A stretch of 64,000 nucleotides of DNA, from the IMG/VR virus record IMGVR_UViG_3300008954_000020, positions 1-64,000 of that record. One strand, given 5' to 3'. Below the pieces are notes generated by a model. The model was not told the origin of the DNA. It was given only the letters and a program-made list of their open reading frames with translations, and ran no database searches. Made by a program: the position numbers and the translations under genes. The DNA comes from a virus. This document shows, piece after piece, positions 1 through 64,000 of the stretch. Position 1 is the stretch's first letter. Each line of letters starts with the position of its first letter.

Positions 1-950
1 AACTAAAAGGAAAACTTGGAATTATTGAAGTTCCACTTGGTGCAAATATCGTGAGTAATCAAATGAAAAGATTTGGTAAAATCGAAGTTGTAAAAGAATC
101 CGTTGAACAACTGGATGAAGGCAAAATGAAAGAACTTCATATGCTTATCAAGCAAGGAAAGAGTGCCGAACAAATTGCTAAGATTATGAAAGTAGATGCC
201 CATACAATTGAAGTTCTTATGCGTGGGAATTTAAAACCCTCATTGAAGAAAGAAGCAAAACTGGATGATTTGTGGGCACTGGCATGGCACTTAAAGGAAA
301 AACAAATGAAAACAAATAGAGAACAATGGGAAAGGGCTGCAACTATGCAAGAAGGCAAATCGGGCCCCTACGACAGCGACCCACGAATCCCGAAGATGAG
401 TGACAAAGGCAAAGAACTTCTTGCATGGATGGCTAATTCATTCGAAGAAACTGGTGGCCCATACCTAGACAAAAATAATGTTCAGTATTTAACTAAACAT
501 GCCGTTGATAGGATTATGAAGAAGTTAAAGAAACTAAAAAACCTTCCACCCGACAAGAAGAAAGAAATGAAACTTGTCATGAAAGAACTTGGTGAAGGTG
601 TCGAAGAAGAAATTTCAACAACTACAGGAAGTGTTGGTACACTTACTGACCCAACAGATATGGGCAAGAAGAAGAAGAAGAAACGATGTGATGAATTAGA
701 TAAGTATACCGATTCTCAAATCTTTACGGTAAGTAACGCAGACTTCAATAGATGCAGTAAAGGCCGAAGAAAGAATGAAAGATGGAATAAGTTCTTTGCT
801 CAAGAATCAGAACAAGGTGCGACCATCAAGAGATATTCTTTAAGAAATCCGAAGTCTCCAATCATTATCAAGAATGAAGAAACTGGTGACCTGATGTTCC
901 TTCGCCGTAGATTAAACGACCAAAGACTCAAACACAATAGAAGAAAGTAA
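1..950 (+). CDS. Unknown lysine-rich protein, 5' end outside window
   Basis: This is the only plus-strand gene. The frame is open from base 3 to the stop at 948-950; a GTG at 51 gives a 299-residue product, but the codons upstream of it are also open and protein-like, so the real start is probably outside the window. From the GTG, residues about 25-55 read as a small helical unit (KELHMLIKQGKSAEQIAKI) resembling a helix-turn-helix-like repeat. The rest is charged and lysine-rich, with a run of six lysines near residue 210 and a basic C-terminus. I do not recognise the family. The gene converges on the minus-strand membrane cassette; the two stop codons abut at 950/951 with no room for a separate terminator. 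A structural or DNA-binding role is possible but not shown. Confidence 0.75.
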   Translation, partial: LKGKLGIIEVPLGANIVSNQMKRFGKIEVVKESVEQLDEGKMKELHMLIKQGKSAEQIAKIMKVDAHTIEVLMRGNLKPSLKKEAKLDDLWALAWHLKEKQMKTNREQWERAATMQEGKSGPYDSDPRIPKMSDKGKELLAWMANSFEETGGPYLDKNNVQYLTKHAVDRIMKKLKKLKNLPPDKKKEMKLVMKELGEGVEEEISTTTGSVGTLTDPTDMGKKKKKKRCDELDKYTDSQIFTVSNADFNRCSKGRRKNERWNKFFAQESEQGATIKRYSLRNPKSPIIIKNEETGDLMFLRRRLNDQRLKHNRRK

Positions 951-1202
951 TTACTTCTTTTTGAATGTACGGTAGGTTGCGTATCCCGCAATCGCAATCG
1001 AACCCAACCACAACACTATCCAATTATTGGATGGTGTTGTTTCTTTTGGTTGTATTTCGTTTGGTGTGTTATAGTTGCTAGATGTGGGAGGTTGTAGGTT
1101 ATAATTTCTAGGAATTTGCCCTACGGGTTCTGAAGGGACAACTTTAATTGCTCCACCACAACCACACAACAATAAAGTCATTACAAATAATAGGTTTCTC
1201 AT
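951..1202 (-). CDS. Small lipoprotein with C-terminal TM segment, u-spanin candidate
   Basis: The 83-residue product starts with a lipoprotein-type signal (MRNLLFVMTLLLCGC), lipobox LCGC with Cys15 as the likely lipidated residue. A proline- and asparagine-rich stretch follows, then a second hydrophobic segment at about residues 61-77 (WIVLWLGSIAIAGYATY) and a basic tail. An outer-membrane lipid anchor plus an inner-membrane helix in one chain is the architecture of unimolecular spanins such as T1 gp11, which fuse the two membranes in the last step of lysis. That role is inferred; the protein is shorter than T1 gp11. The start overlaps the upstream holin-like gene as ATGA, so the two are translationally coupled. 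An unrelated phage lipoprotein is the alternative. Confidence 0.7.
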   Translation of the reverse strand: MRNLLFVMTLLLCGCGGAIKVVPSEPVGQIPRNYNLQPPTSSNYNTPNEIQPKETTPSNNWIVLWLGSIAIAGYATYRTFKKK

Positions 1203-1645
1203 GTCGAGGCCTTCCCTGCCGCATTACCAAAATAGAATCCTACAACAGTCAATAGAATTTGTCGGTTCTCTTCTGTAAAGAGATATCCATATACTTCTTG
1301 GAACTTGATGGAAGTATCTCCACCAAACACCCACAAGAATGTTCCTGTTGTTTCAGTTACTTCAACCACGGTTGGAATGCCAAAGAAAGGAAGAATAAAT
1401 GGAGCGATAATAGTACCGAACAATATTGTAACAACAATGGTACGGCGAACTACTTTACCAGCATCAACACTTACTCGTTGTACTGCTAAATCAGCACTTT
1501 CATCTTGTCGTTGTGACCTAGCCATTGCTCGTTCGAACAATGCTTTTTGATCTTTTCTTTTCTCTGACCAAAAACGAAACAGGAATCCTGTTGCGCTACT
1601 TGCAATCAGTGTTAAAAATTCTGGTGTTAGGAATGCCGATAACAT
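1199..1645 (-). CDS. Multi-spanning membrane protein, putative 3TM holin
   Basis: The 148-residue protein has hydrophobic stretches at about 5-25, 68-92 and 128-145, separated by a charged segment (RFWSEKRKDQKALFERAM). Size, the FRFW-EKRKDQ junction and the helix layout resemble the three-helix holins of gene transfer agents and marine phages, which permeabilise the inner membrane at lysis. No endolysin lies beside it. It overlaps the upstream coiled-coil gene as TAATG and the downstream lipoprotein gene as ATGA, so the three membrane proteins are made together. Holin function is inferred from topology and context; another small phage membrane protein cannot be excluded. Confidence 0.65.
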   Translation of the reverse strand: MLSAFLTPEFLTLIASSATGFLFRFWSEKRKDQKALFERAMARSQRQDESADLAVQRVSVDAGKVVRRTIVVTILFGTIIAPFILPFFGIPTVVEVTETTGTFLWVFGGDTSIKFQEVYGYLFTEENRQILLTVVGFYFGNAAGKAST

Positions 1646-1830
1646 TATTTCTCTCCCATTTCATCGATGTCTTCTTCTATGTCATCGATATCTCTTCTAA
1701 TCTCTTTAATATCTGATTCTAGATTAGAGATGATCACACGAAGTCTGGTCAATTCGATTCCAATTTTCCATAACATGGCTACACCACCAACTACGGCTGC
1801 AGCAACTATACTATTTAGTACTTCTATCAT
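1645..1830 (-). CDS. Small membrane protein with coiled coil
   Basis: The 61-residue protein has one N-terminal hydrophobic helix (about residues 8-26) followed by an acidic/basic heptad-rich segment (ESDIKEIRRDIDDIEEDI) that should form a coiled coil. The layout resembles small phage lysis accessory proteins such as inner-membrane spanins or XhlA-like proteins, but I cannot assign a family. Its ATG overlaps the stop of the RuvC-like gene (ATGA), and its TAA overlaps the next start (TAATG). It is the first of three consecutive membrane proteins in the putative lysis cassette. Confidence 0.65.
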   Translation of the reverse strand: MIEVLNSIVAAAVVGGVAMLWKIGIELTRLRVIISNLESDIKEIRRDIDDIEEDIDEMGEK

Positions 1831-2390
1831 TTCATTAACTTCCGTTCTGCTATTTCATAAAACAACTTCTTACATATGTAGTAGGCATCAACAATATCAG
1901 ATACGGGATTTCCTATCTTTTTGGCCTTGGGCATGATAGGATACATTATTTGTTTATTGGTTTCTTTTACAAACGCTTCATACATTTGCTTTTTGTCAGC
2001 ATTACCTTTTGTGGTTGCAAACTTTTTAATTTCTGCGGGAGTATAAACCGTTACAGGAATTCCATCTTTGTACATTTTATATTTAAGAATCCCTGTATTT
2101 TCGGCAATATGAAATACTTTTCCTTGTGAACCGTAAGAATATCCTTCGAGCGAAATTTCTTGACAACCCAGAACCTTTTCTTGGGCCCAATCGGCAATAG
2201 AACAATATCGTTCTGCATCGTGATTCCACGAACACAATCTCTCACCATGAATGTTGTGAATAAAGGTTTTAGCTTTTGAATTTTGGTCTGTGAGAAAATA
2301 AAAGGATAAATTTCTCCACTCCCATTTCTTACCATGCAAACAACAAATAGCAGGGCTTCTTAAACTATAATCTATTCCGGCAATGTTCAT
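1827..2390 (-). CDS. RuvC-like Holliday junction resolvase
   Basis: The 187-residue protein has an RNase H-fold resolvase layout: GIDYSLRSPAI with Asp7 on the first strand, ISLEGYSYG with Glu82, and SDIVDAYYI near the C-terminus with Asp165 and Asp168. Four acidic residues at these places match the metal-binding set of RuvC-type enzymes. The expected job is cleavage of branched DNA before packaging, the role of endonuclease VII (gp49) in T4, although gp49 is unrelated in fold. AGGAG lies eight bases before the ATG. That site is buried in a hairpin whose loop carries a late promoter (see 2399-2426), so the gene is probably translated mainly from late RNA. Confidence 0.8.
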   Translation of the reverse strand: MNIAGIDYSLRSPAICCLHGKKWEWRNLSFYFLTDQNSKAKTFIHNIHGERLCSWNHDAERYCSIADWAQEKVLGCQEISLEGYSYGSQGKVFHIAENTGILKYKMYKDGIPVTVYTPAEIKKFATTKGNADKKQMYEAFVKETNKQIMYPIMPKAKKIGNPVSDIVDAYYICKKLFYEIAERKLMK

Positions 2391-2398
2391 GATATAAT

Positions 2399-2426
2399 CT
2401 CCTAGTACTATTTATATTACTTGGAG
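2399..2426 (-). promoter_or_regulatory. Hairpin sequestering the RuvC-like gene's Shine-Dalgarno, late promoter in loop
   Basis: On the minus strand CTCCAAGTA (2426-2418) can pair with TACTAGGAG (2407-2399), eight of nine positions, with one A-A mismatch. The ten-base loop (2417-2408) contains TATAAATA. The 3' arm holds the AGGAG ribosome binding site. RNA from upstream promoters would form the hairpin; RNA started at the late promoter would lack the 5' arm. T4 genes 49, e and soc use this arrangement. Confidence 0.65.
2409..2416 (-). promoter_or_regulatory. T4-type late promoter TATAAATA
   Basis: This is a perfect match to the gp55-dependent late -10 element, 18 bases upstream of the RuvC-like start codon. 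The window encodes gp55 and gp45, both needed for such promoters. It also overlaps the stop codon of the upstream 46-residue gene. Confidence 0.7.
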
Positions 2427-2552
2427 GAGGAGCCGTCCGACATGCAATCCGATAAGAAAACCAATGATAATAATAACAGCAGTTCCAATACGCTCTGTGA
2501 CATTTCCATCCATCCGTAATAATTTTAACAATCTATCTATTCTCTTTTTCAT
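2412..2552 (-). CDS. 46-residue single-pass membrane protein
   Basis: The short frame encodes a basic N-terminus (MKKRIDRLLKLLRMDG) followed by one hydrophobic helix (about residues 24-38) and a short tail. Its ATG shares one base with the TGA of the 43-residue gene upstream (TGATG), which supports real coupled translation. It ends inside the hairpin/late-promoter element of the next gene. No family is recognised. It resembles the 43-residue neighbour in ending with a GxxIG-LL-type helix, so the two may be a pair acting in the same membrane. Confidence 0.6.
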   Translation of the reverse strand: MKKRIDRLLKLLRMDGNVTERIGTAVIIIIGFLIGLHVGRLLLQVI

Positions 2553-2683
2553 CATAATGATAATAAAATTAATCTTCCTATTAATATTCCTACAGCAAAA
2601 GATAATATACCCACACCAGCACCAACAGGCGTTGAAATCAAGTATATCTTATTATCCAACCACTCTTTCCACTTGTCGTTCAT
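2552..2683 (-). CDS. 43-residue single-pass membrane protein
   Basis: The product starts MNDKWKEWLDNK and has a hydrophobic helix from about residue 14 to 34 rich in Gly, Val and Ile (GAGVGILSFAVGILIG). The gene overlaps the last 32 bases of the protease gene in another frame and shares one base with the next small membrane gene (TGATG). No family is recognised. A role with the secreted protease upstream or with lysis downstream is possible from position only. Confidence 0.55.
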   Translation of the reverse strand: MNDKWKEWLDNKIYLISTPVGAGVGILSFAVGILIGRLILLSL

Positions 2684-3434
2684 CAATAACCTCTTCCTCA
2701 CAGACCGATTTGTCCGTGATATTAGAATTCAACCAATCGTATATTTTGTCAACTCTAGAAAATGAATTTTCTATTATGACACCGTTACTAAATGTAAAGC
2801 TGGCAATGACGCCAACAATATATTTACTATCATTTAAAACAGCAATTGCTGGGCCACCAGAATCGCCAAACCATATGGTAGATTTAAATGGTATTGTTTT
2901 AAAATATGATTCCTCTCCAACCAAAACACCATAATACCAAAACTCGCCTGGGATGCTGTGTTTCTTCCATCCACCACCATATCCTACAACCTCTATTGGA
3001 TATCCTTTAGTCATAAAATTTTCTGATGCGATATTCAATGGGTCGATATCGTAAATTGATTCTTCTAAAACCAAAAGAGCACAATCGTTGTGTATTATAT
3101 CAAATATGTTTTCTGGATATTTAATAATTTCTTGTATTTTATACAACCTTCCATCAAACAATTCAAAATAATAATCATGTTCATCAATGATGCAATGGTG
3201 GGCAGTTAAAACAATATTTGGTGCAACCAGTGTCGCAGTACATGAGGTCTGCATATCTTCATCCAGTAAAACCCCAACTTGTGGCCATGGGTCATTGGTA
3301 GGATCAGTATTTACAAATCCTGTTACTGAGAGACTTTCTTCTGGTTCAGATATAAATGCCGGACTACTTACAGTTGGTGTATTAACGCAGGCAGTCATGG
3401 CAAGCATTACAAACAGGATTAAGTACCTGCACAT
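2652..3434 (-). CDS. Secreted trypsin-like serine protease (S1 family) lipoprotein
   Basis: The protein has 260 residues. The ATG at 3434 is chosen because GGAGG lies eight bases before it. The N-terminus is a lipoprotein signal (MCRYLILFVMLAMTAC, Cys16). The mature part carries the complete chymotrypsin-fold triad: His80 in LTAHHC, Asp117 in NDCALLVL and Ser192 in FGDSGGPA. It is thus predicted to be an active serine protease exported by the host Sec and lipoprotein pathways and anchored to a membrane. Trypsin-like proteases are unusual in T4-like phages. Possible roles are processing of an envelope or virion protein, lysis, or blocking of superinfection; none is shown. It sits between the ribonucleotide reductase terminator and two small membrane-protein genes. 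Confidence 0.85.
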   Translation of the reverse strand: MCRYLILFVMLAMTACVNTPTVSSPAFISEPEESLSVTGFVNTDPTNDPWPQVGVLLDEDMQTSCTATLVAPNIVLTAHHCIIDEHDYYFELFDGRLYKIQEIIKYPENIFDIIHNDCALLVLEESIYDIDPLNIASENFMTKGYPIEVVGYGGGWKKHSIPGEFWYYGVLVGEESYFKTIPFKSTIWFGDSGGPAIAVLNDSKYIVGVIASFTFSNGVIIENSFSRVDKIYDWLNSNITDKSVCEEEVIDERQVERVVG

Positions 3435-3487
3435 TTTATTATCCTCCATTAATATGTATGGAGAAAATACAGAAAATCAACAATTTG

Positions 3488-3525
3488 TAAAAAAGAAACG
3501 GCCGCACATAAAAGAACGACCGATT
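3488..3525 (-). terminator. Putative rho-independent terminator after nrdJ
   Basis: On the minus strand CGGTCG (3522-3517) pairs with CGGCCG (3504-3499), including one G-U pair, and a further GAA/TTC extension lies beyond one mismatch. The arm is followed by TTTCTTTTTT. It lies between the ribonucleotide reductase stop and the protease start. Confidence 0.5.
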
Positions 3526-3556
3526 CGGGAGGATAATAAAATAGTTTTCTATTTTA

Positions 3557-5494
3557 TCAATTTATAATATCTACTAGTTCACATGACCCAGCGCTACACG
3601 CAAGTTCTTGCATTCCTGTTGTGTTATCTTCTTGTTCTGTATCACTTAATTCACTCCAATCGATTTCCTTGGGCATTTTTTTAAGGAGTGATTTATATTC
3701 CTTGGATGTACACTCTTGGTATGGTGCTTGTCTATAAATATGTTCACTGTGTGGCAAGAACGAAACACCACTCACTTCATCAAAGTATTTATACACCCAC
3801 GCACCAACCGCAAACCATTCATCTTCTCGTACAGAAATTGTCACAGATGGTTTATGTTCACACCAATGTCGTTGATAAATTAACCAATGTTCCAATTGTT
3901 CAATAGCCGTTTTGTCATTGCGGAAAATTGAAGACTCTGGCGATTTTATAGGGAAAGAAAATACCATTGTGTGTTCTGGTTTGGTTACATCTGGTTCACA
4001 AGGAAACCCTTTCTGTTGCATGAATTGACACAATGGGTCTTTAATATCTGCACGAACAGTACGAATATAATGCTCTGCATGTCGGGTATGAATACCAGAT
4101 GATGCATCAACTAATTGGCTGACAGTACCCGATGGTTTAACACAAGTAATGGCAGCCGATTCGTTGATTTTGAATTTCTTTGCCCATACTTTATTTGTAT
4201 CAATTGCAACCTGACGAAGTTCTTCTAGTGACTCAATCAGTTTCTTTTCACCTTTGTTACCATTTGTTAAGTCGTTGTCCATAATACCTGTCAAAGAAAC
4301 ACCAAGTAATCTTTCTTCTTCACAGTTCTTTTTCCATTCACTCGACAAGTATCGGAAATTTGTTAGCGTGCATTGCCAAGTTCCAAGAATTGTTGCTAGT
4401 CGCACCTTCTCTTTGAGTGTTTCGATTGTATCTTCTTTTCTGATTACCACCTCAGACAAATTACAAAACTGTCTGTCACGCAAAATAATTTCTGAACACG
4501 GATTAACTCCGAAGTCGTGATTCGCATCTCTGCGTTCTCCGAGTTTCTCAACCGTTTTCTGTGCGGCTTCTCTATTATAGATTCCTCGTTCTCCAGATTT
4601 AGATTTATACAACGACAACCATTCTTCCATAAATGTTCCCATCTCTGGTTTACATTTATATGCAACAGAGTTGTTTGCTAATGCTCGTTGTCCGTTCTCA
4701 TACCACCACTGTCCTGTTTTTGCACCACGCATTCGTTCATCCGTCAATGAGGATAAAGAAATTAATGCAGACCTACGAACACCACCAACAACTACAATCT
4801 CTGCAATCTTACAAATAATATCATGGCTTTCAATTGATGTTAGTTTTCTTCCTCTTGCATTTTGATACATGTTTGTGGTGAAGTTGAATAAATCTTCAAG
4901 GGGGCCTGGGCCCGAAGCTCGTCCACCAAATGTTTTTAGTCTTGAACCTGCTTCTCTAATTTTTGACAAGTCCCATTTTGGAACTTGACCACCAATTAAA
5001 AGCGATGTTAGTTCTTTGTATGCTTTTGCCCAACCAATTTTGCTGTCTTGAACAACTATGGTTGTGTCTGATTTTTCAAAGTCTTCAGAAATTGTTGGGA
5101 GTTTGTCGAGGAATCCTCGTTCTACACTAAACCCCATTCCTGTTCCACACATTAAAATATAAACTATTTCATCAAACGACCGTACCCTACCAGCAGTACA
5201 ATACGCACAGTTGTATCCTGCAACATTATCTCGTTTGAGTGCATCACCTGCTGTCATAAGAGAGCGCATAGAAGGCATTACCGATTGATTAAGGATTGCT
5301 TCTTCAAGTTCCTTGCGGTCATTCTTTGTTACTTTGTAGTTGTTATTTTCTTTTAGATGTTCTTCGAAGAAATCAAAATATCTTGATACGGTTTCGTTCC
5401 AAGTTTCTCTGCGACCCTCTTCTTCTATCCATCTGGAATATCGGCTAAGGTGTATAAAATTCTGGTACTCTGTTGGTAAATCATTATTATTCAT
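3557..5494 (-). CDS. nrdJ: Adenosylcobalamin-dependent (class II) ribonucleotide reductase, monomeric type
   Basis: The 645-residue enzyme is expected to convert ribonucleotides to deoxyribonucleotides using coenzyme B12. NPCSEIIL gives the thiyl-radical Cys333 and Glu335. Cys344, eleven residues later, is one half of the reducible pair and Cys96/Cys99 (YNCAYC) supplies the other; the 11-residue spacing equals that of Cys408/Cys419 in the Lactobacillus leichmannii enzyme. VKPSGTVS is the phosphate-binding loop. The C-terminus ends in the shuttle pair C-SAGS-C (633, 638), again as in the Lactobacillus enzyme. It is about 100 residues shorter than that enzyme. No small subunit is needed, so the host must supply or import B12. 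AAGGA lies eight bases before the ATG. Confidence 0.93.
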   Translation of the reverse strand: MNNNDLPTEYQNFIHLSRYSRWIEEEGRRETWNETVSRYFDFFEEHLKENNNYKVTKNDRKELEEAILNQSVMPSMRSLMTAGDALKRDNVAGYNCAYCTAGRVRSFDEIVYILMCGTGMGFSVERGFLDKLPTISEDFEKSDTTIVVQDSKIGWAKAYKELTSLLIGGQVPKWDLSKIREAGSRLKTFGGRASGPGPLEDLFNFTTNMYQNARGRKLTSIESHDIICKIAEIVVVGGVRRSALISLSSLTDERMRGAKTGQWWYENGQRALANNSVAYKCKPEMGTFMEEWLSLYKSKSGERGIYNREAAQKTVEKLGERRDANHDFGVNPCSEIILRDRQFCNLSEVVIRKEDTIETLKEKVRLATILGTWQCTLTNFRYLSSEWKKNCEEERLLGVSLTGIMDNDLTNGNKGEKKLIESLEELRQVAIDTNKVWAKKFKINESAAITCVKPSGTVSQLVDASSGIHTRHAEHYIRTVRADIKDPLCQFMQQKGFPCEPDVTKPEHTMVFSFPIKSPESSIFRNDKTAIEQLEHWLIYQRHWCEHKPSVTISVREDEWFAVGAWVYKYFDEVSGVSFLPHSEHIYRQAPYQECTSKEYKSLLKKMPKEIDWSELSDTEQEDNTTGMQELACSAGSCELVDIIN

Positions 5495-5514
5495 GATATA
5501 TCCTTTGTTAATTT

Positions 5515-6867
5515 CTAAAGTTCGCCGCCATCGACAACAGTATCTCCGTCTTCAGCAAGGCCGGATATAGACGAGGTGTTTGCTGCAATTGCATCACGGG
5601 TTTCCTTCTGCACCGTTATCGTGTACTTGACGCCGGAGCTTGGACTAGTCATGCTTATATCAATTGCTGCGCCTTCTTGTATATTAAACTCGCCGACATC
5701 AGTATTAAAAAAGACTTGGGATAGTTCAATCGGATCACCAGAATAAAGGCCCGCAGTAAATCCACCATCGGCATCTCCGCCGGGAATATTAATATCAACT
5801 TTGCCTCGGTTGCCTTTAGTCACTGAAACACCAGCACCCGTAAAGTTTATGTGCCTTGCATCTTTGTTTATCGTAGTTCCGTCTGCCATAACAGCAGTAA
5901 GGTTACCACCCCCACCCTGCATGGTAATTTTGCCAGCGCCACCGGCTTTAGAAAGTTGTTCTATGAATTTTTTATCGAGGGATAGAATTCCATCTTCTTT
6001 AATTTGTAGGGGATAAGTTGCTGTGGCGATGCCTGAGTCCCCTGTATCACCTTGAAGTCCTTGTTCACCTTGAAGTCCGATTGGGCCTTGTTCGCCTTGA
6101 AGACCACCAACACCGTCTTGGCCGTCTCGACCATCCACACCATTGACTCCATCTCTACCAGCAAGTCCGTCTTTACCATCTTGACCATCTTTGCCCGCAA
6201 GTCCCTGTTCACCCTGTGGGCCTTGTGGGCCTTGTATTCCTTGGCGACCGTGAGTACCCTGTTCACCTTGAGGCCCCTGAAGACCCTGTTCACCTTGAAG
6301 ACCTTGTTCGCCTTGAGTTCCTCGTATTCCTTGAGGGCCTTGTTCGCCCTGAATTCCTGTTGCACCATCGAGTCCATCTCGGCCATTGATTCCATCTTTA
6401 CCATCTGCCCCATCTTGGCCGTCTTTACCCGACTCACCTTGCAAACCTTGTGGCCCAATATCTCCATCTCGACCATCTATACCATCTGCCCCTGCATAAC
6501 CTTGATCACCTTTGATCCCAGCCGGCCCAGCTGGCCCTGTAACATATTCAATAATATTGTTTGCTTCTTCTTTTGCTGTTTCTTCAACTATAGGTTTCGC
6601 TGATACAGAATCAAAATATGAATTAATTTGATCGGAATCACCTGTCAATTTGACATCCATACCATAGGAATCCATCAATACAATAGAATTGTTTCCAGTT
6701 CCTATTTGAATAGTCTTATGAATATTTGTAACATCTTCTGTGAAGATAAAGGTTGATGATGCAGAATAATCATCAAGAGTTCTTAATAGAACAAACTCAT
6801 CTCCGTATTCGTGTACATTAGAGAATAAATTCGCATTACCATCAAACCTTTGAAACCTATCAACCAT
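5515..6867 (-). CDS. Collagen-like repeat protein, probable fibre
   Basis: The 450-residue protein has a globular N-terminal domain (about 1-105), a long run of Gly-X-Y triplets (about 110-280, many GEQGPQG, GKDGQDG and GRDG units) and a C-terminal domain of about 170 residues. Gly-X-Y regions form collagen-type triple helices and are common in phage fibres, so a trimeric virion appendage is likely. The C-terminal domain would be the distal or trimerising part. It overlaps the upstream DUF3293-like gene by eight bases, and GGAAG precedes the ATG. The repetitive DNA makes this gene prone to length change. Confidence 0.75.
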
Positions 6868-7546
6868 TTAAAATATCTTCCCAAGATTTTAGTGACTTAG
6901 TTTCTTCTTCATTAAGAATAGGAAATAGAATACCATGTGATTTCATCACTCGATTACCTATACTAGAACCTGGCACCTCAACACCTTCAAATGTGAATGG
7001 AACATTCATCTTCTTAACATGTTGACTATAACCTTGCGCTATCTTTCCTAATGAAACTCCAGCCCCAATTTTAAATTTAGTTCCGCTGGGTTCTATAATT
7101 TGGATATTACCTTTTTGACCTATGACTGCTCCATCTTGCTGGAATTTCTTACACAGATTTTTGATAATATCTTCAAACTCAGAACTGTCCATGTCTTCTC
7201 TCTTTGGAACAAAATATGACCGTTCAACAACATCTTTAAGTTTGTCTGCTGGACAAGATTCGTATGGGACATCTTCTAATTCACACTCTTGCCAATGACC
7301 AACAAGTTGATATGGGCCTAACTTATTATTGTTCAATTCCCCACGGAGATTTCTATTTCGTTGAATATTTTGTTTCTTACTATAGTTGCCTCGGTATGCC
7401 GTAATGATCGCAAAGTCTCCCCCTGATTCATACTTACGCATGAGTCGGGAAAGACCTGCCTCGGAGATGAGGTTTTGATTGTCTGAGTTTGGGCCCCAAT
7501 CATCGTATTGTGTTGGGGGTTCATTGTAATCTGTAAATCGCAACAT
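6860..7546 (-). CDS. DUF3293-like protein of unknown function
   Basis: The protein has 228 residues. The N-terminal half contains [20 protein letters not shown] and LVGHWQE followed by a serine/tyrosine-phenylalanine strand (RSYFVPK), a succession that resembles the DUF3293 family. The C-terminal part contains a glycine-rich segment ([15 protein letters not shown]) and a strongly charged end. The function is unknown. It is followed, with an eight-base overlap, by the collagen-like gene; GGAG lies nine bases before the ATG. The family call is from memory of the motif, not from a search. Confidence 0.55.
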
Positions 7547-7576
7547 TGTAATTACTCCAAAATAATGTGGTTACTA

Positions 7577-8296
7577 TTATTTAGGTTCTTCAGTTAATTG
7601 AGTCCACGAAACAGGAAACAATGGTTGAATGATTTTTCCAACTGCTTCAGCATATTGCCGAATTTCCCATTGTGCATGATCATCAATTCGTTGTTTGTAA
7701 AATCTTGCATATGCGGCCAGCGAACCCGTCCAATACCATTCCGTATACATTCCTTGTGGTAAACAGAACCGTGCTTGTTCTGGTGCAACATTCGATGTAA
7801 GCAATTCTTCATATGTTCTTAGTGCATTATTCATCAAATGTTTGTATGATTCATAAAGAGGGTGCGTTGCAAATCCCCCAGAAGTTTCTCCACCACCATC
7901 AACACATTCTAACCAACCATCACTGCCTTGTTTGGCATTACCGTCTGGTTTATGTCTCCATTTTGGATGGTAAAACTCTGGTGGGTTGTCCACATATCTT
8001 CTACTAACTTCATTTTCTACAAATCCCTGTTTGTGTTTAAAACATTGTGTTCGGATTGAAACTGGTGCTTTGATTCGTAGAGTAATTTGTGGATGTGCAA
8101 ATGGTGTCCAGTGATTGTGCTTTGCAAGATAACGAATAAGTTTTATATCTCTTTCGGACAATACACCGTGGCCATGTCCGTCAATATGTCCCCATTTACT
8201 TTCGTTATCAAAAGAGACTCTTGCAGCATTCGCTACAGTCAAATCACTTCCCATATGGTCAACAAGTTCTACATGTCCGGCATCTAATACTTTCAT
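7577..8296 (-). CDS. thyX: Flavin-dependent thymidylate synthase ThyX
   Basis: The 239-residue enzyme makes dTMP from dUMP using FAD and methylene-tetrahydrofolate. The family signature is present in altered form: FKHK at 86-89 with SRRY at 98-101, where most ThyX proteins have RHR followed by S-x-RY. A folate/flavin region (HNHWTPFAHPQITLRIKAP) precedes it, and LPQGMYTEWYWTGSL plus AQWEIRQYA mark the C-terminal core. I chose the ATG at 8296, preceded by GGAG at nine bases; a TTG at 8341 would extend the frame by 15 residues without a good ribosome site. With dUTPase, dCMP deaminase and NrdJ it forms a complete dTTP supply set. Confidence 0.92.
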   Translation of the reverse strand: MKVLDAGHVELVDHMGSDLTVANAARVSFDNESKWGHIDGHGHGVLSERDIKLIRYLAKHNHWTPFAHPQITLRIKAPVSIRTQCFKHKQGFVENEVSRRYVDNPPEFYHPKWRHKPDGNAKQGSDGWLECVDGGGETSGGFATHPLYESYKHLMNNALRTYEELLTSNVAPEQARFCLPQGMYTEWYWTGSLAAYARFYKQRIDDHAQWEIRQYAEAVGKIIQPLFPVSWTQLTEEPK

Positions 8297-8341
8297 CTCT
8301 TCTTTCTCCGATTCCACCATAATAGTAATTTGCCCAACCAA

Positions 8342-8521
8342 TCAATTTTCATATGCATTTGCCTTATTCGATTCGTCTGGTTTAAAGTCTTTGCCGTTAT
8401 TCAATTCTTCTTTATAGAATTTGTGAAGCAAGTCCCAATCTTTTATATGTTTGGGCCGGCCCCACATCCAACCGTATTGCAATAAACTCTCAAATGTTTT
8501 TTTAATTTCTTTTTTGTTCAA
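8342..8521 (-). CDS. Small unknown protein with TTG start
   Basis: A 59-residue frame begins with TTG directly after the TAA of the glutamine synthetase gene and in the same frame, and ends at a TGA at 8344-8342. It reads like a real protein (KKEIKKTFESLLQYGWMWG, then WDLLHKFYKEEL) and fills the whole space between the two enzymes. No family is recognised. Translation would depend on reinitiation at the TTG, or on stop-codon read-through giving a C-terminal extension of the synthetase. Confidence 0.5.
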   Translation of the reverse strand: MNKKEIKKTFESLLQYGWMWGRPKHIKDWDLLHKFYKEELNNGKDFKPDESNKANAYEN

Positions 8522-9541
8522 TTAACACACCACCATTGTTGTAGCCTTACATACAGTTTCCATTAGTTTTGAAACTGCACAATATGGATTCATGTTGGCC
8601 GCAGGCCTTCGGTCTTCGAGATATCCCTTGTATGTTTGAGCAGTGACAGGAGGAATGCGAATCGAAGCACCTCTATCTGAATCTCCAGAAGAGAAAACAT
8701 CAATGTGTTGTGTTTCGTGTTCTCCTGTGAGTCTTTGTTCATTCCCCCGACCATATTCATCAATATGTTCTTCGTGTGAATCCATTAGCTTTTTAATAAT
8801 ATGTGTAATATATTGTTTCCCGCCTTCTTCTCTGAGTCTTGCAGTTGAAAAATTAATATGTGCGCCAGAACCATTCCAATCACCTTGAATCGGTTTTGGG
8901 TCAAGACTTACACAGACACCTGCTCGTTCAGAAATCATCTCTAATATGTGTCGTGCAATCCAAATGTCATCACAGACATCAACGGGGCCAGCCGTTCCTA
9001 TTTGATACTCCCATTGTGAAAGCATTACTTCTGCATTTGTTCCACATATAGGAATTCCTAAACTTAGACACATCATTGCATGTTCTTCCACAATACCACG
9101 AAGACGAACAACATCCCCACCAACACCACAATAATATCTACCTTGTGGGTCGGGGAATCCAGTTTCAGGCCAACCAAATGGTCTTTTTGTTTCGGGATTC
9201 ATAAAAACATATTCTTGTTCTATACCAAACCACATTTCAGAATTTTTATATTCTTCTGCAAGTTTGCGAAGTTTCGCACGGGTATTTGATTCGTGTGGGG
9301 TTCCATCTGGATTCATAACCTCACACAGAACAATGTTCTCTCCATAAATTTTAACGGGTTTTAGAACACAATCACTATTGTCTCCATCCGCTTGCATTGT
9401 AGACGAACCATCAAATCCCCATTCTGGAACCGTGTCTAAATCTACACACGGAAGTTCAATGTATTTAACTTTACTTCTAAGGTTCGGAGTCTTATAACCA
9501 TCTAACCAAACATATTCTAATCTACGCAAATTTTCATTCAT
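8522..9541 (-). CDS. glnA: Type II glutamine synthetase
   Basis: The 339-residue enzyme joins glutamate and ammonia to glutamine with ATP. It is of the short GSII type (eukaryote-like, GlnII), not the 470-residue bacterial GSI. Visible signatures are WGFDGSS (41-47), GIEQEY (106-111), NAEVMLSQWEYQIG (169-182), NGSGAHIN (223-230), RLTGEHET (270-277), RGASIRIP (290-297) and YLEDRRPAANMNPY (307-320), so metal, glutamate and ATP sites appear intact. The ATG at 9541 overlaps the primase stop as ATGA and has GGAG six bases upstream. In an infected cell it would raise the glutamine supply for nucleotide and protein synthesis. It sits in the replication operon between primase and ThyX, which argues for early expression. 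Confidence 0.93.
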   Translation of the reverse strand: MNENLRRLEYVWLDGYKTPNLRSKVKYIELPCVDLDTVPEWGFDGSSTMQADGDNSDCVLKPVKIYGENIVLCEVMNPDGTPHESNTRAKLRKLAEEYKNSEMWFGIEQEYVFMNPETKRPFGWPETGFPDPQGRYYCGVGGDVVRLRGIVEEHAMMCLSLGIPICGTNAEVMLSQWEYQIGTAGPVDVCDDIWIARHILEMISERAGVCVSLDPKPIQGDWNGSGAHINFSTARLREEGGKQYITHIIKKLMDSHEEHIDEYGRGNEQRLTGEHETQHIDVFSSGDSDRGASIRIPPVTAQTYKGYLEDRRPAANMNPYCAVSKLMETVCKATTMVVC

Positions 9542-10587
9542 ATCTTTCTCCAATCACGGAAACGAAGAGTTGCTTCCAATCCACTAAATGTATTATTATC
9601 AATAACTTTTTGAATTTCTCTAGTTGACATTCTATACGCCATGTCATTAATGTCTTTTTCTGTAATGTGGTCAGGCCAAATGCAAACCTCTCTACCCAAC
9701 TCAATTAACTTTTCTATGTATGCACAAATCTGTCTGTTGCGTGGTTCGTTGTCAAGGATGTATGTCATGGGCGTATCTTCAAATCGTTCGGGGATTTCCT
9801 TCAATGCTCCTGCACCAACCATTGCTGTAGCGTTTTGTAAAAACAAACTATCTAGTGGCCCTTCTACAACATATACTCGTTTATTTGGATTTACTCTCCA
9901 CAAACCATACCAGAGTCGGTCAATGCTCTTATCGTATTTAACAGTAATGTACTTAAGTGTTTCTCTTGCATTAATTTCATCTTGCATAATTAATGAACGG
10001 CCTTGACACCCCACCACATCACCATGACTATTAAAGAACGGAATTACTAATCGTTCTTCCTCGCCCATCGATAAAATCGATGGGTCAAGTTCTTTGGCAA
10101 AAGAGCCAAAATCTTCAGCATAATATAACAATCCCCAATGTTGTTTTGGAATCTTGCGTATATTTGCAAACTTGACAGCAACATGGTCTTTGGGTAAGTC
10201 CTTGATACATTCTATAGTATTTAAGACTACATCCTTCTTTTTGAATTCTGGTTTTTTACTTGCGAACTTAAACATATCTTCCTTTGATTTCTTTGGGATT
10301 GGTGACTTTTCCCCACCACGATAATTTTCAAGACTGTATTCTTTACAGAGCGAGGGTTGTACTTGCTTTAAAAAATTGTATACATTACTTCCGTGGTTAC
10401 AGTTGTGACACTTATAGAAGAAATCGTTTCCCTTTACATAAAAATATCCTCTTGCCTTTGTTTTAATCTTTGTTGAATCACCGCATATTGGACAAGAACA
10501 ATTTGCTAGTGTGTCTTTCTTCCATTTAAAATTTCTTAATTGCGATGATATACGATTTATAAAAGTCTTATCTATGTAAATAGACAT
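9538..10587 (-). CDS. 61: DNA primase, T4 gp61 type
   Basis: The 349-residue primase lays RNA primers for the lagging strand together with the gp41 helicase. The N-terminus holds a zinc finger (CPICG about residue 33, CHNC about 61). A TOPRIM-like core follows: VYVVEGPLDSLFL carries the conserved Glu, and TYILDNEPRNR and the acidic DHITEKDIND segment complete it. I chose the ATG at 10587, which overlaps the helicase stop as TAATG with GGAG six bases upstream; a GTG four codons earlier is less likely. The length is close to that of T4 gp61. Confidence 0.93.
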   Translation of the reverse strand: MSIYIDKTFINRISSQLRNFKWKKDTLANCSCPICGDSTKIKTKARGYFYVKGNDFFYKCHNCNHGSNVYNFLKQVQPSLCKEYSLENYRGGEKSPIPKKSKEDMFKFASKKPEFKKKDVVLNTIECIKDLPKDHVAVKFANIRKIPKQHWGLLYYAEDFGSFAKELDPSILSMGEEERLVIPFFNSHGDVVGCQGRSLIMQDEINARETLKYITVKYDKSIDRLWYGLWRVNPNKRVYVVEGPLDSLFLQNATAMVGAGALKEIPERFEDTPMTYILDNEPRNRQICAYIEKLIELGREVCIWPDHITEKDINDMAYRMSTREIQKVIDNNTFSGLEATLRFRDWRKI

Positions 10588-11978
10588 TAGATACTCCACG
10601 CATTAAGATTAGATTCTGTTTTTTTAAATTTATCTGTGAATGTTTCGTTGATAATTTCTTGTACACCCGACTGAAGAAGCCCCGGCTGGTCTGATTCATC
10701 AACTTCATATAATTTCATTTTAGAACGATCGATACCTAATACAAACTTTCTATTTGTTGCTAAGTCGTTATACCGATTCTTTAATTGTTTTATTAGTACC
10801 TGATTATTTTCGTCCAATTCTTCTGTGGCAATTAATGCAAACATAAAATCGGCAGTTGCAGGAAGTCCAAAAGATTCTGATGTGTCCTCTAGTCCAACAT
10901 CTGTACTAGAAAATCCTTGTCGATTGGTTTGGGTGGCCGTGAAGATTGGGATATTATTTTCAACGGCTAGTCCCCGCAATTCTTCTGCTATTGCTTTAAT
11001 AAGAGTATACGAATTAATTGTATTGCCCTGTTTATATCTGACGGATGCACAAATATTCAAGTAATCAACAAAAATGATATCGGGAATAAAACTCTTTTTG
11101 ATTTTGATTTCTTCAAGAAGATGTCTAATATGATTTACATTTGCTGTTGCTGTTGGATATTCTTTGATTAATAATCCACCCTGAATGTTTTTGGTAGCGT
11201 CATACAGTTTACGAGCATAGACCTTTTTAGACAACTCTTTCATATCATCCATTGAAATGTCCATAAGATTGGCATCTATTCGTTCGGCTATTCGTTCTTC
11301 GGCCATTTCGCATGTGATGTATAAAACATTTTTACCTTGAACCAAACAATTAGATGCATGATGACACATAAACAAAGATTTACCTACACCCGTTCCAGCC
11401 ATAACTACATTTAAAGTTTTGGGCCCAATTCCGCCATTGGTAATTCTATTCATGTATTCCAAATCAAACGGAATCTTAATCTGTTTCTGATGATAAAAAT
11501 CATATCTATCTTCAGCATCTTTTAAATAATCGTGCCCGATATTTGTATCAAAAGAAACCGCAAGTGCATCGGATAGTAATTTAGGAAGAGAATTGTTATC
11601 CTTTTCTTTAGACTTCCCATCAATGATTTGAATAGATTCCAAAATAGCATTGTAGATAGATTTGTCTTTACAGAATTTTTCACATTCATCTACCAACCAT
11701 TCTATATTATTTTGTTCATGGGGTTCAAAGATTTCGTTGATAACTTCGTGACAGGCCTCAACATCTGGCCCTGCGAGTTTCTTTTCGTCCAATATAATAA
11801 TTAGTGCCTCTCTGGTAGGAGAGTCATTATATTTTGTAAAGTATTGGTCTATTATTTCAAAAACAATCTGTTCAGATCGTTCTTGAAAGTATTCCTTCTC
11901 TACAAAAGGCAATGTTTTCCGAGTGAATTGTTCGTTGAGAACAAGATTACTCAGAATCAGTATTTCTATCCGTTCCAT
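10587..11978 (-). CDS. 41: Replicative DNA helicase, T4 gp41 (DnaB-like)
   Basis: The 463-residue hexameric helicase unwinds the fork in the 5' to 3' direction on the lagging strand. Walker A is GTGVGKS (195-201), Walker B is IIFVDYLNIC near residue 300, and TQTNRQGF is the downstream arginine/glutamine motif of DnaB-type helicases. The N-terminal domain (about 1-150) is the primase-binding collar. GGAAG precedes the ATG. The gene overlaps the primase (TAATG) and the end of the small upstream gene, as in the T4 primosome block. Confidence 0.95.
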   Translation of the reverse strand: MERIEILILSNLVLNEQFTRKTLPFVEKEYFQERSEQIVFEIIDQYFTKYNDSPTREALIIILDEKKLAGPDVEACHEVINEIFEPHEQNNIEWLVDECEKFCKDKSIYNAILESIQIIDGKSKEKDNNSLPKLLSDALAVSFDTNIGHDYLKDAEDRYDFYHQKQIKIPFDLEYMNRITNGGIGPKTLNVVMAGTGVGKSLFMCHHASNCLVQGKNVLYITCEMAEERIAERIDANLMDISMDDMKELSKKVYARKLYDATKNIQGGLLIKEYPTATANVNHIRHLLEEIKIKKSFIPDIIFVDYLNICASVRYKQGNTINSYTLIKAIAEELRGLAVENNIPIFTATQTNRQGFSSTDVGLEDTSESFGLPATADFMFALIATEELDENNQVLIKQLKNRYNDLATNRKFVLGIDRSKMKLYEVDESDQPGLLQSGVQEIINETFTDKFKKTESNLNAWSI

Positions 11979-12336
11979 CTGTACTTCCTGCGGCTTGAAT
12001 TAACCCATCCTCATTTGCGATACTGTCTAGAACAACACATGTGACCAAATTTCCTAAGTATTCGTCTTTGGTGTTACCTTCTTCGTCTTTTGCTTCGAAA
12101 TCAACATTCTTTGGGTTGTCTAGAATATCAGCCGTAAAAGATACAGGAATGTTGCCAGTTTCTTCATCCACGGTTCCAAATTCAACATTGGTGTATCGAA
12201 TGATTAATCCTTTTTGGATTCCCTTTTCTTCTACCTTGACGAAAAGGCCAGATTCATCAAGCCATAGAATCTTATACCCCCTCTTTGGGATTTTCGTCTT
12301 CTTCGGTGTCTTTACTTTCGTTGTTGCTGTTGCCAT
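11947..12336 (-). CDS. Unknown small protein between uvsX and gp41
   Basis: The 129-residue protein has an alanine/threonine/lysine-rich N-terminus ([20 protein letters not shown]), a compact beta-rich middle ([38 protein letters not shown]) and an acidic tail. I see no known domain. AAGGA lies eight bases before the ATG at 12336. The gene overlaps the end of uvsX by 65 bases in another frame and the start of gp41 by 32, so it is embedded in the recombination-replication operon and may be an accessory factor there. Confidence 0.7.
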
Positions 12337-13342
12337 ATTTAAATTCCTTTGCTGCTGCAATTTCTAATGATTTCATAATATCATCAGTAAAATATTTGTC
12401 TGCATCCTTATACAGACTCTTTTCGTATAATTTAGTTCCATTTGGAAGTTCAATTCGTGTTGAAACCTTCTTAAAAATTCCATACTTAACTCCTAGTTCA
12501 ACTAGGCCATAGTATGGGTGTAATCCTTCTTTGTAATCCAATAGAACATCAACCATTGAATTCTCTTTGGTCAATCTCCCCTTGAACAACTTACAGTGAA
12601 TGATATTACCAATAACATCAGTACCATCCTTCACCTTTTTCTTTGAGAGGTAAACAATTGTACTGGCTGCATATTTTAGTCCAGAACCACCTCCCATAGT
12701 TTTTGTTGGAAACATAGAACCTACCACATCATAGGTATGGTTGGTCATAATCATTGGAATGCCTGCCTGTCCTAATTTTAGGGTCAACACACGAAATGTT
12801 GCCTTAATCATTTGGGCCCGTGTCATATCACGGGTTCCTTTTCCGGCAGCAGTATCTTCCATTTCCTTTGTTGTAGAGAGCATACCAAGAGAATCCAAAA
12901 CAATAAGCATTGGTTTCTTATCGGCTTTCTTTAGTTCTCTATAGTTGTCAACAATTTGAATTGCTTGATGTCGAAAATCTTCAACCGTTGCAACAGGAAA
13001 TACTGCAACACGGCCGGGATCAATGCCCCGTTCAATAAACATATCCGATGTTACTGCCTGTTCGCTGTCAAAATAAAGGACAACGCCATTATCATTGTCA
13101 GCAAGAAACTTATTAACAATGCCGAGACTAAAATAGGTTTTGCCCGTAGCGCTTTCCCCAGCAAGTGCAATAATCTTATTGTCTGGTATACCACCGTAGA
13201 GGCTACCAGAAAGCAAAGCATTAAAACTAAAACTTCCAGTGTCGCAAAAGGCATGTACATCTGCTCCTTCCAGTCCTTCATCGATTGATGATGCGTATTC
13301 ATTTCCTGATGCGGAAATCATTTTTGATAACAGTTCACTCAT
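12272..13342 (-). CDS. uvsX: RecA-like recombinase UvsX
   Basis: The 356-residue strand-exchange protein has Walker A GESATGKT (62-69), a Walker B strand ([10 protein letters not shown], about 143-152) and the loop [20 protein letters not shown] resembling the DNA-binding L2 region. The C-terminus is acidic ([13 protein letters not shown]), as in T4 UvsX. It works with UvsY (47531-47965) and gp46/gp47 in recombination-dependent replication. GGAGG lies ten bases before the ATG. Confidence 0.95.
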
Positions 13343-13344
13343 AT

Positions 13345-13539
13345 TTATGAATCCTCCATAATTTTATGTAATTTAGTTCTTATTATACCAAGTTTTTCAA
13401 CTTCGTCAACTATTTTTTCTACATGTTCTTGTTTTGTTGTCTTAGACAACATCATCTTTTTAATTTTTGGTTTGTGATATCCTATCGTCCTATCTAAGAA
13501 TGAAATCAAAAACTTTAATTCTTTTTTATCTAAATTCAT
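13345..13539 (-). CDS. Unknown 64-residue basic helical protein
   Basis: The ATG at 13539 overlaps the stop of the Mom-like gene (ATGA), with AAGGA nine bases upstream, so the longer frame starting at 13632 is not used. The product ([20 protein letters not shown]...) is lysine-rich and predicted helical. I do not recognise it. Its coupling to the Mom-like gene makes a partner role possible. Confidence 0.65.
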
Positions 13540-14165
13540 TCTAAAAATCCTTCTAACGAAGATACCCCATATGTCTTCAAACACATTTTGGGTTTTGTGC
13601 CCTTTCTTCTTTTTGTCAAATCGTACAACCATATGATTTTTGGTTCTCCTGTTTTAATAATTGCTTTGCCCTGTTTAACATCTTCTCTCATCTCATACGA
13701 ATATGGTCTATCGATTGTCAATGACCGCATGTGGTATGTCTTCCCCCTCCATTCAACATATTTCGTTGGAGATGTCTTACCCGATTCAGTAAAATTTGTT
13801 GCTTTGTAAATTGTACCGATATGTCCTTGAGTTAAATCCGAGTAAGACAATACACTGTCATAATTAGTATTGGTCACCAGATATTTTATTATACTTCCTA
13901 GAAACCAACTCTCGCTGTTGTGTGGTGCTTCGTCTAAACATGCCATCCTTCTGATGTCAATACAATTGTTGTATTTGCTTTCGTGTCGTGGTTTTCCAAG
14001 AACACTTCCACCTACCAATTTACCATCGATAAGCATTGCAAAACAAACACTAATGCCACCACCCATGTGACCTTTCTTGTAATGAAAGTCTTCAAAGATA
14101 TGTCGTATATCTGAGAAGTTACATAGTTGCATCTCACAGTCGTGTTTGTTCAGTTTATTCGTCAT
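13536..14165 (-). CDS. Mom-like DNA-modification protein (GNAT fold) with clamp-binding tail
   Basis: The 209-residue protein follows the layout of the phage Mu Mom family, a GNAT-fold group that modifies adenine in DNA: HY at 28-29, a strand pair with LVGGSVLGKPR (50-60), PHNSESWFLG (81-90), and SYSDLTQGHIGTIYKATNF (107-125) with Asp110 and Tyr120. In Mom the corresponding His-Tyr, Ser, Asp and Tyr are functionally important. The last seven residues, SLEGFLE, resemble the hydrophobic clamp-binding tails of gp43 (TLEGLFS) and gp55 (SLDEFLD) in this window. That suggests tethering to the gp45 clamp and replication-coupled modification; this is inference. The gene lies between polymerase and uvsX and overlaps the 64-residue gene (ATGA). 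Confidence 0.75.
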   Translation of the reverse strand: MTNKLNKHDCEMQLCNFSDIRHIFEDFHYKKGHMGGGISVCFAMLIDGKLVGGSVLGKPRHESKYNNCIDIRRMACLDEAPHNSESWFLGSIIKYLVTNTNYDSVLSYSDLTQGHIGTIYKATNFTESGKTSPTKYVEWRGKTYHMRSLTIDRPYSYEMREDVKQGKAIIKTGEPKIIWLYDLTKRRKGTKPKMCLKTYGVSSLEGFLE

Positions 14166-14502
14166 CTCTTTTAATTATAGAATAGATTTCCTCTACTAAC
14201 TTAATGTGTTCTGGTGTAAATGATGCCATGTGTTTGGCAGTTCCAATTGCGCCCGTTAAACTTCCACTAAGGTTTTTGCTCCATCTTTCTTCTATTGTGA
14301 TTTTCTTCTTTTTTCGTTTAGTTTTCTTCTTTTTCTTTTTGGGTGGTTTTTCCTCCCATCCCATCTTCTTCCATTCTGTCTTCTCGGCATCGGTGATGGA
14401 AAGTTCAGCAATTTGCTTTTTCCTTCCCCGTTTACCAAGGACAGTTCCATTCATTCCACGAACATCACATAGAGATTTTCCCCAGTTTCCTCTCTTACTC
14501 AT
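14155..14502 (-). CDS. Unknown lysine-rich protein next to DNA polymerase
   Basis: The 115-residue protein has a polylysine centre (KPPKKKKKKTKRKKKK, about residues 53-68) between two less biased parts. It is probably nucleic-acid binding by charge. Its ATG overlaps the polymerase stop (ATGA), and its end overlaps the start of the Mom-like gene by 11 bases, so the three are coupled. No family is recognised. Confidence 0.7.
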   Translation of the reverse strand: MSKRGNWGKSLCDVRGMNGTVLGKRGRKKQIAELSITDAEKTEWKKMGWEEKPPKKKKKKTKRKKKKITIEERWSKNLSGSLTGAIGTAKHMASFTPEHIKLVEEIYSIIKRDDE

Positions 14503-17051
14503 GAGAACAATCCCTCTAGTGTGGTTCGTCTTTCATGTGACCATCCAATTGCATCGAGGATATTTTTTATAGGGTCGATAAATGATTTGGTAAACTGTTC
14601 ATCGTAATGTACAAACCCTGTTAAGTTTAATTCTTTCGGTAATGAATTAGAGAAAGAAATGACTTTATCATGAATCGGATTTGGAATCTTTAGATACAAG
14701 AATTTTATTTTATCACCTTCCATAATTCTTTGATATTTTCGTTGCACTCCTTTTTCTTTAGTCCAGTGATTAAAGAGTAATGCCCCCTTGACCGCAATTG
14801 GAGTTGACTTTTTATAAATTGTGGTGTTATCTTTATATCGACTTAATCCATTAACCCCTCTTGGAAAAGCAATATCTTCTGGAGGCAGTTTCATAAACTC
14901 ATCTCGAAAATTTTCAATGTAATTGATAACAGTTTCTTTATCGGTTTGTAGAATTAATCTAATGGATTCTTTTAACTTGTCTCGTACTGCTTGTGGAGTA
15001 GATGAACGAGTAGTTTCAATTCCCATAATTTTGGGTTTTGGTTTTGAATACCTAACACCTTCGGTATCATACACATTTAGGGCATATCGTTTCTTCGCTG
15101 TCCAGAGGCCTTTGTCTGCAATACACTCTCTGTCCATCACCATCTTATTTTCATATGCATTCATCAACTTTGCAAGTTTGTCATATTCCTTTTTGATGAA
15201 GGGTAAGATAATTTCTTCTGTTGATTTGTTTAGGAAGTCCACCACCTTCGACTTCGATGAAGAGGGACAAACTTTATCCACAAGATTCCCAAGACGCAGA
15301 TAAACACTATCTGTATCAGATGCGACAACATAATCATAATCCTCCGTACCAATTGTTTTATTTAAAAATTCATTTAGTTTATCTGCAATCCAACGGATAC
15401 TCAACTGACCCGACAAAGTAATTGCTTCTGCCATGTCAACATCATAATAACGAAACCATTCATTACCAATTGCACCATACGCTGAGTTCAACTGAATCTT
15501 TCGAACCTGTTGGAAATTGTGGTACTTTGCAATTTCATAATCTTTTTCAGCGAGTAACTTCGAAACATCACCACCAAGGGCGCCAGATTTTAAAATGGAT
15601 TGTCTTTCTTTTTGACATTCAATCATTTTCTTCTTGAACATCTTTCGCTCTTTGTACATCTTCTCCATGAGTGCAGGAAGAAACCCCTGATGTTCTCTGG
15701 TGTAACAAGTTCCATTTGCAGCGACCGAGTAATTTTTGTCTGTATGCGTTTTAAGTGCATCCGTAAAATGGTCAGACTGTTCACCAAGAACGCCATTGGG
15801 TGTAATCATATAATCTTGCATCTGGTCAATCTTAGTTTCGGGACTAATGTTGTATTGCATGATTAAATGAGGATACAAACTATTCAAGTCAAGAGATACA
15901 ACCCAATCGTGCATACCAACAATCGGGTCTTTCACATATGCGCCTGCATACTTAGAATCTTTATGACCATGTGACTTCATGGGAATTACAATTTTCTTTG
16001 AACTGAGATAATGGTAGATAATTTGATCCCAAGTTTTAACTTGAGAAAATACATCTGGAATATTTACTTTCGCTGAATATGCCATAGCAAGTGCAAGTTC
16101 AATGAGTTTAAGTTTGTCTTCCAACTTTTGAATTAGTTCAGTATCTTTGATGTTGTATTCAATGAACTTTTGAAAATCCTGTTTATAAAATTCTGACATA
16201 CTATCGAATTCTTCATAGGACAACTTTCGTTCTCCTAATTCAACAAAAGCGATATGGTCAAGACGATATGATTCTTGATTTACATAAGTAAATTTTTGAT
16301 AGAGGTCGAGATAATCTAAAGTTGAAATGCCTTCCAAAATATAAACGGGAAGTTCTCGATTCATCTTGTGTACTGTTCTTTTTATAACTCTGCCCCAAGG
16401 GGATAGTTTGTTTGTGATATCATCACCAAGAAGTTTCTTGCACCGATTTACGATATATGGAATATCAAAGAACTTTACATTCCAACCTGTAATAACATCG
16501 GGGGCGATTTCACTCCATGTTTGGATAAATTCTCCAAGAAGAAGTTCCTCATCATCGAATGATTTCCAAATTAGATTTGGTTCATCGGGAAGAGTAAATT
16601 CTCCCAACCCATACACATACTTGGTGCCACCAACAATCAGTGTTATTGCATTTATTTGTTCTATGGCATCTTCAACTTGAGGGAAACCATTATCACATGT
16701 AGTTTCGATATCAATATATGCGATATGAATTTTATCCATATCATAGGTAACTTCATCGGGATGGAGTTCACCAATAAATTGATAGATGTAATCTGTATTA
16801 CCAAAAATTTCAAACCCATTAACGGATTTGTATTTTTCGATAAACTCACGGGAGTCCGACATTGTGCCGGGCGTTATTGGTTCTACCGATTTCCCGTCTA
16901 GAGTTTTCCAGTCATTCGGTGATGGTCTTTTCTTCGGAACAAATAGGGTGGGTTGAAAATCAACCTCAAACTTTTTGCGTTTACCATCGCAAACGGCCCG
17001 ACAAAGAATTTTATTTCCTCGCCGAGAAATGTTGGTATAGAAATTAGACAT
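14499..17051 (-). CDS. 43: Replicative DNA polymerase, family B, T4 gp43
   Basis: The 850-residue polymerase carries a full 3'-5' exonuclease: AYIDIETT (Asp114, Glu116), GWNVKFFDIPY (Asp196) and YNIKDTEL (Asp303). The polymerase motifs are SLDLNSLYPHLI (A, Asp388), KIQLNSAYGAIGN (B, about 518-530) and ASDTDSVYL (C, Asp579, Asp581). The C-terminal TLEGLFS is the expected sliding-clamp-binding tail. It is about 50 residues shorter than T4 gp43 (898). The gene lies downstream of the promoter inside dut and overlaps the next gene as ATGA. Confidence 0.97.
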   Translation of the reverse strand: MSNFYTNISRRGNKILCRAVCDGKRKKFEVDFQPTLFVPKKRPSPNDWKTLDGKSVEPITPGTMSDSREFIEKYKSVNGFEIFGNTDYIYQFIGELHPDEVTYDMDKIHIAYIDIETTCDNGFPQVEDAIEQINAITLIVGGTKYVYGLGEFTLPDEPNLIWKSFDDEELLLGEFIQTWSEIAPDVITGWNVKFFDIPYIVNRCKKLLGDDITNKLSPWGRVIKRTVHKMNRELPVYILEGISTLDYLDLYQKFTYVNQESYRLDHIAFVELGERKLSYEEFDSMSEFYKQDFQKFIEYNIKDTELIQKLEDKLKLIELALAMAYSAKVNIPDVFSQVKTWDQIIYHYLSSKKIVIPMKSHGHKDSKYAGAYVKDPIVGMHDWVVSLDLNSLYPHLIMQYNISPETKIDQMQDYMITPNGVLGEQSDHFTDALKTHTDKNYSVAANGTCYTREHQGFLPALMEKMYKERKMFKKKMIECQKERQSILKSGALGGDVSKLLAEKDYEIAKYHNFQQVRKIQLNSAYGAIGNEWFRYYDVDMAEAITLSGQLSIRWIADKLNEFLNKTIGTEDYDYVVASDTDSVYLRLGNLVDKVCPSSSKSKVVDFLNKSTEEIILPFIKKEYDKLAKLMNAYENKMVMDRECIADKGLWTAKKRYALNVYDTEGVRYSKPKPKIMGIETTRSSTPQAVRDKLKESIRLILQTDKETVINYIENFRDEFMKLPPEDIAFPRGVNGLSRYKDNTTIYKKSTPIAVKGALLFNHWTKEKGVQRKYQRIMEGDKIKFLYLKIPNPIHDKVISFSNSLPKELNLTGFVHYDEQFTKSFIDPIKNILDAIGWSHERRTTLEGLFS

Positions 17052-17059
17052 ATGTTGTA

Positions 17060-17389
17060 TCAGTCAGCCGGCGAATTATCTTTACTAGAAACAAACCCAT
17101 CAAACAAGATACAATAATTGATTATATCTAAAATGGCGTCATGATATCCTTCGTTTTCGACTCTTAGTTCTCCCGCAGTTGCGAAAGTGGATAGGCGGGA
17201 AAGTTTGTCGCAGAGTCGCACCAAGAATCCTTGTTCTGTGGTACAGATTCCCATATCTTCCGACCTAGTGAAATTAGCAAATGGTGAACCGCCATCTTTC
17301 CCCGCATAGTCATGATTTTTCTTTTCCATAATTTCAAGTGCCTCTTTACAGAGGGCCTTATGATGTTTAAATAGTTCTTCACGATTCAC
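17060..17389 (-). CDS. MazG-like (DUF1599) nucleotide pyrophosphohydrolase
   Basis: The 109-residue all-helical protein contains KNHDYAGKDGGSPFANF, GFLVRLCDKLSRLSTF and ENEGYHDAILDIINY, the pattern of the DUF1599/MazG-type family, with the acidic residues of the last two helices as likely metal ligands. Such enzymes hydrolyse NTPs or dNTPs, and phage versions may adjust nucleotide pools or alarmone levels. The GTG start overlaps the upstream stop as GTGA, with GGAG six bases before it. The substrate cannot be read from the sequence. Confidence 0.75.
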   Translation of the reverse strand: MNREELFKHHKALCKEALEIMEKKNHDYAGKDGGSPFANFTRSEDMGICTTEQGFLVRLCDKLSRLSTFATAGELRVENEGYHDAILDIINYCILFDGFVSSKDNSPAD

Positions 17390-17571
17390 TTAATTCTCCT
17401 TGCTTCATAAATATGTTTTCTACCACGCCACATTGTATTGAAGTCGTTTGCTTCTTTTGCGGCATCTCTTTTCAATTCGTATCTTGCTTTTCTTTTACCG
17501 CCATCTGTTGTCATCCATTGTTTACTGGATGTTACCCAAATGCCCCACGGTTTGGGTTTTCGTTTTGCCAT
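17386..17571 (-). CDS. Small basic protein
   Basis: The 61-residue product is rich in Lys, Arg and Trp (KPKPWGIWVTSSKQWM, KRDAAKEANDF). The start overlaps the dut stop as TAATG and the stop overlaps the next GTG start (GTGA), so it is a coupled operon member. No family is recognised; the repeated W-x-x-x-x-K pattern suggests a small nucleic-acid-binding protein. Confidence 0.65.
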   Translation of the reverse strand: MAKRKPKPWGIWVTSSKQWMTTDGGKRKARYELKRDAAKEANDFNTMWRGRKHIYEARRIK

Positions 17572-18083
17572 TATTTCGTTCCCGTGCTACCAAATCCACC
17601 TGTACGAACAGACTCGATGTTTTGTATATTATACTCTATGTTTAATGTATAGTCAAGACTTTTTATTAGTTCTCCTTGACAAATTCGCACATCATCACAC
17701 GCCCAAACATTACCATATGAAGCGTTATGAAGTAACACAAATACCTCATGGTGGTAGTCAGCATCAATCACCCCTTCACCGTTTGCTAATCGTAATCCAT
17801 GTTTCCATGCAAGACCAGACCGAGGGTGTATGCGAATTGAATGTCCCACAGGAATATTGAATACTATTCCTGTTGGAACTTTTAGTCTTTCTCCCGGCAT
17901 TAGTAAAATGCCCATAGAACCATCGTCCCGTTCTTCGGGAGTAAATATCTTTTTTAAGTTATGTGGACTGTACCCCTCGATTTCGGGGGTAAAGTTCGAC
18001 CGAATATCAAAACAAGCCGAATGGTTTGTTGCGAATTCTAGGTCTTGTACATTGTCACGAAGTTTTACATAATCTAATTTCAT
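17571..18083 (-). CDS. dut: dUTPase
   Basis: The 170-residue trimeric dUTP pyrophosphatase has all five family motifs: ACFDIRS (1), PRSGLAWKHG (2), GVIDADYHHEVFVLL (3, with the catalytic Asp), ICQGELI (4) and the flexible C-terminal arm RTGGFGSTGTK (5). It removes dUTP and supplies dUMP for ThyX. An insert between motifs 1 and 2 (IEGYSPHNLKKIFTPEERDDG) is longer than in compact dUTPases. A promoter lies inside its 3' part. Confidence 0.95.
   Translation of the reverse strand: MKLDYVKLRDNVQDLEFATNHSACFDIRSNFTPEIEGYSPHNLKKIFTPEERDDGSMGILLMPGERLKVPTGIVFNIPVGHSIRIHPRSGLAWKHGLRLANGEGVIDADYHHEVFVLLHNASYGNVWACDDVRICQGELIKSLDYTLNIEYNIQNIESVRTGGFGSTGTK
17628..17656 (-). promoter_or_regulatory. Sigma70-type promoter inside dut, upstream of the polymerase operon
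   Basis: On the minus strand TTGACT (17656-17651) and TATAAT (17633-17628) are separated by 17 bases. Transcription would start about 50 bases before the small basic gene and run into the MazG-like, polymerase, Mom-like and uvsX genes. Confidence 0.6.
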
Positions 18084-18093
18084 AATTTTCTAC

Positions 18094-18603
18094 TCACTCA
18101 TGTTCCCATACACCAATCCAATTACAATATGTTTCGTACTTTTTCACCTGTTCTTCATAATAATTTTCGTATGTTCCTTGGTCATTATCAATCCATGTAT
18201 CCAACCATATACAATCAAATTTTTGTGTTGGTTGCCATGTATCAATATCTGCATGAATTAAGGTGAATGTATCATCTTTAGGACAATGCGGCCATACTAG
18301 GTCAATCACTTCTTGGTGTTTTTCAACTATGGTAACTGATGTAACATCGGGGTTGTCTATAAGTTTTTGATTTACAAACCCAATGCCCAGTCCACCAATT
18401 AGAACATCACCTGTTGCATTGTCCCACAATAATTGATGCTCACGATATTCCTTTGTTGTATCTTGCATTATGGGTAAATCATTGTGGTACAAAATTGTAT
18501 ATGTGTCGAGTGGTTCTTTTGTGTTTGCAATAATATCTGTAGTAGCTTTTTTTATTTCGAAATTATCACTTACTGCTTCTAGAATATCAAATGTTAATTT
18601 CAC
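18094..18603 (-). CDS. Class I SAM-dependent methyltransferase, spermidine-synthase-like
   Basis: The 169-residue protein has a Rossmann methyltransferase core: GDVLIGGLGIGFVNQKL (nucleotide-binding loop), TSVTIVEKHQEVIDL (acidic end of strand 2) and FDCIWLDTW (strand 4). The glycine loop and the VEKH motif resemble spermidine synthase-like proteins. The substrate is unknown. The GTG start overlaps the stop of the glycine-rich adhesin gene (GTGA). It is the boundary between the tail-fibre block and the replication block. Confidence 0.7.
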   Translation of the reverse strand: MKLTFDILEAVSDNFEIKKATTDIIANTKEPLDTYTILYHNDLPIMQDTTKEYREHQLLWDNATGDVLIGGLGIGFVNQKLIDNPDVTSVTIVEKHQEVIDLVWPHCPKDDTFTLIHADIDTWQPTQKFDCIWLDTWIDNDQGTYENYYEEQVKKYETYCNWIGVWEHE

Positions 18604-19367
18604 CCATATGCCTTTACAATAACTCTTCCATCTGCGCCAATTCCACCATCACCAGTATTTACTCCTTTTGCACCACCGCCGCCACCGCCTGGTGCGGTTC
18701 CCGCATCTCCATCAATTTGGCCCGCATTACCGCCATCGCCGCCGGCACCACCGTCTGGGTCTGCACCATCACCACCATCGCCACCTTGGACATCATTATG
18801 ACTTCGGCCACCATTGTTGCCGGTGTTACCAGTTATTATATCTGAGTTTGATCCTGCAATGCCGCCAAGACCACCAGTAGAATAATCATCAGTTTCACCA
18901 TCCGTTTGGCCACCTTCTCCACCTTGACCACCGCCGGCATATACATTTGTGAATGTATACATTTGTCCAAGACCTCTGCCGTGGATGGTAAGAGTTGTGT
19001 CACCACCAGTTTCGCCTCTTCCGGCATTCTCGCCGTTTCCGCTCGTAACTGCTCCACCTTCACCGATATCAAAATTTATAGTATCTGATACTCGTAGGTC
19101 TGGTGCGTTCCCCGCAGCGGTGACACCATAATAACGGTATAACACATATGCACCGCCGCCTCCGCCGGCGCCTGGGGTTATTTCGGCAGTTCTACCACTT
19201 CCGATAGTTCCTCTGTGTCCACCTGCACCACCGCCACCATACATCTCTATCTCAAGATATCGAACACCTGCGGGAACAGTATAAGTTTGTGTGCCAGTTG
19301 ATGTGATGCTAGTGGTACTAAGTAACTGGAATTCTCTTGTGGTTGTTGCTTTGCTTGCACCTATCAT
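18600..19367 (-). CDS. Glycine-rich tail fibre tip / adhesin candidate
   Basis: The 255-residue protein begins with a beta-rich part ending in TYTVPAGVRYLEIEMYGGGGAGG and then carries several glycine-rich stretches (GAGGGGGA, GGGQGGEGGQ, GGDGGDGADPDGGAGG, GGGGGGAKG) before an ordered end (ADGRVIVKAYG). Polyglycine sandwich adhesins with such runs, like gp38 of Salmonella phage S16, sit at the fibre tip and bind the host receptor. Assignment is by composition and position at the end of the fibre gene block. The variable loops between the runs would set host range. Confidence 0.65.
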   Translation of the reverse strand: MIGASKATTTREFQLLSTTSITSTGTQTYTVPAGVRYLEIEMYGGGGAGGHRGTIGSGRTAEITPGAGGGGGAYVLYRYYGVTAAGNAPDLRVSDTINFDIGEGGAVTSGNGENAGRGETGGDTTLTIHGRGLGQMYTFTNVYAGGGQGGEGGQTDGETDDYSTGGLGGIAGSNSDIITGNTGNNGGRSHNDVQGGDGGDGADPDGGAGGDGGNAGQIDGDAGTAPGGGGGGAKGVNTGDGGIGADGRVIVKAYG

Positions 19368-19368
19368 A

Positions 19369-19611
19369 CTATAATTCTACCCAAACGCCTTCTTCTTCCA
19401 AATATGTGTAGGTTATGTCGGTGTTTGTGTCTTCCCACTTATCTCCGCTCGATGGGGATGAAGGTTCGGACGAAGACTTAGTAAAAACTGGGCCAGAAAT
19501 CGGCACTTCAACGGACTTCCATCCTGTTCCGTCCCATTCCCAAGTGCGTTCACCGACTGAGTGTTGTGTTCCAACTGGAACTGATTCTGGAAAATTAATT
19601 ATTTTTGTCAT
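19369..19611 (-). CDS. Small tail-fibre-associated protein
   Basis: The 80-residue protein contains ERTWEWDGTGWKSVEVP and GDKWEDTNTDITYTYLEEEG, two short aromatic beta units of the kind found in phage fibres and virion decoration proteins. It lies between a 626-residue fibre protein and the glycine-rich adhesin. A virion or fibre-assembly role is likely; the family is not recognised. Confidence 0.6.
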   Translation of the reverse strand: MTKIINFPESVPVGTQHSVGERTWEWDGTGWKSVEVPISGPVFTKSSSEPSSPSSGDKWEDTNTDITYTYLEEEGVWVEL

Positions 19612-19623
19612 TGTTTATGATTC

Positions 19624-21504
19624 CTATGAGAAGTTGATTCCACCAACGAATCCGTAAATTGTAGTTCCTGCATCGATTGTCATAAATGATACAATATCCG
19701 TACCAGACGCTGTAAGTGCAGGAGCATTATCTCCTGGCCATTTCACAGATGAATGCCAAGTTGTTGTGTTTGCACCACCGTTTGTAATAATGAGTGTAAC
19801 CGTTCCTGCTTTACCAGATGCGGGAGGATTGGTGAAAGTGAATTCACAGTCCCCGTTTCCAGTTACGGTCTGAACATTACCATTTTCGAAATCAATCGCA
19901 GTATTACCAGTAATAGTTCCGATAGCATTTACAGTTTCAGCATAATCTTTAAGTTCTGGACGAGTTATTTGAAGGTCGGCAAAGTTCGTGCCGGTAGTAG
20001 TTATTGCCTGTCCAGTAACTCCGCCCGCAAGCAAAGAGATTGTATCAGCACCAAAAGTAAGTTTAGTGTGGCCATCCCCTTTATGCGTTAAGTTCTCTGG
20101 TATGTAAACAGTGGGACTATTTAAATCGATTTGCATACCAGCTGTCATATTAATAGATGAATGACTATCCCGAATGTATATTGTGGAATCATTACCGGCA
20201 CTATCAATATCGCCAACTTTAAAGTTTCTATCACCCTCAAAGTCCATAATAGATGCGCCGGCTGAATTTCGAATGTGATAATTACCGCCCATATAGATGT
20301 CATTGCCAAATGTTACACCACCATACAACTGCGATGCTCCTGAAGCAGAAAGTCCAGCGGATAACTGAGGAACAGAAGAGAAAGTTTTAGTTCCTGATAT
20401 AGTTTGATTGCCTGAAGTAACTACAACAGACGAACCTGTTTGTATTCCTACACCATCGGCAAAGGTAATTCCTTCGGCTCCTAATGTTATTCCAGCAGAT
20501 GCTACAACATTACCACCGAATGTTGCGACTGGTGCAACATTAAATGTTTCACCGCCGGCAGATATACCAGACGAATCCATTGTTAGATATTCTGTACCAC
20601 TGACTTTGAAATTGATATTGCCAGCAGTCACGCCCATATAAGTTGAGGCTGCGTGGTCGAGAGATGCCAGTAATACTTCAACCGCTGAGTGTCCTGCATA
20701 TCTGTTAGAACCTATGGGCGTGGTGAATACATTTCCACTTGCGTTGGTGAATGTATTTATCTCATCCAACTTTGGCACATTAGAGCCTAAGGATAAAATA
20801 TATCTTACAGTATTATTTGGAATGCCTGGTGCGTTGACATTTAACATTGCAATAGCGATGTCATCGGATGATATATCAATGCCTTTGATGTCAGTAATCG
20901 AGCCCTGGCCGGAATAGAACGGCGAACCATCGCCTTGCCTAGAAAAATATTCAATCGAAGCCCTACCCTGTGTATTTCCATTAGAGAATTGTAGATAGGA
21001 AGTTCCCGTAATTCCCATTACTACAGGCCCATTGAACGATGCTGTTCCCGCAGCAGAAAGACCAAGAGGAATATCAACTCCAGCGGATGTTCCTACCATG
21101 AATATGGGGCCCGCACTCAGTGTCATTGTACCACTTGTGAAAACAACTTTGGTGTTGGTATCTCCAATGTGGCGGAGTCCACCAGCCATGTATATGGTGC
21201 CATCGACATTGACATTTTCACCAAATGTTGCTGTTGAACCCACATATAATGTACTGTTTCCAGTTATACCACTAGATGCAGAAAGACCAACAACATTCAG
21301 GGTGAGTGCATCATCGATTTGGTCGTGTGTTATATGTCCTGTCAGTCCATTGAAAGACAGAACGCCAGAAAGATCAACGGTATTACCATAAGTATTACCA
21401 CAAAACAAAATTCCATCTGTAGTATTTACTGCGGGTTCGCCCCATGTCAAACCAGTAGGAATGTATCCTGCTGTTGTTCCTCTTTTTAGTCTAATTGTTG
21501 CCAT
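19624..21504 (-). CDS. Tail fibre protein
   Basis: The 626-residue protein begins with MATIRLKRGTTAGYIPTGLTWGEPAVN, an N-terminal module common to marine T4-like fibres, followed by a long Ser/Thr/Gly/Ala-rich beta-structured shaft with repeated units (SAGITLGAEGITFADG, YMGGNYHIRNS, LTHKGDGHTKLTFGAD). The C-terminus is a compact beta domain (GDCEFTFTNPPASGKAGTVTLIITNGGA). These features support a homotrimeric long-fibre component. The stop of the 74-residue gene overlaps its start. Confidence 0.75.
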   Translation of the reverse strand: MATIRLKRGTTAGYIPTGLTWGEPAVNTTDGILFCGNTYGNTVDLSGVLSFNGLTGHITHDQIDDALTLNVVGLSASSGITGNSTLYVGSTATFGENVNVDGTIYMAGGLRHIGDTNTKVVFTSGTMTLSAGPIFMVGTSAGVDIPLGLSAAGTASFNGPVVMGITGTSYLQFSNGNTQGRASIEYFSRQGDGSPFYSGQGSITDIKGIDISSDDIAIAMLNVNAPGIPNNTVRYILSLGSNVPKLDEINTFTNASGNVFTTPIGSNRYAGHSAVEVLLASLDHAASTYMGVTAGNINFKVSGTEYLTMDSSGISAGGETFNVAPVATFGGNVVASAGITLGAEGITFADGVGIQTGSSVVVTSGNQTISGTKTFSSVPQLSAGLSASGASQLYGGVTFGNDIYMGGNYHIRNSAGASIMDFEGDRNFKVGDIDSAGNDSTIYIRDSHSSINMTAGMQIDLNSPTVYIPENLTHKGDGHTKLTFGADTISLLAGGVTGQAITTTGTNFADLQITRPELKDYAETVNAIGTITGNTAIDFENGNVQTVTGNGDCEFTFTNPPASGKAGTVTLIITNGGANTTTWHSSVKWPGDNAPALTASGTDIVSFMTIDAGTTIYGFVGGINFS

Positions 21505-21728
21505 TATCTAACCACCTTTAAGTTCTTTTTATCATCTCGCTGTTTTACAGTTATTCGCTTGTCTGTAATCAACATCTTTACCTTTTTGGTTGTTTTGTTT
21601 TTTACCAAAACCTGATTCGATCCCGTCACGGTAAGTATGGGTTCATCATGGTATATAACAACTCTATTTGCAGATGAAGCAAACGAAAGAGTAGGTTCTA
21701 ATTTATTATGAATCACAACTCTATTCAT
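21504..21728 (-). CDS. Small virion-associated protein candidate
   Basis: The 74-residue product contains two copies of an NRVVIxxxxEPxL unit (NRVVIHNKLEPTL and NRVVIYHDEPILT) and a basic C-terminus (KRITVKQRDDKKNLKVVR). The repeat suggests short beta hairpins. It is coupled to both neighbours (overlaps at 21725-21728 and 21504), all structural in type. No function is known. Confidence 0.55.
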   Translation of the reverse strand: MNRVVIHNKLEPTLSFASSANRVVIYHDEPILTVTGSNQVLVKNKTTKKVKMLITDKRITVKQRDDKKNLKVVR

Positions 21729-22180
21729 TTAGTAATCTCCGATTGAATCTTAAATTCTCCCTCAACCAATCTAGTAATATCATCTACTCCAGAACCCAAA
21801 TCTTTAATTAATTCCAAATCATATCTGTGTTCTCCAGATAGTGCATTTGATAATGCTCCAGCATCGGCAGAAATATAAATTCCACCAGTGGTTCCTACCA
21901 CTCCAGTAGTACCCGCATTAAGTACGATTCCGCCTGTAGCGGCCACACCCGTTGTTCCTGATACATAATATCCAGTAGAACCACCACCCGTTACGCTCGA
22001 AAATGCTGTGCATCCTGCAAAACTTAAAATAATATTTGAACTAGTGGCAGATGGACGGACTTGCATCTGTGCATTATATGGTGCTAAATCGATAGCAGTT
22101 CCACCCGATGTTTGATATTCTAGGTAGAGAGTCCACTTTGTTCCCTGTTCGGCATTGATGTTATACTTTCCTGCTGGCAT
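21725..22180 (-). CDS. Virion structural protein, fibre-associated
   Basis: The 151-residue protein has an N-terminal module (YNINAEQGTKWTLYLEYQTSGGTAIDLAPYNAQMQVRPS, given here only as landmarks around residues 5-43) typical of marine phage virion proteins, a glycine/threonine-rich middle and a charged end (YDLELIKD, VEGEFKIQSEITK). It is the first gene of the fibre block after the glycan island. GGAGG precedes the ATG, and a GATAAATA element lies 17 bases upstream. Confidence 0.6.
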   Translation of the reverse strand: MPAGKYNINAEQGTKWTLYLEYQTSGGTAIDLAPYNAQMQVRPSATSSNIILSFAGCTAFSSVTGGGSTGYYVSGTTGVAATGGIVLNAGTTGVVGTTGGIYISADAGALSNALSGEHRYDLELIKDLGSGVDDITRLVEGEFKIQSEITK

Positions 22181-22196
22181 AGTTATTCCTCCACCT

Positions 22197-22204
22197 TATT
22201 TATC
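22197..22204 (-). promoter_or_regulatory. Possible late promoter GATAAATA
   Basis: One mismatch from TATAAATA, 17 bases before the ATG of the 151-residue structural gene. It would start late transcription of the fibre block independently of the glycan island. It overlaps the end of the upstream glycosyltransferase gene. Confidence 0.35.
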
Positions 22205-23414
22205 GTTTTACTTTCTTTCTCTTTTTGAAAGTTCTGGGCTTTTTGGTTTGTTCTACGGATAAAGACATTTCTTGTTGTCTTTTTTGCCTCATAGCAGTCA
22301 TTTTTTCTTTATGTTGTTTATTGGCTGCTTCATATTGTTCTAAGTTTTTACGAAGTCGTTCCTCATATCCATCGGGGAGTTTCATTGACAATAACTTTCT
22401 GGTATGTCGCAATCCTTCATCAAATTCATGAACATAAAATGCTGTAGCAGAAAGTTCATCTAAAACCATGAAGTCGTAAACATCTTTATTTACAAACAAA
22501 ATATCCCATTCAGGAAATTTAATACTCGAAGCTATCTTTGCATACAAATATGCAAGTCTAGGTTGTTCTTTCATGCGAAGATATCTAGACAATTCGTGGA
22601 GTGATTCTGCTCGAATTGGCCGGAAATTCCATGCATTTGTCATGGCCATTACAACTTCTTCCATTGGTTTTTCCAACAACATGGTACACAATCCTATTCG
22701 ATAAAGAGAAAAGTATGTCTCTTCTTCCCATCCGCCCATTGCTGCTCTCTTTTTATATGATTCAATTGCTTTCTCATATTGATGTGAATCAAAATATGAC
22801 TGGGCCAAATAAAACTGATATCTAGAATTATTGGGTTCTTCCTTTAGGGCCTCTTCCAACATGATAGCATCTTTTGTGTATTTTTCAACGGGGGTTTGTC
22901 CCACATTTCTTGCACCCAAAGTTCTGGCCTCTACAGTCCAATCTCCAAATAGTTTTTGTAGTTGGGGTGGTCGGTTTTCTTTGAGCCGAGGGAATTCGTG
23001 TAATACACCCTCATACATCCAACTTCCATCATTCTTGAATGTTTGAATTCTCCACCATTCAAGATTTCCTCTTTTTAATCTAACTTCATAACCTTCTTGA
23101 TTCATGTCATTTGGCCATTTTAAATCACCAACAACCTTATCATCTGCATCAATCATAAAGATATAATCTGTTTTGCCGTTACAAGCATCAAGTGCTAGGC
23201 TTCTGTTGTGACTGAAGTTAACCCATTCGTGTTCTAGAAGTTCGCCAGGAATTCCCCTTTCTTCAAAGAAGTCTTTAATGATTTCTTTGGTGTTGTCGGT
23301 TGAACCTGTATCACAAATGCACCAGTAATCGATGTGGTCTGCAACCGATTCTAAACATTCATGGATGATATGGGACTCATCTTTCACTATCATTGATAAA
23401 CATATTGTACTCAT
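22200..23414 (-). CDS. Family 2 glycosyltransferase with TPR-like repeats
   Basis: The 404-residue protein starts with a GT-A domain: LSMIVKDESHIIHECLESV, CDTGSTDNT (35-42) and the metal-binding FMIDADD (86-92). Residues about 165-300 read as helical TPR-type repeats (NSRYQFYLAQSYFDSHQYEKAI). The C-terminus is a basic helix (KTKKPRTFKKRKKVKR-like end). GT2 enzymes with TPRs often glycosylate proteins or glycans. It is the last gene of the sugar island and adjoins the fibre genes, so a virion protein acceptor is conceivable. The ATG overlaps the upstream epimerase stop (ATGA). Confidence 0.85.
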   Translation of the reverse strand: MSTICLSMIVKDESHIIHECLESVADHIDYWCICDTGSTDNTKEIIKDFFEERGIPGELLEHEWVNFSHNRSLALDACNGKTDYIFMIDADDKVVGDLKWPNDMNQEGYEVRLKRGNLEWWRIQTFKNDGSWMYEGVLHEFPRLKENRPPQLQKLFGDWTVEARTLGARNVGQTPVEKYTKDAIMLEEALKEEPNNSRYQFYLAQSYFDSHQYEKAIESYKKRAAMGGWEEETYFSLYRIGLCTMLLEKPMEEVVMAMTNAWNFRPIRAESLHELSRYLRMKEQPRLAYLYAKIASSIKFPEWDILFVNKDVYDFMVLDELSATAFYVHEFDEGLRHTRKLLSMKLPDGYEERLRKNLEQYEAANKQHKEKMTAMRQKRQQEMSLSVEQTKKPRTFKKRKKVKR

Positions 23415-24310
23415 AATAATTCCTTTTGTTGGTTAATCCAGTCTTCTAATTCCACTTTTGGTTTCCATAATAAAAGATTCTTTGCTTTATTTATGTCAGA
23501 TAAACTGTTCTCTATTTCGGTCGGGCGGGGTTCGATAAGTCGTTGATTGTCTGAAATCATATCAGCGATTTCCTTTATAGAATAAGATGTTCCTGTACCA
23601 ACATTAATAATTTCTCCCGATTTAATTTCTTGTTTAAATGCAGCAATCATGTTTGCTTCAACAACATCTGACACATGAATAAAATCTCTTCGTTGTGTGC
23701 CATCAGGAACAATAGTCAATGGTTCATGGTTTTTCTTTTGGTCTAAAAACTTTCCAATGACTGGAACATATGGGCCACGGATAGGTTGCCGTGCTCCATA
23801 TACATTGAAGTATCGAAATATTACAGTTTCAAGTCCATACACGGACGAATACATTTTGCATAGTTCTTCTCCTGCAACCTTGGTAACTGCATACGGGTTC
23901 AAACAATCATTCTGCATATCTTCTGTGTTTGGAATATTATTTAATCCATATGCGGCCGCAGTTGATGACATTATAATTCGCTTTACTCCATTTTCTCTTG
24001 CGGCTTGAAGAATATTACATGTTCCTAATATATTGGTTTGAACTGCAAGTTGTGGATTTCCTATTGTAGATTGTATTTTTGATTCTGCAGCAAGGTGAAA
24101 CACAACATCAATATTTTCGAATGAATTTTTTATCCATCTATATTTTGCAATGTCCAAGTTTTTATATTCTGCATTTGGATTTTTGTAATATTCTTCATGA
24201 GAATCTGATGATTCGTTATCGATGACTAAAACCTTATGTCCTTCATCAATCAAGGCATCCACAATATGCGACCCGATAAATCCTGCACCGCCTGTTACTA
24301 AAAATTTCAC
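23411..24310 (-). CDS. NAD-dependent sugar epimerase/dehydratase (SDR)
   Basis: The 299-residue extended short-chain dehydrogenase has TGGAGFIGS (6-14) for NAD binding, MSSTAAAYG with Ser115/Ser116 and NPYAVTK with catalytic Tyr140 and Lys144. It resembles UDP-glucose 4-epimerase-type enzymes acting on nucleotide sugars. The exact sugar is not decidable. The start is GTG with GGAAA seven bases upstream; the gene overlaps the GT2 gene as ATGA. Confidence 0.85.
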   Translation of the reverse strand: MKFLVTGGAGFIGSHIVDALIDEGHKVLVIDNESSDSHEEYYKNPNAEYKNLDIAKYRWIKNSFENIDVVFHLAAESKIQSTIGNPQLAVQTNILGTCNILQAARENGVKRIIMSSTAAAYGLNNIPNTEDMQNDCLNPYAVTKVAGEELCKMYSSVYGLETVIFRYFNVYGARQPIRGPYVPVIGKFLDQKKNHEPLTIVPDGTQRRDFIHVSDVVEANMIAAFKQEIKSGEIINVGTGTSYSIKEIADMISDNQRLIEPRPTEIENSLSDINKAKNLLLWKPKVELEDWINQQKELL

Positions 24311-24337
24311 TATAATGTTTCCTTTGTCACGAATTTT

Positions 24338-25456
24338 TCAATATTTATTGATAGATTCTATTATATGATATTTTTCATTATCAGCCAACCACCAACCAAC
24401 AGGAATATTTATCATGTGTTTGGTGAACTCATCTACACCCGACAACGAGTATCGGTCAAATTCTTTAAATACAGAATAGGTATCATTCCTTACATGAACG
24501 GAGTCACAGGCAATATCGTACTTATTCATATGTGCCTTAAATTCTTCGATGTCATCTACCAACAAAGAATATATCCATGAGGATGTTTCTGCCCATTCGG
24601 GTCTATCTAGTATCCTTACTTTGTCGTTTGAAATGTTTTCATCATAGAACTTGCAATTGCCTTTGTGAGCTTGGACAATGCCATCGATATATTTTAATTG
24701 TTCTAACCCGATGACAGCATTTATATTATTCATGTGAAACTTATATCCACATTCGAGGATATCTTGTTCCCATTTTGGGCCTTGGTATTTTCTATCAAGA
24801 CCAAACCATCTTAATTTTTTTCCTCTTTCGTATTGCGATTCATCTTTACAATACAAAGCACCACCATCTACTGTTGTCAAGTGCTTGATTGCCTGAAACG
24901 AAAAACAACCATAGTCGCCCACAGTTCCCACAGGTTTACCTTTATACTTTGCACCTATAGCATGAGCAGCATCTTCAATTACTGGAATGTGTTCATCATA
25001 CCATACAGGATAATTCATTTCTTGTACGGTTCTGTCGAAATTCATTAAGGCGTCAACATCAAATGGTTGTCCTGCCCAATGAACACCAACAATTGCTTTA
25101 GTTTTATCGGTGATTCTATTAGCAACATCCTTGGGGCAAATGTTTCCTGTTCTTGGGTCAATATCTGCCCAAACAATCTTCGCACCCCTATGAATTATAG
25201 GTTCATTAGTTGCCATACAAGTCATGGGAGATGATATTACTTCATCGCCAGGCTGAACATCTGCTAGATGATACGCAAGAGATAAAGAAGAAGTTCCGCT
25301 GTTTGTTAATAAAACTGTTTGAGAATCTATAAATTTTTGAAACTCTGATTCAAATCTATCAGAATATTCTCCTTCAGTAATAAATCCACCTTCGAATACT
25401 TCTTCAATTTTTTGACCGATACCTTTTGGGTGGTGAATTTTAAATAATGATATCAT
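24338..25456 (-). CDS. DegT/DnrJ/EryC1-type PLP-dependent sugar aminotransferase
   Basis: The 372-residue enzyme transfers an amino group, usually from glutamate, to a 3- or 4-keto nucleotide sugar. TNSGTSSLSLA is the cofactor phosphate loop, EDAAHAIGA (161-169) contains the cofactor Asp, and FSFQAIKHLTT carries the Schiff-base Lys191. The ATG at 25456 overlaps the dTDP-glucose dehydratase stop as ATGA, so the two are made together and probably act in sequence to give an amino-dideoxy sugar. The upstream ATG at 25471 lacks support. Confidence 0.9.
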   Translation of the reverse strand: MISLFKIHHPKGIGQKIEEVFEGGFITEGEYSDRFESEFQKFIDSQTVLLTNSGTSSLSLAYHLADVQPGDEVISSPMTCMATNEPIIHRGAKIVWADIDPRTGNICPKDVANRITDKTKAIVGVHWAGQPFDVDALMNFDRTVQEMNYPVWYDEHIPVIEDAAHAIGAKYKGKPVGTVGDYGCFSFQAIKHLTTVDGGALYCKDESQYERGKKLRWFGLDRKYQGPKWEQDILECGYKFHMNNINAVIGLEQLKYIDGIVQAHKGNCKFYDENISNDKVRILDRPEWAETSSWIYSLLVDDIEEFKAHMNKYDIACDSVHVRNDTYSVFKEFDRYSLSGVDEFTKHMINIPVGWWLADNEKYHIIESINKY

Positions 25457-26448
25457 AAGGTTTCCAACCATTCAGGATGTTCTAAAGTCCATTGTATAGT
25501 ATTACGAAAAGATTCTTCAAAGTTTACAGGCAATTCCCAACCCATAGATTTCATCTTCTCTCCACTTAAACTATATCTAAGATCATGGCCGGGACGGTCA
25601 CTATGAAAATCTACCATTTCATATTTTAAAGGTTTTCCAATTATATCAGCAATTAATTTTGCCAATTCTAAATTGTCTACTTCTTTCTCACCAACTACAT
25701 TGTACTTTTCTCCCACTTCTCCCTTTTCAAGAAGGAACAAAACAGCGGCAGCAATATTACGAGCATGAATATAGAAACGACTACCTGCTCTTTTCTTATC
25801 TGGATATGAATGAATCATTACTGTTTCGTCATTCAGAACCTTTTTGATTACAAGCGGAATGTACTTTTCTACATGTTGTCTTTCACCGAAGGCATTCATG
25901 ACATTAATACTCATAAGAGGAATCTTATATGTGTTTTCGTATGCAACACAAATCTGTTCTGCGGCTGACTTACTTGCAGAATAAGGATTTGTTGGTTTGT
26001 GTCTATCCCACTCACCAAACGCAAAATCATCTGGAGCAGAACCATATACTTCATCCGTGCTAAAGTAGAAAAACATTTCAAGATTCGGTAGGGATTTAGC
26101 ATACTCTAACATCTCTACTGTGCCGTCAATATTATTCCTGAAAAATTCTCTAGGTTGACTTATACTATTGTCAACATGAGACTCAGCAGCCATATGAACA
26201 ATAACATCAACATCACCAAGTTCTTTTCTCAATCCTTCTGTCATCGGTAATGTAACATCATTACAGAATACTTTAAGTCTTGGATTGTCCAGTGCAGGAA
26301 TAGAACGAAGTCTTTCTAATCCCATACTAGCATAACTTAGTTTATCAATAACGACAATATCCCAATCCGTATTTATTAGTAAATGTTCTACCACATGATG
26401 ACCAATGAATCCACATCCGCCTGTCACTATTACTTTTTTCTTTTTCAT
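25453..26448 (-). CDS. rmlB: dTDP-glucose 4,6-dehydratase (RmlB-like)
   Basis: The 331-residue SDR enzyme has GGCGFIG (10-16), FYFSTDEVYG with the family's Thr131-Asp132-Glu133 set and NPYSASK with Tyr156/Lys160, the signature of RmlB. It makes the 4-keto-6-deoxy intermediate from dTDP-glucose. No RmlA is present in the window, so dTDP-glucose must come from the host or from another part of the genome. GGAG lies eight bases before the ATG. A related nucleotide-hexose dehydratase is the alternative. Confidence 0.9.
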   Translation of the reverse strand: MKKKKVIVTGGCGFIGHHVVEHLLINTDWDIVVIDKLSYASMGLERLRSIPALDNPRLKVFCNDVTLPMTEGLRKELGDVDVIVHMAAESHVDNSISQPREFFRNNIDGTVEMLEYAKSLPNLEMFFYFSTDEVYGSAPDDFAFGEWDRHKPTNPYSASKSAAEQICVAYENTYKIPLMSINVMNAFGERQHVEKYIPLVIKKVLNDETVMIHSYPDKKRAGSRFYIHARNIAAAVLFLLEKGEVGEKYNVVGEKEVDNLELAKLIADIIGKPLKYEMVDFHSDRPGHDLRYSLSGEKMKSMGWELPVNFEESFRNTIQWTLEHPEWLETL

Positions 26449-26463
26449 AACATATTCTCCTTC

Positions 26464-27291
26464 TTAACAATATCCATAGTAATCCTTATGGGCAACATCA
26501 CTCGTTGCATTCAAAAATTCATACGCTTCATCGAAATCAACCCCGAAGAAATTTCCGCCCGCATGGTGCAACCTAGTAGGGAATCCCACTTCTCCAAAAA
26601 AGATTCCGTGACGGCCATGCCTGTACCTCTCTTCATCTGGCGCAAGCGTAAACTTACCTATTAGGGATTCTATCTTCTCAAGATTTTCATATTTCATAAC
26701 ATACGGGTCTTCACACCACCAATAATTGTGATGCAATTGCGTCTGACATGTCTCTTTGTTGCGTGGTGTTTCATATTCCACCCATCTGTCGGGTTTTCGG
26801 CCTAGAGGGAAAGTCTTCTTCCCAATTTTTCTAAACTTTTCAGGAGATGCTTTAAACCATTCATCGTGCCACATTGAACCAACGAATAAACAACCTTCAT
26901 CAAAATGATGTTTTATGTCATCGATGTATGTTGGTTTTGCAAACACAAAATCATCTTCCCATGTTCCAAAATACTCACTGACTATGGATTTCTTTTGGAG
27001 CAAATGTTTGTAGACATTCCACATTGATTTCACTGTCCCACCACTATTGGGTTGGGGAAAGACTACCACATCCAGTATATCATCTTGCACTTCCATTATC
27101 TGATTCACTGATTTCATCAACATCATCTCATCTTCGTCACACATCAAAGAAATAACAAGAAGATTCTTGTCATATTCCTTGTCGGTCAAATCAATTGATT
27201 TTACTTTATCAGCATGTTTCCATAGATTTTCGGGCCTATCGTTACCATGCCAATAACACACATTATGAATGTAGTAATACTTGGTGTTCAT
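26464..27291 (-). CDS. Putative glycosyltransferase of unknown family
   Basis: The 275-residue protein shows a GT-A-like order: LLVISLMCDEDEMMLMKSV near the N-terminus, a strand with VVVFPQPNSGGTVKSMW, and GTWEDDFVFAKP whose EDD could be the metal site. Later parts are rich in Trp, His and Tyr (HHNYWWCEDPYVMKYE, RYRHGRHGIFFGE). It lies within the glycan island and overlaps the cytidylyltransferase stop (ATGA). Donor and acceptor are unknown. Confidence 0.6.
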   Translation of the reverse strand: MNTKYYYIHNVCYWHGNDRPENLWKHADKVKSIDLTDKEYDKNLLVISLMCDEDEMMLMKSVNQIMEVQDDILDVVVFPQPNSGGTVKSMWNVYKHLLQKKSIVSEYFGTWEDDFVFAKPTYIDDIKHHFDEGCLFVGSMWHDEWFKASPEKFRKIGKKTFPLGRKPDRWVEYETPRNKETCQTQLHHNYWWCEDPYVMKYENLEKIESLIGKFTLAPDEERYRHGRHGIFFGEVGFPTRLHHAGGNFFGVDFDEAYEFLNATSDVAHKDYYGYC

Positions 27292-27707
27292 TTTTTAAGT
27301 TTATTTCTAATTTCGGTTGTTGATGTTTGTTTCGAATATGGAAAATATATGATTTTTACTCCATAATTTTTTAATGTGTTTTCATACTCTATCCATTTGG
27401 ATGATTCATACCAATCATCCCCAACAAATAATATATCATATTTAATTTTTTCGTATGCCTTTACTTTGTCTATTTCATTCTGAGGAATAACAGTATCGAC
27501 ACACCGTATATTACGAACTATTTCAACACGATGCTCATATGGTATAATACACTTTTCCTTTTTGTGTGAAACTATATCATCTATCGTAACGGCCACAATT
27601 AAATGGTCACACATCGATTTTGCATTTCTTAATATATTTAAATGTCCCACATGGAACATATCAAATGAACCACAAGTATATCCTATTATTTTCTTATCTG
27701 GATTCAT
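27288..27707 (-). CDS. Cytidylyltransferase-like nucleotidyltransferase (TagD/RfaE type)
   Basis: The 139-residue protein has the HxGH-superfamily motif GSFDMFHVGHLNIL (13-26), the KxxR-like region PYEHRVEIVRNIRCVD, GDDWY and the C-terminal STTEIRN. Glycerol-3-phosphate cytidylyltransferase (TagD) has this order and size and makes CDP-glycerol. The neighbouring LicD protein transfers phospho-groups from CDP-activated donors, so the two may form a CDP-alditol route. ADP-heptose-type enzymes are the alternative. Confidence 0.85.
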   Translation of the reverse strand: MNPDKKIIGYTCGSFDMFHVGHLNILRNAKSMCDHLIVAVTIDDIVSHKKEKCIIPYEHRVEIVRNIRCVDTVIPQNEIDKVKAYEKIKYDILFVGDDWYESSKWIEYENTLKNYGVKIIYFPYSKQTSTTEIRNKLKK

Positions 27708-28620
27708 TAGTTTTCTTTATCTCCTCTAAGACCATTTCACAAAGAGCATCATAAGTGAAATTTTCTCTAGCGTTTTCGTACCCTTGTTGAGCAATTTTCT
27801 TGGCCTCATTTTCATTTTTTAAATAATACAAAAGCATTTCATTTAATTCGTCTAAGTTTTTGTAATAAATCAAATGTTCTTTGTGATTCAGTCCTCTACT
27901 TTTTGGCACAAGCATATCGTCCACAAAAACCAAAGCTTTTCCAGCCAAAGATTCAAAAAGTCTGAAATCTCCTTCCCAACCGTCTGGATTACAAGAAACA
28001 ACTATTTTGCTATTCTTTATTTGATTGAAATAATCTTTTCCTCCCTCGTAACTATATCCTACACCAACTCTTCCTGCATGGACATTATATTCTGAATGTT
28101 CTTGAGCAAAGTGTTGTGTAAATCTGGATATAACACTTCTATTGTGTCCGTTGTCTTGTTGATTAAAGAAACAACTAACATCAATTTCTCTCTTCCTGTC
28201 CTCTGGTGGATTGTTAAGATAAGAATCCTTTATTGCATAAGTAAGTGGGATATATGGAGAATCATATTTTTTATATTCATAGGGGCTTTTGCTTTTGTCA
28301 ACGCAACTTCTTTTGAAATATAACAGCGGATTACGGCTCATTATACAATTCGTATCACACCCTAAAACATTTCTTTGTTGTTCGTCCGAATCAAAATAAT
28401 CAATAATAATTTCCCTATCTGGATTAAGCGACTCGTTTTGTATTCCTATATCTGGATGCCTGATGATATAGTCAGCCTCATCCTCGTTGGTTACCATTAT
28501 AACTTTTGAGTTTTTTGAAAAAGCATAAGCCATATGGTCTGTGCTATTTTCAAATTGTTCAGGAGTCTGTTGGCCTAAGGCGTTCTCACTATTTTGAAAA
28601 TATATCTTTACTTTATTCAT
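27694..28620 (-). CDS. Glycosyltransferase, CgeB/GT-B-like
   Basis: The 308-residue protein lacks a clear N-terminal Rossmann motif, but the C-terminal half (NSKIVVSCNPDGWEGDFRLFESLAGKALVFVD, described here as residues about 206-238, then LIYYKNLDELNEMLLYYL) matches the donor-binding half of CgeB-type glycosyltransferases. The ATG at 28620 is chosen because AAGGG lies nine bases before it; the ATG nine bases upstream is too close to that site. It overlaps the LicD gene by eight bases. Confidence 0.7.
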   Translation of the reverse strand: MNKVKIYFQNSENALGQQTPEQFENSTDHMAYAFSKNSKVIMVTNEDEADYIIRHPDIGIQNESLNPDREIIIDYFDSDEQQRNVLGCDTNCIMSRNPLLYFKRSCVDKSKSPYEYKKYDSPYIPLTYAIKDSYLNNPPEDRKREIDVSCFFNQQDNGHNRSVISRFTQHFAQEHSEYNVHAGRVGVGYSYEGGKDYFNQIKNSKIVVSCNPDGWEGDFRLFESLAGKALVFVDDMLVPKSRGLNHKEHLIYYKNLDELNEMLLYYLKNENEAKKIAQQGYENARENFTYDALCEMVLEEIKKTNESR

Positions 28621-30145
28621 ACCAATCATCCCTTAAAACATCTCCGCCGGGTTTTCCATTTCTAATTGGATTACCATCAACGGAATCTTTACCATATCTT
28701 GCATCTTGTGTTACATATTCAAAGGGGTTTGATGGACATTTAAATTTGAAACCTTCTAACATTATTTCTTCTAAATCATTATCAAAATATTTCTTATCAA
28801 CCGCTCTTTTCATTTTCAATCCAGAAACACCATGTGCCTCACTAACCAAATCGTCTTTGACTGATATGTACTTATTCTCATGTTCAACATAACATCTGCA
28901 TTCTGTGCCTGTTATATTTCCGCTGGTGAACATATAATTTATTTCTTCAATTTGTTCGACATGTTCATGGAGTTTACCAGCATAGAATTTTTCTGCATTA
29001 AAATCAGTCATATACCTAATACTATCGTTGATAATGTCATTGGGGTTGTCTACTTGGAATAAACCAATATCTGTATCATCATCAAACAAAGGTATCCTTC
29101 CATTTCTTACTGCCCCAAGTAGCGTGCCGCAATCAATCCAACATTTGATTCCTTTATCGGTAAGATTTTCGCATGTTTTCTTAAGATGTTCAACCATAAT
29201 TTTCTTACAATAACGAGATGTATATGGTGACCAAGAATTGTAATAACAATCATATAACCTTTTTGGTGTTTTAATTATACCAGAAAAAGAATCAATGTCA
29301 ATTCTCATTTCCCTAAAAACTTTGTCACCAAAAATACGATAAAGATATGGAATGGGATTTCCTAAACTGAATACTTTAATTGGCCCATAACTATAAATTT
29401 TCAGTTCTGATTTTTCCTCTACAGTAACATCAGGATTGTAATCTATTTGAATATAAACATCATCCGTCAAAATAATCTTTTCTCCAGATAAAGTTATGTT
29501 ATTTTCTTTAAATGTATTTCGTAAATTTTCAATTGTATCTTTATACTTAGAATCACAACCGATATGAATGCATTTATCATACACTATATGATTTCTATTT
29601 CTTACTGCCCCTAAACACGAACTCTTTGTGAGAAAATATTCAACTCCAGCATCAACCAAAATATCATGAGTTGCACTCATAAGTTCATAAAAATTATAGA
29701 CAAGACTATGAGAATTAATACTATATTCAGCAGGGGCATATTCAAGAATATAACAATCATCTTCTTCAGTAATTTCCCAGTCCTTCAGGTCTATCAATTT
29801 ATCTACACCATCTATCTTACTGATGAAAATTATATCACTAACATGAGAACTGTATTTTAGAATATTCTTTTCTAGATAATCTAAATCCGTACTATCCAAA
29901 ACTAACAAATCACATTCAATAGGACTTGAAGGATTTAAAGTAACTTTCTTTTCTATAGAAAATTCATTTAAATGACTATACATTTCCTTCCCAAGAAGAT
30001 TATCAACAGTACTCATACCTTGCTCGGTTGTATTGTAAATTGATTCACCATGAGGTTGGTCTGATACAATTACGGCATTTATGGAATCTACTGCATAATA
30101 TTTTAGTAGATTTAACATCTTTTGGTTATGACTTAACATTTTCAC
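28613..30145 (-). CDS. LicD-family phosphotransferase with two LicD-like domains
   Basis: The 510-residue protein has a C-terminal LicD domain with CWIDCGTLLGAVRNGRIP and DDDTDIGL (around 340-365), the nucleotidyltransferase-fold core that transfers phosphocholine or a similar phospho-alcohol to glycans. The N-terminal half carries a second, degenerate copy (KSSCLGAVRNRNHIVYDK, then HIGCD), in which the DDD triad is missing. The protein thus looks like a tandem duplication with one active half. GGAG lies nine bases before the ATG. The donor may come from the neighbouring cytidylyltransferase. Confidence 0.8.
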   Translation of the reverse strand: MKMLSHNQKMLNLLKYYAVDSINAVIVSDQPHGESIYNTTEQGMSTVDNLLGKEMYSHLNEFSIEKKVTLNPSSPIECDLLVLDSTDLDYLEKNILKYSSHVSDIIFISKIDGVDKLIDLKDWEITEEDDCYILEYAPAEYSINSHSLVYNFYELMSATHDILVDAGVEYFLTKSSCLGAVRNRNHIVYDKCIHIGCDSKYKDTIENLRNTFKENNITLSGEKIILTDDVYIQIDYNPDVTVEEKSELKIYSYGPIKVFSLGNPIPYLYRIFGDKVFREMRIDIDSFSGIIKTPKRLYDCYYNSWSPYTSRYCKKIMVEHLKKTCENLTDKGIKCWIDCGTLLGAVRNGRIPLFDDDTDIGLFQVDNPNDIINDSIRYMTDFNAEKFYAGKLHEHVEQIEEINYMFTSGNITGTECRCYVEHENKYISVKDDLVSEAHGVSGLKMKRAVDKKYFDNDLEEIMLEGFKFKCPSNPFEYVTQDARYGKDSVDGNPIRNGKPGGDVLRDDWYE

Positions 30146-30151
30146 TGTCTC

Positions 30152-30799
30152 CTAAACGGAATAATTTATTCCTGCCACTACATCGTTCCATATAATCCCT
30201 GCATCATAGACACCTCTATATGATATACCACGGGATTCTATAAAATTTCTAATATGGAATTCAATTGAAATACTTTCATTACACAGGGTATCCAAATCAA
30301 CCTCATCTAAATAATCTATTAAATTCTTCGTGTGTATAAAGAATGTTCCAGTCCAAAAAGAATTCTCATTGGGATTGGCAGGGCTCCCAACTTTAAAAAG
30401 ATTACTTGGTTCAGACAAAAACGAATCAAACATTCCACTGTGTCGTATAACCGTTCTTGGTTCATGGTGAACATACCAATCATAATTCTTCATCTTATCT
30501 TTGACATAACGCATCATTTCAATACAACCAGCACCTTTATTAATTTTTCCATAAGAATTTAGTTTGGTATTGTATATTTTTTCGGCAGACTTTGGTATCA
30601 AGTTTATAATGGATTCTGGTAGTTCTTCTTCACTGTTCACTGTATTATCAAAATAATAACAATCAGAATTTTCAATAAAATCTTTAATCTTTGACAAAGA
30701 AGAAAGACCATCACAAATCCACCCCCTCCGATGTTTTAATACATCTTCGTTGTTAATGGTTTTGTAAGATGTTTGTAGTCCTAACAATATGTGTTTCAT
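30152..30799 (-). CDS. Unknown protein of the glycan island
   Basis: The 215-residue protein includes KNYDWYVHHEPRTVI, a position where GT-A enzymes have their acidic metal motif, and NSFWTGTFFIHTKNLIDYL. These suggest a glycosyltransferase-like fold, but I cannot place it in a family. The start overlaps the methyltransferase stop as ATGA. Context implies work on the same glycan. Confidence 0.5.
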   Translation of the reverse strand: MKHILLGLQTSYKTINNEDVLKHRRGWICDGLSSLSKIKDFIENSDCYYFDNTVNSEEELPESIINLIPKSAEKIYNTKLNSYGKINKGAGCIEMMRYVKDKMKNYDWYVHHEPRTVIRHSGMFDSFLSEPSNLFKVGSPANPNENSFWTGTFFIHTKNLIDYLDEVDLDTLCNESISIEFHIRNFIESRGISYRGVYDAGIIWNDVVAGINYSV

Positions 30800-31377
30800 A
30801 ATATTGTCTTTGATAATGAGGGGTAATATGTTCTATCACCACCATCGATGACTTCTTTACAAAGAAGTTCAAAATTGATATTGTTTTCTTTTAGGGTCGG
30901 TGCAATTTTCTTTTTGTTGTACTTCAACATCCAATCTTGGTTGTCTCTCTTTTCCCAACCACCTTCAAACAAAACCACTGGATTACCTGTCACTTTGTCG
31001 AAGAAATCAATCAGAGTTTCACCCGTATTTGAAATATCAAGATGTATAAATTCACTGGGGACATTTAAATCCAACCAACTATCCACTGACATCTTTTGCA
31101 CTGTGATTGTATCCATCAAACCCAATGCATCCATATTGGATTCGAACTGTTCCTGAGAAACACTAGAGTACTCATACAAATCAAACAAATCTATTGCGAT
31201 AACATTCGCCCCGACTTCTTTGGCAGCCATGGTAAGATACGCAGTAGAAAATCCATTCAGAACACCGATGTCATGAATTATTTTGGGCCGATGCTTCAAT
31301 ACCTGTTCATACATTACAACACCAAACTGGTGGGTGTATGAAGAGGGAAGATTTATATGTTTAAGTTCTCTGGTCAT
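30796..31377 (-). CDS. Class I SAM-dependent methyltransferase
   Basis: The 193-residue protein has KIIHDIGVLNGFSTAYL (SAM-binding loop), GANVIAIDLFD (acidic strand-2 end) and FIHLDISNTGETL (strand 4), as in small-molecule methyltransferases of glycan clusters. The ATG at 31377 is preferred over a GTG twelve codons upstream because GGAA lies just before it. It may methylate a sugar hydroxyl; the acceptor is not visible. Confidence 0.7.
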   Translation of the reverse strand: MTRELKHINLPSSYTHQFGVVMYEQVLKHRPKIIHDIGVLNGFSTAYLTMAAKEVGANVIAIDLFDLYEYSSVSQEQFESNMDALGLMDTITVQKMSVDSWLDLNVPSEFIHLDISNTGETLIDFFDKVTGNPVVLFEGGWEKRDNQDWMLKYNKKKIAPTLKENNINFELLCKEVIDGGDRTYYPSLSKTIL

Positions 31378-32197
31378 TACAAAATTCCAATAACGAAATA
31401 TATTCACTCGCACACTTTTCTAGTGTAAGGTTCTCTAGTATGTATTCTCTTGGTTTGAATGATTGTAGTTGGTTCAAGAAGAGATTAAAACAACCCAAAT
31501 CTGGTGACTTGATTCCGCATCGACCATCGAAATATGGAGCAGAAGATGCAGGAGCAGAAATGCCGGGCCTATCATCCCAAACCTGTTTGTCTAGAACATA
31601 CAAAGGAAGATTCATGGATAACATTTCTTGATATGCTATACCTTGACTTTCTGTTGCAGTTATTGTTACACCAAATCTTGAAGATTGCGCCAACTGAATA
31701 AATTCATCTTCACTATAACTTCCATATGTTATTTGTTTATAGGTCAATGACTTTTCTTCTAATATGGAAATTAATTCTTCCAGTTTTTCGGCCGGCCCGT
31801 TCTTAAAATAAATCAAACAATCGCTGGTTGGTTCGCTATCAGAAGGTATGAATCTTTCAGTTTCTACACCAGAGGCCCAGACATCAATGGTGTGTTTTGA
31901 ATCTAGGTATTCGTAGTAAACATCTTTTACCCACTGTGATGGGACAACTAATCTTCTTGGTGTTTCCCAAAAAGAAGGATTTACATCACACGGCAAAACA
32001 AACAGATTTGGCCCTAATAAAAAATTATCTCCGCAATCTTGGGGGACATTTTGTAGACATCCCGTATAATCTGTTGTAACATTTTCTTTATAATCAACCC
32101 CCAACCGTTCAAGTCCGAGTAATAGATTCGAACAAACTTTGCCTGGGCCATTTGTGGGTGTAGTATTATTAAAATATAATCCTACCTCATTTAACAT
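31361..32197 (-). CDS. GT-B glycosyltransferase (family 1/4-like)
   Basis: The 278-residue protein contains RRLVVPSQWVKDVY and VWASGVETERF, both typical of GT4-type enzymes, and a donor-site region with FGVTITATESQGIAYQEML, where the glutamates would contact the nucleotide sugar. GGGGAG lies nine bases before the ATG at 32197; the ATG nine bases upstream is too close to it. It is shorter than most GT4 proteins. It overlaps the FkbM gene by 11 bases. Confidence 0.75.
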   Translation of the reverse strand: MLNEVGLYFNNTTPTNGPGKVCSNLLLGLERLGVDYKENVTTDYTGCLQNVPQDCGDNFLLGPNLFVLPCDVNPSFWETPRRLVVPSQWVKDVYYEYLDSKHTIDVWASGVETERFIPSDSEPTSDCLIYFKNGPAEKLEELISILEEKSLTYKQITYGSYSEDEFIQLAQSSRFGVTITATESQGIAYQEMLSMNLPLYVLDKQVWDDRPGISAPASSAPYFDGRCGIKSPDLGCFNLFLNQLQSFKPREYILENLTLEKCASEYISLLEFCNDQRT

Positions 32198-32831
32198 AAA
32201 ATGCATCTCCCCATGTCCCGCCGGCCCAATTCTCTACTACTTTTTTAAATCCGTAGGTTGATAGACATTCATCTATCTCAGAAACCAATGGACATTTTTC
32301 ATAAACTTCATCTCTGTTTACTTCGGAGTAGATACAATCTATGTGTTGTAAAGAATTGACAGCACCTTTGAATACTTCTAATTCATATCCTTGAACATCA
32401 ATATTAATCATATTGTATTTTTGGATATCAATGTCTTCATTCTCGATTAGGGTATCCAATGTTGTCATGTTTACTTTTATTTTATCTTTGAATTGTATGT
32501 GTGGATATTGTTCTAGGTGTTTCTTTGGTGCAAGAATAGAACTAGACTGGCCCCGATATAATTCTGCATTAGCACCTTCAAATTCAGAAATATACATTTC
32601 AATTTCTTTTGTTTCTGACCCCAGTGCAGTTTCAAACATCAATGCGTTTTTGTCTACAATAGTTTCCTTCATCTTTTTAAAATGTCTAGGAACAGGTTCA
32701 ATTAAAATAAAATCTTTTACTCCAGATTGTCTTAATGGAAGATATTCTTGGCCGTAATGGGCACCAATTTGTATTACACCTCGGACATTTATATTAAAAT
32801 GAGAAAGCAGTTGTGGTATATCAATTAACAT
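32187..32831 (-). CDS. FkbM-family methyltransferase
   Basis: The 214-residue protein shows GVIQIGAHYGQE (SAM loop), DFILIEPVPRHF, and NMINIDVQGYELEVFKGA, the signature of FkbM-type O-methyltransferases, which often decorate sugars in surface glycan clusters. The ATG at 32831 overlaps the fucosyltransferase-like stop as TAATG. The acceptor is unknown. Confidence 0.85.
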   Translation of the reverse strand: MLIDIPQLLSHFNINVRGVIQIGAHYGQEYLPLRQSGVKDFILIEPVPRHFKKMKETIVDKNALMFETALGSETKEIEMYISEFEGANAELYRGQSSSILAPKKHLEQYPHIQFKDKIKVNMTTLDTLIENEDIDIQKYNMINIDVQGYELEVFKGAVNSLQHIDCIYSEVNRDEVYEKCPLVSEIDECLSTYGFKKVVENWAGGTWGDAFYVK

Positions 32832-33664
32832 TAAATTTGAATCCAATCTTCGGGGAACATATCTTTCGTATCTTTAGATGGGTCGGTAAACCATTTCGAT
32901 GGATACATCACAATTTTATCTTCATTCTTGTTTAACCATGATGCCCACCAAGCGAAGGTGCTATTAGGAATTATATCATGTTTACAACAAGACATCAAGT
33001 GTAAATAGTCAATATATTTGTGTCCTGCATAAGATTTGTCAACTATAAAGAATCGGTCTTGCCATGTCTTAAAGTTTTCTTTGCACCATTCTATATCATC
33101 TGAGAAAACATAGAAATATGCATTGTCTACTTTTTTGCTGATTTCATCAATACATTTATTAAAGTAGTCCATTCCCAAATTTTCGAAGAGGTTATCTGTT
33201 AGATAATCTGCTCTTCTAACATTAATCATAACTGAATTACAAGAAAGAATTTCTTCTTTCAATTTAAGAGTTTTGGGTTCAACTATATCGGGGAATGTGA
33301 ATTCCTCTCGAATAGAATCGGAAATGTTTTCAAAATACTTGTGTGTTTGCCAATATCCAATAAGAAGATAATCATTCTCACCCGATAGTGTTGCATCCAT
33401 CAACATATCACAAAAATGAAAATATGGTTCTTGTACTGGAATAACATTAGAAGGTGCATTTTCAGTAGTAACCATCTTTTCTTTTAACTTGGGAAAGAGA
33501 TTAAGTTCATAATCTCTAAAAACATGCACAAAACCCGGCGTTCTATTTTCTAGAAACGAAGTGTCTAGTAACATTTCATTATTGTTTTTTTCTTCTAGAC
33601 TTCTGCCCAGTGCATATTGGAACATTTGATTTCCAAGTCCGCCCATTAATCTAACAATTATCAT
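32831..33664 (-). CDS. Family 11 glycosyltransferase (alpha-1,2-fucosyltransferase-like)
   Basis: The 277-residue enzyme opens with IIVRLMGGLGNQMFQYALGR, the GT11 start, and has SVMINVRRADYL, the HxRRxDY-type motif that binds GDP-fucose, then a C-terminal DYLHLMSCCKHDIIPNSTFAWWASWL. It should add fucose or a similar 6-deoxy sugar in alpha-1,2 linkage. No GDP-fucose biosynthesis is seen in the window, so the donor would be made by the host. It overlaps the epimerase stop (ATGA). Confidence 0.9.
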   Translation of the reverse strand: MIIVRLMGGLGNQMFQYALGRSLEEKNNNEMLLDTSFLENRTPGFVHVFRDYELNLFPKLKEKMVTTENAPSNVIPVQEPYFHFCDMLMDATLSGENDYLLIGYWQTHKYFENISDSIREEFTFPDIVEPKTLKLKEEILSCNSVMINVRRADYLTDNLFENLGMDYFNKCIDEISKKVDNAYFYVFSDDIEWCKENFKTWQDRFFIVDKSYAGHKYIDYLHLMSCCKHDIIPNSTFAWWASWLNKNEDKIVMYPSKWFTDPSKDTKDMFPEDWIQI

Positions 33665-34725
33665 GATATCATTTCCCTGACAATCTCTCTAATGTTTTTG
33701 GTTATATTCCAATCAGGATAATCCTTCTTAAACTTATCCAAATTACTGATGTACCAAATATGGTCACCAATTCTATTTTCATCTGAGATGGTATAGTTGT
33801 TCCAATCACTCCCCATTTCTTCGTTGATAATATCAATTACTTCCATCATGGAAACTGAATTTTCTCTTCCGCCTCCCATGTTATAAACTGATGCTGGGAT
33901 TGGGTTTTGATGATAGTGCCAGAAAGCATTTACCATATCCCAAGAGTCAATGTTATCTCTTACTTGTTTTCCTTTGTAACCAAAGACAGTATATGGTTTA
34001 TCGTTCTTCATGCACTTGATTAGATAAGACAAAAATCCGTGAAGTTCTGCACCCGAATGTTTTGAACCTGTCAAACACCCACCACGAAAACAAACCGTGT
34101 TCATATCATGGTATCTACCATATTCCTGAACCATTACATCTGCTGCAACTTTCGATGCACCAAATACAGAATGTTTACAACCATCAATTGACATGTCTTC
34201 ATCTACAGAATAAAGTTCACCTGTCTTTTTATCATATGCTTCGTATCGGGTATCTAATTCTTTAATTTCAAAATCACAATTATAAATTGCATTCGGTCTA
34301 TCACCATACACTTTATTTGTTGATGTGAAAATAAAGGTTGCATCTTTGCAATGTTTCCTTGTCAATTCTAAAAGATTCAAAGTTCCAAGTGCGTTAATAG
34401 TAAAATCTGTAATGGGTTCTTTCACGGCCCAATCATGAGAAGGTTGTGCTGCTGTGTGAATAACACATTCTATATTAGAACCATACTGTTCGAACACCCG
34501 CTCCATAGATACCATATCTCTAATATCAAAATCATATTGTTTATAGTTTTTAATTGTTCCCATGAGATGTTTCAAATTCTTTCTAGTTGAAGCACCATCT
34601 CCAAAAAAGTATGACCTCATATCATTATCGATACCAAGGATGTCATATCCTTTTTTATCGAAGAACAAACAAGATTCAACACCAATCAAACCACAAGACC
34701 CAGTGACTATAACATATTTTTTCAT
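33661..34725 (-). CDS. CDP-paratose 2-epimerase-like SDR enzyme
   Basis: The 354-residue SDR has TGSCGLIG (8-15), FFGDGASTRKNL, HTAAQPSHDWAVKEP, FTSTNKVYGDRPN, KHSVFGASKVAADV and CFRGGCLTGSKHSGAELHGFL, the string of motifs of CDP-paratose (tyvelose) 2-epimerases. A Phe occupies the first position of the usual YxxxK pair (FGASK). The enzymes making CDP-paratose are not in the window, so the true substrate may differ. It is coupled to both neighbours by ATGA overlaps. Confidence 0.8.
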   Translation of the reverse strand: MKKYVIVTGSCGLIGVESCLFFDKKGYDILGIDNDMRSYFFGDGASTRKNLKHLMGTIKNYKQYDFDIRDMVSMERVFEQYGSNIECVIHTAAQPSHDWAVKEPITDFTINALGTLNLLELTRKHCKDATFIFTSTNKVYGDRPNAIYNCDFEIKELDTRYEAYDKKTGELYSVDEDMSIDGCKHSVFGASKVAADVMVQEYGRYHDMNTVCFRGGCLTGSKHSGAELHGFLSYLIKCMKNDKPYTVFGYKGKQVRDNIDSWDMVNAFWHYHQNPIPASVYNMGGGRENSVSMMEVIDIINEEMGSDWNNYTISDENRIGDHIWYISNLDKFKKDYPDWNITKNIREIVREMIS

Positions 34726-35351
34726 ACTGATTCTTTCTTTCTAAAATGTATTTTTGTCCACGGAAGATTTGCCATATCATTTTGATAAAACCAAACCGTT
34801 CCTTCGGGTAAAATAACAGTAAAGTCTTTTTGTATTTCTGCTGTTGCGACATCACAGTGCCACTTTTTATTAACAACCCATTCATGCATTTCTTCTATAC
34901 ATCTTTTTACATATTCTTCACTCATATAAACAACAGCATGAAGTGATGTCATATATGAAATTTTTAAAAAGTTTTCTTTATATTGTTCTATAGTAAGTGG
35001 GTGTGACATTCTGGAAGCCCTTGCATTTGCTTCATTTATTGGCCAAGAAGTAGAACCAAGATATACAGCATCTACTCCATCGGGGACATCTAGAACTTGT
35101 GAACAACTGTCGGTGTATGCGACATCATCTTCTAAAATTAAAAACGGAAGTCCGTTAGCTAGTCCCCTTTCTAATGTTTTGATATGACTCATACCGCAAC
35201 CATAAAAATATGGTTGTGCTTTTATAGCGGAAACTCGTTCATGATTTTTTATATTTAACTCTTCGAAAAGATTTTCCATGTTCTCTTTTCTATCAGTTTT
35301 CTCGTCCAAGTTTATCCAATATGTTTTTAATGTTTGAAGGTCAAGTTTCAT
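34722..35351 (-). CDS. Family 25 glycosyltransferase
   Basis: The 209-residue protein has TYWINLDEKTDRKENM, GCGMSHIKTLERGL and LPFLILEDDVAY, the conserved order of GT25 (LPS glycosyltransferase / LOS type) enzymes, with EDD as the metal site. The ATG at 35351 matches the usual short N-terminus of the family; the longer frame to 35408 would run deep into the upstream gene. It probably adds galactose or a related sugar to a glycan. Confidence 0.82.
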   Translation of the reverse strand: MKLDLQTLKTYWINLDEKTDRKENMENLFEELNIKNHERVSAIKAQPYFYGCGMSHIKTLERGLANGLPFLILEDDVAYTDSCSQVLDVPDGVDAVYLGSTSWPINEANARASRMSHPLTIEQYKENFLKISYMTSLHAVVYMSEEYVKRCIEEMHEWVVNKKWHCDVATAEIQKDFTVILPEGTVWFYQNDMANLPWTKIHFRKKESV

Positions 35352-35997
35352 ATTGCATACCCACTTTACCCCGTTCGGTTTCCGTGCTTCCCCAAAACTG
35401 GTCAGCATATGGTTTAAAAGGCCCTTGGTATGGGTGTAATTTGGTATAATGATTTGGAATAAAATAGAAACTAGGATATATTGCTAGTTTATTATATTTT
35501 AATTCATGAACCGACTGTGTTAAGAATAGTGGGCCCACTGTCTTCCACGCTGTTAACGGGCCACAATGAAGCGCTTCTCCATAAAGATTGTGTACTTTGT
35601 TTACTAGATGCCACATCAATTCGCACCCCTGTACACAACCCAAATAACCAGCAGCAATCAACTGTCCACGAATTAATTCGTTTTCGTAACAACTGAAACT
35701 ATCATTCTCTAAAAGATAATCATCTAAAGGCCTCAAACAAACACAATCTGCATCGAGAAAAAACCCACCAAACTTTTGGAGGATTTCATATCGTGCTATA
35801 TCGCACTTACCATTCCACTCGGGCATGGCATCGTATTGTTGTTGGTTGTGGAGTCCTTTTGGAAAATGTTCTGCTATTGTTTCTTCGTTCCAGAACATAT
35901 AATCCCAATCGGGGTGGGATTCTTTCCATGTATTCATCATTTCAACGGGGGCTTGTTTAGGGCCTACCCATAACTGGTGCATCACTTTTGGTATCAT
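35341..35997 (-). CDS. Glycosyltransferase with DXD motif (GT32-like)
   Basis: The 218-residue protein shows IPKVMHQLWVG at the start and CDIARYEILQKFGGFFLDADCVCL, the DXD-containing sugar-binding region of GT32/Gly_transf_sug enzymes (polysaccharide and mannosyl transfer). It is the first gene of the island when read in the direction of transcription, just after regA. No dedicated promoter was found in the 15-base gap. Confidence 0.82.
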   Translation of the reverse strand: MIPKVMHQLWVGPKQAPVEMMNTWKESHPDWDYMFWNEETIAEHFPKGLHNQQQYDAMPEWNGKCDIARYEILQKFGGFFLDADCVCLRPLDDYLLENDSFSCYENELIRGQLIAAGYLGCVQGCELMWHLVNKVHNLYGEALHCGPLTAWKTVGPLFLTQSVHELKYNKLAIYPSFYFIPNHYTKLHPYQGPFKPYADQFWGSTETERGKVGMQYET

Positions 35998-36012
35998 AAT
36001 ATAAAATCCTAA

Positions 36013-36411
36013 TTATTTGCGGCCGATATGGTATTTAGGTACTAACTCCCATTCATCTTTTTCTTTGTATGAGATGATTTTGATTTGGTTTAATGGTGCA
36101 ATTGGTTCTTCGCAACATTCGGGGTCTACTATTTCTAATAGTTCCCATTCTTCTAAAAGGCCAACTATCGCATTTCGTCTAGCGATATCATTGTCGGCTA
36201 TATCGGTTGGTAAACCATCGAGGGCAAACAGTTCTTTAAAATGAACGATATAATATTTGCCCTTTTTGTGCAGGATGTGGCAACTTTGATATAATTTTTG
36301 TTCTTTTCGGGAGGAAACGCCAATGCGTGTTAAGGTTTCTCTCACCTTTAAAAAATCTTCATCTTGCGCTAATTCTATTTCTACTAAGTCATCTATTGAT
36401 ATTGTACTCAT
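36013..36411 (-). CDS. regA: Translational repressor RegA
   Basis: The 132-residue protein closely follows T4 RegA: DFLKVRETLTRIGVSSRKEQKLYQ, CHILHKKGKYYIVHFKE, and the C-terminal KDEWELVPKYHIGRK all have near-identical T4 counterparts. (Longer strings are cited here as landmarks around residues 19-42.) RegA binds start regions of early phage messages and shuts off their translation. It follows gp62 as in T4. GGAAG and GAGA precede the ATG. Confidence 0.96.
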   Translation of the reverse strand: MSTISIDDLVEIELAQDEDFLKVRETLTRIGVSSRKEQKLYQSCHILHKKGKYYIVHFKELFALDGLPTDIADNDIARRNAIVGLLEEWELLEIVDPECCEEPIAPLNQIKIISYKEKDEWELVPKYHIGRK

Positions 36412-36453
36412 GATTTATCTCTTCTTCCATGATTAATGTTCAAACACTTCCCT

Positions 36454-36837
36454 TTATTTAGGGTTTTCAGTACTTGACCACAGTTTACGAAGAGATATGA
36501 TGTTTTCTTTTGTCATTAACTTTTTATATTCCCGAGCCCTTCGGGTGTTTATGTTATAGTGTTGTTTTATTAATTCAACATCGGGGTCGTTTTCTATCTT
36601 AAACCACTTACTAAATCTTCTTCTTGACCGTGTAGAGTTTAAAAGATAATCATATTGAACCTTGTTGTCCAAGTGACTGGACATATTCATTTCATTTGAT
36701 TGCATAATGGTGTCTGGGAAATAAGACAAACATCGATTTATTACAAAGGGTGTATATAATCGTTCTGCTTCTGGACAGTTGTCCAAAGCGTTCTTCTTGG
36801 TAGAATTAATCGAATTAAGAAAATCGCCAAGTTTCAT
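36454..36837 (-). CDS. 62: Clamp loader small subunit gp62
   Basis: The 127-residue protein resembles gp62 in TPFVINRCLSYFPDTIM, NEMNMSSHLDNKVQYDYLLN and RRRFSKWFK. With gp44 it loads the gp45 clamp. T4 gp62 is 187 residues, so this is a compact form. The start overlaps the upstream unknown gene (ATGA) and regA follows directly. In T4 the gene lies next to gp44; here two extra genes separate them. Confidence 0.9.
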   Translation of the reverse strand: MKLGDFLNSINSTKKNALDNCPEAERLYTPFVINRCLSYFPDTIMQSNEMNMSSHLDNKVQYDYLLNSTRSRRRFSKWFKIENDPDVELIKQHYNINTRRAREYKKLMTKENIISLRKLWSSTENPK

Positions 36838-37940
36838 CGGATAATATCAATCTCATCCATCTTATTTGCATCCCAAATTTCCATTTCGGTACGCAATCTG
36901 CCATCTGCAATTAAATTATTGTATCGATTGGTTGCTTTATTCTTCCACCACCCAATCAAATTATCAAAAGAATATCGGTCGTAATTCTCTTTCTTGATTA
37001 ATTTATCATCCTTACCAAGAATATAATCTACGGCATTAGCAAAACCATAATCGGTAGTATATGCTCTCTTCTTTGTTGTCAGTCCTTGGGCATGTTTTAG
37101 AAATCCAACGAACTCATCGTAGTCATCTGTTCTTCCTGATTCCTTCAAACTTGCCTTAACGATGGATATCATCTTAGTTTGTGTTTTAAGTTTTCTACTC
37201 GATGCTTCTTTATGAATTAGGGGCCCGTCATTCTTTTCGGTAAAGAACTTATTCAGTTCTTTGTAAATCTCGTCTGACATTGTAAGTAAAAATTTACTTT
37301 CTGTATTTCCACGATAACGAATAAATGGTTTCAACCCATCATATTGACTCGATGGTTTAATACTGCCGTAAAGAGATGTAGTTTCAAACATACAAATATC
37401 ACTGTTCCACTTTTCATTCATCTTCTTTCGAACTTCGTGACTACAACAAATCAAAGACAGAAGTTTACCACCAAGATAATTGAAACCAAATGGTTGCGTT
37501 GGCACAATAACAAATCCCATGATAATATGTTTATTTACTTTATCGAGTGGAGGAACTTCTCCAAACAAAACATTTCTTGGTTTGGAATTGATTGTCGGAG
37601 AACCCAATCGAATAAATCCAACATACTTTCCTGTGTTGGATTCTCTAACAGCAATCGGTAGACTTTTGCCTGGATTGATATCGTTGGAGTGAGATGAAAT
37701 GTGTTCAAGATAATTATCCCATTGATTATATGGTAGGTCAACCAATTCAAAATTCATATCTTCGGGAGACATAGAAAAATCTGAAAACAAATCATCATCG
37801 ATTGAAAATAGACTCATCGGTAATTTGTCGAGTCTTTGCTTCTTTCTCTCACGAAAGTAAGTATCGATTCGGTCAAAACTGCCGTAATATCCATTCAGTC
37901 GATTAACAACATAATCTAAATCTTTTCCTTCAAGAATCAT
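36834..37940 (-). CDS. Unknown 368-residue protein between clamp loader genes, DUF4338-like segment
   Basis: The middle of the protein (AVRESNTGKYVGFIRLGSP, then a hydrophobic strand HIIMGFVIVPTQ, GGKLLSLICCS and CMFETTSLYG) has the order of motifs I associate with DUF4338/DruA-like proteins, but the resemblance is weak. The C-terminus is a charged helical region (YGFANAVDYILGKD, FDNLIGWWKNKATNRY). It is coupled by ATGA overlaps to both the GroES-like gene and gp62, so it is expressed with the replisome. The function is unknown. Confidence 0.6.
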   Translation of the reverse strand: MILEGKDLDYVVNRLNGYYGSFDRIDTYFRERKKQRLDKLPMSLFSIDDDLFSDFSMSPEDMNFELVDLPYNQWDNYLEHISSHSNDINPGKSLPIAVRESNTGKYVGFIRLGSPTINSKPRNVLFGEVPPLDKVNKHIIMGFVIVPTQPFGFNYLGGKLLSLICCSHEVRKKMNEKWNSDICMFETTSLYGSIKPSSQYDGLKPFIRYRGNTESKFLLTMSDEIYKELNKFFTEKNDGPLIHKEASSRKLKTQTKMISIVKASLKESGRTDDYDEFVGFLKHAQGLTTKKRAYTTDYGFANAVDYILGKDDKLIKKENYDRYSFDNLIGWWKNKATNRYNNLIADGRLRTEMEIWDANKMDEIDIIR

Positions 37941-38230
37941 CCGAATTTAACATCTTTACCTATAACAGCAACTATTTTTTCGATATCAACAATCATATAA
38001 TCCTCCACAGACCACCACACTGCTTGCTTGATTATTACTCTATCGCCTACTGTAAACGGCGGTTCGGGCATTTCTATACCTTTGCTATTTATGGGTGGTG
38101 GGCCAATGGCCGCTACAACACCTGTGGTATATTTCGGGCCTCTCTTTTGTTGATATATAATCAATCCTTCGTGAGTTCGAAATTCATCTTCCTTGATGGC
38201 AACTTTGCCGGCATACGGAATAAATTTCAT
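37937..38230 (-). CDS. GroES-like co-chaperonin
   Basis: The 97-residue protein follows the GroES fold order: IPYAGKVAIKEDEFRTHEGL (first strand and mobile-loop region), GPKYTTGVVAAIGPPP (roof hairpin), FTVGDRVIIKQ and a C-terminal strand DIEKIVAVIG. It should cap host GroEL to fold phage proteins, as T4 gp31 does for the capsid protein gp23. T4 gp31 is 111 residues and GroES 97. The gene overlaps gp44 and the next gene (ATGA both), an unusual place for a co-chaperonin. Confidence 0.82.
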   Translation of the reverse strand: MKFIPYAGKVAIKEDEFRTHEGLIIYQQKRGPKYTTGVVAAIGPPPINSKGIEMPEPPFTVGDRVIIKQAVWWSVEDYMIVDIEKIVAVIGKDVKFG

Positions 38231-39171
38231 TTGAATTCACACTCCATCATTAATTGAACTAAACATGCAGTAATATTAATCTCAGGGTCGGCAACAAATG
38301 CAGCCTTATACTGATAATCTCCGAGAATCAAGATGGCCATCGGAATGGTTTTTGATTCAAGGTGGTCGTATAATCCATCATATATGGTTCGAAAGATTTT
38401 TGTTTGGTCATTGTCGATATTATCAACAACCCACTTACGAACTTCATTAAAGTTTTTTGTCTTCATATTATCCATTAAAGAATCAATACGAAGGTCGCCT
38501 GTGGAAGAAAGAATACCAACATCGATTTTTCCTGAAACAGAATATCGTTGAAGTTCATTAAGAACCCTACGAAAATCGGGAAAGTGTTTCATGATTAATT
38601 CTGCAAGAACCTTGTCGTTGTATTCGATATTTTCAGTTTCTAAAATTAACTTACATCTATCAAAAACCTGTTCTGCAAGAACCTTTTTCTCTTTGCCGGG
38701 AATACGAAATTCTACAGTTGTACATCGTGAATGTAAAGGTTCGATGATTCTATTTTTAAAATTGCATGTTAGAATAAATCGACAGTTCGATGAGAACTCT
38801 TCAATAAATCCACGAAGTGCGGGTTGGGTTGACTGTGCATTTGAATAATCAAATTCATCAAGGATGACTACTTTTTGTCCACCAGCAATTGAAACCGTAC
38901 TTGCAAAGTTTCGAATCTTTGTTCGAAGGGTATCAATATTACCATCCTCGGAACAGTTAATTAGAATATAATCTAACTCAAGTTCATGACACAGTGCTCG
39001 AGCCACTGTTGTCTTTCCACATCCTGCACCGCCCGACAAGAGAAGATTTTGCATCTCTCCTGAATTAATAATTTCTTGAAATGTTTCTTTAATAGAATAA
39101 GATAGAATGCAATCTTTGACTCTTTGAGGACGATATTTTTCGACCCACAAAGTGTTTTCAATAGTTTTCAT
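38227..39171 (-). CDS. 44: Clamp loader large subunit gp44 (AAA+ ATPase)
   Basis: The 314-residue protein has WVEKYRPQRVKDCIL (N-terminal box), LSGGAGCGKTTVAR (Walker A), VVILDEFDYSN (Walker B), ILTCNFKNRI (sensor 1) and EPLHSRCTTVEF with the SRC arginine finger. It forms the gp44/62 loader that opens the gp45 ring. The ATG at 39171 is set by GGAGA five bases upstream; an in-frame start at 39207 lies inside gp45. Confidence 0.96.
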   Translation of the reverse strand: MKTIENTLWVEKYRPQRVKDCILSYSIKETFQEIINSGEMQNLLLSGGAGCGKTTVARALCHELELDYILINCSEDGNIDTLRTKIRNFASTVSIAGGQKVVILDEFDYSNAQSTQPALRGFIEEFSSNCRFILTCNFKNRIIEPLHSRCTTVEFRIPGKEKKVLAEQVFDRCKLILETENIEYNDKVLAELIMKHFPDFRRVLNELQRYSVSGKIDVGILSSTGDLRIDSLMDNMKTKNFNEVRKWVVDNIDNDQTKIFRTIYDGLYDHLESKTIPMAILILGDYQYKAAFVADPEINITACLVQLMMECEFK

Positions 39172-39172
39172 A

Positions 39173-39865
39173 TTATTCTCCGTAGTGAGAATCAGATTCC
39201 ATAGCAATATAATACTTCAAATCGATTGATTTGTGATTAAATTGTGATACAATCTTTTCTGTGATACTTACATCATAATCGCCGGGAAGGATTTTAAGAT
39301 TTTCTACCTTGAAGTAAAATTCGAAATCCTCACTTGTTCCAAGTTCGCCCAAATCAATAGAGTAACTATTACTGCCACGGTCAGCCTTATCCAGAGCAAC
39401 AAGTTGTAAAACCTCGCCGTCATTTCGGACACAGATATCAGGAACCTGAAGAACTGCAGCCGCCTTTTGGATTTCATTGAATTGTTTTTGAGTTAATTCA
39501 AAAGAAACAACAGGTTCCGGCATATTAAGTTCTTTTGTTGCTGACAACAAAAGCGATGGGTCAGAATAATGATATCGAACAGATGCACCACCGCTTTCAC
39601 TGATGGTCACATACTTTTCTTCAAACATCAATTCGGGATTATTAAATAATGAAATAGTTCCAAGGAACTTGTTCAAATCCCAAACGCCAAACGGAATATC
39701 AAAATCTTCAGACACAGTTGCTTCTGCCATGATATTTTTCATGGGAGATAATGTCTTGATTGTATTTCCTGTTTCGACCAGAAGGTTCGTATTAATTGTT
39801 GCAAAGTTTTTGAGAATGTCGAATGTATTTCGACTCAATTTCACTGTATTCATAGTTGTAGTCAT
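39173..39865 (-). CDS. 45: Sliding clamp gp45
   Basis: The 230-residue protein (T4: 228) forms the trimeric ring that tethers gp43 and, with gp55, activates late promoters. T4-like landmarks are KLSRNTFDILKNFATINTNL (5-28 region), DIPFGVWDLNKFLGTISLF, VSFELTQKQFNEIQKAA and ISLDLGELG-like strands toward the end. The start follows immediately after the TGA of the 76-residue gene. Three proteins in the window have C-terminal tails that could dock in its subunit groove. Confidence 0.94.
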   Translation of the reverse strand: MTTTMNTVKLSRNTFDILKNFATINTNLLVETGNTIKTLSPMKNIMAEATVSEDFDIPFGVWDLNKFLGTISLFNNPELMFEEKYVTISESGGASVRYHYSDPSLLLSATKELNMPEPVVSFELTQKQFNEIQKAAAVLQVPDICVRNDGEVLQLVALDKADRGSNSYSIDLGELGTSEDFEFYFKVENLKILPGDYDVSITEKIVSQFNHKSIDLKYYIAMESDSHYGE

Positions 39866-40096
39866 TCACCAATCCTTATCTAAGGTGTCTCCATACCAAT
39901 CGTTTATATCATCGAGGTCTTTGGAACTACGCAAGTTGTTTCCATAGTCCTTAAAATCTCGAAGTATATGTTTAGTGTCCTTCCGCTTTCTTCGGGACTT
40001 ACTTTTCTTTTGACTACGAGCCGAACTAATATCATAATAATCTTCGTACTCGTTGTGTGTTTCTTTTTTGTTTTTCTTACTCATCTCAAATATCAC
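39866..40096 (-). CDS. Small charged protein leading the clamp operon
   Basis: The product is lysine/arginine- and aspartate-rich (SARSQKKSKSRRKRKDTKHI, then DLDDINDWYGDTL). Two starts are possible: GTG at 40096, exactly six bases after the -10 element, which would be leaderless (76 residues), or ATG at 40084 (72 residues) with a twelve-base leader and no strong Shine-Dalgarno. No family is recognised. It is translated just before gp45. Confidence 0.65.
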   Translation of the reverse strand: MIFEMSKKNKKETHNEYEDYYDISSARSQKKSKSRRKRKDTKHILRDFKDYGNNLRSSKDLDDINDWYGDTLDKDW

Positions 40097-40102
40097 GCAT
40101 GT

Positions 40103-40130
40103 ATTTTACCACAAATACACAAGATGTCAA
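40103..40130 (-). promoter_or_regulatory. Early sigma70-type promoter of the clamp operon
   Basis: TTGACA (40130-40125), a 16-base spacer ending in TGTGG, and TAAAAT (40108-40103). TGG before the -10 gives an extended -10. The spacer is similar to that of the uvsY promoter. Confidence 0.75.
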
Positions 40131-40157
40131 GTGTATTATTTTGTATTTGTGTGGGCA

Positions 40158-40991
40158 TCAAACAAACTCCTGAATGTTTTCCATAAGGTTCCGCAATCGT
40201 TTTTCAATAAAGTAAGAAAGGATTTTACTTCCATCAGTTTCGGTAGTTTTATTGAACTGAGAGAGTACTTCTTCTTCTATGTAGGAGGGAATCATATTAA
40301 GATTAATCATCCTATTATTTCTATCATAGTTTCTATTTTCTGTCCACTTATGTAATTCTTCTCGAATCATTTCTGCCTTTTTATTTCCACATCCCGTTTG
40401 TCGTTTTCCTTCTGTCACGAACACATCATCATCTGAAAGGATGTTGGGTATACCATCTGATGCATCACCCTTTATGATATGGTCTACAAGAAATCGTTCG
40501 GGGTCACTACAAACCAAAAACGATTTCTTCAACGGACTGTATTGTTTAACATTAGGATATCGCTGTAATTGTTGAAAATCTTTGTCGTTTGAAACGATAA
40601 CAATATTTTCTTGCAGATGATATTGTTTTGCAAGGATACCAATAATGTCATCTGCTTCTGCTCTGTCCACTGTGATGTTTTTGAATGGAAATATTTCTTC
40701 TACTTCTTCACGAATCGTATTCAAACATTTATAAATTACATTCCAGTCAAACTTAGATTCTTTTTGGTCTTTCCTGCGACTAGCTTTATAGTGTGGGAAT
40801 ATATCTCTTCGCCAACAATGCGGAGAGTCGTTTGCAATTACAAGTTCGCCATACTTATTCTTGAATTTATTTCGATACATTCGATATGTGTTCAATACTA
40901 AATGCCTAAGAATATCTTCATCAACTTCTCCATTACGAATGGTTGTAAAAATAGCTGCTAAAATAATTTGGTTGTTATCAATAATAATCAT
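40158..40991 (-). CDS. rnh: RNase H / 5'-3' exonuclease (FEN-like), T4 rnh type
   Basis: The 277-residue nuclease removes RNA primers from the lagging strand. IIIDNNQIILA (first Asp), the DSPHCWRRDIFPHYKASRR region with the conserved basic residues, DRAEADDIIGILA and SNDKDFQQL, and the helix-hairpin zone GDASDGIPN with DDDVF, supply the acidic metal sites of the family. It is slightly shorter than T4 RNase H (305). The ATG overlaps the preceding basic gene (ATGA). Confidence 0.93.
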   Translation of the reverse strand: MIIIDNNQIILAAIFTTIRNGEVDEDILRHLVLNTYRMYRNKFKNKYGELVIANDSPHCWRRDIFPHYKASRRKDQKESKFDWNVIYKCLNTIREEVEEIFPFKNITVDRAEADDIIGILAKQYHLQENIVIVSNDKDFQQLQRYPNVKQYSPLKKSFLVCSDPERFLVDHIIKGDASDGIPNILSDDDVFVTEGKRQTGCGNKKAEMIREELHKWTENRNYDRNNRMINLNMIPSYIEEEVLSQFNKTTETDGSKILSYFIEKRLRNLMENIQEFV

Positions 40992-41392
40992 TTCTTTTTC
41001 TTCTTTAGTTTTTTCTTGCCTCGTTGAACAGCATCATGAAAACATTTTAGTTTTTGGTCTGCGTGGCTTCGCATCCAATTGCGGTCTTCTTTGTTGCCAT
41101 TCGATTGCATCCAAAAAGCCAGTTCTATTAGAAATTCACTTCCTTCAACATATTTTCCATTAAAGAAAACTCGTACCCGAAGGTCTTTCCCCCGTTCAAA
41201 AAATGGATAGTCTTCTTTGGGTGCTAGTTTATATGTACGAATTGAAAATTTCGAAGAGATAATTTCCAGACCGGCTTTCATATACTTCTCGTAAGATAAT
41301 GATGTCTTAGGAGAAACTCCACTCGTCCACTCTCGTTCAACCTTTTTTGATTGAACTTTCTTTTTGGTCTTTTTCTTGGTTTTGTTTTTCAT
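40988..41392 (-). CDS. Unknown basic protein between gp46 and rnh
   Basis: The 134-residue protein has lysine-rich ends (MKNKTKKKTKKKVQSKK and RGKKKLKKKKK) around an ordered middle (LSYEKYMKAGLEIISSKFS, RVRVFFNGKYVEGSEFLIELAFW). It is coupled to gp46 upstream and rnh downstream (ATGA both). It probably binds nucleic acid, judged from charge; I do not recognise a domain. Confidence 0.7.
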   Translation of the reverse strand: MKNKTKKKTKKKVQSKKVEREWTSGVSPKTSLSYEKYMKAGLEIISSKFSIRTYKLAPKEDYPFFERGKDLRVRVFFNGKYVEGSEFLIELAFWMQSNGNKEDRNWMRSHADQKLKCFHDAVQRGKKKLKKKKK

Positions 41393-43110
41393 AACATTTT
41401 GCTGAAATTATTTTGTTTTTCAAAGGTCATTTGGTTTGGAAATTTATCAGCCAATTGATCTGATTTGTGGCTGATTACGAATATATTACATCTTTGACTT
41501 AAAGAATGTATCAATTTTAAAAATTCTTCTGTACCAAAAGCATCGAGCGACGAATCAAATACTTCATCAAGAATTAAAAGATTTGTATTTGCACTATTCT
41601 TTAATCTAGCAATTTCTCGCCATGACAAAAGAAGTGATAAATCAATTCTCATTTTTTCTCCTTCGCTAAATGACATGTAACTAAAATCGTCACGGTGTCT
41701 GCTCTTGATGGTTTCATTGAATTCTTCGTCTAATGTAAATTGAGCAAAGAAGTCCATTGAAGCCAAATATTTGTTGATGAGTTTATTCATCATAGGAAGA
41801 TAGTGTTTAATGATTTTTGATTTGATACCGCCATCCTTTAACAACGAAGTGGCAATATCATAATAATACAAATCTTCAATTCGTTCTTTCTTTTCTTCCT
41901 GTTGTATATTCATATTTTGTTTGTAGGTTGTGAGTTTTTCAGTTTCACTTTTGATTTGGTCTTGGTCTTTTTTAATCAGTTCAGTTTGTTCTACTAATTT
42001 TTCCATATACCCAACGGCTGCACTAACCCACCCATTCTTAGAAGAAATGTCATCTTCCAATGCAGTAATTTCAGAAAGTTTGTTGTCTACTGTAATGGAA
42101 TGTTCTTGTATTTCTTCGTAATGAACAGCAAGTTCTTCCATTGCATTTTCAATTTCAACCAACTTATCTTTCTTCCGTTCAACAGTTTTAATTACATTGG
42201 TATTTGATTCATCAATATCTTGTGTACAGGTGGGACAAACTTCATTCATTTCAAAGAATAAAATGCCCTCTTCGGCTTTTCTTTTATTTGATCCTAGTTG
42301 TTTCTTTAGAACTTCAACCCTTCGAATCTTTGATTGTAAATCACCATACGATTTTATTTCTTTTCGTTTGTGGTCTGATGTTAATCTCAAGTCTTCGATT
42401 TTGGTTTGATGGTTTTTAATTTTCTTCTTGGTTTCTAATATTTCTTTTTCGTTTTCTGCGGAACTTTGTTCTGATTTCTTAGATACATTTTCGATATGAG
42501 ATTCTAGTATTTCGATTTTTTCTTTTAGAACTTCGATGTTAAATATAATCTCTCTGTGTTCTTCTCGACAAGTTGATATGTGGGTTTTAAGAATCGTATT
42601 CATATCAGAAAAGATATTGATATCCAGAATATCTTCAATAACTCCACGCCGGTCTGATGTACTTAATTGCATAAAAGGAACAAAGGACGAACTACCTAAA
42701 ATCACAACTTGTGTAAAAGACTTATAATTCATTTTTAGAATTTGGTCTTCCAACATTCGCTGATAATCTTTTGTCTTGGCATTTTGGTCGAATAATTCCC
42801 CGTTTCGATAAATTTCAAATTTCTTGGGTTTTATACCTCTGATAATTTTATATGAATCATCACCAATTTCAAACTCTACTTCCACCCACAAGTTTTTCTT
42901 GTTTATACTGTTAACCAATTGCGGAATATTAATTTTTCGAAATGGTTTTCCAAATAACCCAAAGGTGATAGAATCTAATAATGCAAAAGATTTTCCATGA
43001 CCGTTATTCCCTGATACAAGAGTCATAGAATGTCGGTCTAATTGTATTTCTGTAACAGCGTTTCCGAATGAACCAAAGTTTCGGAAACGAACTTTCTTAA
43101 AATTTATCAC
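41389..43110 (-). CDS. 46: Recombination nuclease subunit gp46 (Rad50/SbcC-like)
   Basis: The 573-residue ATPase has Walker A GNNGHGKS (34-41), the signature FSEGEKMRIDLSLLL, and Walker B LLILDEVFDS, with a long coiled coil between and a zinc hook CPTC in its middle. With gp47 it resects DNA ends for recombination-dependent replication. The start is GTG, overlapping the gp47 stop as GTGA. Confidence 0.95.
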   Translation of the reverse strand: MINFKKVRFRNFGSFGNAVTEIQLDRHSMTLVSGNNGHGKSFALLDSITFGLFGKPFRKINIPQLVNSINKKNLWVEVEFEIGDDSYKIIRGIKPKKFEIYRNGELFDQNAKTKDYQRMLEDQILKMNYKSFTQVVILGSSSFVPFMQLSTSDRRGVIEDILDINIFSDMNTILKTHISTCREEHREIIFNIEVLKEKIEILESHIENVSKKSEQSSAENEKEILETKKKIKNHQTKIEDLRLTSDHKRKEIKSYGDLQSKIRRVEVLKKQLGSNKRKAEEGILFFEMNEVCPTCTQDIDESNTNVIKTVERKKDKLVEIENAMEELAVHYEEIQEHSITVDNKLSEITALEDDISSKNGWVSAAVGYMEKLVEQTELIKKDQDQIKSETEKLTTYKQNMNIQQEEKKERIEDLYYYDIATSLLKDGGIKSKIIKHYLPMMNKLINKYLASMDFFAQFTLDEEFNETIKSRHRDDFSYMSFSEGEKMRIDLSLLLSWREIARLKNSANTNLLILDEVFDSSLDAFGTEEFLKLIHSLSQRCNIFVISHKSDQLADKFPNQMTFEKQNNFSKML

Positions 43111-44171
43111 TGTGAAAGACTCTCCGTGTACAGGTCTTTAATTATCTTCTTCAACTTTCCTGTGTTTTCAATTTCTTCCATTGTATCAATCTCATTCAGA
43201 ATAAGTGTCAGTGTATCCTTGGACATGTCAATAACATCCTCATCATCAATTTCTTGTTGAATTATGTCTTCAATAATTGTGAGATTGCCTACTTGTGCAT
43301 TATACAGTTTATCTAAGAACCTGTCAAACAAATAAGGACTTCTTTTATATCTTACAAAAACTTTAACTTGCCCATTTTTATATTTTTTGAAATCGCCGGA
43401 CTTAATCCAATCTTCGATTTTTTCTGATTCACTATCATCATAATCGATAGCATGAAACATCCGTAATGGGTTTTCAATAAATTCAAGAGTTCTAGTTTCT
43501 GTATCAAAAACATGAAATCCCTTTCGGACATTTAAATCCGTAAAAGTAATTTGATACTGGGCTCCCAAATAATAAATGTTATCTTTATTGCTCTTTTGAT
43601 GAAAGTGTCCAGACCAAACTTGTTCAAATCGTTTTAACGGTTTATCATCCATCCCACCATCATGTCTAATGCCGGGCACAATTTCATAACCATTTAATTC
43701 AAAATGACCCACAGCAATAGGACATGCCGTAGAGTCCAATAACTTTAAACACTTGTCTTTGTTTGATTTATTTATCCACGGAACCATAACAAAACCTTCT
43801 TTATCTAACCACAGTTCTTGTGGTGTTTCGATGATATTAAAGTTTTTGTAACGGTTACCTAACAATTCACGAACAGAATTTAGTTCGTTAGTATTTTTGT
43901 AATAGGTATCGTGATTACCAAGAATAATATGAGTTTCTATACCGATATCTTCTAACGGTTCTAGAAATCTTTTTCTGGTATTATTAAGTGTATTGAAATT
44001 TACAAATTTCCTTCTGTCCATCAAATCGCCCAAGTGAAAAATAGCGTCTATTTTATTCTCTTGGATGTAGGGAAAGAAGGTTTCTTCAAAAAACTGAAAG
44101 AAGTAATCTGCAAATATTTGGGAGTCCGCTCGAGCCCCAAAGTGCGTGTCATTAATCAGTGCTATCTTCAT
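43107..44171 (-). CDS. 47: Recombination nuclease subunit gp47 (Mre11/SbcD-like)
   Basis: The 354-residue phosphoesterase has the metal motifs INDTHFGAR (1), HLGDLMDRRK (2), ILGNHDTYYK (3), and VGHFELNG plus WSGHFHQKS later. It is the nuclease partner of gp46. The C-terminal region (YTESLSQ end) is the gp46-binding part by family analogy. The gene overlaps gp55 by 20 bases. Confidence 0.95.
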   Translation of the reverse strand: MKIALINDTHFGARADSQIFADYFFQFFEETFFPYIQENKIDAIFHLGDLMDRRKFVNFNTLNNTRKRFLEPLEDIGIETHIILGNHDTYYKNTNELNSVRELLGNRYKNFNIIETPQELWLDKEGFVMVPWINKSNKDKCLKLLDSTACPIAVGHFELNGYEIVPGIRHDGGMDDKPLKRFEQVWSGHFHQKSNKDNIYYLGAQYQITFTDLNVRKGFHVFDTETRTLEFIENPLRMFHAIDYDDSESEKIEDWIKSGDFKKYKNGQVKVFVRYKRSPYLFDRFLDKLYNAQVGNLTIIEDIIQQEIDDEDVIDMSKDTLTLILNEIDTMEEIENTGKLKKIIKDLYTESLSQ

Positions 44172-44706
44172 TATCTAAAAACTCGTCTAGGCTTCCTTGC
44201 TTTTTTTTAGTTTTCTTTTTCTTTGGTTCGAACTTTTCAATATCTGTTGGAGACAATCTCATCATGTCTGCAATTGGATTATCGCTATTTGTTCTGACCT
44301 TTAAATTTTCTTTAATTGAACCGTCAATATCGGTTATTTCCATCATTTTGTATTTGATGTAATTTTGTTTCTTTTCTTTTTGAATTCTACGCAGGAATGC
44401 ATAATAAATTATTTGAGTAAAATATGAAAATGGATTTTTAGATTTATCAGGGTCGAAATTACTGCAATACATTAAACAGTTTTCGATTCCATCCCCTATC
44501 ATTTCTTCTCGATAGGGATAATTTATAAAGTTTGGTCGCCAAGCCAAATTTGTTGCAATGTCAACAAAACATTTTCCAATATATTCGGTAACAGGAGGTT
44601 TATCTTCCCCTTGTGCCTCAGCATTTTTTACTTGTTCTTTCCATTGTTTCATTGCCGCATAAAATTCTTTATTATCAATATAATGATTTACTTTCTTTTT
44701 AGCCAT
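44152..44706 (-). CDS. 55: Late-transcription sigma factor gp55
   Basis: The 184-residue protein (T4: 185) directs host RNA polymerase to TATAAATA promoters. The conserved core is NFINYPYREEMIGDGIENCL, FDPDKSKNPFSYFTQIIYYAF and RRIQKEKK, the region 2-like part. The C-terminal SLDEFLD (172-178) is the expected sliding-clamp tail. A near-consensus early promoter (44739-44766) precedes it, with AGGAGG before the ATG, so it is made early to open the late programme. Confidence 0.94.
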   Translation of the reverse strand: MAKKKVNHYIDNKEFYAAMKQWKEQVKNAEAQGEDKPPVTEYIGKCFVDIATNLAWRPNFINYPYREEMIGDGIENCLMYCSNFDPDKSKNPFSYFTQIIYYAFLRRIQKEKKQNYIKYKMMEITDIDGSIKENLKVRTNSDNPIADMMRLSPTDIEKFEPKKKKTKKKQGSLDEFLDNEDSTD

Positions 44707-44738
44707 GATTCATTCTAGAACCTCCTTCCATATCACAT

Positions 44739-44766
44739 AGTATACACCAAAAATGTACTATGTCAA
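44739..44766 (-). promoter_or_regulatory. Early sigma70-type promoter of the gp55-gp47-gp46 operon
   Basis: TTGACA (44766-44761), 16-base spacer, TATACT (44744-44739). The predicted start gives a leader of about 26 bases with AAGGAGG before the gp55 ATG. Confidence 0.8.
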
Positions 44767-44869
44767 GTTTTTTTATTTAATTTTGAATTTTGTTCTTGCT
44801 TTGTGGCTTGCCAATGGTATTATCTCATTGTAGCCGTTTGTAGATTTAAATAGGTTGCCAGCCTTAAGG

Positions 44870-45502
44870 CTAGAGATAATCTTTGGGGTCGATTGGCCAA
44901 TGTCCATAATGATTTCCGAATTCATCGGGGTCATCAAATTTTTCTGGGCAATCGTCATCAAAGTCCCAATCATCTTGAGTGATTGTTTGTGTTTCATCGG
45001 TGTGTGCATCAATCAATGTCATTAAATCATTTAAAAAATCTTCAGTAATTGGCAATTGTAATTTATTCAATTTTTCCATGATTGAAGCTTCATCCATTAT
45101 GTCTCCCTCTTGATTTTTTATATCTTCTAAAAGTTCTGATAAATCTGCTTCTGAGAAGTTATTCATGGCATCTTCAACCATTTTTGAGATTTCATTTTCT
45201 TTGAAAAGGCCGGGAGCATCGTCATGATTCATTCTGCGTTCATACATTTCTGTAATTTTTGGATCGGCAGTACTGGTGTGTAAAACACGGTTCTTTTCTA
45301 TAGTTGTAGATAAATCTATTGAAAATTTCAACCAATCTCGAAGGAATATAAATTCCTTTGAATTCATGGGGTTTTCACCCATCATAAATGCATTAATTGA
45401 ATATGGTCTATTTACAGTATATTCTTTATCGTTTTCGGAAACTAGATTTCCGATTACGCTTTCTCCTGATAATAGTCGAAATATTACTGGGCCCTTTTTC
45501 AT
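44870..45502 (-). CDS. Unknown acidic protein with a possible Sm-like N-terminus
   Basis: The 210-residue protein opens with VIFRLLSGESVIGNLVSENDKEYTV, a strand pattern like an Sm/Lsm or SH3-type barrel, followed by FLRDWLKFS. The rest is acidic and helical, ending in many Asp/Glu (DDWDFDDDCPEKFDDPDEF). GGAAGG precedes the ATG. It lies between uvsW and gp55; a palindrome AGCCTTAAGGCT (44860-44871) spans its stop. No function can be assigned. Confidence 0.65.
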   Translation of the reverse strand: MKKGPVIFRLLSGESVIGNLVSENDKEYTVNRPYSINAFMMGENPMNSKEFIFLRDWLKFSIDLSTTIEKNRVLHTSTADPKITEMYERRMNHDDAPGLFKENEISKMVEDAMNNFSEADLSELLEDIKNQEGDIMDEASIMEKLNKLQLPITEDFLNDLMTLIDAHTDETQTITQDDWDFDDDCPEKFDDPDEFGNHYGHWPIDPKDYL

Positions 45503-45505
45503 GTC

Positions 45506-47005
45506 TTATCCTTCCGAATAAAGATTTATTGGTACTACACGGTATTCAAATTTTTCAGATTTGTATATCTTAAGTCGTTCATATGCGTGTCGCAATGTAT
45601 GATTATTCCATTTTTTCCAATGAAGATCATCTGCGATATCATATAGTTTTGCTTTATCTTTGTGTTCTGACTTTCTTAGTTGCCTTCCTATACTTTGTAA
45701 GACTCTAATCCTACTTTTTGATGGTGAAGAAAACACGATATTGTGTAGTCTTTTTATCGAAATTCCTGTACTAAAAGTTCCGTATGAAGCAATTATAATT
45801 GCGTTAGATTCTTTCTCTGTAATTTGACGAATCTTTTCTCTAACTTCAATATCAGTCCCTCCGTACACGAAAAATATATTTCGATTTTTACACTTGTGTT
45901 CCATTGTTTTACATAATGGTTTACCGTGTTTTGAAACAAACTGAAATAATACTAATGTATTCCCCTTTAACTTATTACAGAGATTACAAATAAAATCATT
46001 TCTCTTAGTATTTGAAAGAAGATAATCTATCTCCCCTTGATATGTAGACCTTTTAATTTCGTTGCGTATGTATTCTGGATATTTTAACAGGATACAATCT
46101 ATAGAAAAGTCACTAAGAAGGTCTTTTTCAATTAATTTTTTAGTAGTTGTTACTTTAAATATCGGCCCGAATAGACCTTCGATTACGAGTTTGTGGGTTT
46201 GAGTTCCGTCCAGTGTTCCTGTTGTGCCGAATCGGTACGGGCACTCTTCTAGTTTGGACATAATGTTTGTCAAAGATTTGGCTTTGAACAGATGGCATTC
46301 GTCCCCGACAACCATTGAAAATTCGTTGAAATAAGTTTTTGGTAATTTGTAAATACTTTGCCATGTTGAGATAACCACCCTTTTCTTTTTAATAAGTTTC
46401 TCTCTGCCAGCAAATACTTTGTGACAGTTTTTCTCTACATCCCAATCTGATTGGGAACTATAATCTGCAAAGTCATTATACATTTGGGTTACAAGTGATG
46501 TTGTTGGTACGACTATCAATACCTTTTTGTTCGATTCAATATGTTCAAGGTAATATCTCATCAACATGTAAATTATTAAAGACTTTCCTGATCCAGTGGG
46601 TGAAAGTAATAAACATCTTTCGCTGTTTACTGCATACTCAAAAGCCATAGATTGGTGTTTATGTGGTGAAACTGGTTTATCAGATATACGGATATCAAGT
46701 GAATCAATAAATTCACCGAAGTCGTTTTGTCTATCATTTAGTTGTAGGTCTGGGTCTACTTCGCAAGAGTAGTTTCTGTCTTTAGCAAACTTAACAACAT
46801 AGTCCAGAAGTCCTGCGTATATTCTTTGACTGTGTACATTATAGAGTTTAATCTGGCCGTCCCACATCTTATTTCTAAATGCGGGCATATATTCATGGCC
46901 AGGAACTTTAAATGTGAAGAAATCCGAAAGCTCTTTTGCAAGCCCTCGTTCACAGTTAACTCTTATGTTGACTGAATCAACGGGTTGTATTACCAAATCA
47001 TTCAT
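45506..47005 (-). CDS. uvsW: Recombination helicase UvsW
   Basis: The 499-residue superfamily 2 helicase has LLLSPTGSGKSLIIY (motif I), VPTTSLVTQMYNDF (Ia), VVGDECHLFKA (II), FGTTGTLDG (III) and VLQSIGRQLRKS (VI). The N-terminal domain aligns with T4 UvsW (FRNKMWDGQIKLY versus FRYGNWDGRIRLL), which fixes the ATG at 47005; the longer frame to 47083 is rejected. UvsW unwinds branched DNA and R-loops at late times. Its start codon is in a hairpin that also holds a late-promoter-like element (47003-47031). Confidence 0.93.
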   Translation of the reverse strand: MNDLVIQPVDSVNIRVNCERGLAKELSDFFTFKVPGHEYMPAFRNKMWDGQIKLYNVHSQRIYAGLLDYVVKFAKDRNYSCEVDPDLQLNDRQNDFGEFIDSLDIRISDKPVSPHKHQSMAFEYAVNSERCLLLSPTGSGKSLIIYMLMRYYLEHIESNKKVLIVVPTTSLVTQMYNDFADYSSQSDWDVEKNCHKVFAGREKLIKKKRVVISTWQSIYKLPKTYFNEFSMVVGDECHLFKAKSLTNIMSKLEECPYRFGTTGTLDGTQTHKLVIEGLFGPIFKVTTTKKLIEKDLLSDFSIDCILLKYPEYIRNEIKRSTYQGEIDYLLSNTKRNDFICNLCNKLKGNTLVLFQFVSKHGKPLCKTMEHKCKNRNIFFVYGGTDIEVREKIRQITEKESNAIIIASYGTFSTGISIKRLHNIVFSSPSKSRIRVLQSIGRQLRKSEHKDKAKLYDIADDLHWKKWNNHTLRHAYERLKIYKSEKFEYRVVPINLYSEG

Positions 47006-47031
47006 TCCATTAGTATTTATGCTATGGAATG
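47003..47031 (-). promoter_or_regulatory. Hairpin over the uvsW start codon with late-promoter motif in the loop
   Basis: CATTCCAT (47031-47024) pairs perfectly with ATGGAATG (47010-47003), whose last three bases are the uvsW start. The loop carries CATAAATA (47021-47014), one base from the late consensus. Read-through RNA would hide the start; RNA begun at the late element would lack the 5' arm and have a very short leader. Confidence 0.6.
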
Positions 47032-47534
47032 ATGGATTCTCCGTCAAAAAGAACTTTAATGTCTTTTCTCTCAATTCGACCATCCCAATTTACTACATCA
47101 ATTCCAGCAGCATTCATTAATTCTAGGCCTCTATCGATACTTTCTTTCCATCTATTTGTGGCAAGTTCGTACATTAAATGATGGCCTACAAATTTAGAAA
47201 TACCGCTTTGAACAATTCCCCTAGCACATTCAGCGCAACACCACCAAGGACAATACATGATTAACCCAGAAGTTGAAAACCCCTTTAATGCACATCTATA
47301 AATAGCATTTCTTTCTGCATGTTCAAAGTACTCATACTTTTCGGGTCGTTCAAACATAGATTTTGTTGGATTAATACCATGTGTAAAGGTATTTGTTGCA
47401 TATGTAACCACACCCTCTGCGGGTGAAACTAATACACAACCAACTTGCGTTACGGGGTCTTGACTTTTATCTCTTGCATATTTGTATGCTTCGGTGAGAT
47501 ATACCCTATCCATAGGATCGAAAGATTCACTCAT
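47022..47534 (-). CDS. cd: dCMP deaminase
   Basis: The 170-residue zinc enzyme converts dCMP to dUMP for thymidylate synthesis. FEHAERNAIY holds the zinc His and catalytic Glu, and CPWWCCAECARGI the two zinc cysteines. The ATG at 47534 overlaps the uvsY stop as ATGA. It feeds ThyX together with dUTPase. Its 3' end overlaps the uvsW hairpin element. Confidence 0.93.
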   Translation of the reverse strand: MSESFDPMDRVYLTEAYKYARDKSQDPVTQVGCVLVSPAEGVVTYATNTFTHGINPTKSMFERPEKYEYFEHAERNAIYRCALKGFSTSGLIMYCPWWCCAECARGIVQSGISKFVGHHLMYELATNRWKESIDRGLELMNAAGIDVVNWDGRIERKDIKVLFDGESIIP

Positions 47535-47965
47535 TGGCCACTCACAAACTTTTTCCATTCAATTGCATTTTTGATATTCCATTGGAGATTGTTAATATTT
47601 TTAAGAATTTCTTCGAGATGTTTAATCTTCTCTTCACAATAGTCCATTTTAGAACTAGAAGTAATTAAATCATCATCCGAATCTAAATATTTGTCTATAT
47701 CTTGTTTGAGGATGTGTAATTGAAACGGTTCCCAGCCCAATTCTTTCAGGGTTTCTTCGTCTAACTTGCCGGTGTAGTACTCCCATTTGACCCTGTATAA
47801 GCGCTTGTAGTCCGCCCTAAGGCGTTTGTATACCATAGTTTCATTGCGTAGGTAATTGAGGTACTTATTATGTAATTGTGGGATATTTAACGATGCAATA
47901 TCCAGTTCGGTTGGGTCTACTTGCAAGTCCCGTTCAGCCTGATTCATTATTTCTTTTAAATCCAT
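47531..47965 (-). CDS. uvsY: Recombination mediator UvsY
   Basis: The 144-residue protein (T4: 137) loads UvsX onto single-stranded DNA. UvsY-like landmarks are MDLKEIMNQAERDL, HNKYLNYLRNETMVYKRLRADY, YYTGK and the C-terminal helical KNINNLQWNIKNAIEWKKF. The ATG at 47965 lies only six bases after the -10 TATAAT and lacks a Shine-Dalgarno, so the message may be leaderless. Confidence 0.92.
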   Translation of the reverse strand: MDLKEIMNQAERDLQVDPTELDIASLNIPQLHNKYLNYLRNETMVYKRLRADYKRLYRVKWEYYTGKLDEETLKELGWEPFQLHILKQDIDKYLDSDDDLITSSSKMDYCEEKIKHLEEILKNINNLQWNIKNAIEWKKFVSGQ

Positions 47966-47971
47966 AAACAA

Positions 47972-47999
47972 ATTATACCACAAAAAAGTGGAATGTCAA
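47972..47999 (-). promoter_or_regulatory. Early sigma70-type promoter of uvsY
   Basis: TTGACA (47999-47994), 16-base spacer, TATAAT (47977-47972), with TGG before the -10. The spacer contains the inverted repeat CCAC-TTTTTT-GTGG, which could be an operator or part of a terminator for the upstream gene. Confidence 0.82.
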
Positions 48000-48656
48000 T
48001 CAATATCCTGAAAGAGTTGTTACAGAATATGTATCGTACTGAAACGAAACATTGGATGTAACGGGGTCTGATGTAGTATCAACACTACTAAATTCTATTT
48101 CACCCAGACTTATGGGGAATGCATTTTTAAAATCGATAACAATCTGTCCGTTTGATTGATTTGTTGTCACTACAACAGACAAATCAGAAAATCTATCGGC
48201 CGTTCGTACCATACCTGTTTTCTTACTTTCGTTTCTAACCGATAGTTGGTCGGTAGGAGTTATAGATGTCATCCAATGATATATTTCCAACCAGTTTGCC
48301 ATCTTTTCATCTACAACAAAATTTAATGTCAAGTTTTCAAATGATGCTTTGCCGCCAGGCATATGAATATCACTAAATGGGGAATCTTGTGTGATAGAAT
48401 CAATTGATATTGTGGGAAGACTTAATGATTGACAGAAAAAGGTTAAATGAGGGGCTCTCCCTAGAACAAATTTATAAGATGTAGGAAGAAGTTGATTTGT
48501 TGTTTTTGGTTGACGAGACTGGGCATTGAGTTCGAGTCCACCTTGACCAGAAATATTATATTCAATTGCTCCAGAATATGTTACACCTGTAGCGGTATCT
48601 GTAATAACATTTCCCTGATTTTCACCAGTTCCACCTTGGGTTACTGTTTGTACCAT
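48000..48656 (-). CDS. Tail-tube-like structural protein (gp19 superfamily)
   Basis: The 218-residue protein resembles T4 gp19-type tube proteins in PHLTFFCQSLSLPTISI, MPGGKASFENLTLNFVVDE and NWLEIYHWM, and differs from the main tube protein at 54472. A second, tail-completion or baseplate-linked tube-fold protein is a reasonable guess. GGAG lies eight bases before the ATG. It stands alone downstream of the capsid terminator. Confidence 0.7.
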   Translation of the reverse strand: MVQTVTQGGTGENQGNVITDTATGVTYSGAIEYNISGQGGLELNAQSRQPKTTNQLLPTSYKFVLGRAPHLTFFCQSLSLPTISIDSITQDSPFSDIHMPGGKASFENLTLNFVVDEKMANWLEIYHWMTSITPTDQLSVRNESKKTGMVRTADRFSDLSVVVTTNQSNGQIVIDFKNAFPISLGEIEFSSVDTTSDPVTSNVSFQYDTYSVTTLSGY

Positions 48657-48696
48657 AGTGATATCTCCATGTTCATTAGTATGTATGTCCCAAATA

Positions 48697-48726
48697 AAAC
48701 AGGGGTTCCCGAAGGAACCCCTGTTT
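48697..48726 (-). terminator. Rho-independent terminator after the capsid gene
   Basis: A perfect 13-base stem (48726-48714 with 48709-48697) closed by a TTCG tetraloop on the minus strand, followed by TTTTATTTG. It lies 26 bases after the gp23 stop and should end the late head operon. Confidence 0.9.
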
Positions 48727-48751
48727 GTTAAGGTTTAATTAACTACTGGAA

Positions 48752-50227
48752 TCAGGAATCAGTACCATGAAGGTTATTGATTTTGAATACTCTGTAGTAT
48801 TGGTTGATACGAGCAGCAGCTGAAGCCTGTGGGTCGGAAGTAATCGCACCAGCGGCAGTAACCACGAATGGGTTATTTACCAGACCGTAACGAGTCTTGA
48901 ATCCGATTTTCGGCTGGAAGGTGTTCTCACCAACGGCACGAACCATTTGCAACGGAACATACGGGCAGTAGAACATACCAGCATCGTAAGGGGAACTTCC
49001 CTTATAACCGACACAACAGAAGTTCACTGAGGTAGCATATGGGTCAACATAGACCTTCATGTTACCAAGAGTACCGACCATAGTGTTGCCAGTGTCATCG
49101 ACATTCATGCCTGGGTCGAAACTAGGCGAGAAGTCAAGAACACCACTCATCGAAAGAGCAGAAGCGACATCTGCGGAACAGATGACGAAGTTACCCTTAC
49201 CACGGCGAGTGTCTTTAGCAATCTGGTTTGCTTCACGCTCGATTTGGAAGACCAAACCACGGAAGCGTTCTGCACTCCAACGGCCGTCAGAGTCAGCATC
49301 CACATCGTAGATACCACCATTACCACCAGATGAACCACCGATACCAGTTGCGGAACCAGCAGCAACAAGCATCGAAGCAAGGTCACTGTGTTGAGCACCG
49401 AGTTTTGCACCAGCATAGATGGTACGAACGACTTCACGGTTGATTTCAGCGAGAATTTCAGTGCTAAGAATATTAGCAAGTTCAGTCTCAGCGTCAAGTC
49501 CATGAACAGCCTTGAGGTCTTGTGCGAGTTCAGTAGTGTACTCAGCTTTGAGGGCACGACTCTTCGCAGTAACGGCTGTCTTCTCGATTGAGAATGTCAT
49601 TTCTTGGAATTGCGTAGTTGCAGAACCAAGAGTTTCAGCAGTAGCAGTGGTCATTCGTGTACCAACAGCATCCGCACTCATATCAGAACCATCTGCATGG
49701 AAGATTGAGTCAACAGCGGAACCGAAGATGTCTGCGTTAGAAGCAGTTACACCTGCGGAACTTGAAGTTGCGGCTTGACCTGCATATCCGATACGAGCTT
49801 CGTTGAACATTGCTTCGTTGTCAGAAGTGCCGCCACCAGCGACTGAGTAGTTACTCTTGAGAGCAAAGATAAGACCAGTAGGGCCTGTCATTGGTTGGAC
49901 ACCGCAAACATCGTATGCCATAAGATTGGGCATTGCTCGGCGAACGAGCGAGATGAGAACAGGGTCAAAACCCTTACGGGTGCTATTGTCTGCTGAACTT
50001 GATACTGCAGCGAGTTGTCCACCGAGGTCACCTGATGTTACAGTTGTTTCGTGAAGGGGTTGAAGAGATTCGCCAGCTTCTTCACGAAGAGCACGCTCTT
50101 CGTTTTCAAGAAGAATGGCAGTTACATTCTTACGATAAGTATCCTTGATCGCCGGTAATTCGGGGTGTTCAAGAATCGGCTGCCACTTATTTTTGACAGC
50201 TTCTGATAATGCTTGTACATTGTCCAT
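48752..50227 (-). CDS. 23: Major capsid protein gp23
   Basis: The 491-residue protein (T4: 521) forms the head shell after cleavage of its N-terminal peptide by gp21. Family landmarks are RRAMPNLMAYDVCGVQPMTGPTGL in the N-terminal third (about residues 95-118), EMTFSIEKTAVTAKSRALKAEYT, and VKVYVDPYA-like strand MKVYVDPYATS near the C-terminus. GGAG lies eight bases before the ATG. A strong terminator follows. Confidence 0.96.
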   Translation of the reverse strand: MDNVQALSEAVKNKWQPILEHPELPAIKDTYRKNVTAILLENEERALREEAGESLQPLHETTVTSGDLGGQLAAVSSSADNSTRKGFDPVLISLVRRAMPNLMAYDVCGVQPMTGPTGLIFALKSNYSVAGGGTSDNEAMFNEARIGYAGQAATSSSAGVTASNADIFGSAVDSIFHADGSDMSADAVGTRMTTATAETLGSATTQFQEMTFSIEKTAVTAKSRALKAEYTTELAQDLKAVHGLDAETELANILSTEILAEINREVVRTIYAGAKLGAQHSDLASMLVAAGSATGIGGSSGGNGGIYDVDADSDGRWSAERFRGLVFQIEREANQIAKDTRRGKGNFVICSADVASALSMSGVLDFSPSFDPGMNVDDTGNTMVGTLGNMKVYVDPYATSVNFCCVGYKGSSPYDAGMFYCPYVPLQMVRAVGENTFQPKIGFKTRYGLVNNPFVVTAAGAITSDPQASAAARINQYYRVFKINNLHGTDS

Positions 50228-50262
50228 TAATAGACTCCTTTTTAATCTAATCTATGTATAAA

Positions 50263-51417
50263 TTAGAGTTTCTTGATTTGATCTGAGATGGCAGTTGCAT
50301 ACCTGTCCATCACACTATTCCCCGAAGGTGTAGCAGATACAGCAGTATTTTCTTCTACTTCTGAATCTTCCGTAACAACAGAAACAGCATCACTGAAGTA
50401 ACTTTCACGGAGAACCGTTAACTTCTCTTTATACTGTTCCTCTGTTTCAAATTCAATACCTTCGGAGAGGGCATTGAACTTTTCAATTTCTGTATCAACA
50501 AGTCCCTTTGAAACTTCAGCAAAGATTTCAACACATCGTGCTTCAATCAATCCTTTTCGGAGTTCCACATTCTTTTCTAGGGAATCGTTTAAATGTCCTT
50601 CTAATTCTGAAACTTTACCAACGAGTTCTTCGAGAAGATCAGTCTTCTCATCAGGAACGCTGATATAATGAGACTCAAAGAGTCCATGAAGTCCAGTAAG
50701 GAAACTTTCTGCGAGTTCACTCTTAATGCCAAGTTCGAGAGCGAGTTCATTTTCTTTCATCCACTCTTCTACGACATAACCGAGATAATCATCGAGTTTC
50801 TTAGAGAGCTCTTCTTTGGTAGTTTCGATGGCCTCATCGAGCTTCTCTGCGTACTCTGTATGTAATTCTTCATTGATTGCGTTGACTCGTTCTGAAACGG
50901 CTGCTTCAAAGATAGTAGTTGCCTTGGTTCTAAACTCTTCAGAAAGTTCTTCACCACCGAAGATAGCATCAACATGCTCCTTCATCTTGGGAGTATCAAT
51001 TTTTCCTGAAGCATCAGATGCAGACATCTTAGGTTCTTTCATTTTCTTCTTGCCTTTTGGAGGTTCGGTTGCTTTGGCGCCGGGCACTTCAGCATCGTCA
51101 ACATCGATAATAGTTTCAGCCTCTTCGAGTTCGTCCTCGTTTTTGGGTTGTCCACTATGAACATCAATTTCATCAATTTTTGCTTCGTTTGCGAGGCCAG
51201 ATTCTTTCTTAAGAAGTTCTTTGATTTCCTCTTCGGTCATCTTTGCCATCTTTTCAAGAGTTTCTTTAATATCAGACTCCTCGGCTTCCCGAGCGGTCAT
51301 CATTTCACGCACTTTTTCCATTTCTTTAGTCATAGTTTTACTTTCCTCGACATTTTTTGTCTTAACCCGCTCAAGGATGTCTTTTGCGGTTTGGATTGGA
51401 TCGTTTGTATTGGCCAT
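50263..51417 (-). CDS. 22: Prohead core scaffolding protein gp22
   Basis: The 384-residue protein is acidic and almost wholly helical, with many Glu/Lys heptads (SELEGHLNDSLEKNVELRK, EEQYKEKLTVLRESYF). It is the internal scaffold degraded by gp21 during head maturation. It is longer than T4 gp22 (269), mostly through an acidic N-terminal half. TATAAATA lies about 35 bases upstream of the ATG, and position between gp21 and gp23 is the T4 order. Confidence 0.88.
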   Translation of the reverse strand: MANTNDPIQTAKDILERVKTKNVEESKTMTKEMEKVREMMTAREAEESDIKETLEKMAKMTEEEIKELLKKESGLANEAKIDEIDVHSGQPKNEDELEEAETIIDVDDAEVPGAKATEPPKGKKKMKEPKMSASDASGKIDTPKMKEHVDAIFGGEELSEEFRTKATTIFEAAVSERVNAINEELHTEYAEKLDEAIETTKEELSKKLDDYLGYVVEEWMKENELALELGIKSELAESFLTGLHGLFESHYISVPDEKTDLLEELVGKVSELEGHLNDSLEKNVELRKGLIEARCVEIFAEVSKGLVDTEIEKFNALSEGIEFETEEQYKEKLTVLRESYFSDAVSVVTEDSEVEENTAVSATPSGNSVMDRYATAISDQIKKL

Positions 51418-51451
51418 CGATTGAGCTCCTTTTAGTGTCCTATCTAGTACT

Positions 51452-51459
51452 TATTTATA
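51452..51459 (-). promoter_or_regulatory. Late promoter TATAAATA of gp22
   Basis: Perfect late -10 element, 34 bases before the gp22 ATG, with AAAGGAG in the predicted leader. It should drive gp22 and gp23. Confidence 0.8.
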
Positions 51460-51462
51460 ATT

Positions 51463-52113
51463 TCAAATATTTCGAAGTCTATTTAAGAAATTCTCAAAAG
51501 CATTTATCTTCGCTTCTTGTAGTTCTCGGGCAGATGCCGATTCAATAGACCTTTTATATTCTTCAATTTCAACTGCTTTAATGATACCATTTTCCCAAAT
51601 CCATTCTCGTCCCTCCATAACACCTTCTACAAAAGCGTCAGGAGCAGACGGGTCAGAAACGATATCTACAGCCGCAAGCATGAAATCTTTTTGGACTTCA
51701 TTAATTCCATTCTTATTTTTTAGTGATCCCATTCCACGGGATGAAACACCTAAATTAGTACCTTCGTCAATTAAATTCTTGACGATTTTTCCATATGGTG
51801 TGTCCATGATTTTTGCTTTACCAAGGACATCAGTTCCTTCAACACGAAGTTCTTTAATAAGGTGAGATACTCGTTCTAAATTTACCGTTGGGCCTTCGGG
51901 ATGACCAAGTTCACCCATTGCTCTATTTTTATCCACATATTCTTTAACATACCGACCAACTTCTTTCATTAATGTGTCTTTTGGATATACACGACCATTT
52001 TTGTTCTTCTTTTCGGCCTGCATAAAAACACCCTCGATGAAGTATTCTTTCTTTCCGTTAGAATCTTCACAGATGAGTTGAACATTTTCAATTGTTTCGG
52101 TTATAAGTTTCAT
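51463..52113 (-). CDS. 21: Prohead core protease gp21
   Basis: The 216-residue S78-type serine protease (T4: 212) cleaves head proteins during maturation. GELGHPEGP holds the likely catalytic His, LGVSSRGMGSL the catalytic Ser, and VDIVSDPSAPDAFVEG the conserved C-terminal block. The start shares a base with the stop of gp68 (TGATG). Confidence 0.95.
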   Translation of the reverse strand: MKLITETIENVQLICEDSNGKKEYFIEGVFMQAEKKNKNGRVYPKDTLMKEVGRYVKEYVDKNRAMGELGHPEGPTVNLERVSHLIKELRVEGTDVLGKAKIMDTPYGKIVKNLIDEGTNLGVSSRGMGSLKNKNGINEVQKDFMLAAVDIVSDPSAPDAFVEGVMEGREWIWENGIIKAVEIEEYKRSIESASARELQEAKINAFENFLNRLRNI

Positions 52114-52418
52114 CAGTCTTCTTCGTTATCGCCTTTCCATTCTTTATCGACATAATTGAAGAATTCTTTCTTCTTTTCTTCGTCTTCGAATTCATCAGGA
52201 GATGAAACACCAAACTTATCTAAAGCCTTTTTAAAGAACTTTTGATATTCGGTTTCTTCTTCTACTTCTTCGTCCTTCTTTTCTAAAAGACGGAAACTTT
52301 CTTTCAGGTCATTGATTCTTACATCAACTTTTTCAAGAAGACATTGGTTGATCATCTCACGGGCTTCAGAGAGTTCATCAAGACTGACGGCATTAATGAT
52401 TGCTTTTTGTTTAAACAT
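52113..52418 (-). CDS. 68: Prohead core protein gp68-like
   Basis: The 101-residue helical protein (MFKQKAIINAVSLDELSEAR...) ends in a very acidic tail. Position between gp67-like and gp21, size and composition fit T4 gp68; sequence similarity alone would be weak. The ATG at 52418 has AAGGG eight bases upstream and a late promoter at 52446. Confidence 0.7.
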   Translation of the reverse strand: MFKQKAIINAVSLDELSEAREMINQCLLEKVDVRINDLKESFRLLEKKDEEVEEETEYQKFFKKALDKFGVSSPDEFEDEEKKKEFFNYVDKEWKGDNEED

Positions 52419-52431
52419 GTGTAGTTCCCTT

Positions 52432-52905
52432 TTAGGTTTCATCCTTATTTATATTTTTCTCGTCTTCGGACGATTTTTCTTCATCTTTTTTCACGGGTTC
52501 TTTTTCCTTCAGAGTAGAAACATATTGTTTTGCTTGTTTTTCAGCAACTTTGGGGCCAGGGAATAGTTCCCACCTTTTTCCATCAACATGAACTACAATA
52601 GGTTTTGTTGGGCCTAATCCCAATTTCTTTAATGTAATTTCATGTCCTTCATGTTCAATTGTTTTAAGAAAATATTCTTTTGACATTGCGGGGTCAGCAA
52701 GGAGAGAATCATCTGCTCCACCGTCAATTTGAGGGCCTGCCTCTGCTTCTTCCTCTTGTTCGTGAACACTTTGCATAATAGAAGATTTCTTTTCTTCTAC
52801 TTTGTCAACAATTAATTCACAGATTCTCTGCTCAAAGTCTTGTTTAAACCGAGTGATATCTCCAGATTCCAGTGAATCAACCATGTTAGATGAGTGAATA
52901 GTCAT
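52432..52905 (-). CDS. 67: Prohead core protein gp67-like
   Basis: The 157-residue protein has a helical N-terminus (DITRFKQDFEQRICELI), an acidic linker, a small ordered unit (HEITLKKLGLGPTKPIVVHVDG) and a highly charged tail. It occupies the gp67 place between portal and gp68. T4 gp67 is only 80 residues, so the call rests on order. It overlaps the portal stop as TAATG. Confidence 0.6.
   Translation of the reverse strand: MTIHSSNMVDSLESGDITRFKQDFEQRICELIVDKVEEKKSSIMQSVHEQEEEAEAGPQIDGGADDSLLADPAMSKEYFLKTIEHEGHEITLKKLGLGPTKPIVVHVDGKRWELFPGPKVAEKQAKQYVSTLKEKEPVKKDEEKSSEDEKNINKDET
52446..52453 (-). promoter_or_regulatory. Late promoter TATAAATA of gp68-gp21
   Basis: Perfect late -10 element 27 bases before the gp68 ATG, inside the 3' end of the gp67-like gene. 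Confidence 0.75.
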
Positions 52906-54434
52906 TAATACATCTCCGATGCGGCGTCGTTATACATTCCTTCTTCACGCTCACGAGCAATTTGCCTGTCCATTTCTTTAACTTCTTCGTCAGTTTGTCG
53001 GAGAAGATTTTTACGAACAAATTCCAATGAATAGTACTTACCTATGTATTCAGATGCGGTTTCTAAAATGTCAAAACGATCTCTTAAAATTTCAGTTTCT
53101 TTGGATTCTGCAAAATAAGAGTCTTTTAAATATTTAAATTGAATGTCTTGTCGGATAGCAGTAAAATCTTCTTCCTTCATTACACCCTTTAAAAGAAGTT
53201 GTGATCGTAAAGTTTCAATGAAGAGTAGTGAAAATCTATTTCTCAGTCTATCAATAAACTTAGAAAATTTAAGTTCATCACGACTAATTTCAGAAGCACG
53301 GCCCATATTGAATCCGTTATCTGCTTCTAATCTTGTGGATGGAACATCTAATGCTCTATAAAGTTTCTTTTGGAAGTATTCAACATCTTCCATTTCACCA
53401 AGGTTTTGACCACCATCAAGTGTAGAAATTTCTGTACCTTTACCACCTTCTCTTCGTGGTAACCAGAAATCTTCAAGCATGGACATGTGATTAGCATCAT
53501 CTGCAATTTCACCAGTGTTTGCATTATACACCAGTTTATTACGATAACGATTCATAATATCACGAAGATATTGTTCTGCCTTCATCTTTGGAAGTGAACC
53601 AACATCGATATAGAATATTCGTCTTTCGGGAGCACGAGCAATTCTGTAGATAACAACAGAATCTTCAATCATTCTTAATTGATTAAGTGGTTTGATTGCT
53701 TTGTGTAGGTATCCAACAATTCTTTTATTCGGATAGTCATAAAGTCCTGAGTGGGTGTATATGATACTGTCGGGATAAATCTTAAGATTTGTTCCAAACC
53801 CTTCATATGGATTACCTTTATCATTAAAAATGTAATATTCAGAATGTCCTGTTATAAGCGATGTTTCACCTGAGGCACCACCTGGCCCTTTAAGAGACAT
53901 TTTATCTTTTTTAATCTCTTTAACTTTTCGAATTTTAGTTGGGTCGATAGGACGAAGTTCTTGAATACCTTTTTTTGGATGTTTTTCATCGATAATAGTG
54001 TGATAATATAGCCGACTATCAATATACCATTTTCGGAAAATCTCATCACCTCTCCGATTAAAATCTAAAAGGTGAAGAATTTTATCAAACTCTTCTGTCA
54101 TAGTCTCTTTGATATTATCAGAAAGTTCAACATCGTCTAAAACTAGTTGAACAGGTGGTTTTGATTCGGTTGTAATTACGGCTTCGTTAACAATATCGGC
54201 AACTGCAGCATCGACTTCGTGATGTAAAATCATCGAACGATATTTGATAATCATATCAATATCGTTTTTAATCGTTCCGTCTAGGTCAACATATTGACCA
54301 TAAAGACCGCCGGCTTCAATAAGAGCCGCACCATCATCTGCTTCTGGTGGAGCAAACGATTTAATAGGAGCAGTTGGGGCTTCTGGTTGTGTTTTATTTC
54401 TACTTACAGAAAAACCGAAAAAGTTAATTGCCAT
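52905..54434 (-). CDS. 20: Portal vertex protein gp20
   Basis: The 509-residue protein (T4: 524) forms the dodecameric portal for DNA entry and head-tail joining. Landmarks are YRSMILHHEVDAAVADIVNEA, the wing region EFDKILHLLDFNRRGDEIFRKW, RAPERRIFYIDVGSLPKMKA and the clip/stem part LWRPRREGGKGTE-like DFWLPRREGGKGTEIST. GGATATTATATT precedes the ATG. Confidence 0.95.
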   Translation of the reverse strand: MAINFFGFSVSRNKTQPEAPTAPIKSFAPPEADDGAALIEAGGLYGQYVDLDGTIKNDIDMIIKYRSMILHHEVDAAVADIVNEAVITTESKPPVQLVLDDVELSDNIKETMTEEFDKILHLLDFNRRGDEIFRKWYIDSRLYYHTIIDEKHPKKGIQELRPIDPTKIRKVKEIKKDKMSLKGPGGASGETSLITGHSEYYIFNDKGNPYEGFGTNLKIYPDSIIYTHSGLYDYPNKRIVGYLHKAIKPLNQLRMIEDSVVIYRIARAPERRIFYIDVGSLPKMKAEQYLRDIMNRYRNKLVYNANTGEIADDANHMSMLEDFWLPRREGGKGTEISTLDGGQNLGEMEDVEYFQKKLYRALDVPSTRLEADNGFNMGRASEISRDELKFSKFIDRLRNRFSLLFIETLRSQLLLKGVMKEEDFTAIRQDIQFKYLKDSYFAESKETEILRDRFDILETASEYIGKYYSLEFVRKNLLRQTDEEVKEMDRQIAREREEGMYNDAASEMY

Positions 54435-54471
54435 AATATAATATCCTTGATTTTACAAGACGGGGAATCCG

Positions 54472-55011
54472 TCAGTTAGTCGTATCAGACTCCCAATGGG
54501 AATACTCTAATGTCACTTCAAATTGTTCAATTTCTGCTGTAGCGTCATAACTTAATTCAATTGAACCGACCGATGAAGGCCAAACATTTTCGAAAGTATA
54601 ACTTTTGATTACATTTCCTTGTCCATCCAACTGGTCAACTGACGCTCTTTGGAAGAGGTCTGAGAAGACATTGTTGCCGGGAACTCGTTGAACATTACCA
54701 ACATGTGTGTTGATTGCATCCGACCAGTTTTCAAATGTATTACGAATATTAAAATCCGTGTCATTATAGACAGTTAAAGTCCATGCTTCAAAAGTTCTGT
54801 TGCCGGGAATTTTTAATGTTCTTCCACGGAAAGGAATTTCTCCCACTTCAATAGTCGAACCTGGCAAAGATGCCGACCGTGCTAAGAATTGAATCTCCTC
54901 GGCAGCATCTCCCTGTTGGTTAACTACGGCAGGAAAGAATACATTACAGCGGAAGAGGTTAGCACGAGCGCCTCCACCACGGAGTCTTCCTTTAAATTCA
55001 TCAATACGCAT
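54472..55011 (-). CDS. 19: Tail tube protein gp19
   Basis: The 179-residue protein (T4: 163) polymerises into the tail tube. GARANLFRCNVFFP, LPGSTIEVGEIPFRGRTLKIPG and FEAWTLTVYNDTDF are the family's conserved beta segments. GGAGAG precedes the ATG. It follows the sheath gene in T4 order. Confidence 0.93.
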   Translation of the reverse strand: MRIDEFKGRLRGGGARANLFRCNVFFPAVVNQQGDAAEEIQFLARSASLPGSTIEVGEIPFRGRTLKIPGNRTFEAWTLTVYNDTDFNIRNTFENWSDAINTHVGNVQRVPGNNVFSDLFQRASVDQLDGQGNVIKSYTFENVWPSSVGSIELSYDATAEIEQFEVTLEYSHWESDTTN

Positions 55012-55028
55012 AATTTCTCTCCTTTAAT

Positions 55029-56969
55029 TTAGCCTGTTAACTCTGAGAAGTCCACGCCAGTACGGGTTGCAATGAAGTTAAGTTGAATGAAGTTAATTGA
55101 ACGAGCAGGTTTCACATAAATGTCTGCAACAAACTCATTTCTATCTATAACCTCTCCAGTGTTGTTTGATTCGTCACACACAACTTTGAAGTCGGTGATA
55201 CCTCTTCGTCCTTGAATATCACGGAGGAAGGGTTCAACCATATTTCGGAATTGTGCTCGAGTGAATGAATCATTAAGTTCAAAGAGTTGGAATTTAGCAG
55301 CAGTTGCGATTGCCTTCTCAAGAACAATGAACAATCTACGAACATTAATTCGGTCGAATGCACTTGGTTTTACCTGAAGTGTTTTATCACCGAAGAGTAC
55401 AACACCTTGGCCGGGGAAGGAAACAACTGGGTTGACTCCTTCTTTATAAAGTGCATCACGATGTGCTTTTCTTGGATTGAATGAAAGTCGTGTGATTCTC
55501 TTGATTTGTCCTCTGTTGAATCCAGCAGGGGAGAACCAAGGGTCAGCAACTTCATCAGTCCTTACACAAAGTCCTGCAACATCACCATTAAGGGGAACAT
55601 TGCGGAAAACATCGTTGTAACGGTCGAATTGATATTTGTAACCACTATCAAGAACAGCATACGAAGAACTTCTGTTCAGTGTCGTGTTTCGATATGTGAT
55701 AACATTATCTTTTTGTGTGGTAGTGTTCAGAACATCAACAACATCTGATGACTGTGGTGAAAGGAATGCAACGCAATCTTTTCTCTTGTCGCAAACTTCG
55801 TCAATTAAGAATTGACCATTTGCGGCATTACCAGGCCCACCGAGTAGAAGTGAAACATCGACTGTTTCTGCATCTTTGAATAGGTCGTAACCTTGGTCAA
55901 CATCAAGAATATCATTGTTAATTGCAGCTGCGCCGTTGTCATCCACACCACCAGCAAGTGCTGAATAGTCTGCTGTGTCATTCGTTCCGAACACACTTCC
56001 ACCTGTCAGAGCAGAACCCCATGCGGTGTTGGTACTACCAACATGTCCACCCCAGTAGATGTACTTAGAAGCCTTGTTAAGTTTTTCTTTGTAGTAGTTG
56101 ACTCCACCTTGGTCTGTTCGTGCATTTGATGCCTTAGACATAAATGGCCACGCTTCAAGAACGGTTCCTTCTGTACCAGACCACTTACCATCTGCATCAT
56201 AGACAACTACATGAAGTTCATCGAGTGAAGTTGCATTGTTGTTCTTTGTTGACCAATCGGATGTGCCGGGAGCAGAGTCTACATTATTGTAGAATCCCCA
56301 CTTGCGAGTTACAGTTGCGCCAGCAGTTAGTGCTTTTGTTAGTGCAGGAGTGATAGTTGCGGTCGCTCCATGTGCAGCAGACGAAAGAGCAGTAACTTTT
56401 ACGGCATCATGTTCGCCTGTTGTAGCATCAACAATTACTAGAGCATCTCCAACCGACAGCGAGCCGGTCGAACCCAACCCAAGGTGGAGTGATGTTGCAC
56501 CGACTGATGCAGCTGCACATAAACCTTGAACACCCGAAAGTGAACTTGAGAATGCAGCAGAACTGTCACAGGTTGAAACCTTTAGACTGTTTCCTAGAAC
56601 GCCGGGATATTTAGCAACCCAATTGTTCGAAGTAAAGTTACTGATACTATCGTAGTGTTCATCGTTGTTGATTAATAGTCCTGCGGCATCACCAGCATTC
56701 TTTGCTGCTGCACCACATACACGGACTACTTGTAGATTATTTCCATAGGCAAGGAAATTTGCAGCGGTGAAGAAATATTCGTATGTGTCATCATTTGGAT
56801 CACCAAAGAGATCACGGAGATTTGCTTCACTATCCACAAGTATTCGTTGTTTGGCTGGCCCCCATTGGAATGCACCAGCAATACCGCCACTTGTAGTGGC
56901 CACTGCTGGGATTATGGTGGTCAGGTCAATTTCTTTTACATTTACGCCTGGGCTGACTTGGAATCCCAT
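55029..56969 (-). CDS. 18: Tail sheath protein gp18
   Basis: The 646-residue contractile sheath protein (T4: 659) has the N-terminal SPGVNVKEIDLTTIIPAVATTSGG and the C-terminal domain with GQGVVLFGDKTL, INVRRLFIVLEKAIATAAKF and GVDFSELTG, which make the intersubunit handshake. The long middle insertion (about 100-330) with varied Ser/Ala/Gly repeats is the exposed domain. A late promoter lies 46 bases before the ATG. Confidence 0.96.
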   Translation of the reverse strand: MGFQVSPGVNVKEIDLTTIIPAVATTSGGIAGAFQWGPAKQRILVDSEANLRDLFGDPNDDTYEYFFTAANFLAYGNNLQVVRVCGAAAKNAGDAAGLLINNDEHYDSISNFTSNNWVAKYPGVLGNSLKVSTCDSSAAFSSSLSGVQGLCAAASVGATSLHLGLGSTGSLSVGDALVIVDATTGEHDAVKVTALSSAAHGATATITPALTKALTAGATVTRKWGFYNNVDSAPGTSDWSTKNNNATSLDELHVVVYDADGKWSGTEGTVLEAWPFMSKASNARTDQGGVNYYKEKLNKASKYIYWGGHVGSTNTAWGSALTGGSVFGTNDTADYSALAGGVDDNGAAAINNDILDVDQGYDLFKDAETVDVSLLLGGPGNAANGQFLIDEVCDKRKDCVAFLSPQSSDVVDVLNTTTQKDNVITYRNTTLNRSSSYAVLDSGYKYQFDRYNDVFRNVPLNGDVAGLCVRTDEVADPWFSPAGFNRGQIKRITRLSFNPRKAHRDALYKEGVNPVVSFPGQGVVLFGDKTLQVKPSAFDRINVRRLFIVLEKAIATAAKFQLFELNDSFTRAQFRNMVEPFLRDIQGRRGITDFKVVCDESNNTGEVIDRNEFVADIYVKPARSINFIQLNFIATRTGVDFSELTG

Positions 56970-57014
56970 ATTATCTCTCCTTAAAGTTAACTCGTCTGAG
57001 CGGGTGTTCAGAGA

Positions 57015-57022
57015 TATTTATA
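57015..57022 (-). promoter_or_regulatory. Late promoter TATAAATA of gp18
   Basis: Perfect late -10 element between gp17 and gp18; the leader of about 40 bases ends in AAGGAGAG before the gp18 ATG. Confidence 0.8.
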
Positions 57023-57041
57023 ATTTGCAACAATTCGACAT

Positions 57042-58703
57042 TTACCATTTAAAGTCATGGTCACGATCATCATCTTTGCTGATACCATACCATGCATCTC
57101 CATCAATATCTATGGTCGGCCCATTTTCCATATTAATGCCATCATCTATAAACCCGAATGGAGTTAACTCATCTTCTAATTTTTGTATTTTCTCTTGGAA
57201 TAGATTCTTTCTTAAATCAAAGTTAGTTAAATCTTTAAAGTATGATTGGGTTGTTAACCACCCAAAAAGAACCAATGTCATCATTAAATCGTCATGATGT
57301 CCTTTTTCTGCCTCATATGAATTGGCTTTTGCTACAAAGGAAACCATTTCTTCGATTGTATCAAAATCTTCAATAATTATTTTGTTTTCTTCTACCATAG
57401 ATTTTATGATAGAACATCCCAGTCTCTTGACTGCTTTTGTGGTTCTGACGCCCAATTGACTTTGTGCAGAGCCAAATCCGCCGTCAAGAGTTTGACCTTT
57501 TCTTCCACGAACAGATGTAACAAGAATATTATCATATTCTAGGTCGTGATGTAAGATATCTGCAACTTGGGCTCCAATATCATTAATTTCAATAAGTGCA
57601 TGTGCTGTATTGTATTTGTTTCCTACCATAAAGACAGCATTAGGCAAAACCATAGGAGACATTTTATTATTTTTGAAGGTACACACCACTCTATATGGAG
57701 TTTCGGTGATATCAACAACAACTATTGCATGATAATCAATTTCTTGTCCTCTTGAAACATCAACGCACATTACATATTGGTGGTCTTCTTTGGACTTTTC
57801 GTATATTTTAAGACCATCATCTGTTTTTTCAATTGGTGTCTTCCATGTTAGACACTTGAGTTTTTTGGGGTCAATAAGTGTTTGAGTACTACCAATGAAG
57901 TCACATTCAAATTCACATCGGAATTGTTCTTCGCTTGTATTGGCAATAGTTTGTTTCTTCCACTTTTCGTCCCGGCCGGGAACTTGATTCCAATGAACTT
58001 CTATCGGAATATATTCACTTCGTCCTTCTTCTGCATCAATCCACATCTTATAGAACATATTAAGTCCTTTAGGTGTTGATACGATTAGAACTTTGGTGTC
58101 TTTACCAGATGAAATTGTAGGATAAACCGAACTGAAGAATTCTTCAGCAACACCTGGCGGAACATATGCAAATTCGTCAAGGAAAATCATATTGAACGAA
58201 CCACCACGAACTGCACTAGATGAAGTCGCAGCAGCAATAACCTTGGAATGATTTTCTAATTCGATATTAGTTTTATTCCATTCTTCAATGCCCTGTTGCA
58301 ACCATTTGGGTAGATGTTCATATGCAAGTTTGAGTCGGGTTAAAAGTTCCCGTGCAGTTGCAAGTTTATTAGCAAGAATAGCAACATTCACTTCGGGATT
58401 AAATAAGATATAATGTAAAATGTATGCAACAACCGTTGTAGATTTGCCTGTTTGTCGGGGAAACTTGCAAATTACAAATCTATTATCATGAACTTTTGAT
58501 AATAAGTCTTCTTGGAAATCCCACGGTTCAAATTTTTGAAGCCCTTCATCAAGAGTAATAATTTTTACATATCTTTTAATGAAGTATAATGGGTCGGCCG
58601 CACATTTTAAATATTCCTCAACCTGTTTTTTAGTGAATTCTTGAGGAACATTTGAAGCCTTTAAATTGTGGTTACCAAGATAAAGATTACTCTTGTTTGC
58701 CAT
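57042..58703 (-). CDS. 17: Terminase large subunit gp17
   Basis: The 553-residue packaging motor (T4: 610) has an N-terminal ATPase with FPRQTGKSTTVV (Walker A), FNMIFLDEFAYVP (Walker B and catalytic Glu) and IVSTPKGLN (coupling motif), and a C-terminal nuclease with MCVDVSRGQEIDYHA (metal Asp), EINDIGAQVADIL and HHDDLMMTLVL. The ATG at 58703 is set by GAGG six bases upstream, within the end of gp16. Confidence 0.96.
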   Translation of the reverse strand: MANKSNLYLGNHNLKASNVPQEFTKKQVEEYLKCAADPLYFIKRYVKIITLDEGLQKFEPWDFQEDLLSKVHDNRFVICKFPRQTGKSTTVVAYILHYILFNPEVNVAILANKLATARELLTRLKLAYEHLPKWLQQGIEEWNKTNIELENHSKVIAAATSSSAVRGGSFNMIFLDEFAYVPPGVAEEFFSSVYPTISSGKDTKVLIVSTPKGLNMFYKMWIDAEEGRSEYIPIEVHWNQVPGRDEKWKKQTIANTSEEQFRCEFECDFIGSTQTLIDPKKLKCLTWKTPIEKTDDGLKIYEKSKEDHQYVMCVDVSRGQEIDYHAIVVVDITETPYRVVCTFKNNKMSPMVLPNAVFMVGNKYNTAHALIEINDIGAQVADILHHDLEYDNILVTSVRGRKGQTLDGGFGSAQSQLGVRTTKAVKRLGCSIIKSMVEENKIIIEDFDTIEEMVSFVAKANSYEAEKGHHDDLMMTLVLFGWLTTQSYFKDLTNFDLRKNLFQEKIQKLEDELTPFGFIDDGINMENGPTIDIDGDAWYGISKDDDRDHDFKW

Positions 58704-59151
58704 CAACTACCTCTGCATCAATCATGTTGTGTTCTATTTGTTTAACATTTTGTTTTACCATATCTTGCAATTCTTTTGTCGAACCAACAAATAAGGTATT
58801 ATTTGTGATGGTTCCTGCAAGTGGTGAATCGGGGTCTTGTTTTTTAATATCCTTCATCTTTTTATGAAGGTCAATTAAATCTTTGTTTGCATCGGAAACA
58901 CTTTTGATGAGTTGGGAAACAACTTCATATGCTCGTGGGGATTCTCCCTCCGATGCCACCCGAAGAATGCCATCGATTGCAACTTGTCCAGAGTCAATAA
59001 TGTGATGAAGATTATCTCGAACATCGGTGTAATCCTTATTAAGTTCAGGTTCATAGGCTTTAATTGCCTTTGGTTCTGACTGTTGGATTTCTTTTTCTTT
59101 ATGTTCGATATTTAATGCTTCTGAAAGTTTTTCGTCTACGCTTTTACTCAT
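58687..59151 (-). CDS. 16: Terminase small subunit gp16
   Basis: The 154-residue protein (T4: 164) recognises DNA and regulates gp17. The middle (NLHHIIDSGQVAIDGILRVASEGESPRAYEVV, about 47-78) is the T4 gp16-type helical core, followed by a coiled-coil part (DANKDLIDLHKKMKDI). It overlaps gp17 by 17 bases and its ATG overlaps the gp15 stop (ATGA). Confidence 0.9.
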   Translation of the reverse strand: MSKSVDEKLSEALNIEHKEKEIQQSEPKAIKAYEPELNKDYTDVRDNLHHIIDSGQVAIDGILRVASEGESPRAYEVVSQLIKSVSDANKDLIDLHKKMKDIKKQDPDSPLAGTITNNTLFVGSTKELQDMVKQNVKQIEHNMIDAEVVDGKQE

Positions 59152-59981
59152 GCTAATGTGTTACCTGCTGAATCAATTCCGTCTGTTCCCGTCATACCAT
59201 GTACACGGGTTGTTATTGTATAATCATAATCACTACCATATGTAGCGCCTGCTGGATTGGGTGTAATATCAATTCGTGATAGAGCACCCGTAAGTCCACT
59301 GAAAGTAGAATCTAGAGTATTGTCATATTGAACAGTGATAGCCGTCTTGATAACACCAGATGTCTTGACTGGACTGTACATGTAAGACCTTGCAACAAAT
59401 TCAAGATTCCACATAACAGACCGAATATCATCAAATGCTCCCTCATAATCGGATTCTACACTTGTACTTTGTAAAACAATTGGAACATCTACTTTTTGAT
59501 GAAGGTCATCTACGAGATTTAAATTAACTGTAAATTCTGGTGTAAAGTATGGTGCAATCTGTTCTAATATCTGTAGTCCATCATCCACAGTTTCAGTCAT
59601 AATATACAGACCAAAGTTTAAATTGTATGGAACAGAAGAATAATTTGATTTTACTTGGGCAGTAGTGAGTGATGAATTATAGGACTTGAGCCGATTAAGT
59701 GTATTAATTTTTCTAGCAGTATCATACTCAACTGATGATAATTCAAATCCGATTCGAGGAAGCGTCATACTCACATCTGTTTTATCTGGATTGGATAAAC
59801 GGTAGTCTTCCCTTAATCTACGAATGAACTTTGCTTGGTTTCCATAGGATATTGGAACCTTAATTTGTTTGATTTCAACTCCGGCTGAATTTTTACGAGA
59901 TACCTTGATGTTGTTGAATAATGATCCAAAAGCAATTACAGTATTACGAATACTCTTGTTGTAAAAATGGTCGCCAAACAT
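59148..59981 (-). CDS. 15: Tail sheath stabiliser and completion protein gp15
   Basis: The 277-residue protein (T4: 272) caps the sheath and joins tail to head. Landmarks are DHFYNKSIRNTVIAFGSLFN, KVPISYGNQAKFIRRLRED and LPRIGFELSSVEYD, all family typical. The start overlaps gp14 as TAATG. Confidence 0.94.
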   Translation of the reverse strand: MFGDHFYNKSIRNTVIAFGSLFNNIKVSRKNSAGVEIKQIKVPISYGNQAKFIRRLREDYRLSNPDKTDVSMTLPRIGFELSSVEYDTARKINTLNRLKSYNSSLTTAQVKSNYSSVPYNLNFGLYIMTETVDDGLQILEQIAPYFTPEFTVNLNLVDDLHQKVDVPIVLQSTSVESDYEGAFDDIRSVMWNLEFVARSYMYSPVKTSGVIKTAITVQYDNTLDSTFSGLTGALSRIDITPNPAGATYGSDYDYTITTRVHGMTGTDGIDSAGNTLA

Positions 59982-60631
59982 TACTTATAATCACCTTCTG
60001 AGAATGGGTCGTTTTCTGTGAAGTCAAATATACCATCACCGAGTGTTTCAATAGTAGTATTATCTGCAAACGGGTCGGATGGAATTGTTATACCACCTGT
60101 GACAGAATCAACTTGGTCAGTTGTTAATGAGTCAACACGGTCATCTCCCGTGTCAAAGTCTTCGTGGGAGTATCGGAAGAGGTCACATGTAAGTTCATAG
60201 GTGTATAGTTTGCCGGCTTGATAGAATGGATTTTCTGTTTCGACATATTTTATTTCGAATAATCCATTGGTTAATGGGAAATGAATCAAATCACCCTCCC
60301 TTGGATATGTTATATCAGAAAGGTGTGCAAACTCCTCTGTGAATCGTTTCTTTGATACAACAACACTCATTGAATCGTTGATTTGAAAACCCAGTTTGGT
60401 GATTATATCACCCTCACCCTCGAATCCGTCTACATTAGATACATACATTTCAATTTCGACAGCATGTTCGAATTTCGAGATAGTGTCTTCACCGAAAAGA
60501 GTATCTTCGTTGACTAGAGTTCTTGGGATATAAAGAAAATCGAAACCATGTACCTTTATTGATTCTATTACAAGGTCTTCAATAAGATTTTGGTCAACCG
60601 ATTCTCTCTTGAAGTGTGGATTTGTTGACAT
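59981..60631 (-). CDS. 14: Neck protein gp14
   Basis: The 216-residue protein (T4: 256) belongs to the head-tail neck. It shows ESIKVHGFDFLYIPRTLVNED, EEFAHLSDITYPREGDLIHFPLTNGLFEI (around 112-140) and FYQAGKLYTYELTCDLFRYS, characteristic of gp14. GAGGTAG precedes the ATG. The C-terminal third is Asp/Thr-rich and probably flexible. Confidence 0.93.
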   Translation of the reverse strand: MSTNPHFKRESVDQNLIEDLVIESIKVHGFDFLYIPRTLVNEDTLFGEDTISKFEHAVEIEMYVSNVDGFEGEGDIITKLGFQINDSMSVVVSKKRFTEEFAHLSDITYPREGDLIHFPLTNGLFEIKYVETENPFYQAGKLYTYELTCDLFRYSHEDFDTGDDRVDSLTTDQVDSVTGGITIPSDPFADNTTIETLGDGIFDFTENDPFSEGDYK

Positions 60632-60638
60632 TATTAAT

Positions 60639-63600
60639 CTACCTCAATACTTGAGCAGTGATATATCCACCCTTGTTGAACTTTGCTGAATGATTCGTTG
60701 ATCTCAGTCTGAAACGCTTTGGTTGAGTAGTATTTCGGCGGTATATGCCTTCGAATTTACATTGTTGCATATTTGCTTCAGTTGTATCCTTGAACCATCT
60801 ATTCGACATCTCGATAGGCCTGCCCAGTTTTACAGTAAGCTCATCAGACCATCTGTTTCCTGCCGATTCATGAGCGTATTGCAGTTGACGAATAGTGAAA
60901 TGTCCAACAGCGCCCATGTAATCGTTTTGTGTATCGTGATCTTTCTGGTAGTTGACGTCCCCAACACCACCGAAGCCACCGTTCACATAGATCCCATTGT
61001 ATGTGGCCATGCAAGGAATTCCGTAATTACTCATATTGCTGAAATCAACCACTCTCAATTGCCTACTGCCATGTGCATAGTCATGATTGTTGCACCAGAA
61101 GAGTCCAGAATATCGATTGGCGCCAAAGTCTGATGTATGGACACCGTTGTCGTAGTAAGTGAAACCAGCATACCACCCCTTAGTGGTGTTCAGGCCAAGA
61201 CCGTTCCAATCAATTCGTATATCATTTGCGCCGAGATCGATTACATCTTCCAAATCGACATCAAGCGTTGTGCCACTCCTGCTGACTCGTTCTTCCACAT
61301 AAAAGACATCCGCACCAGCACGCCAATTTCCACCCTTACCACATTTAATTCCTTTGAAAGTGCCTACGGTTTGGCCATTGTAATTTGTAGCGCTGGAACC
61401 AAGGTCGAGATACCTGATATTATCCAAACGGACATCAACATCACCAAGGCCACTATCGGGATAACCGTCAAGGAGAATTAGATTGTCCTTGATCTCGCAA
61501 TAGGGGCCCCAGCCACTCGCAACCCCACTGGCATATCGCAAGACCAGGCCGCTGCCGGAAAAATATATTGCGCCGGGATTGGTGGCAGGGTCTTTCGAAC
61601 GAATTGTGTCATTTGATCCTTGCCCAATTGTAAGGGCTTCACAAGTTACCATTTGCGTTGCCCATAAATTCTCTGCGGCTAAGTTTCCGTAACAATTTAC
61701 TTTATACCCAGCATCTGGATTTCCGCCGATACCAACATTACCGATGCCGTCAATGATCATTCTGGTTTTTGCGCCCGCATCATAACTATTTGTAGTAGCA
61801 AAGGCCATTTTACTGCCGTATCCAACATCCGTAGCTACATAAATCCCCGCACTAGCCCTATTGTCCGAATCTTGAGCACCGAATGTAATTGCACCGCCTC
61901 GGCCCGCAAGGTCGGTTGAACCTCTTACATCCAAGTGCAACATGCCTTTGATGTTGCCGATGTTTGTGACGAAATGGTTCGAACCATCAGTCCAACTATT
62001 CGCACCGTCATCGGGGTCTTCTGACCAGAGGTGAAGAAGACATCCGGCCGCATTGTGAGTCGTTCCGTGTCCCGGCCCCATTGCAATCTGTCCATCAGCT
62101 CCGACAGACATATGAACGACATCTTCGTTTTCACTTGCGACTCTGAAATATCCATCAGTTCGCACTGCAATTTTGTCTTCACTCGCTAGAATTAGCGATC
62201 TATTAGTACCATCAGTGAACTCCACAAAACCATAATCATATATTCCTGCGCCATCAAAGTTCATTGATATGTGGGGAGCCGTGCCAGAGGGCTTTATCAT
62301 AAGTGGCGCATCAGGAGCATCAGTTGTACCAATGGATACACCTTGATTTTCTTCTGTACAAAGAAAAGTATCCCCCGAAATTCGACATTCACCATTAACA
62401 TCTAATAGATAATCAGCATATCGTTTATTGATTCCTACATAACCAGTTAATTTCTGAATAGAGATGTCACTAGTCGCATGAGGATTCTCACCACTTCGTG
62501 CAGTGATATACATATACTCCATATTTTCACTGCCAGACCCATAGGCACCCAACACTCCCAACGAATCCAATACGCCTTGATCCCCCACAAATACACCATT
62601 ACTATTCGTCCCTGCAATAGCAAATCCACGGGCCCACCCGCCAGTCGTGTAAGATGGTGCAGTTACAATACCATAATCACTTATCATGGATATAGAAGAG
62701 AAGCCCTCGACTCTAATGGGCCCTTGAAAGGTTTGGGCGGATGTTTCTGTCAGATATGCAATTCCAGACGGTAAGAGATCACTGTCCCAATCGGTTGATC
62801 CATCAGCATTAATTATGGCAATAAGTTGATTTGCTGTTAATTGAGCCGGAGCAGAAGAAGAACCAGCACCAAGACCGAGAATTCGGTTGGGGAAAATATC
62901 TGCCATCATTTCATGAGTAAATGCTTGGGCAGTAAATGCACCACCACCACTAGGAACCATCAAAACATCATTACCAGCAGTTGTGCCTGTGGTAACATCT
63001 GTAATATCGTTTAATACGAGAGATGCAGTAACCGATGACTGTGGAATGAATCCAAATTCTTGGTTTGTGCCATCACCAAATCGAATCATAACATGACCCG
63101 ATGCACCGTGTTGTCCCGACATGAGGTTCATTGCAGAAAGTCCTACTGCACCATCGGCAAGTTCATATGATCGAACCGAACCATCTTCAATTTCTGTATA
63201 ACCAATACCGCCTGTTTTGATTGAAACTGCACCAGAGGAAGTACTAAACATATTGGAATTAAAACTAGCAATACCCTTATTGGAAGTCGTAGCTTCTTCA
63301 CCCGAAAAGCTAACTTTATTGGACGAAACTGTTGTGCTAATCCCATCGGCACCTTCGAATGTTATTGTTTGACCAAGTGATACTGCATCGGTCGTACTGC
63401 CGTCGTATATATTAATTCCATCGTTTGCTATTTTTGCGTTTGTAACTGCATCATCTGGAATTTTTACAGTTGTAACTGCATCGTCTTGAATTTTTGCAGT
63501 TATTACGGAATCTGTTGCAAGTTTAGCAGCAACAACACCAACATCTTTGAGTCGAAGAGCATTACCACTAATTTCAAGTCCTGTACCATCTACATTAACT

Positions 63601-64000
63601 TGAAGGGTGTGGTCACCACCAAGTGTAACACCTGCACCATCCATTAATGCGCCGCCACCAGAAGAATATGTTAGTCCCGAACCCACAGGGGTTGCAAGTG
63701 TGATTCCACCAGCATTGGCCAACATGGCGTTTGTTACTTTTCCAGCGCCAATTGCCACAACACCTGTGTTATTGATAGTAATATCACCACTAATCACTCG
63801 GTTTGTAAAGGAATCATCACCACCATGGCCAATAAACATATGGCCATCGAGAATTGGTAAATTCAAACTCATTTCTTCGAGTCCGGCAATACCAGTTGCA
63901 CCTGTACCAATTTCTGTGACATTCAGCCACGCCCATGTCTTGTTATCTCCAACACCTGTTCCCGTAATGCCAAGAATATTACTAGTACCAACACCCGGCG
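60639..64000 (-). CDS. Very large fibre-like structural protein, 5' end outside window
   Basis: The frame runs from the stop at 60639 to the window end without a stop, so more than 1,100 residues are encoded. The ATG at 63872 is internal: it has no ribosome site and the frame upstream continues in the same style (TGVGDNKTWAWLNVTEIGTG). Near the visible start, short repeats DDAVTTVKI/DDAVTNAKI mark a fibre shaft. The middle carries glycine-rich, Asn/Asp-rich beta units. The C-terminus is a distinct aromatic, basic domain. A trimeric tail or neck fibre is likely, encoded beside gp14; the exact appendage is unknown. Confidence 0.75.
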   Translation of the reverse strand, partial: PGVGTSNILGITGTGVGDNKTWAWLNVTEIGTGATGIAGLEEMSLNLPILDGHMFIGHGGDDSFTNRVISGDITINNTGVVAIGAGKVTNAMLANAGGITLATPVGSGLTYSSGGGALMDGAGVTLGGDHTLQVNVDGTGLEISGNALRLKDVGVVAAKLATDSVITAKIQDDAVTTVKIPDDAVTNAKIANDGINIYDGSTTDAVSLGQTITFEGADGISTTVSSNKVSFSGEEATTSNKGIASFNSNMFSTSSGAVSIKTGGIGYTEIEDGSVRSYELADGAVGLSAMNLMSGQHGASGHVMIRFGDGTNQEFGFIPQSSVTASLVLNDITDVTTGTTAGNDVLMVPSGGGAFTAQAFTHEMMADIFPNRILGLGAGSSSAPAQLTANQLIAIINADGSTDWDSDLLPSGIAYLTETSAQTFQGPIRVEGFSSISMISDYGIVTAPSYTTGGWARGFAIAGTNSNGVFVGDQGVLDSLGVLGAYGSGSENMEYMYITARSGENPHATSDISIQKLTGYVGINKRYADYLLDVNGECRISGDTFLCTEENQGVSIGTTDAPDAPLMIKPSGTAPHISMNFDGAGIYDYGFVEFTDGTNRSLILASEDKIAVRTDGYFRVASENEDVVHMSVGADGQIAMGPGHGTTHNAAGCLLHLWSEDPDDGANSWTDGSNHFVTNIGNIKGMLHLDVRGSTDLAGRGGAITFGAQDSDNRASAGIYVATDVGYGSKMAFATTNSYDAGAKTRMIIDGIGNVGIGGNPDAGYKVNCYGNLAAENLWATQMVTCEALTIGQGSNDTIRSKDPATNPGAIYFSGSGLVLRYASGVASGWGPYCEIKDNLILLDGYPDSGLGDVDVRLDNIRYLDLGSSATNYNGQTVGTFKGIKCGKGGNWRAGADVFYVEERVSRSGTTLDVDLEDVIDLGANDIRIDWNGLGLNTTKGWYAGFTYYDNGVHTSDFGANRYSGLFWCNNHDYAHGSRQLRVVDFSNMSNYGIPCMATYNGIYVNGGFGGVGDVNYQKDHDTQNDYMGAVGHFTIRQLQYAHESAGNRWSDELTVKLGRPIEMSNRWFKDTTEANMQQCKFEGIYRRNTTQPKRFRLRSTNHSAKFNKGGYITAQVLR

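Follow-up and report, generated by a model that had tools for sequence, protein, structure and literature searches.

A Mom-family enzyme with a putative clamp-binding tail in a marine T4-like phage

Mom proteins and clamp-bound DNA-modifying enzymes

The Mom protein of phage Mu (structure 8bv8; families PF25680 and PHROG 1384) shares its fold and residues of its catalytic region with the enzyme analyzed here. However, the two proteins are only ∼20% identical, and Mu Mom ends in KLFKVQPYPK, in which no clamp motif is present. An earlier note on this DNA had stated that Mu Mom is not known to be clamp-tethered, and this stands, as the literature searched reports no such tether. In phage T4, the clamp-binding tails of DNA polymerase gp43, late sigma factor gp55 and gp33 are experimentally known and mutually exchangeable, and the clamp is common to all three proteins (PMC2988020). 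Their motifs follow the same pattern as the tail described below, but they are known on replication and late-transcription proteins and not on Mom.

Attachment of a phage DNA-modifying enzyme to gp45 has been described for T4 alpha-glucosyltransferase (Sommer 2004; confirmed in PMC13216743), although this enzyme and its chemistry are unrelated to those of Mom, and inspection of its C-terminus revealed no clamp motif of this kind. The larger glucosylation share of alpha-glucosyltransferase was ascribed mostly to expression and not to clamp contact (PMC13216743); thus, a tether may have little effect even where gp45 is bound. In eukaryotes, a clamp motif recruits DNMT1 to PCNA so that modification follows synthesis (PMC9690074), whereas the purpose there is inheritance of cytosine methylation rather than phage self-protection. 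The Mom family, a clamp-bound phage modification enzyme in principle and DNMT1 on PCNA are therefore already known. What appears to be new is that a putative clamp tether occurs on Mom, has arisen repeatedly and has been swapped to match a phage or host clamp: the literature searched contained no paper that connects Mom and a clamp, and none on repeated origin of the tether or on host/phage-clamp exchange.

The Mom gene and its replication neighbors

The window, that is, the whole 64,000-nucleotide stretch of DNA under analysis, comes from a marine T4-like phage. The following features are relevant here:

12272..13342, minus strand: UvsX-like recombinase (PHROG 97, 2.3e-83)
13536..14165, minus strand: Mom-family DNA-modification enzyme, 209 aa (PF25680, PHROG 1384, AlphaFold, 8bv8 match)
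13539..13559, minus strand: clamp-binding-type motif SLEGFLE of Mom, residues 203-209 (homologue conservation, polymerase-derived profile, model helix)
13560..13616, minus strand: basic linker of Mom, residues 184-202, drifting in sequence and missing in tailless Moms (alignments, column counts)
14499..17051, minus strand: family B DNA polymerase of T4 gp43 type, C-terminus TLEGLFS (PHROG 262, E=0)
14502..14522, minus strand: polymerase C-terminal clamp-binding motif TLEGLFS (pattern common to 73/80 related polymerases)
36454..36837, minus strand: clamp loader small subunit, gp62 (PHROG 225, 1.1e-39)
38227..39207, minus strand: clamp loader large subunit, gp44 (PHROG 168, 1.2e-121)
39173..39865, minus strand: gp45-type sliding clamp, presumed partner of Mom (PHROG 223, 3.1e-74; RB69 clamp 1b77/1b8h, 9e-24)
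44152..44706, minus strand: late sigma factor gp55 (PHROG 234, 1.5e-61)
44173..44193, minus strand: gp55 clamp-binding motif SLDEFLD (likeness to T4 gp55, SPSLDFLYEAND)

The plus strand of 13536-14165 is interrupted by stops throughout, and the open reading frame (ORF) is read on the minus strand. The earlier note had recognized the motif order of Mom in this ORF, and each motif is found in the translation at the expected place (H28-Y29, N83-S84-E85-S86, S107-Y108-S109-D110, G117-T118-I119-Y120 and SLEGFLE at 203-209). The match to the Mom family and structure that the note had proposed as a check is also present. The protein matched Pfam Mom PF25680 at 4.2e-22 (79.2 bits, against a curated cut-off of 27.1) and PHROG 1384 ('Mom-like DNA modification protein') at 1.8e-31. 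An AlphaFold model based on an alignment of 46 homologues reached a mean pLDDT of 92.4, and Foldseek placed phage Mu Mom 8bv8 on top of its PDB matches (E=2.8e-11, prob 1.00, TM 0.67), with ordinary GNAT acetyltransferases ranking below it. Ten residues (H28, Y29, R73, E85, S86, S107, D110, Y120, Y144 and H145) did not vary across an alignment with Mu Mom among its members; in it, S86 corresponds to Mu Mom S124, the residue replaced (S124A) in the 'inactive mutant' of 8bv8. The product of 13536-14165 is a Mom-family enzyme with a GNAT fold.

Both tails to which the note had likened SLEGFLE, TLEGLFS of the polymerase and SLDEFLD of gp55, are present as described; the gp55 motif is subterminal and is followed by six residues, NEDSTD. 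T4 gp43 ends in KASLDFLFG and T4 gp55 carries SPSLDFLYEAND, and the motif columns of the five proteins align (T4 gp43 SLDFLF, T4 gp55 SLDFLY, window polymerase TLEGLF, Mom SLEGFL and window gp55 SLDEFL). Among 80 polymerases of related viral contigs, 73 have an [ST]LE-type end and seven end in ATLF.

The gene order polymerase-Mom-uvsX is kept in Mom-bearing relatives. In a close relative whose polymerase is 80% identical (L269), the polymerase, a small ORF and uvsX adjoin and Mom is missing between them, which indicates that Mom is an accessory insertion. Between the polymerase and Mom genes of the window, a lysine-rich 115-aa protein is encoded (14155-14502, minus strand), for which Pfam and PHROG searches gave no family match and tblastn found no counterpart in relatives, where low complexity may hide matches. 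Other genes on the minus strand of the window include a phage-encoded glutamine synthetase (8522-9553, PF00120), a structural-type protein with a collagen-like repeat (5515-6867, PF01391) and a long run of apparent sugar-metabolism genes (22200-35997); the tested members of this run are family 2 and family 11 glycosyltransferases, a DegT aminotransferase and a LicD protein, whereas the remaining members (epimerases and others) were assigned by eye.

C-terminal tails and the replication systems of their genomes

The core of the window Mom ends at residue 183 with its last strand, KIIWLYDL. Beyond the variable linker, the C-terminus agrees with the T4-type pattern S/T-L-D/E-x-(F/L)-(F/L), except that the final position of the motif is L, whereas F is most common there in polymerases. 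The earlier note had asked whether the tail is kept among close homologues, and this is so: all eight with a complete C-terminus, which are 80-100% identical to the window Mom (one is identical over its available part), have the same architecture of linker and motif and an [ST]LE[EG]x[LFM] end (SLEGFL, TLEEFF, SLEEHF, TLEEHL, TLEEYL, SLEEFM, TLEEHL and SLEGFL), and [ST]LExxF is found at the end of their polymerases. In these homologues, L and E of the motif never change although the leucine is encoded by four different codons and the glutamate by two, and column counts of the homologue alignment showed that several linker columns vary freely whereas the motif does not. An overlapping gene as the cause of tail conservation could be ruled out, the sole overlap with the next gene being a 4-base ATGA. 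Likewise, recent copying from the 3' end of the polymerase gene was rejected since most motif codons differ between the two tails. In the AlphaFold model, the linker is modelled fairly confidently and confidence is lowest for the last nine residues, with a short, low-confidence helix at 204-208; such a tail would suit a peptide that becomes ordered on binding its partner.

According to the earlier note, other replication proteins have no comparable tail. This holds for all 107 ORFs of the whole 102,578-base record, in which only the polymerase, Mom and the subterminal gp55 motif match. As the gp45-type pattern was written after the tails had been seen, the test was repeated by scoring every ORF end with a profile built from 49 polymerase tails alone. 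In the genome of the window (G000), the polymerase scored 17.2 bits and Mom 12.0, and the next ORF 6.0; the likeness of the Mom tail thus exceeds chance. Two further, unrelated lineages with gp45-like tails were identified among 135 distinct Moms: L119 (SLSNFF) and L174/L177 (SFEEWF). With the same profile, Mom, the polymerase and the next ORF scored 11.2, 9.4 and 4.9 in the record of L119 (G032), and 8.4, 8.4 and 1.0 in that of L177 (G033). Just two C-termini, those of polymerase and Mom, matched each time in the three genomes (107, 62 and 106 ORFs), a sample that is biased because G032 and G033 were picked for the clamp-like tails of their Moms, although neither the presence of a polymerase and clamp system nor agreement of the polymerase tail was a selection criterion.

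The matching machinery predicted for the two further lineages was found in the records of both. G032 encodes gp45 and a T4-type polymerase ending in KLDEFFC. In G033, there is a clamp loader, and the polymerase, a divergent member of family B, ends in SFEEWFK; here, Mom and the polymerase share an end, SFEEWF plus one residue. No recognizable clamp was found when G033 was searched for gp45, only the loader and one ORF without assignment. This unassigned 272-aa ORF, which lies beside the loader and polymerase (59775-60593, plus strand, across L258/L259), might encode a sliding clamp that has diverged strongly. In the phylogenetic tree, the three tailed lineages stand apart, and the closest relatives of L119 and L177 have no such tails; the gp45-type tail has arisen at least three times, the changes being forced by well-supported branches.

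In a sister clade, the Mom cores are ∼60-72% identical and followed by a similar basic linker, but the ends of the tails are different and include QQSLF, QQTLF, QYKLF, QETLF, QINLFD, QQKLF, QTKLF, QISLF, QIAIF, QIKLYE and QQTLNI. The consensus for binding to the bacterial beta clamp is QL[S/D]LF, or more generally QxxLF (PMC12309361). After dereplication at 90%, a beta-clamp motif was present at the end of Mom in 14 out of 23 clusters, compared with 8 out of 453 other ORFs from eight of their contigs (Fisher p=8e-16); for strict QxxLF, the fractions were 7/23 and 2/453. Shuffled tails gave a mean of 0.04 matching clusters. Six of the nine clusters outside the beta-clamp pattern are still of LF type at the end. 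No T4-type polymerase, gp45, PolA or DnaN was detected in the sister-clade records searched; as most records are fragments, such absences are weak evidence. One of them (G004) encodes a primosomal protein, SSB, RecT and exonuclease VIII and has no detectable polymerase, a gene set resembling that of phages which rely on the replisome of their host. Pol III alpha is encoded in just one sister-clade record (G008, 162.7 kb; L405), and the Mom of this record (L031) has no beta-clamp motif. A QLTMF end has arisen independently in a distant Mom (L086). In addition, a DNA N6/N4-methylase (PF01555) in G015 (L111:6803-7411, plus strand) ends in VSQQKLF, identical to the QQKLF-type tail of the nearby Mom, and may be a second modification enzyme tethered to the host clamp.

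A tail as a general trait of Mom could be ruled out, as Moms that belong to neither of the two tailed clades mostly stop 0-10 residues past the core. Sampling of about 18 Moms from cultured phages revealed no such tail in any of them: those of EniLVp02, S-SSM7, Phynn, ICP1, RaK2, DSL-LC03, K412 and others stop at or just past the core, and the longer-ended ones (AS-zj, Geobacillus PK3.6 and some distant Moms) have no clamp motif. Tailless Moms also occur alongside gp45, in G048 and in Straboviridae and Kyanoviridae isolates. Thus, the tether would be an option, and Mom can generally function without it.

Alternative explanations and proposed role

Likeness of a motif alone does not prove docking, and three other explanations should be considered. 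The tail could be an ordinary hydrophobic C-terminal helix, serving a dimer contact or core packing, with a coincidental likeness to clamp motifs. The short helix and fairly confident linker of the model agree with this explanation, and short hydrophobic tails are frequent enough for chance occurrence; we nevertheless regard it as unlikely, given that only the polymerase and Mom match in each of three genomes, that Mom and polymerase of G033 have SFEEWF in common, that QxxLF replaces the tail in sister Moms although their cores are ∼65% identical and that many homologues have no tail at all. Alternatively, the tail may bind the clamp for other ends, such as regulating replication or late transcription or marking sites of DNA synthesis, with modification of the phage's own DNA not being the point. 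Sharing of the clamp by polymerase, gp55 and gp33 (PMC2988020) and the toxin SocB, which stops replication via a clamp-binding motif (PMC9690074), lend some weight to this possibility. However, the catalytic core of Mom is fully conserved and the methylase of G015 has the same tail as Mom, which suggests that modification of DNA is what the tailed enzymes have in common, and we consider these other ends quite improbable.

The remaining alternative concerns the substrate: a GNAT enzyme with the Mom fold might have a target other than adenine of the phage, such as a different base, DNA of the host or a small molecule. The versatility of the GNAT fold and the low identity to Mu Mom leave some room for this. 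We consider it unlikely, since the HY motif, the serine of NSES, D110, Y120 and the pair YH are all shared with Mu Mom and the Pfam Mom score is above the cut-off. The explanation that we consider probable combines a GNAT-fold Mom, a predicted adenine modifier, with tethering to gp45 by SLEGFLE, the tails of relatives being fitted to the clamp that replicates each phage, including the host beta clamp. A Mom carried by the clamp had been suggested in the earlier note, and this reading gained support from at least three tail origins, the match to the polymerase of the same genome and host-clamp-type tails in relatives in which no clamp was found; binding itself we infer from these patterns.

On this explanation, the flexible C-terminal SLEGFLE would dock in the gp45 pocket that also receives the tails of polymerase and gp55, and a Mom riding on the clamp would reach freshly made phage DNA. 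Adenines of the new DNA would then be modified in step with synthesis, and the modified DNA would escape host restriction. In relatives, the tail would be fitted to whichever clamp replicates the phage, the host beta clamp included.

In practical terms, a phage must get every genome copy modified before host restriction strikes, and clamp-carried modification would offer a concrete answer to how this is done. We lean toward a recurrent, swappable strategy of tethering DNA-modification enzymes to the replication clamp, in which phages retain the Mom core and adapt its terminal peptide to the clamp in use, be it gp45, a divergent clamp of their own or the beta clamp of the host; in the last case, they may modify DNA at the fork while riding on a host protein. 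A natural swap experiment is provided by one catalytic core bearing matched tails of different types (gp45 type, SFEEWF and QxxLF), which also suggest that phages without their own polymerase may protect themselves by recruiting the beta clamp of the host.
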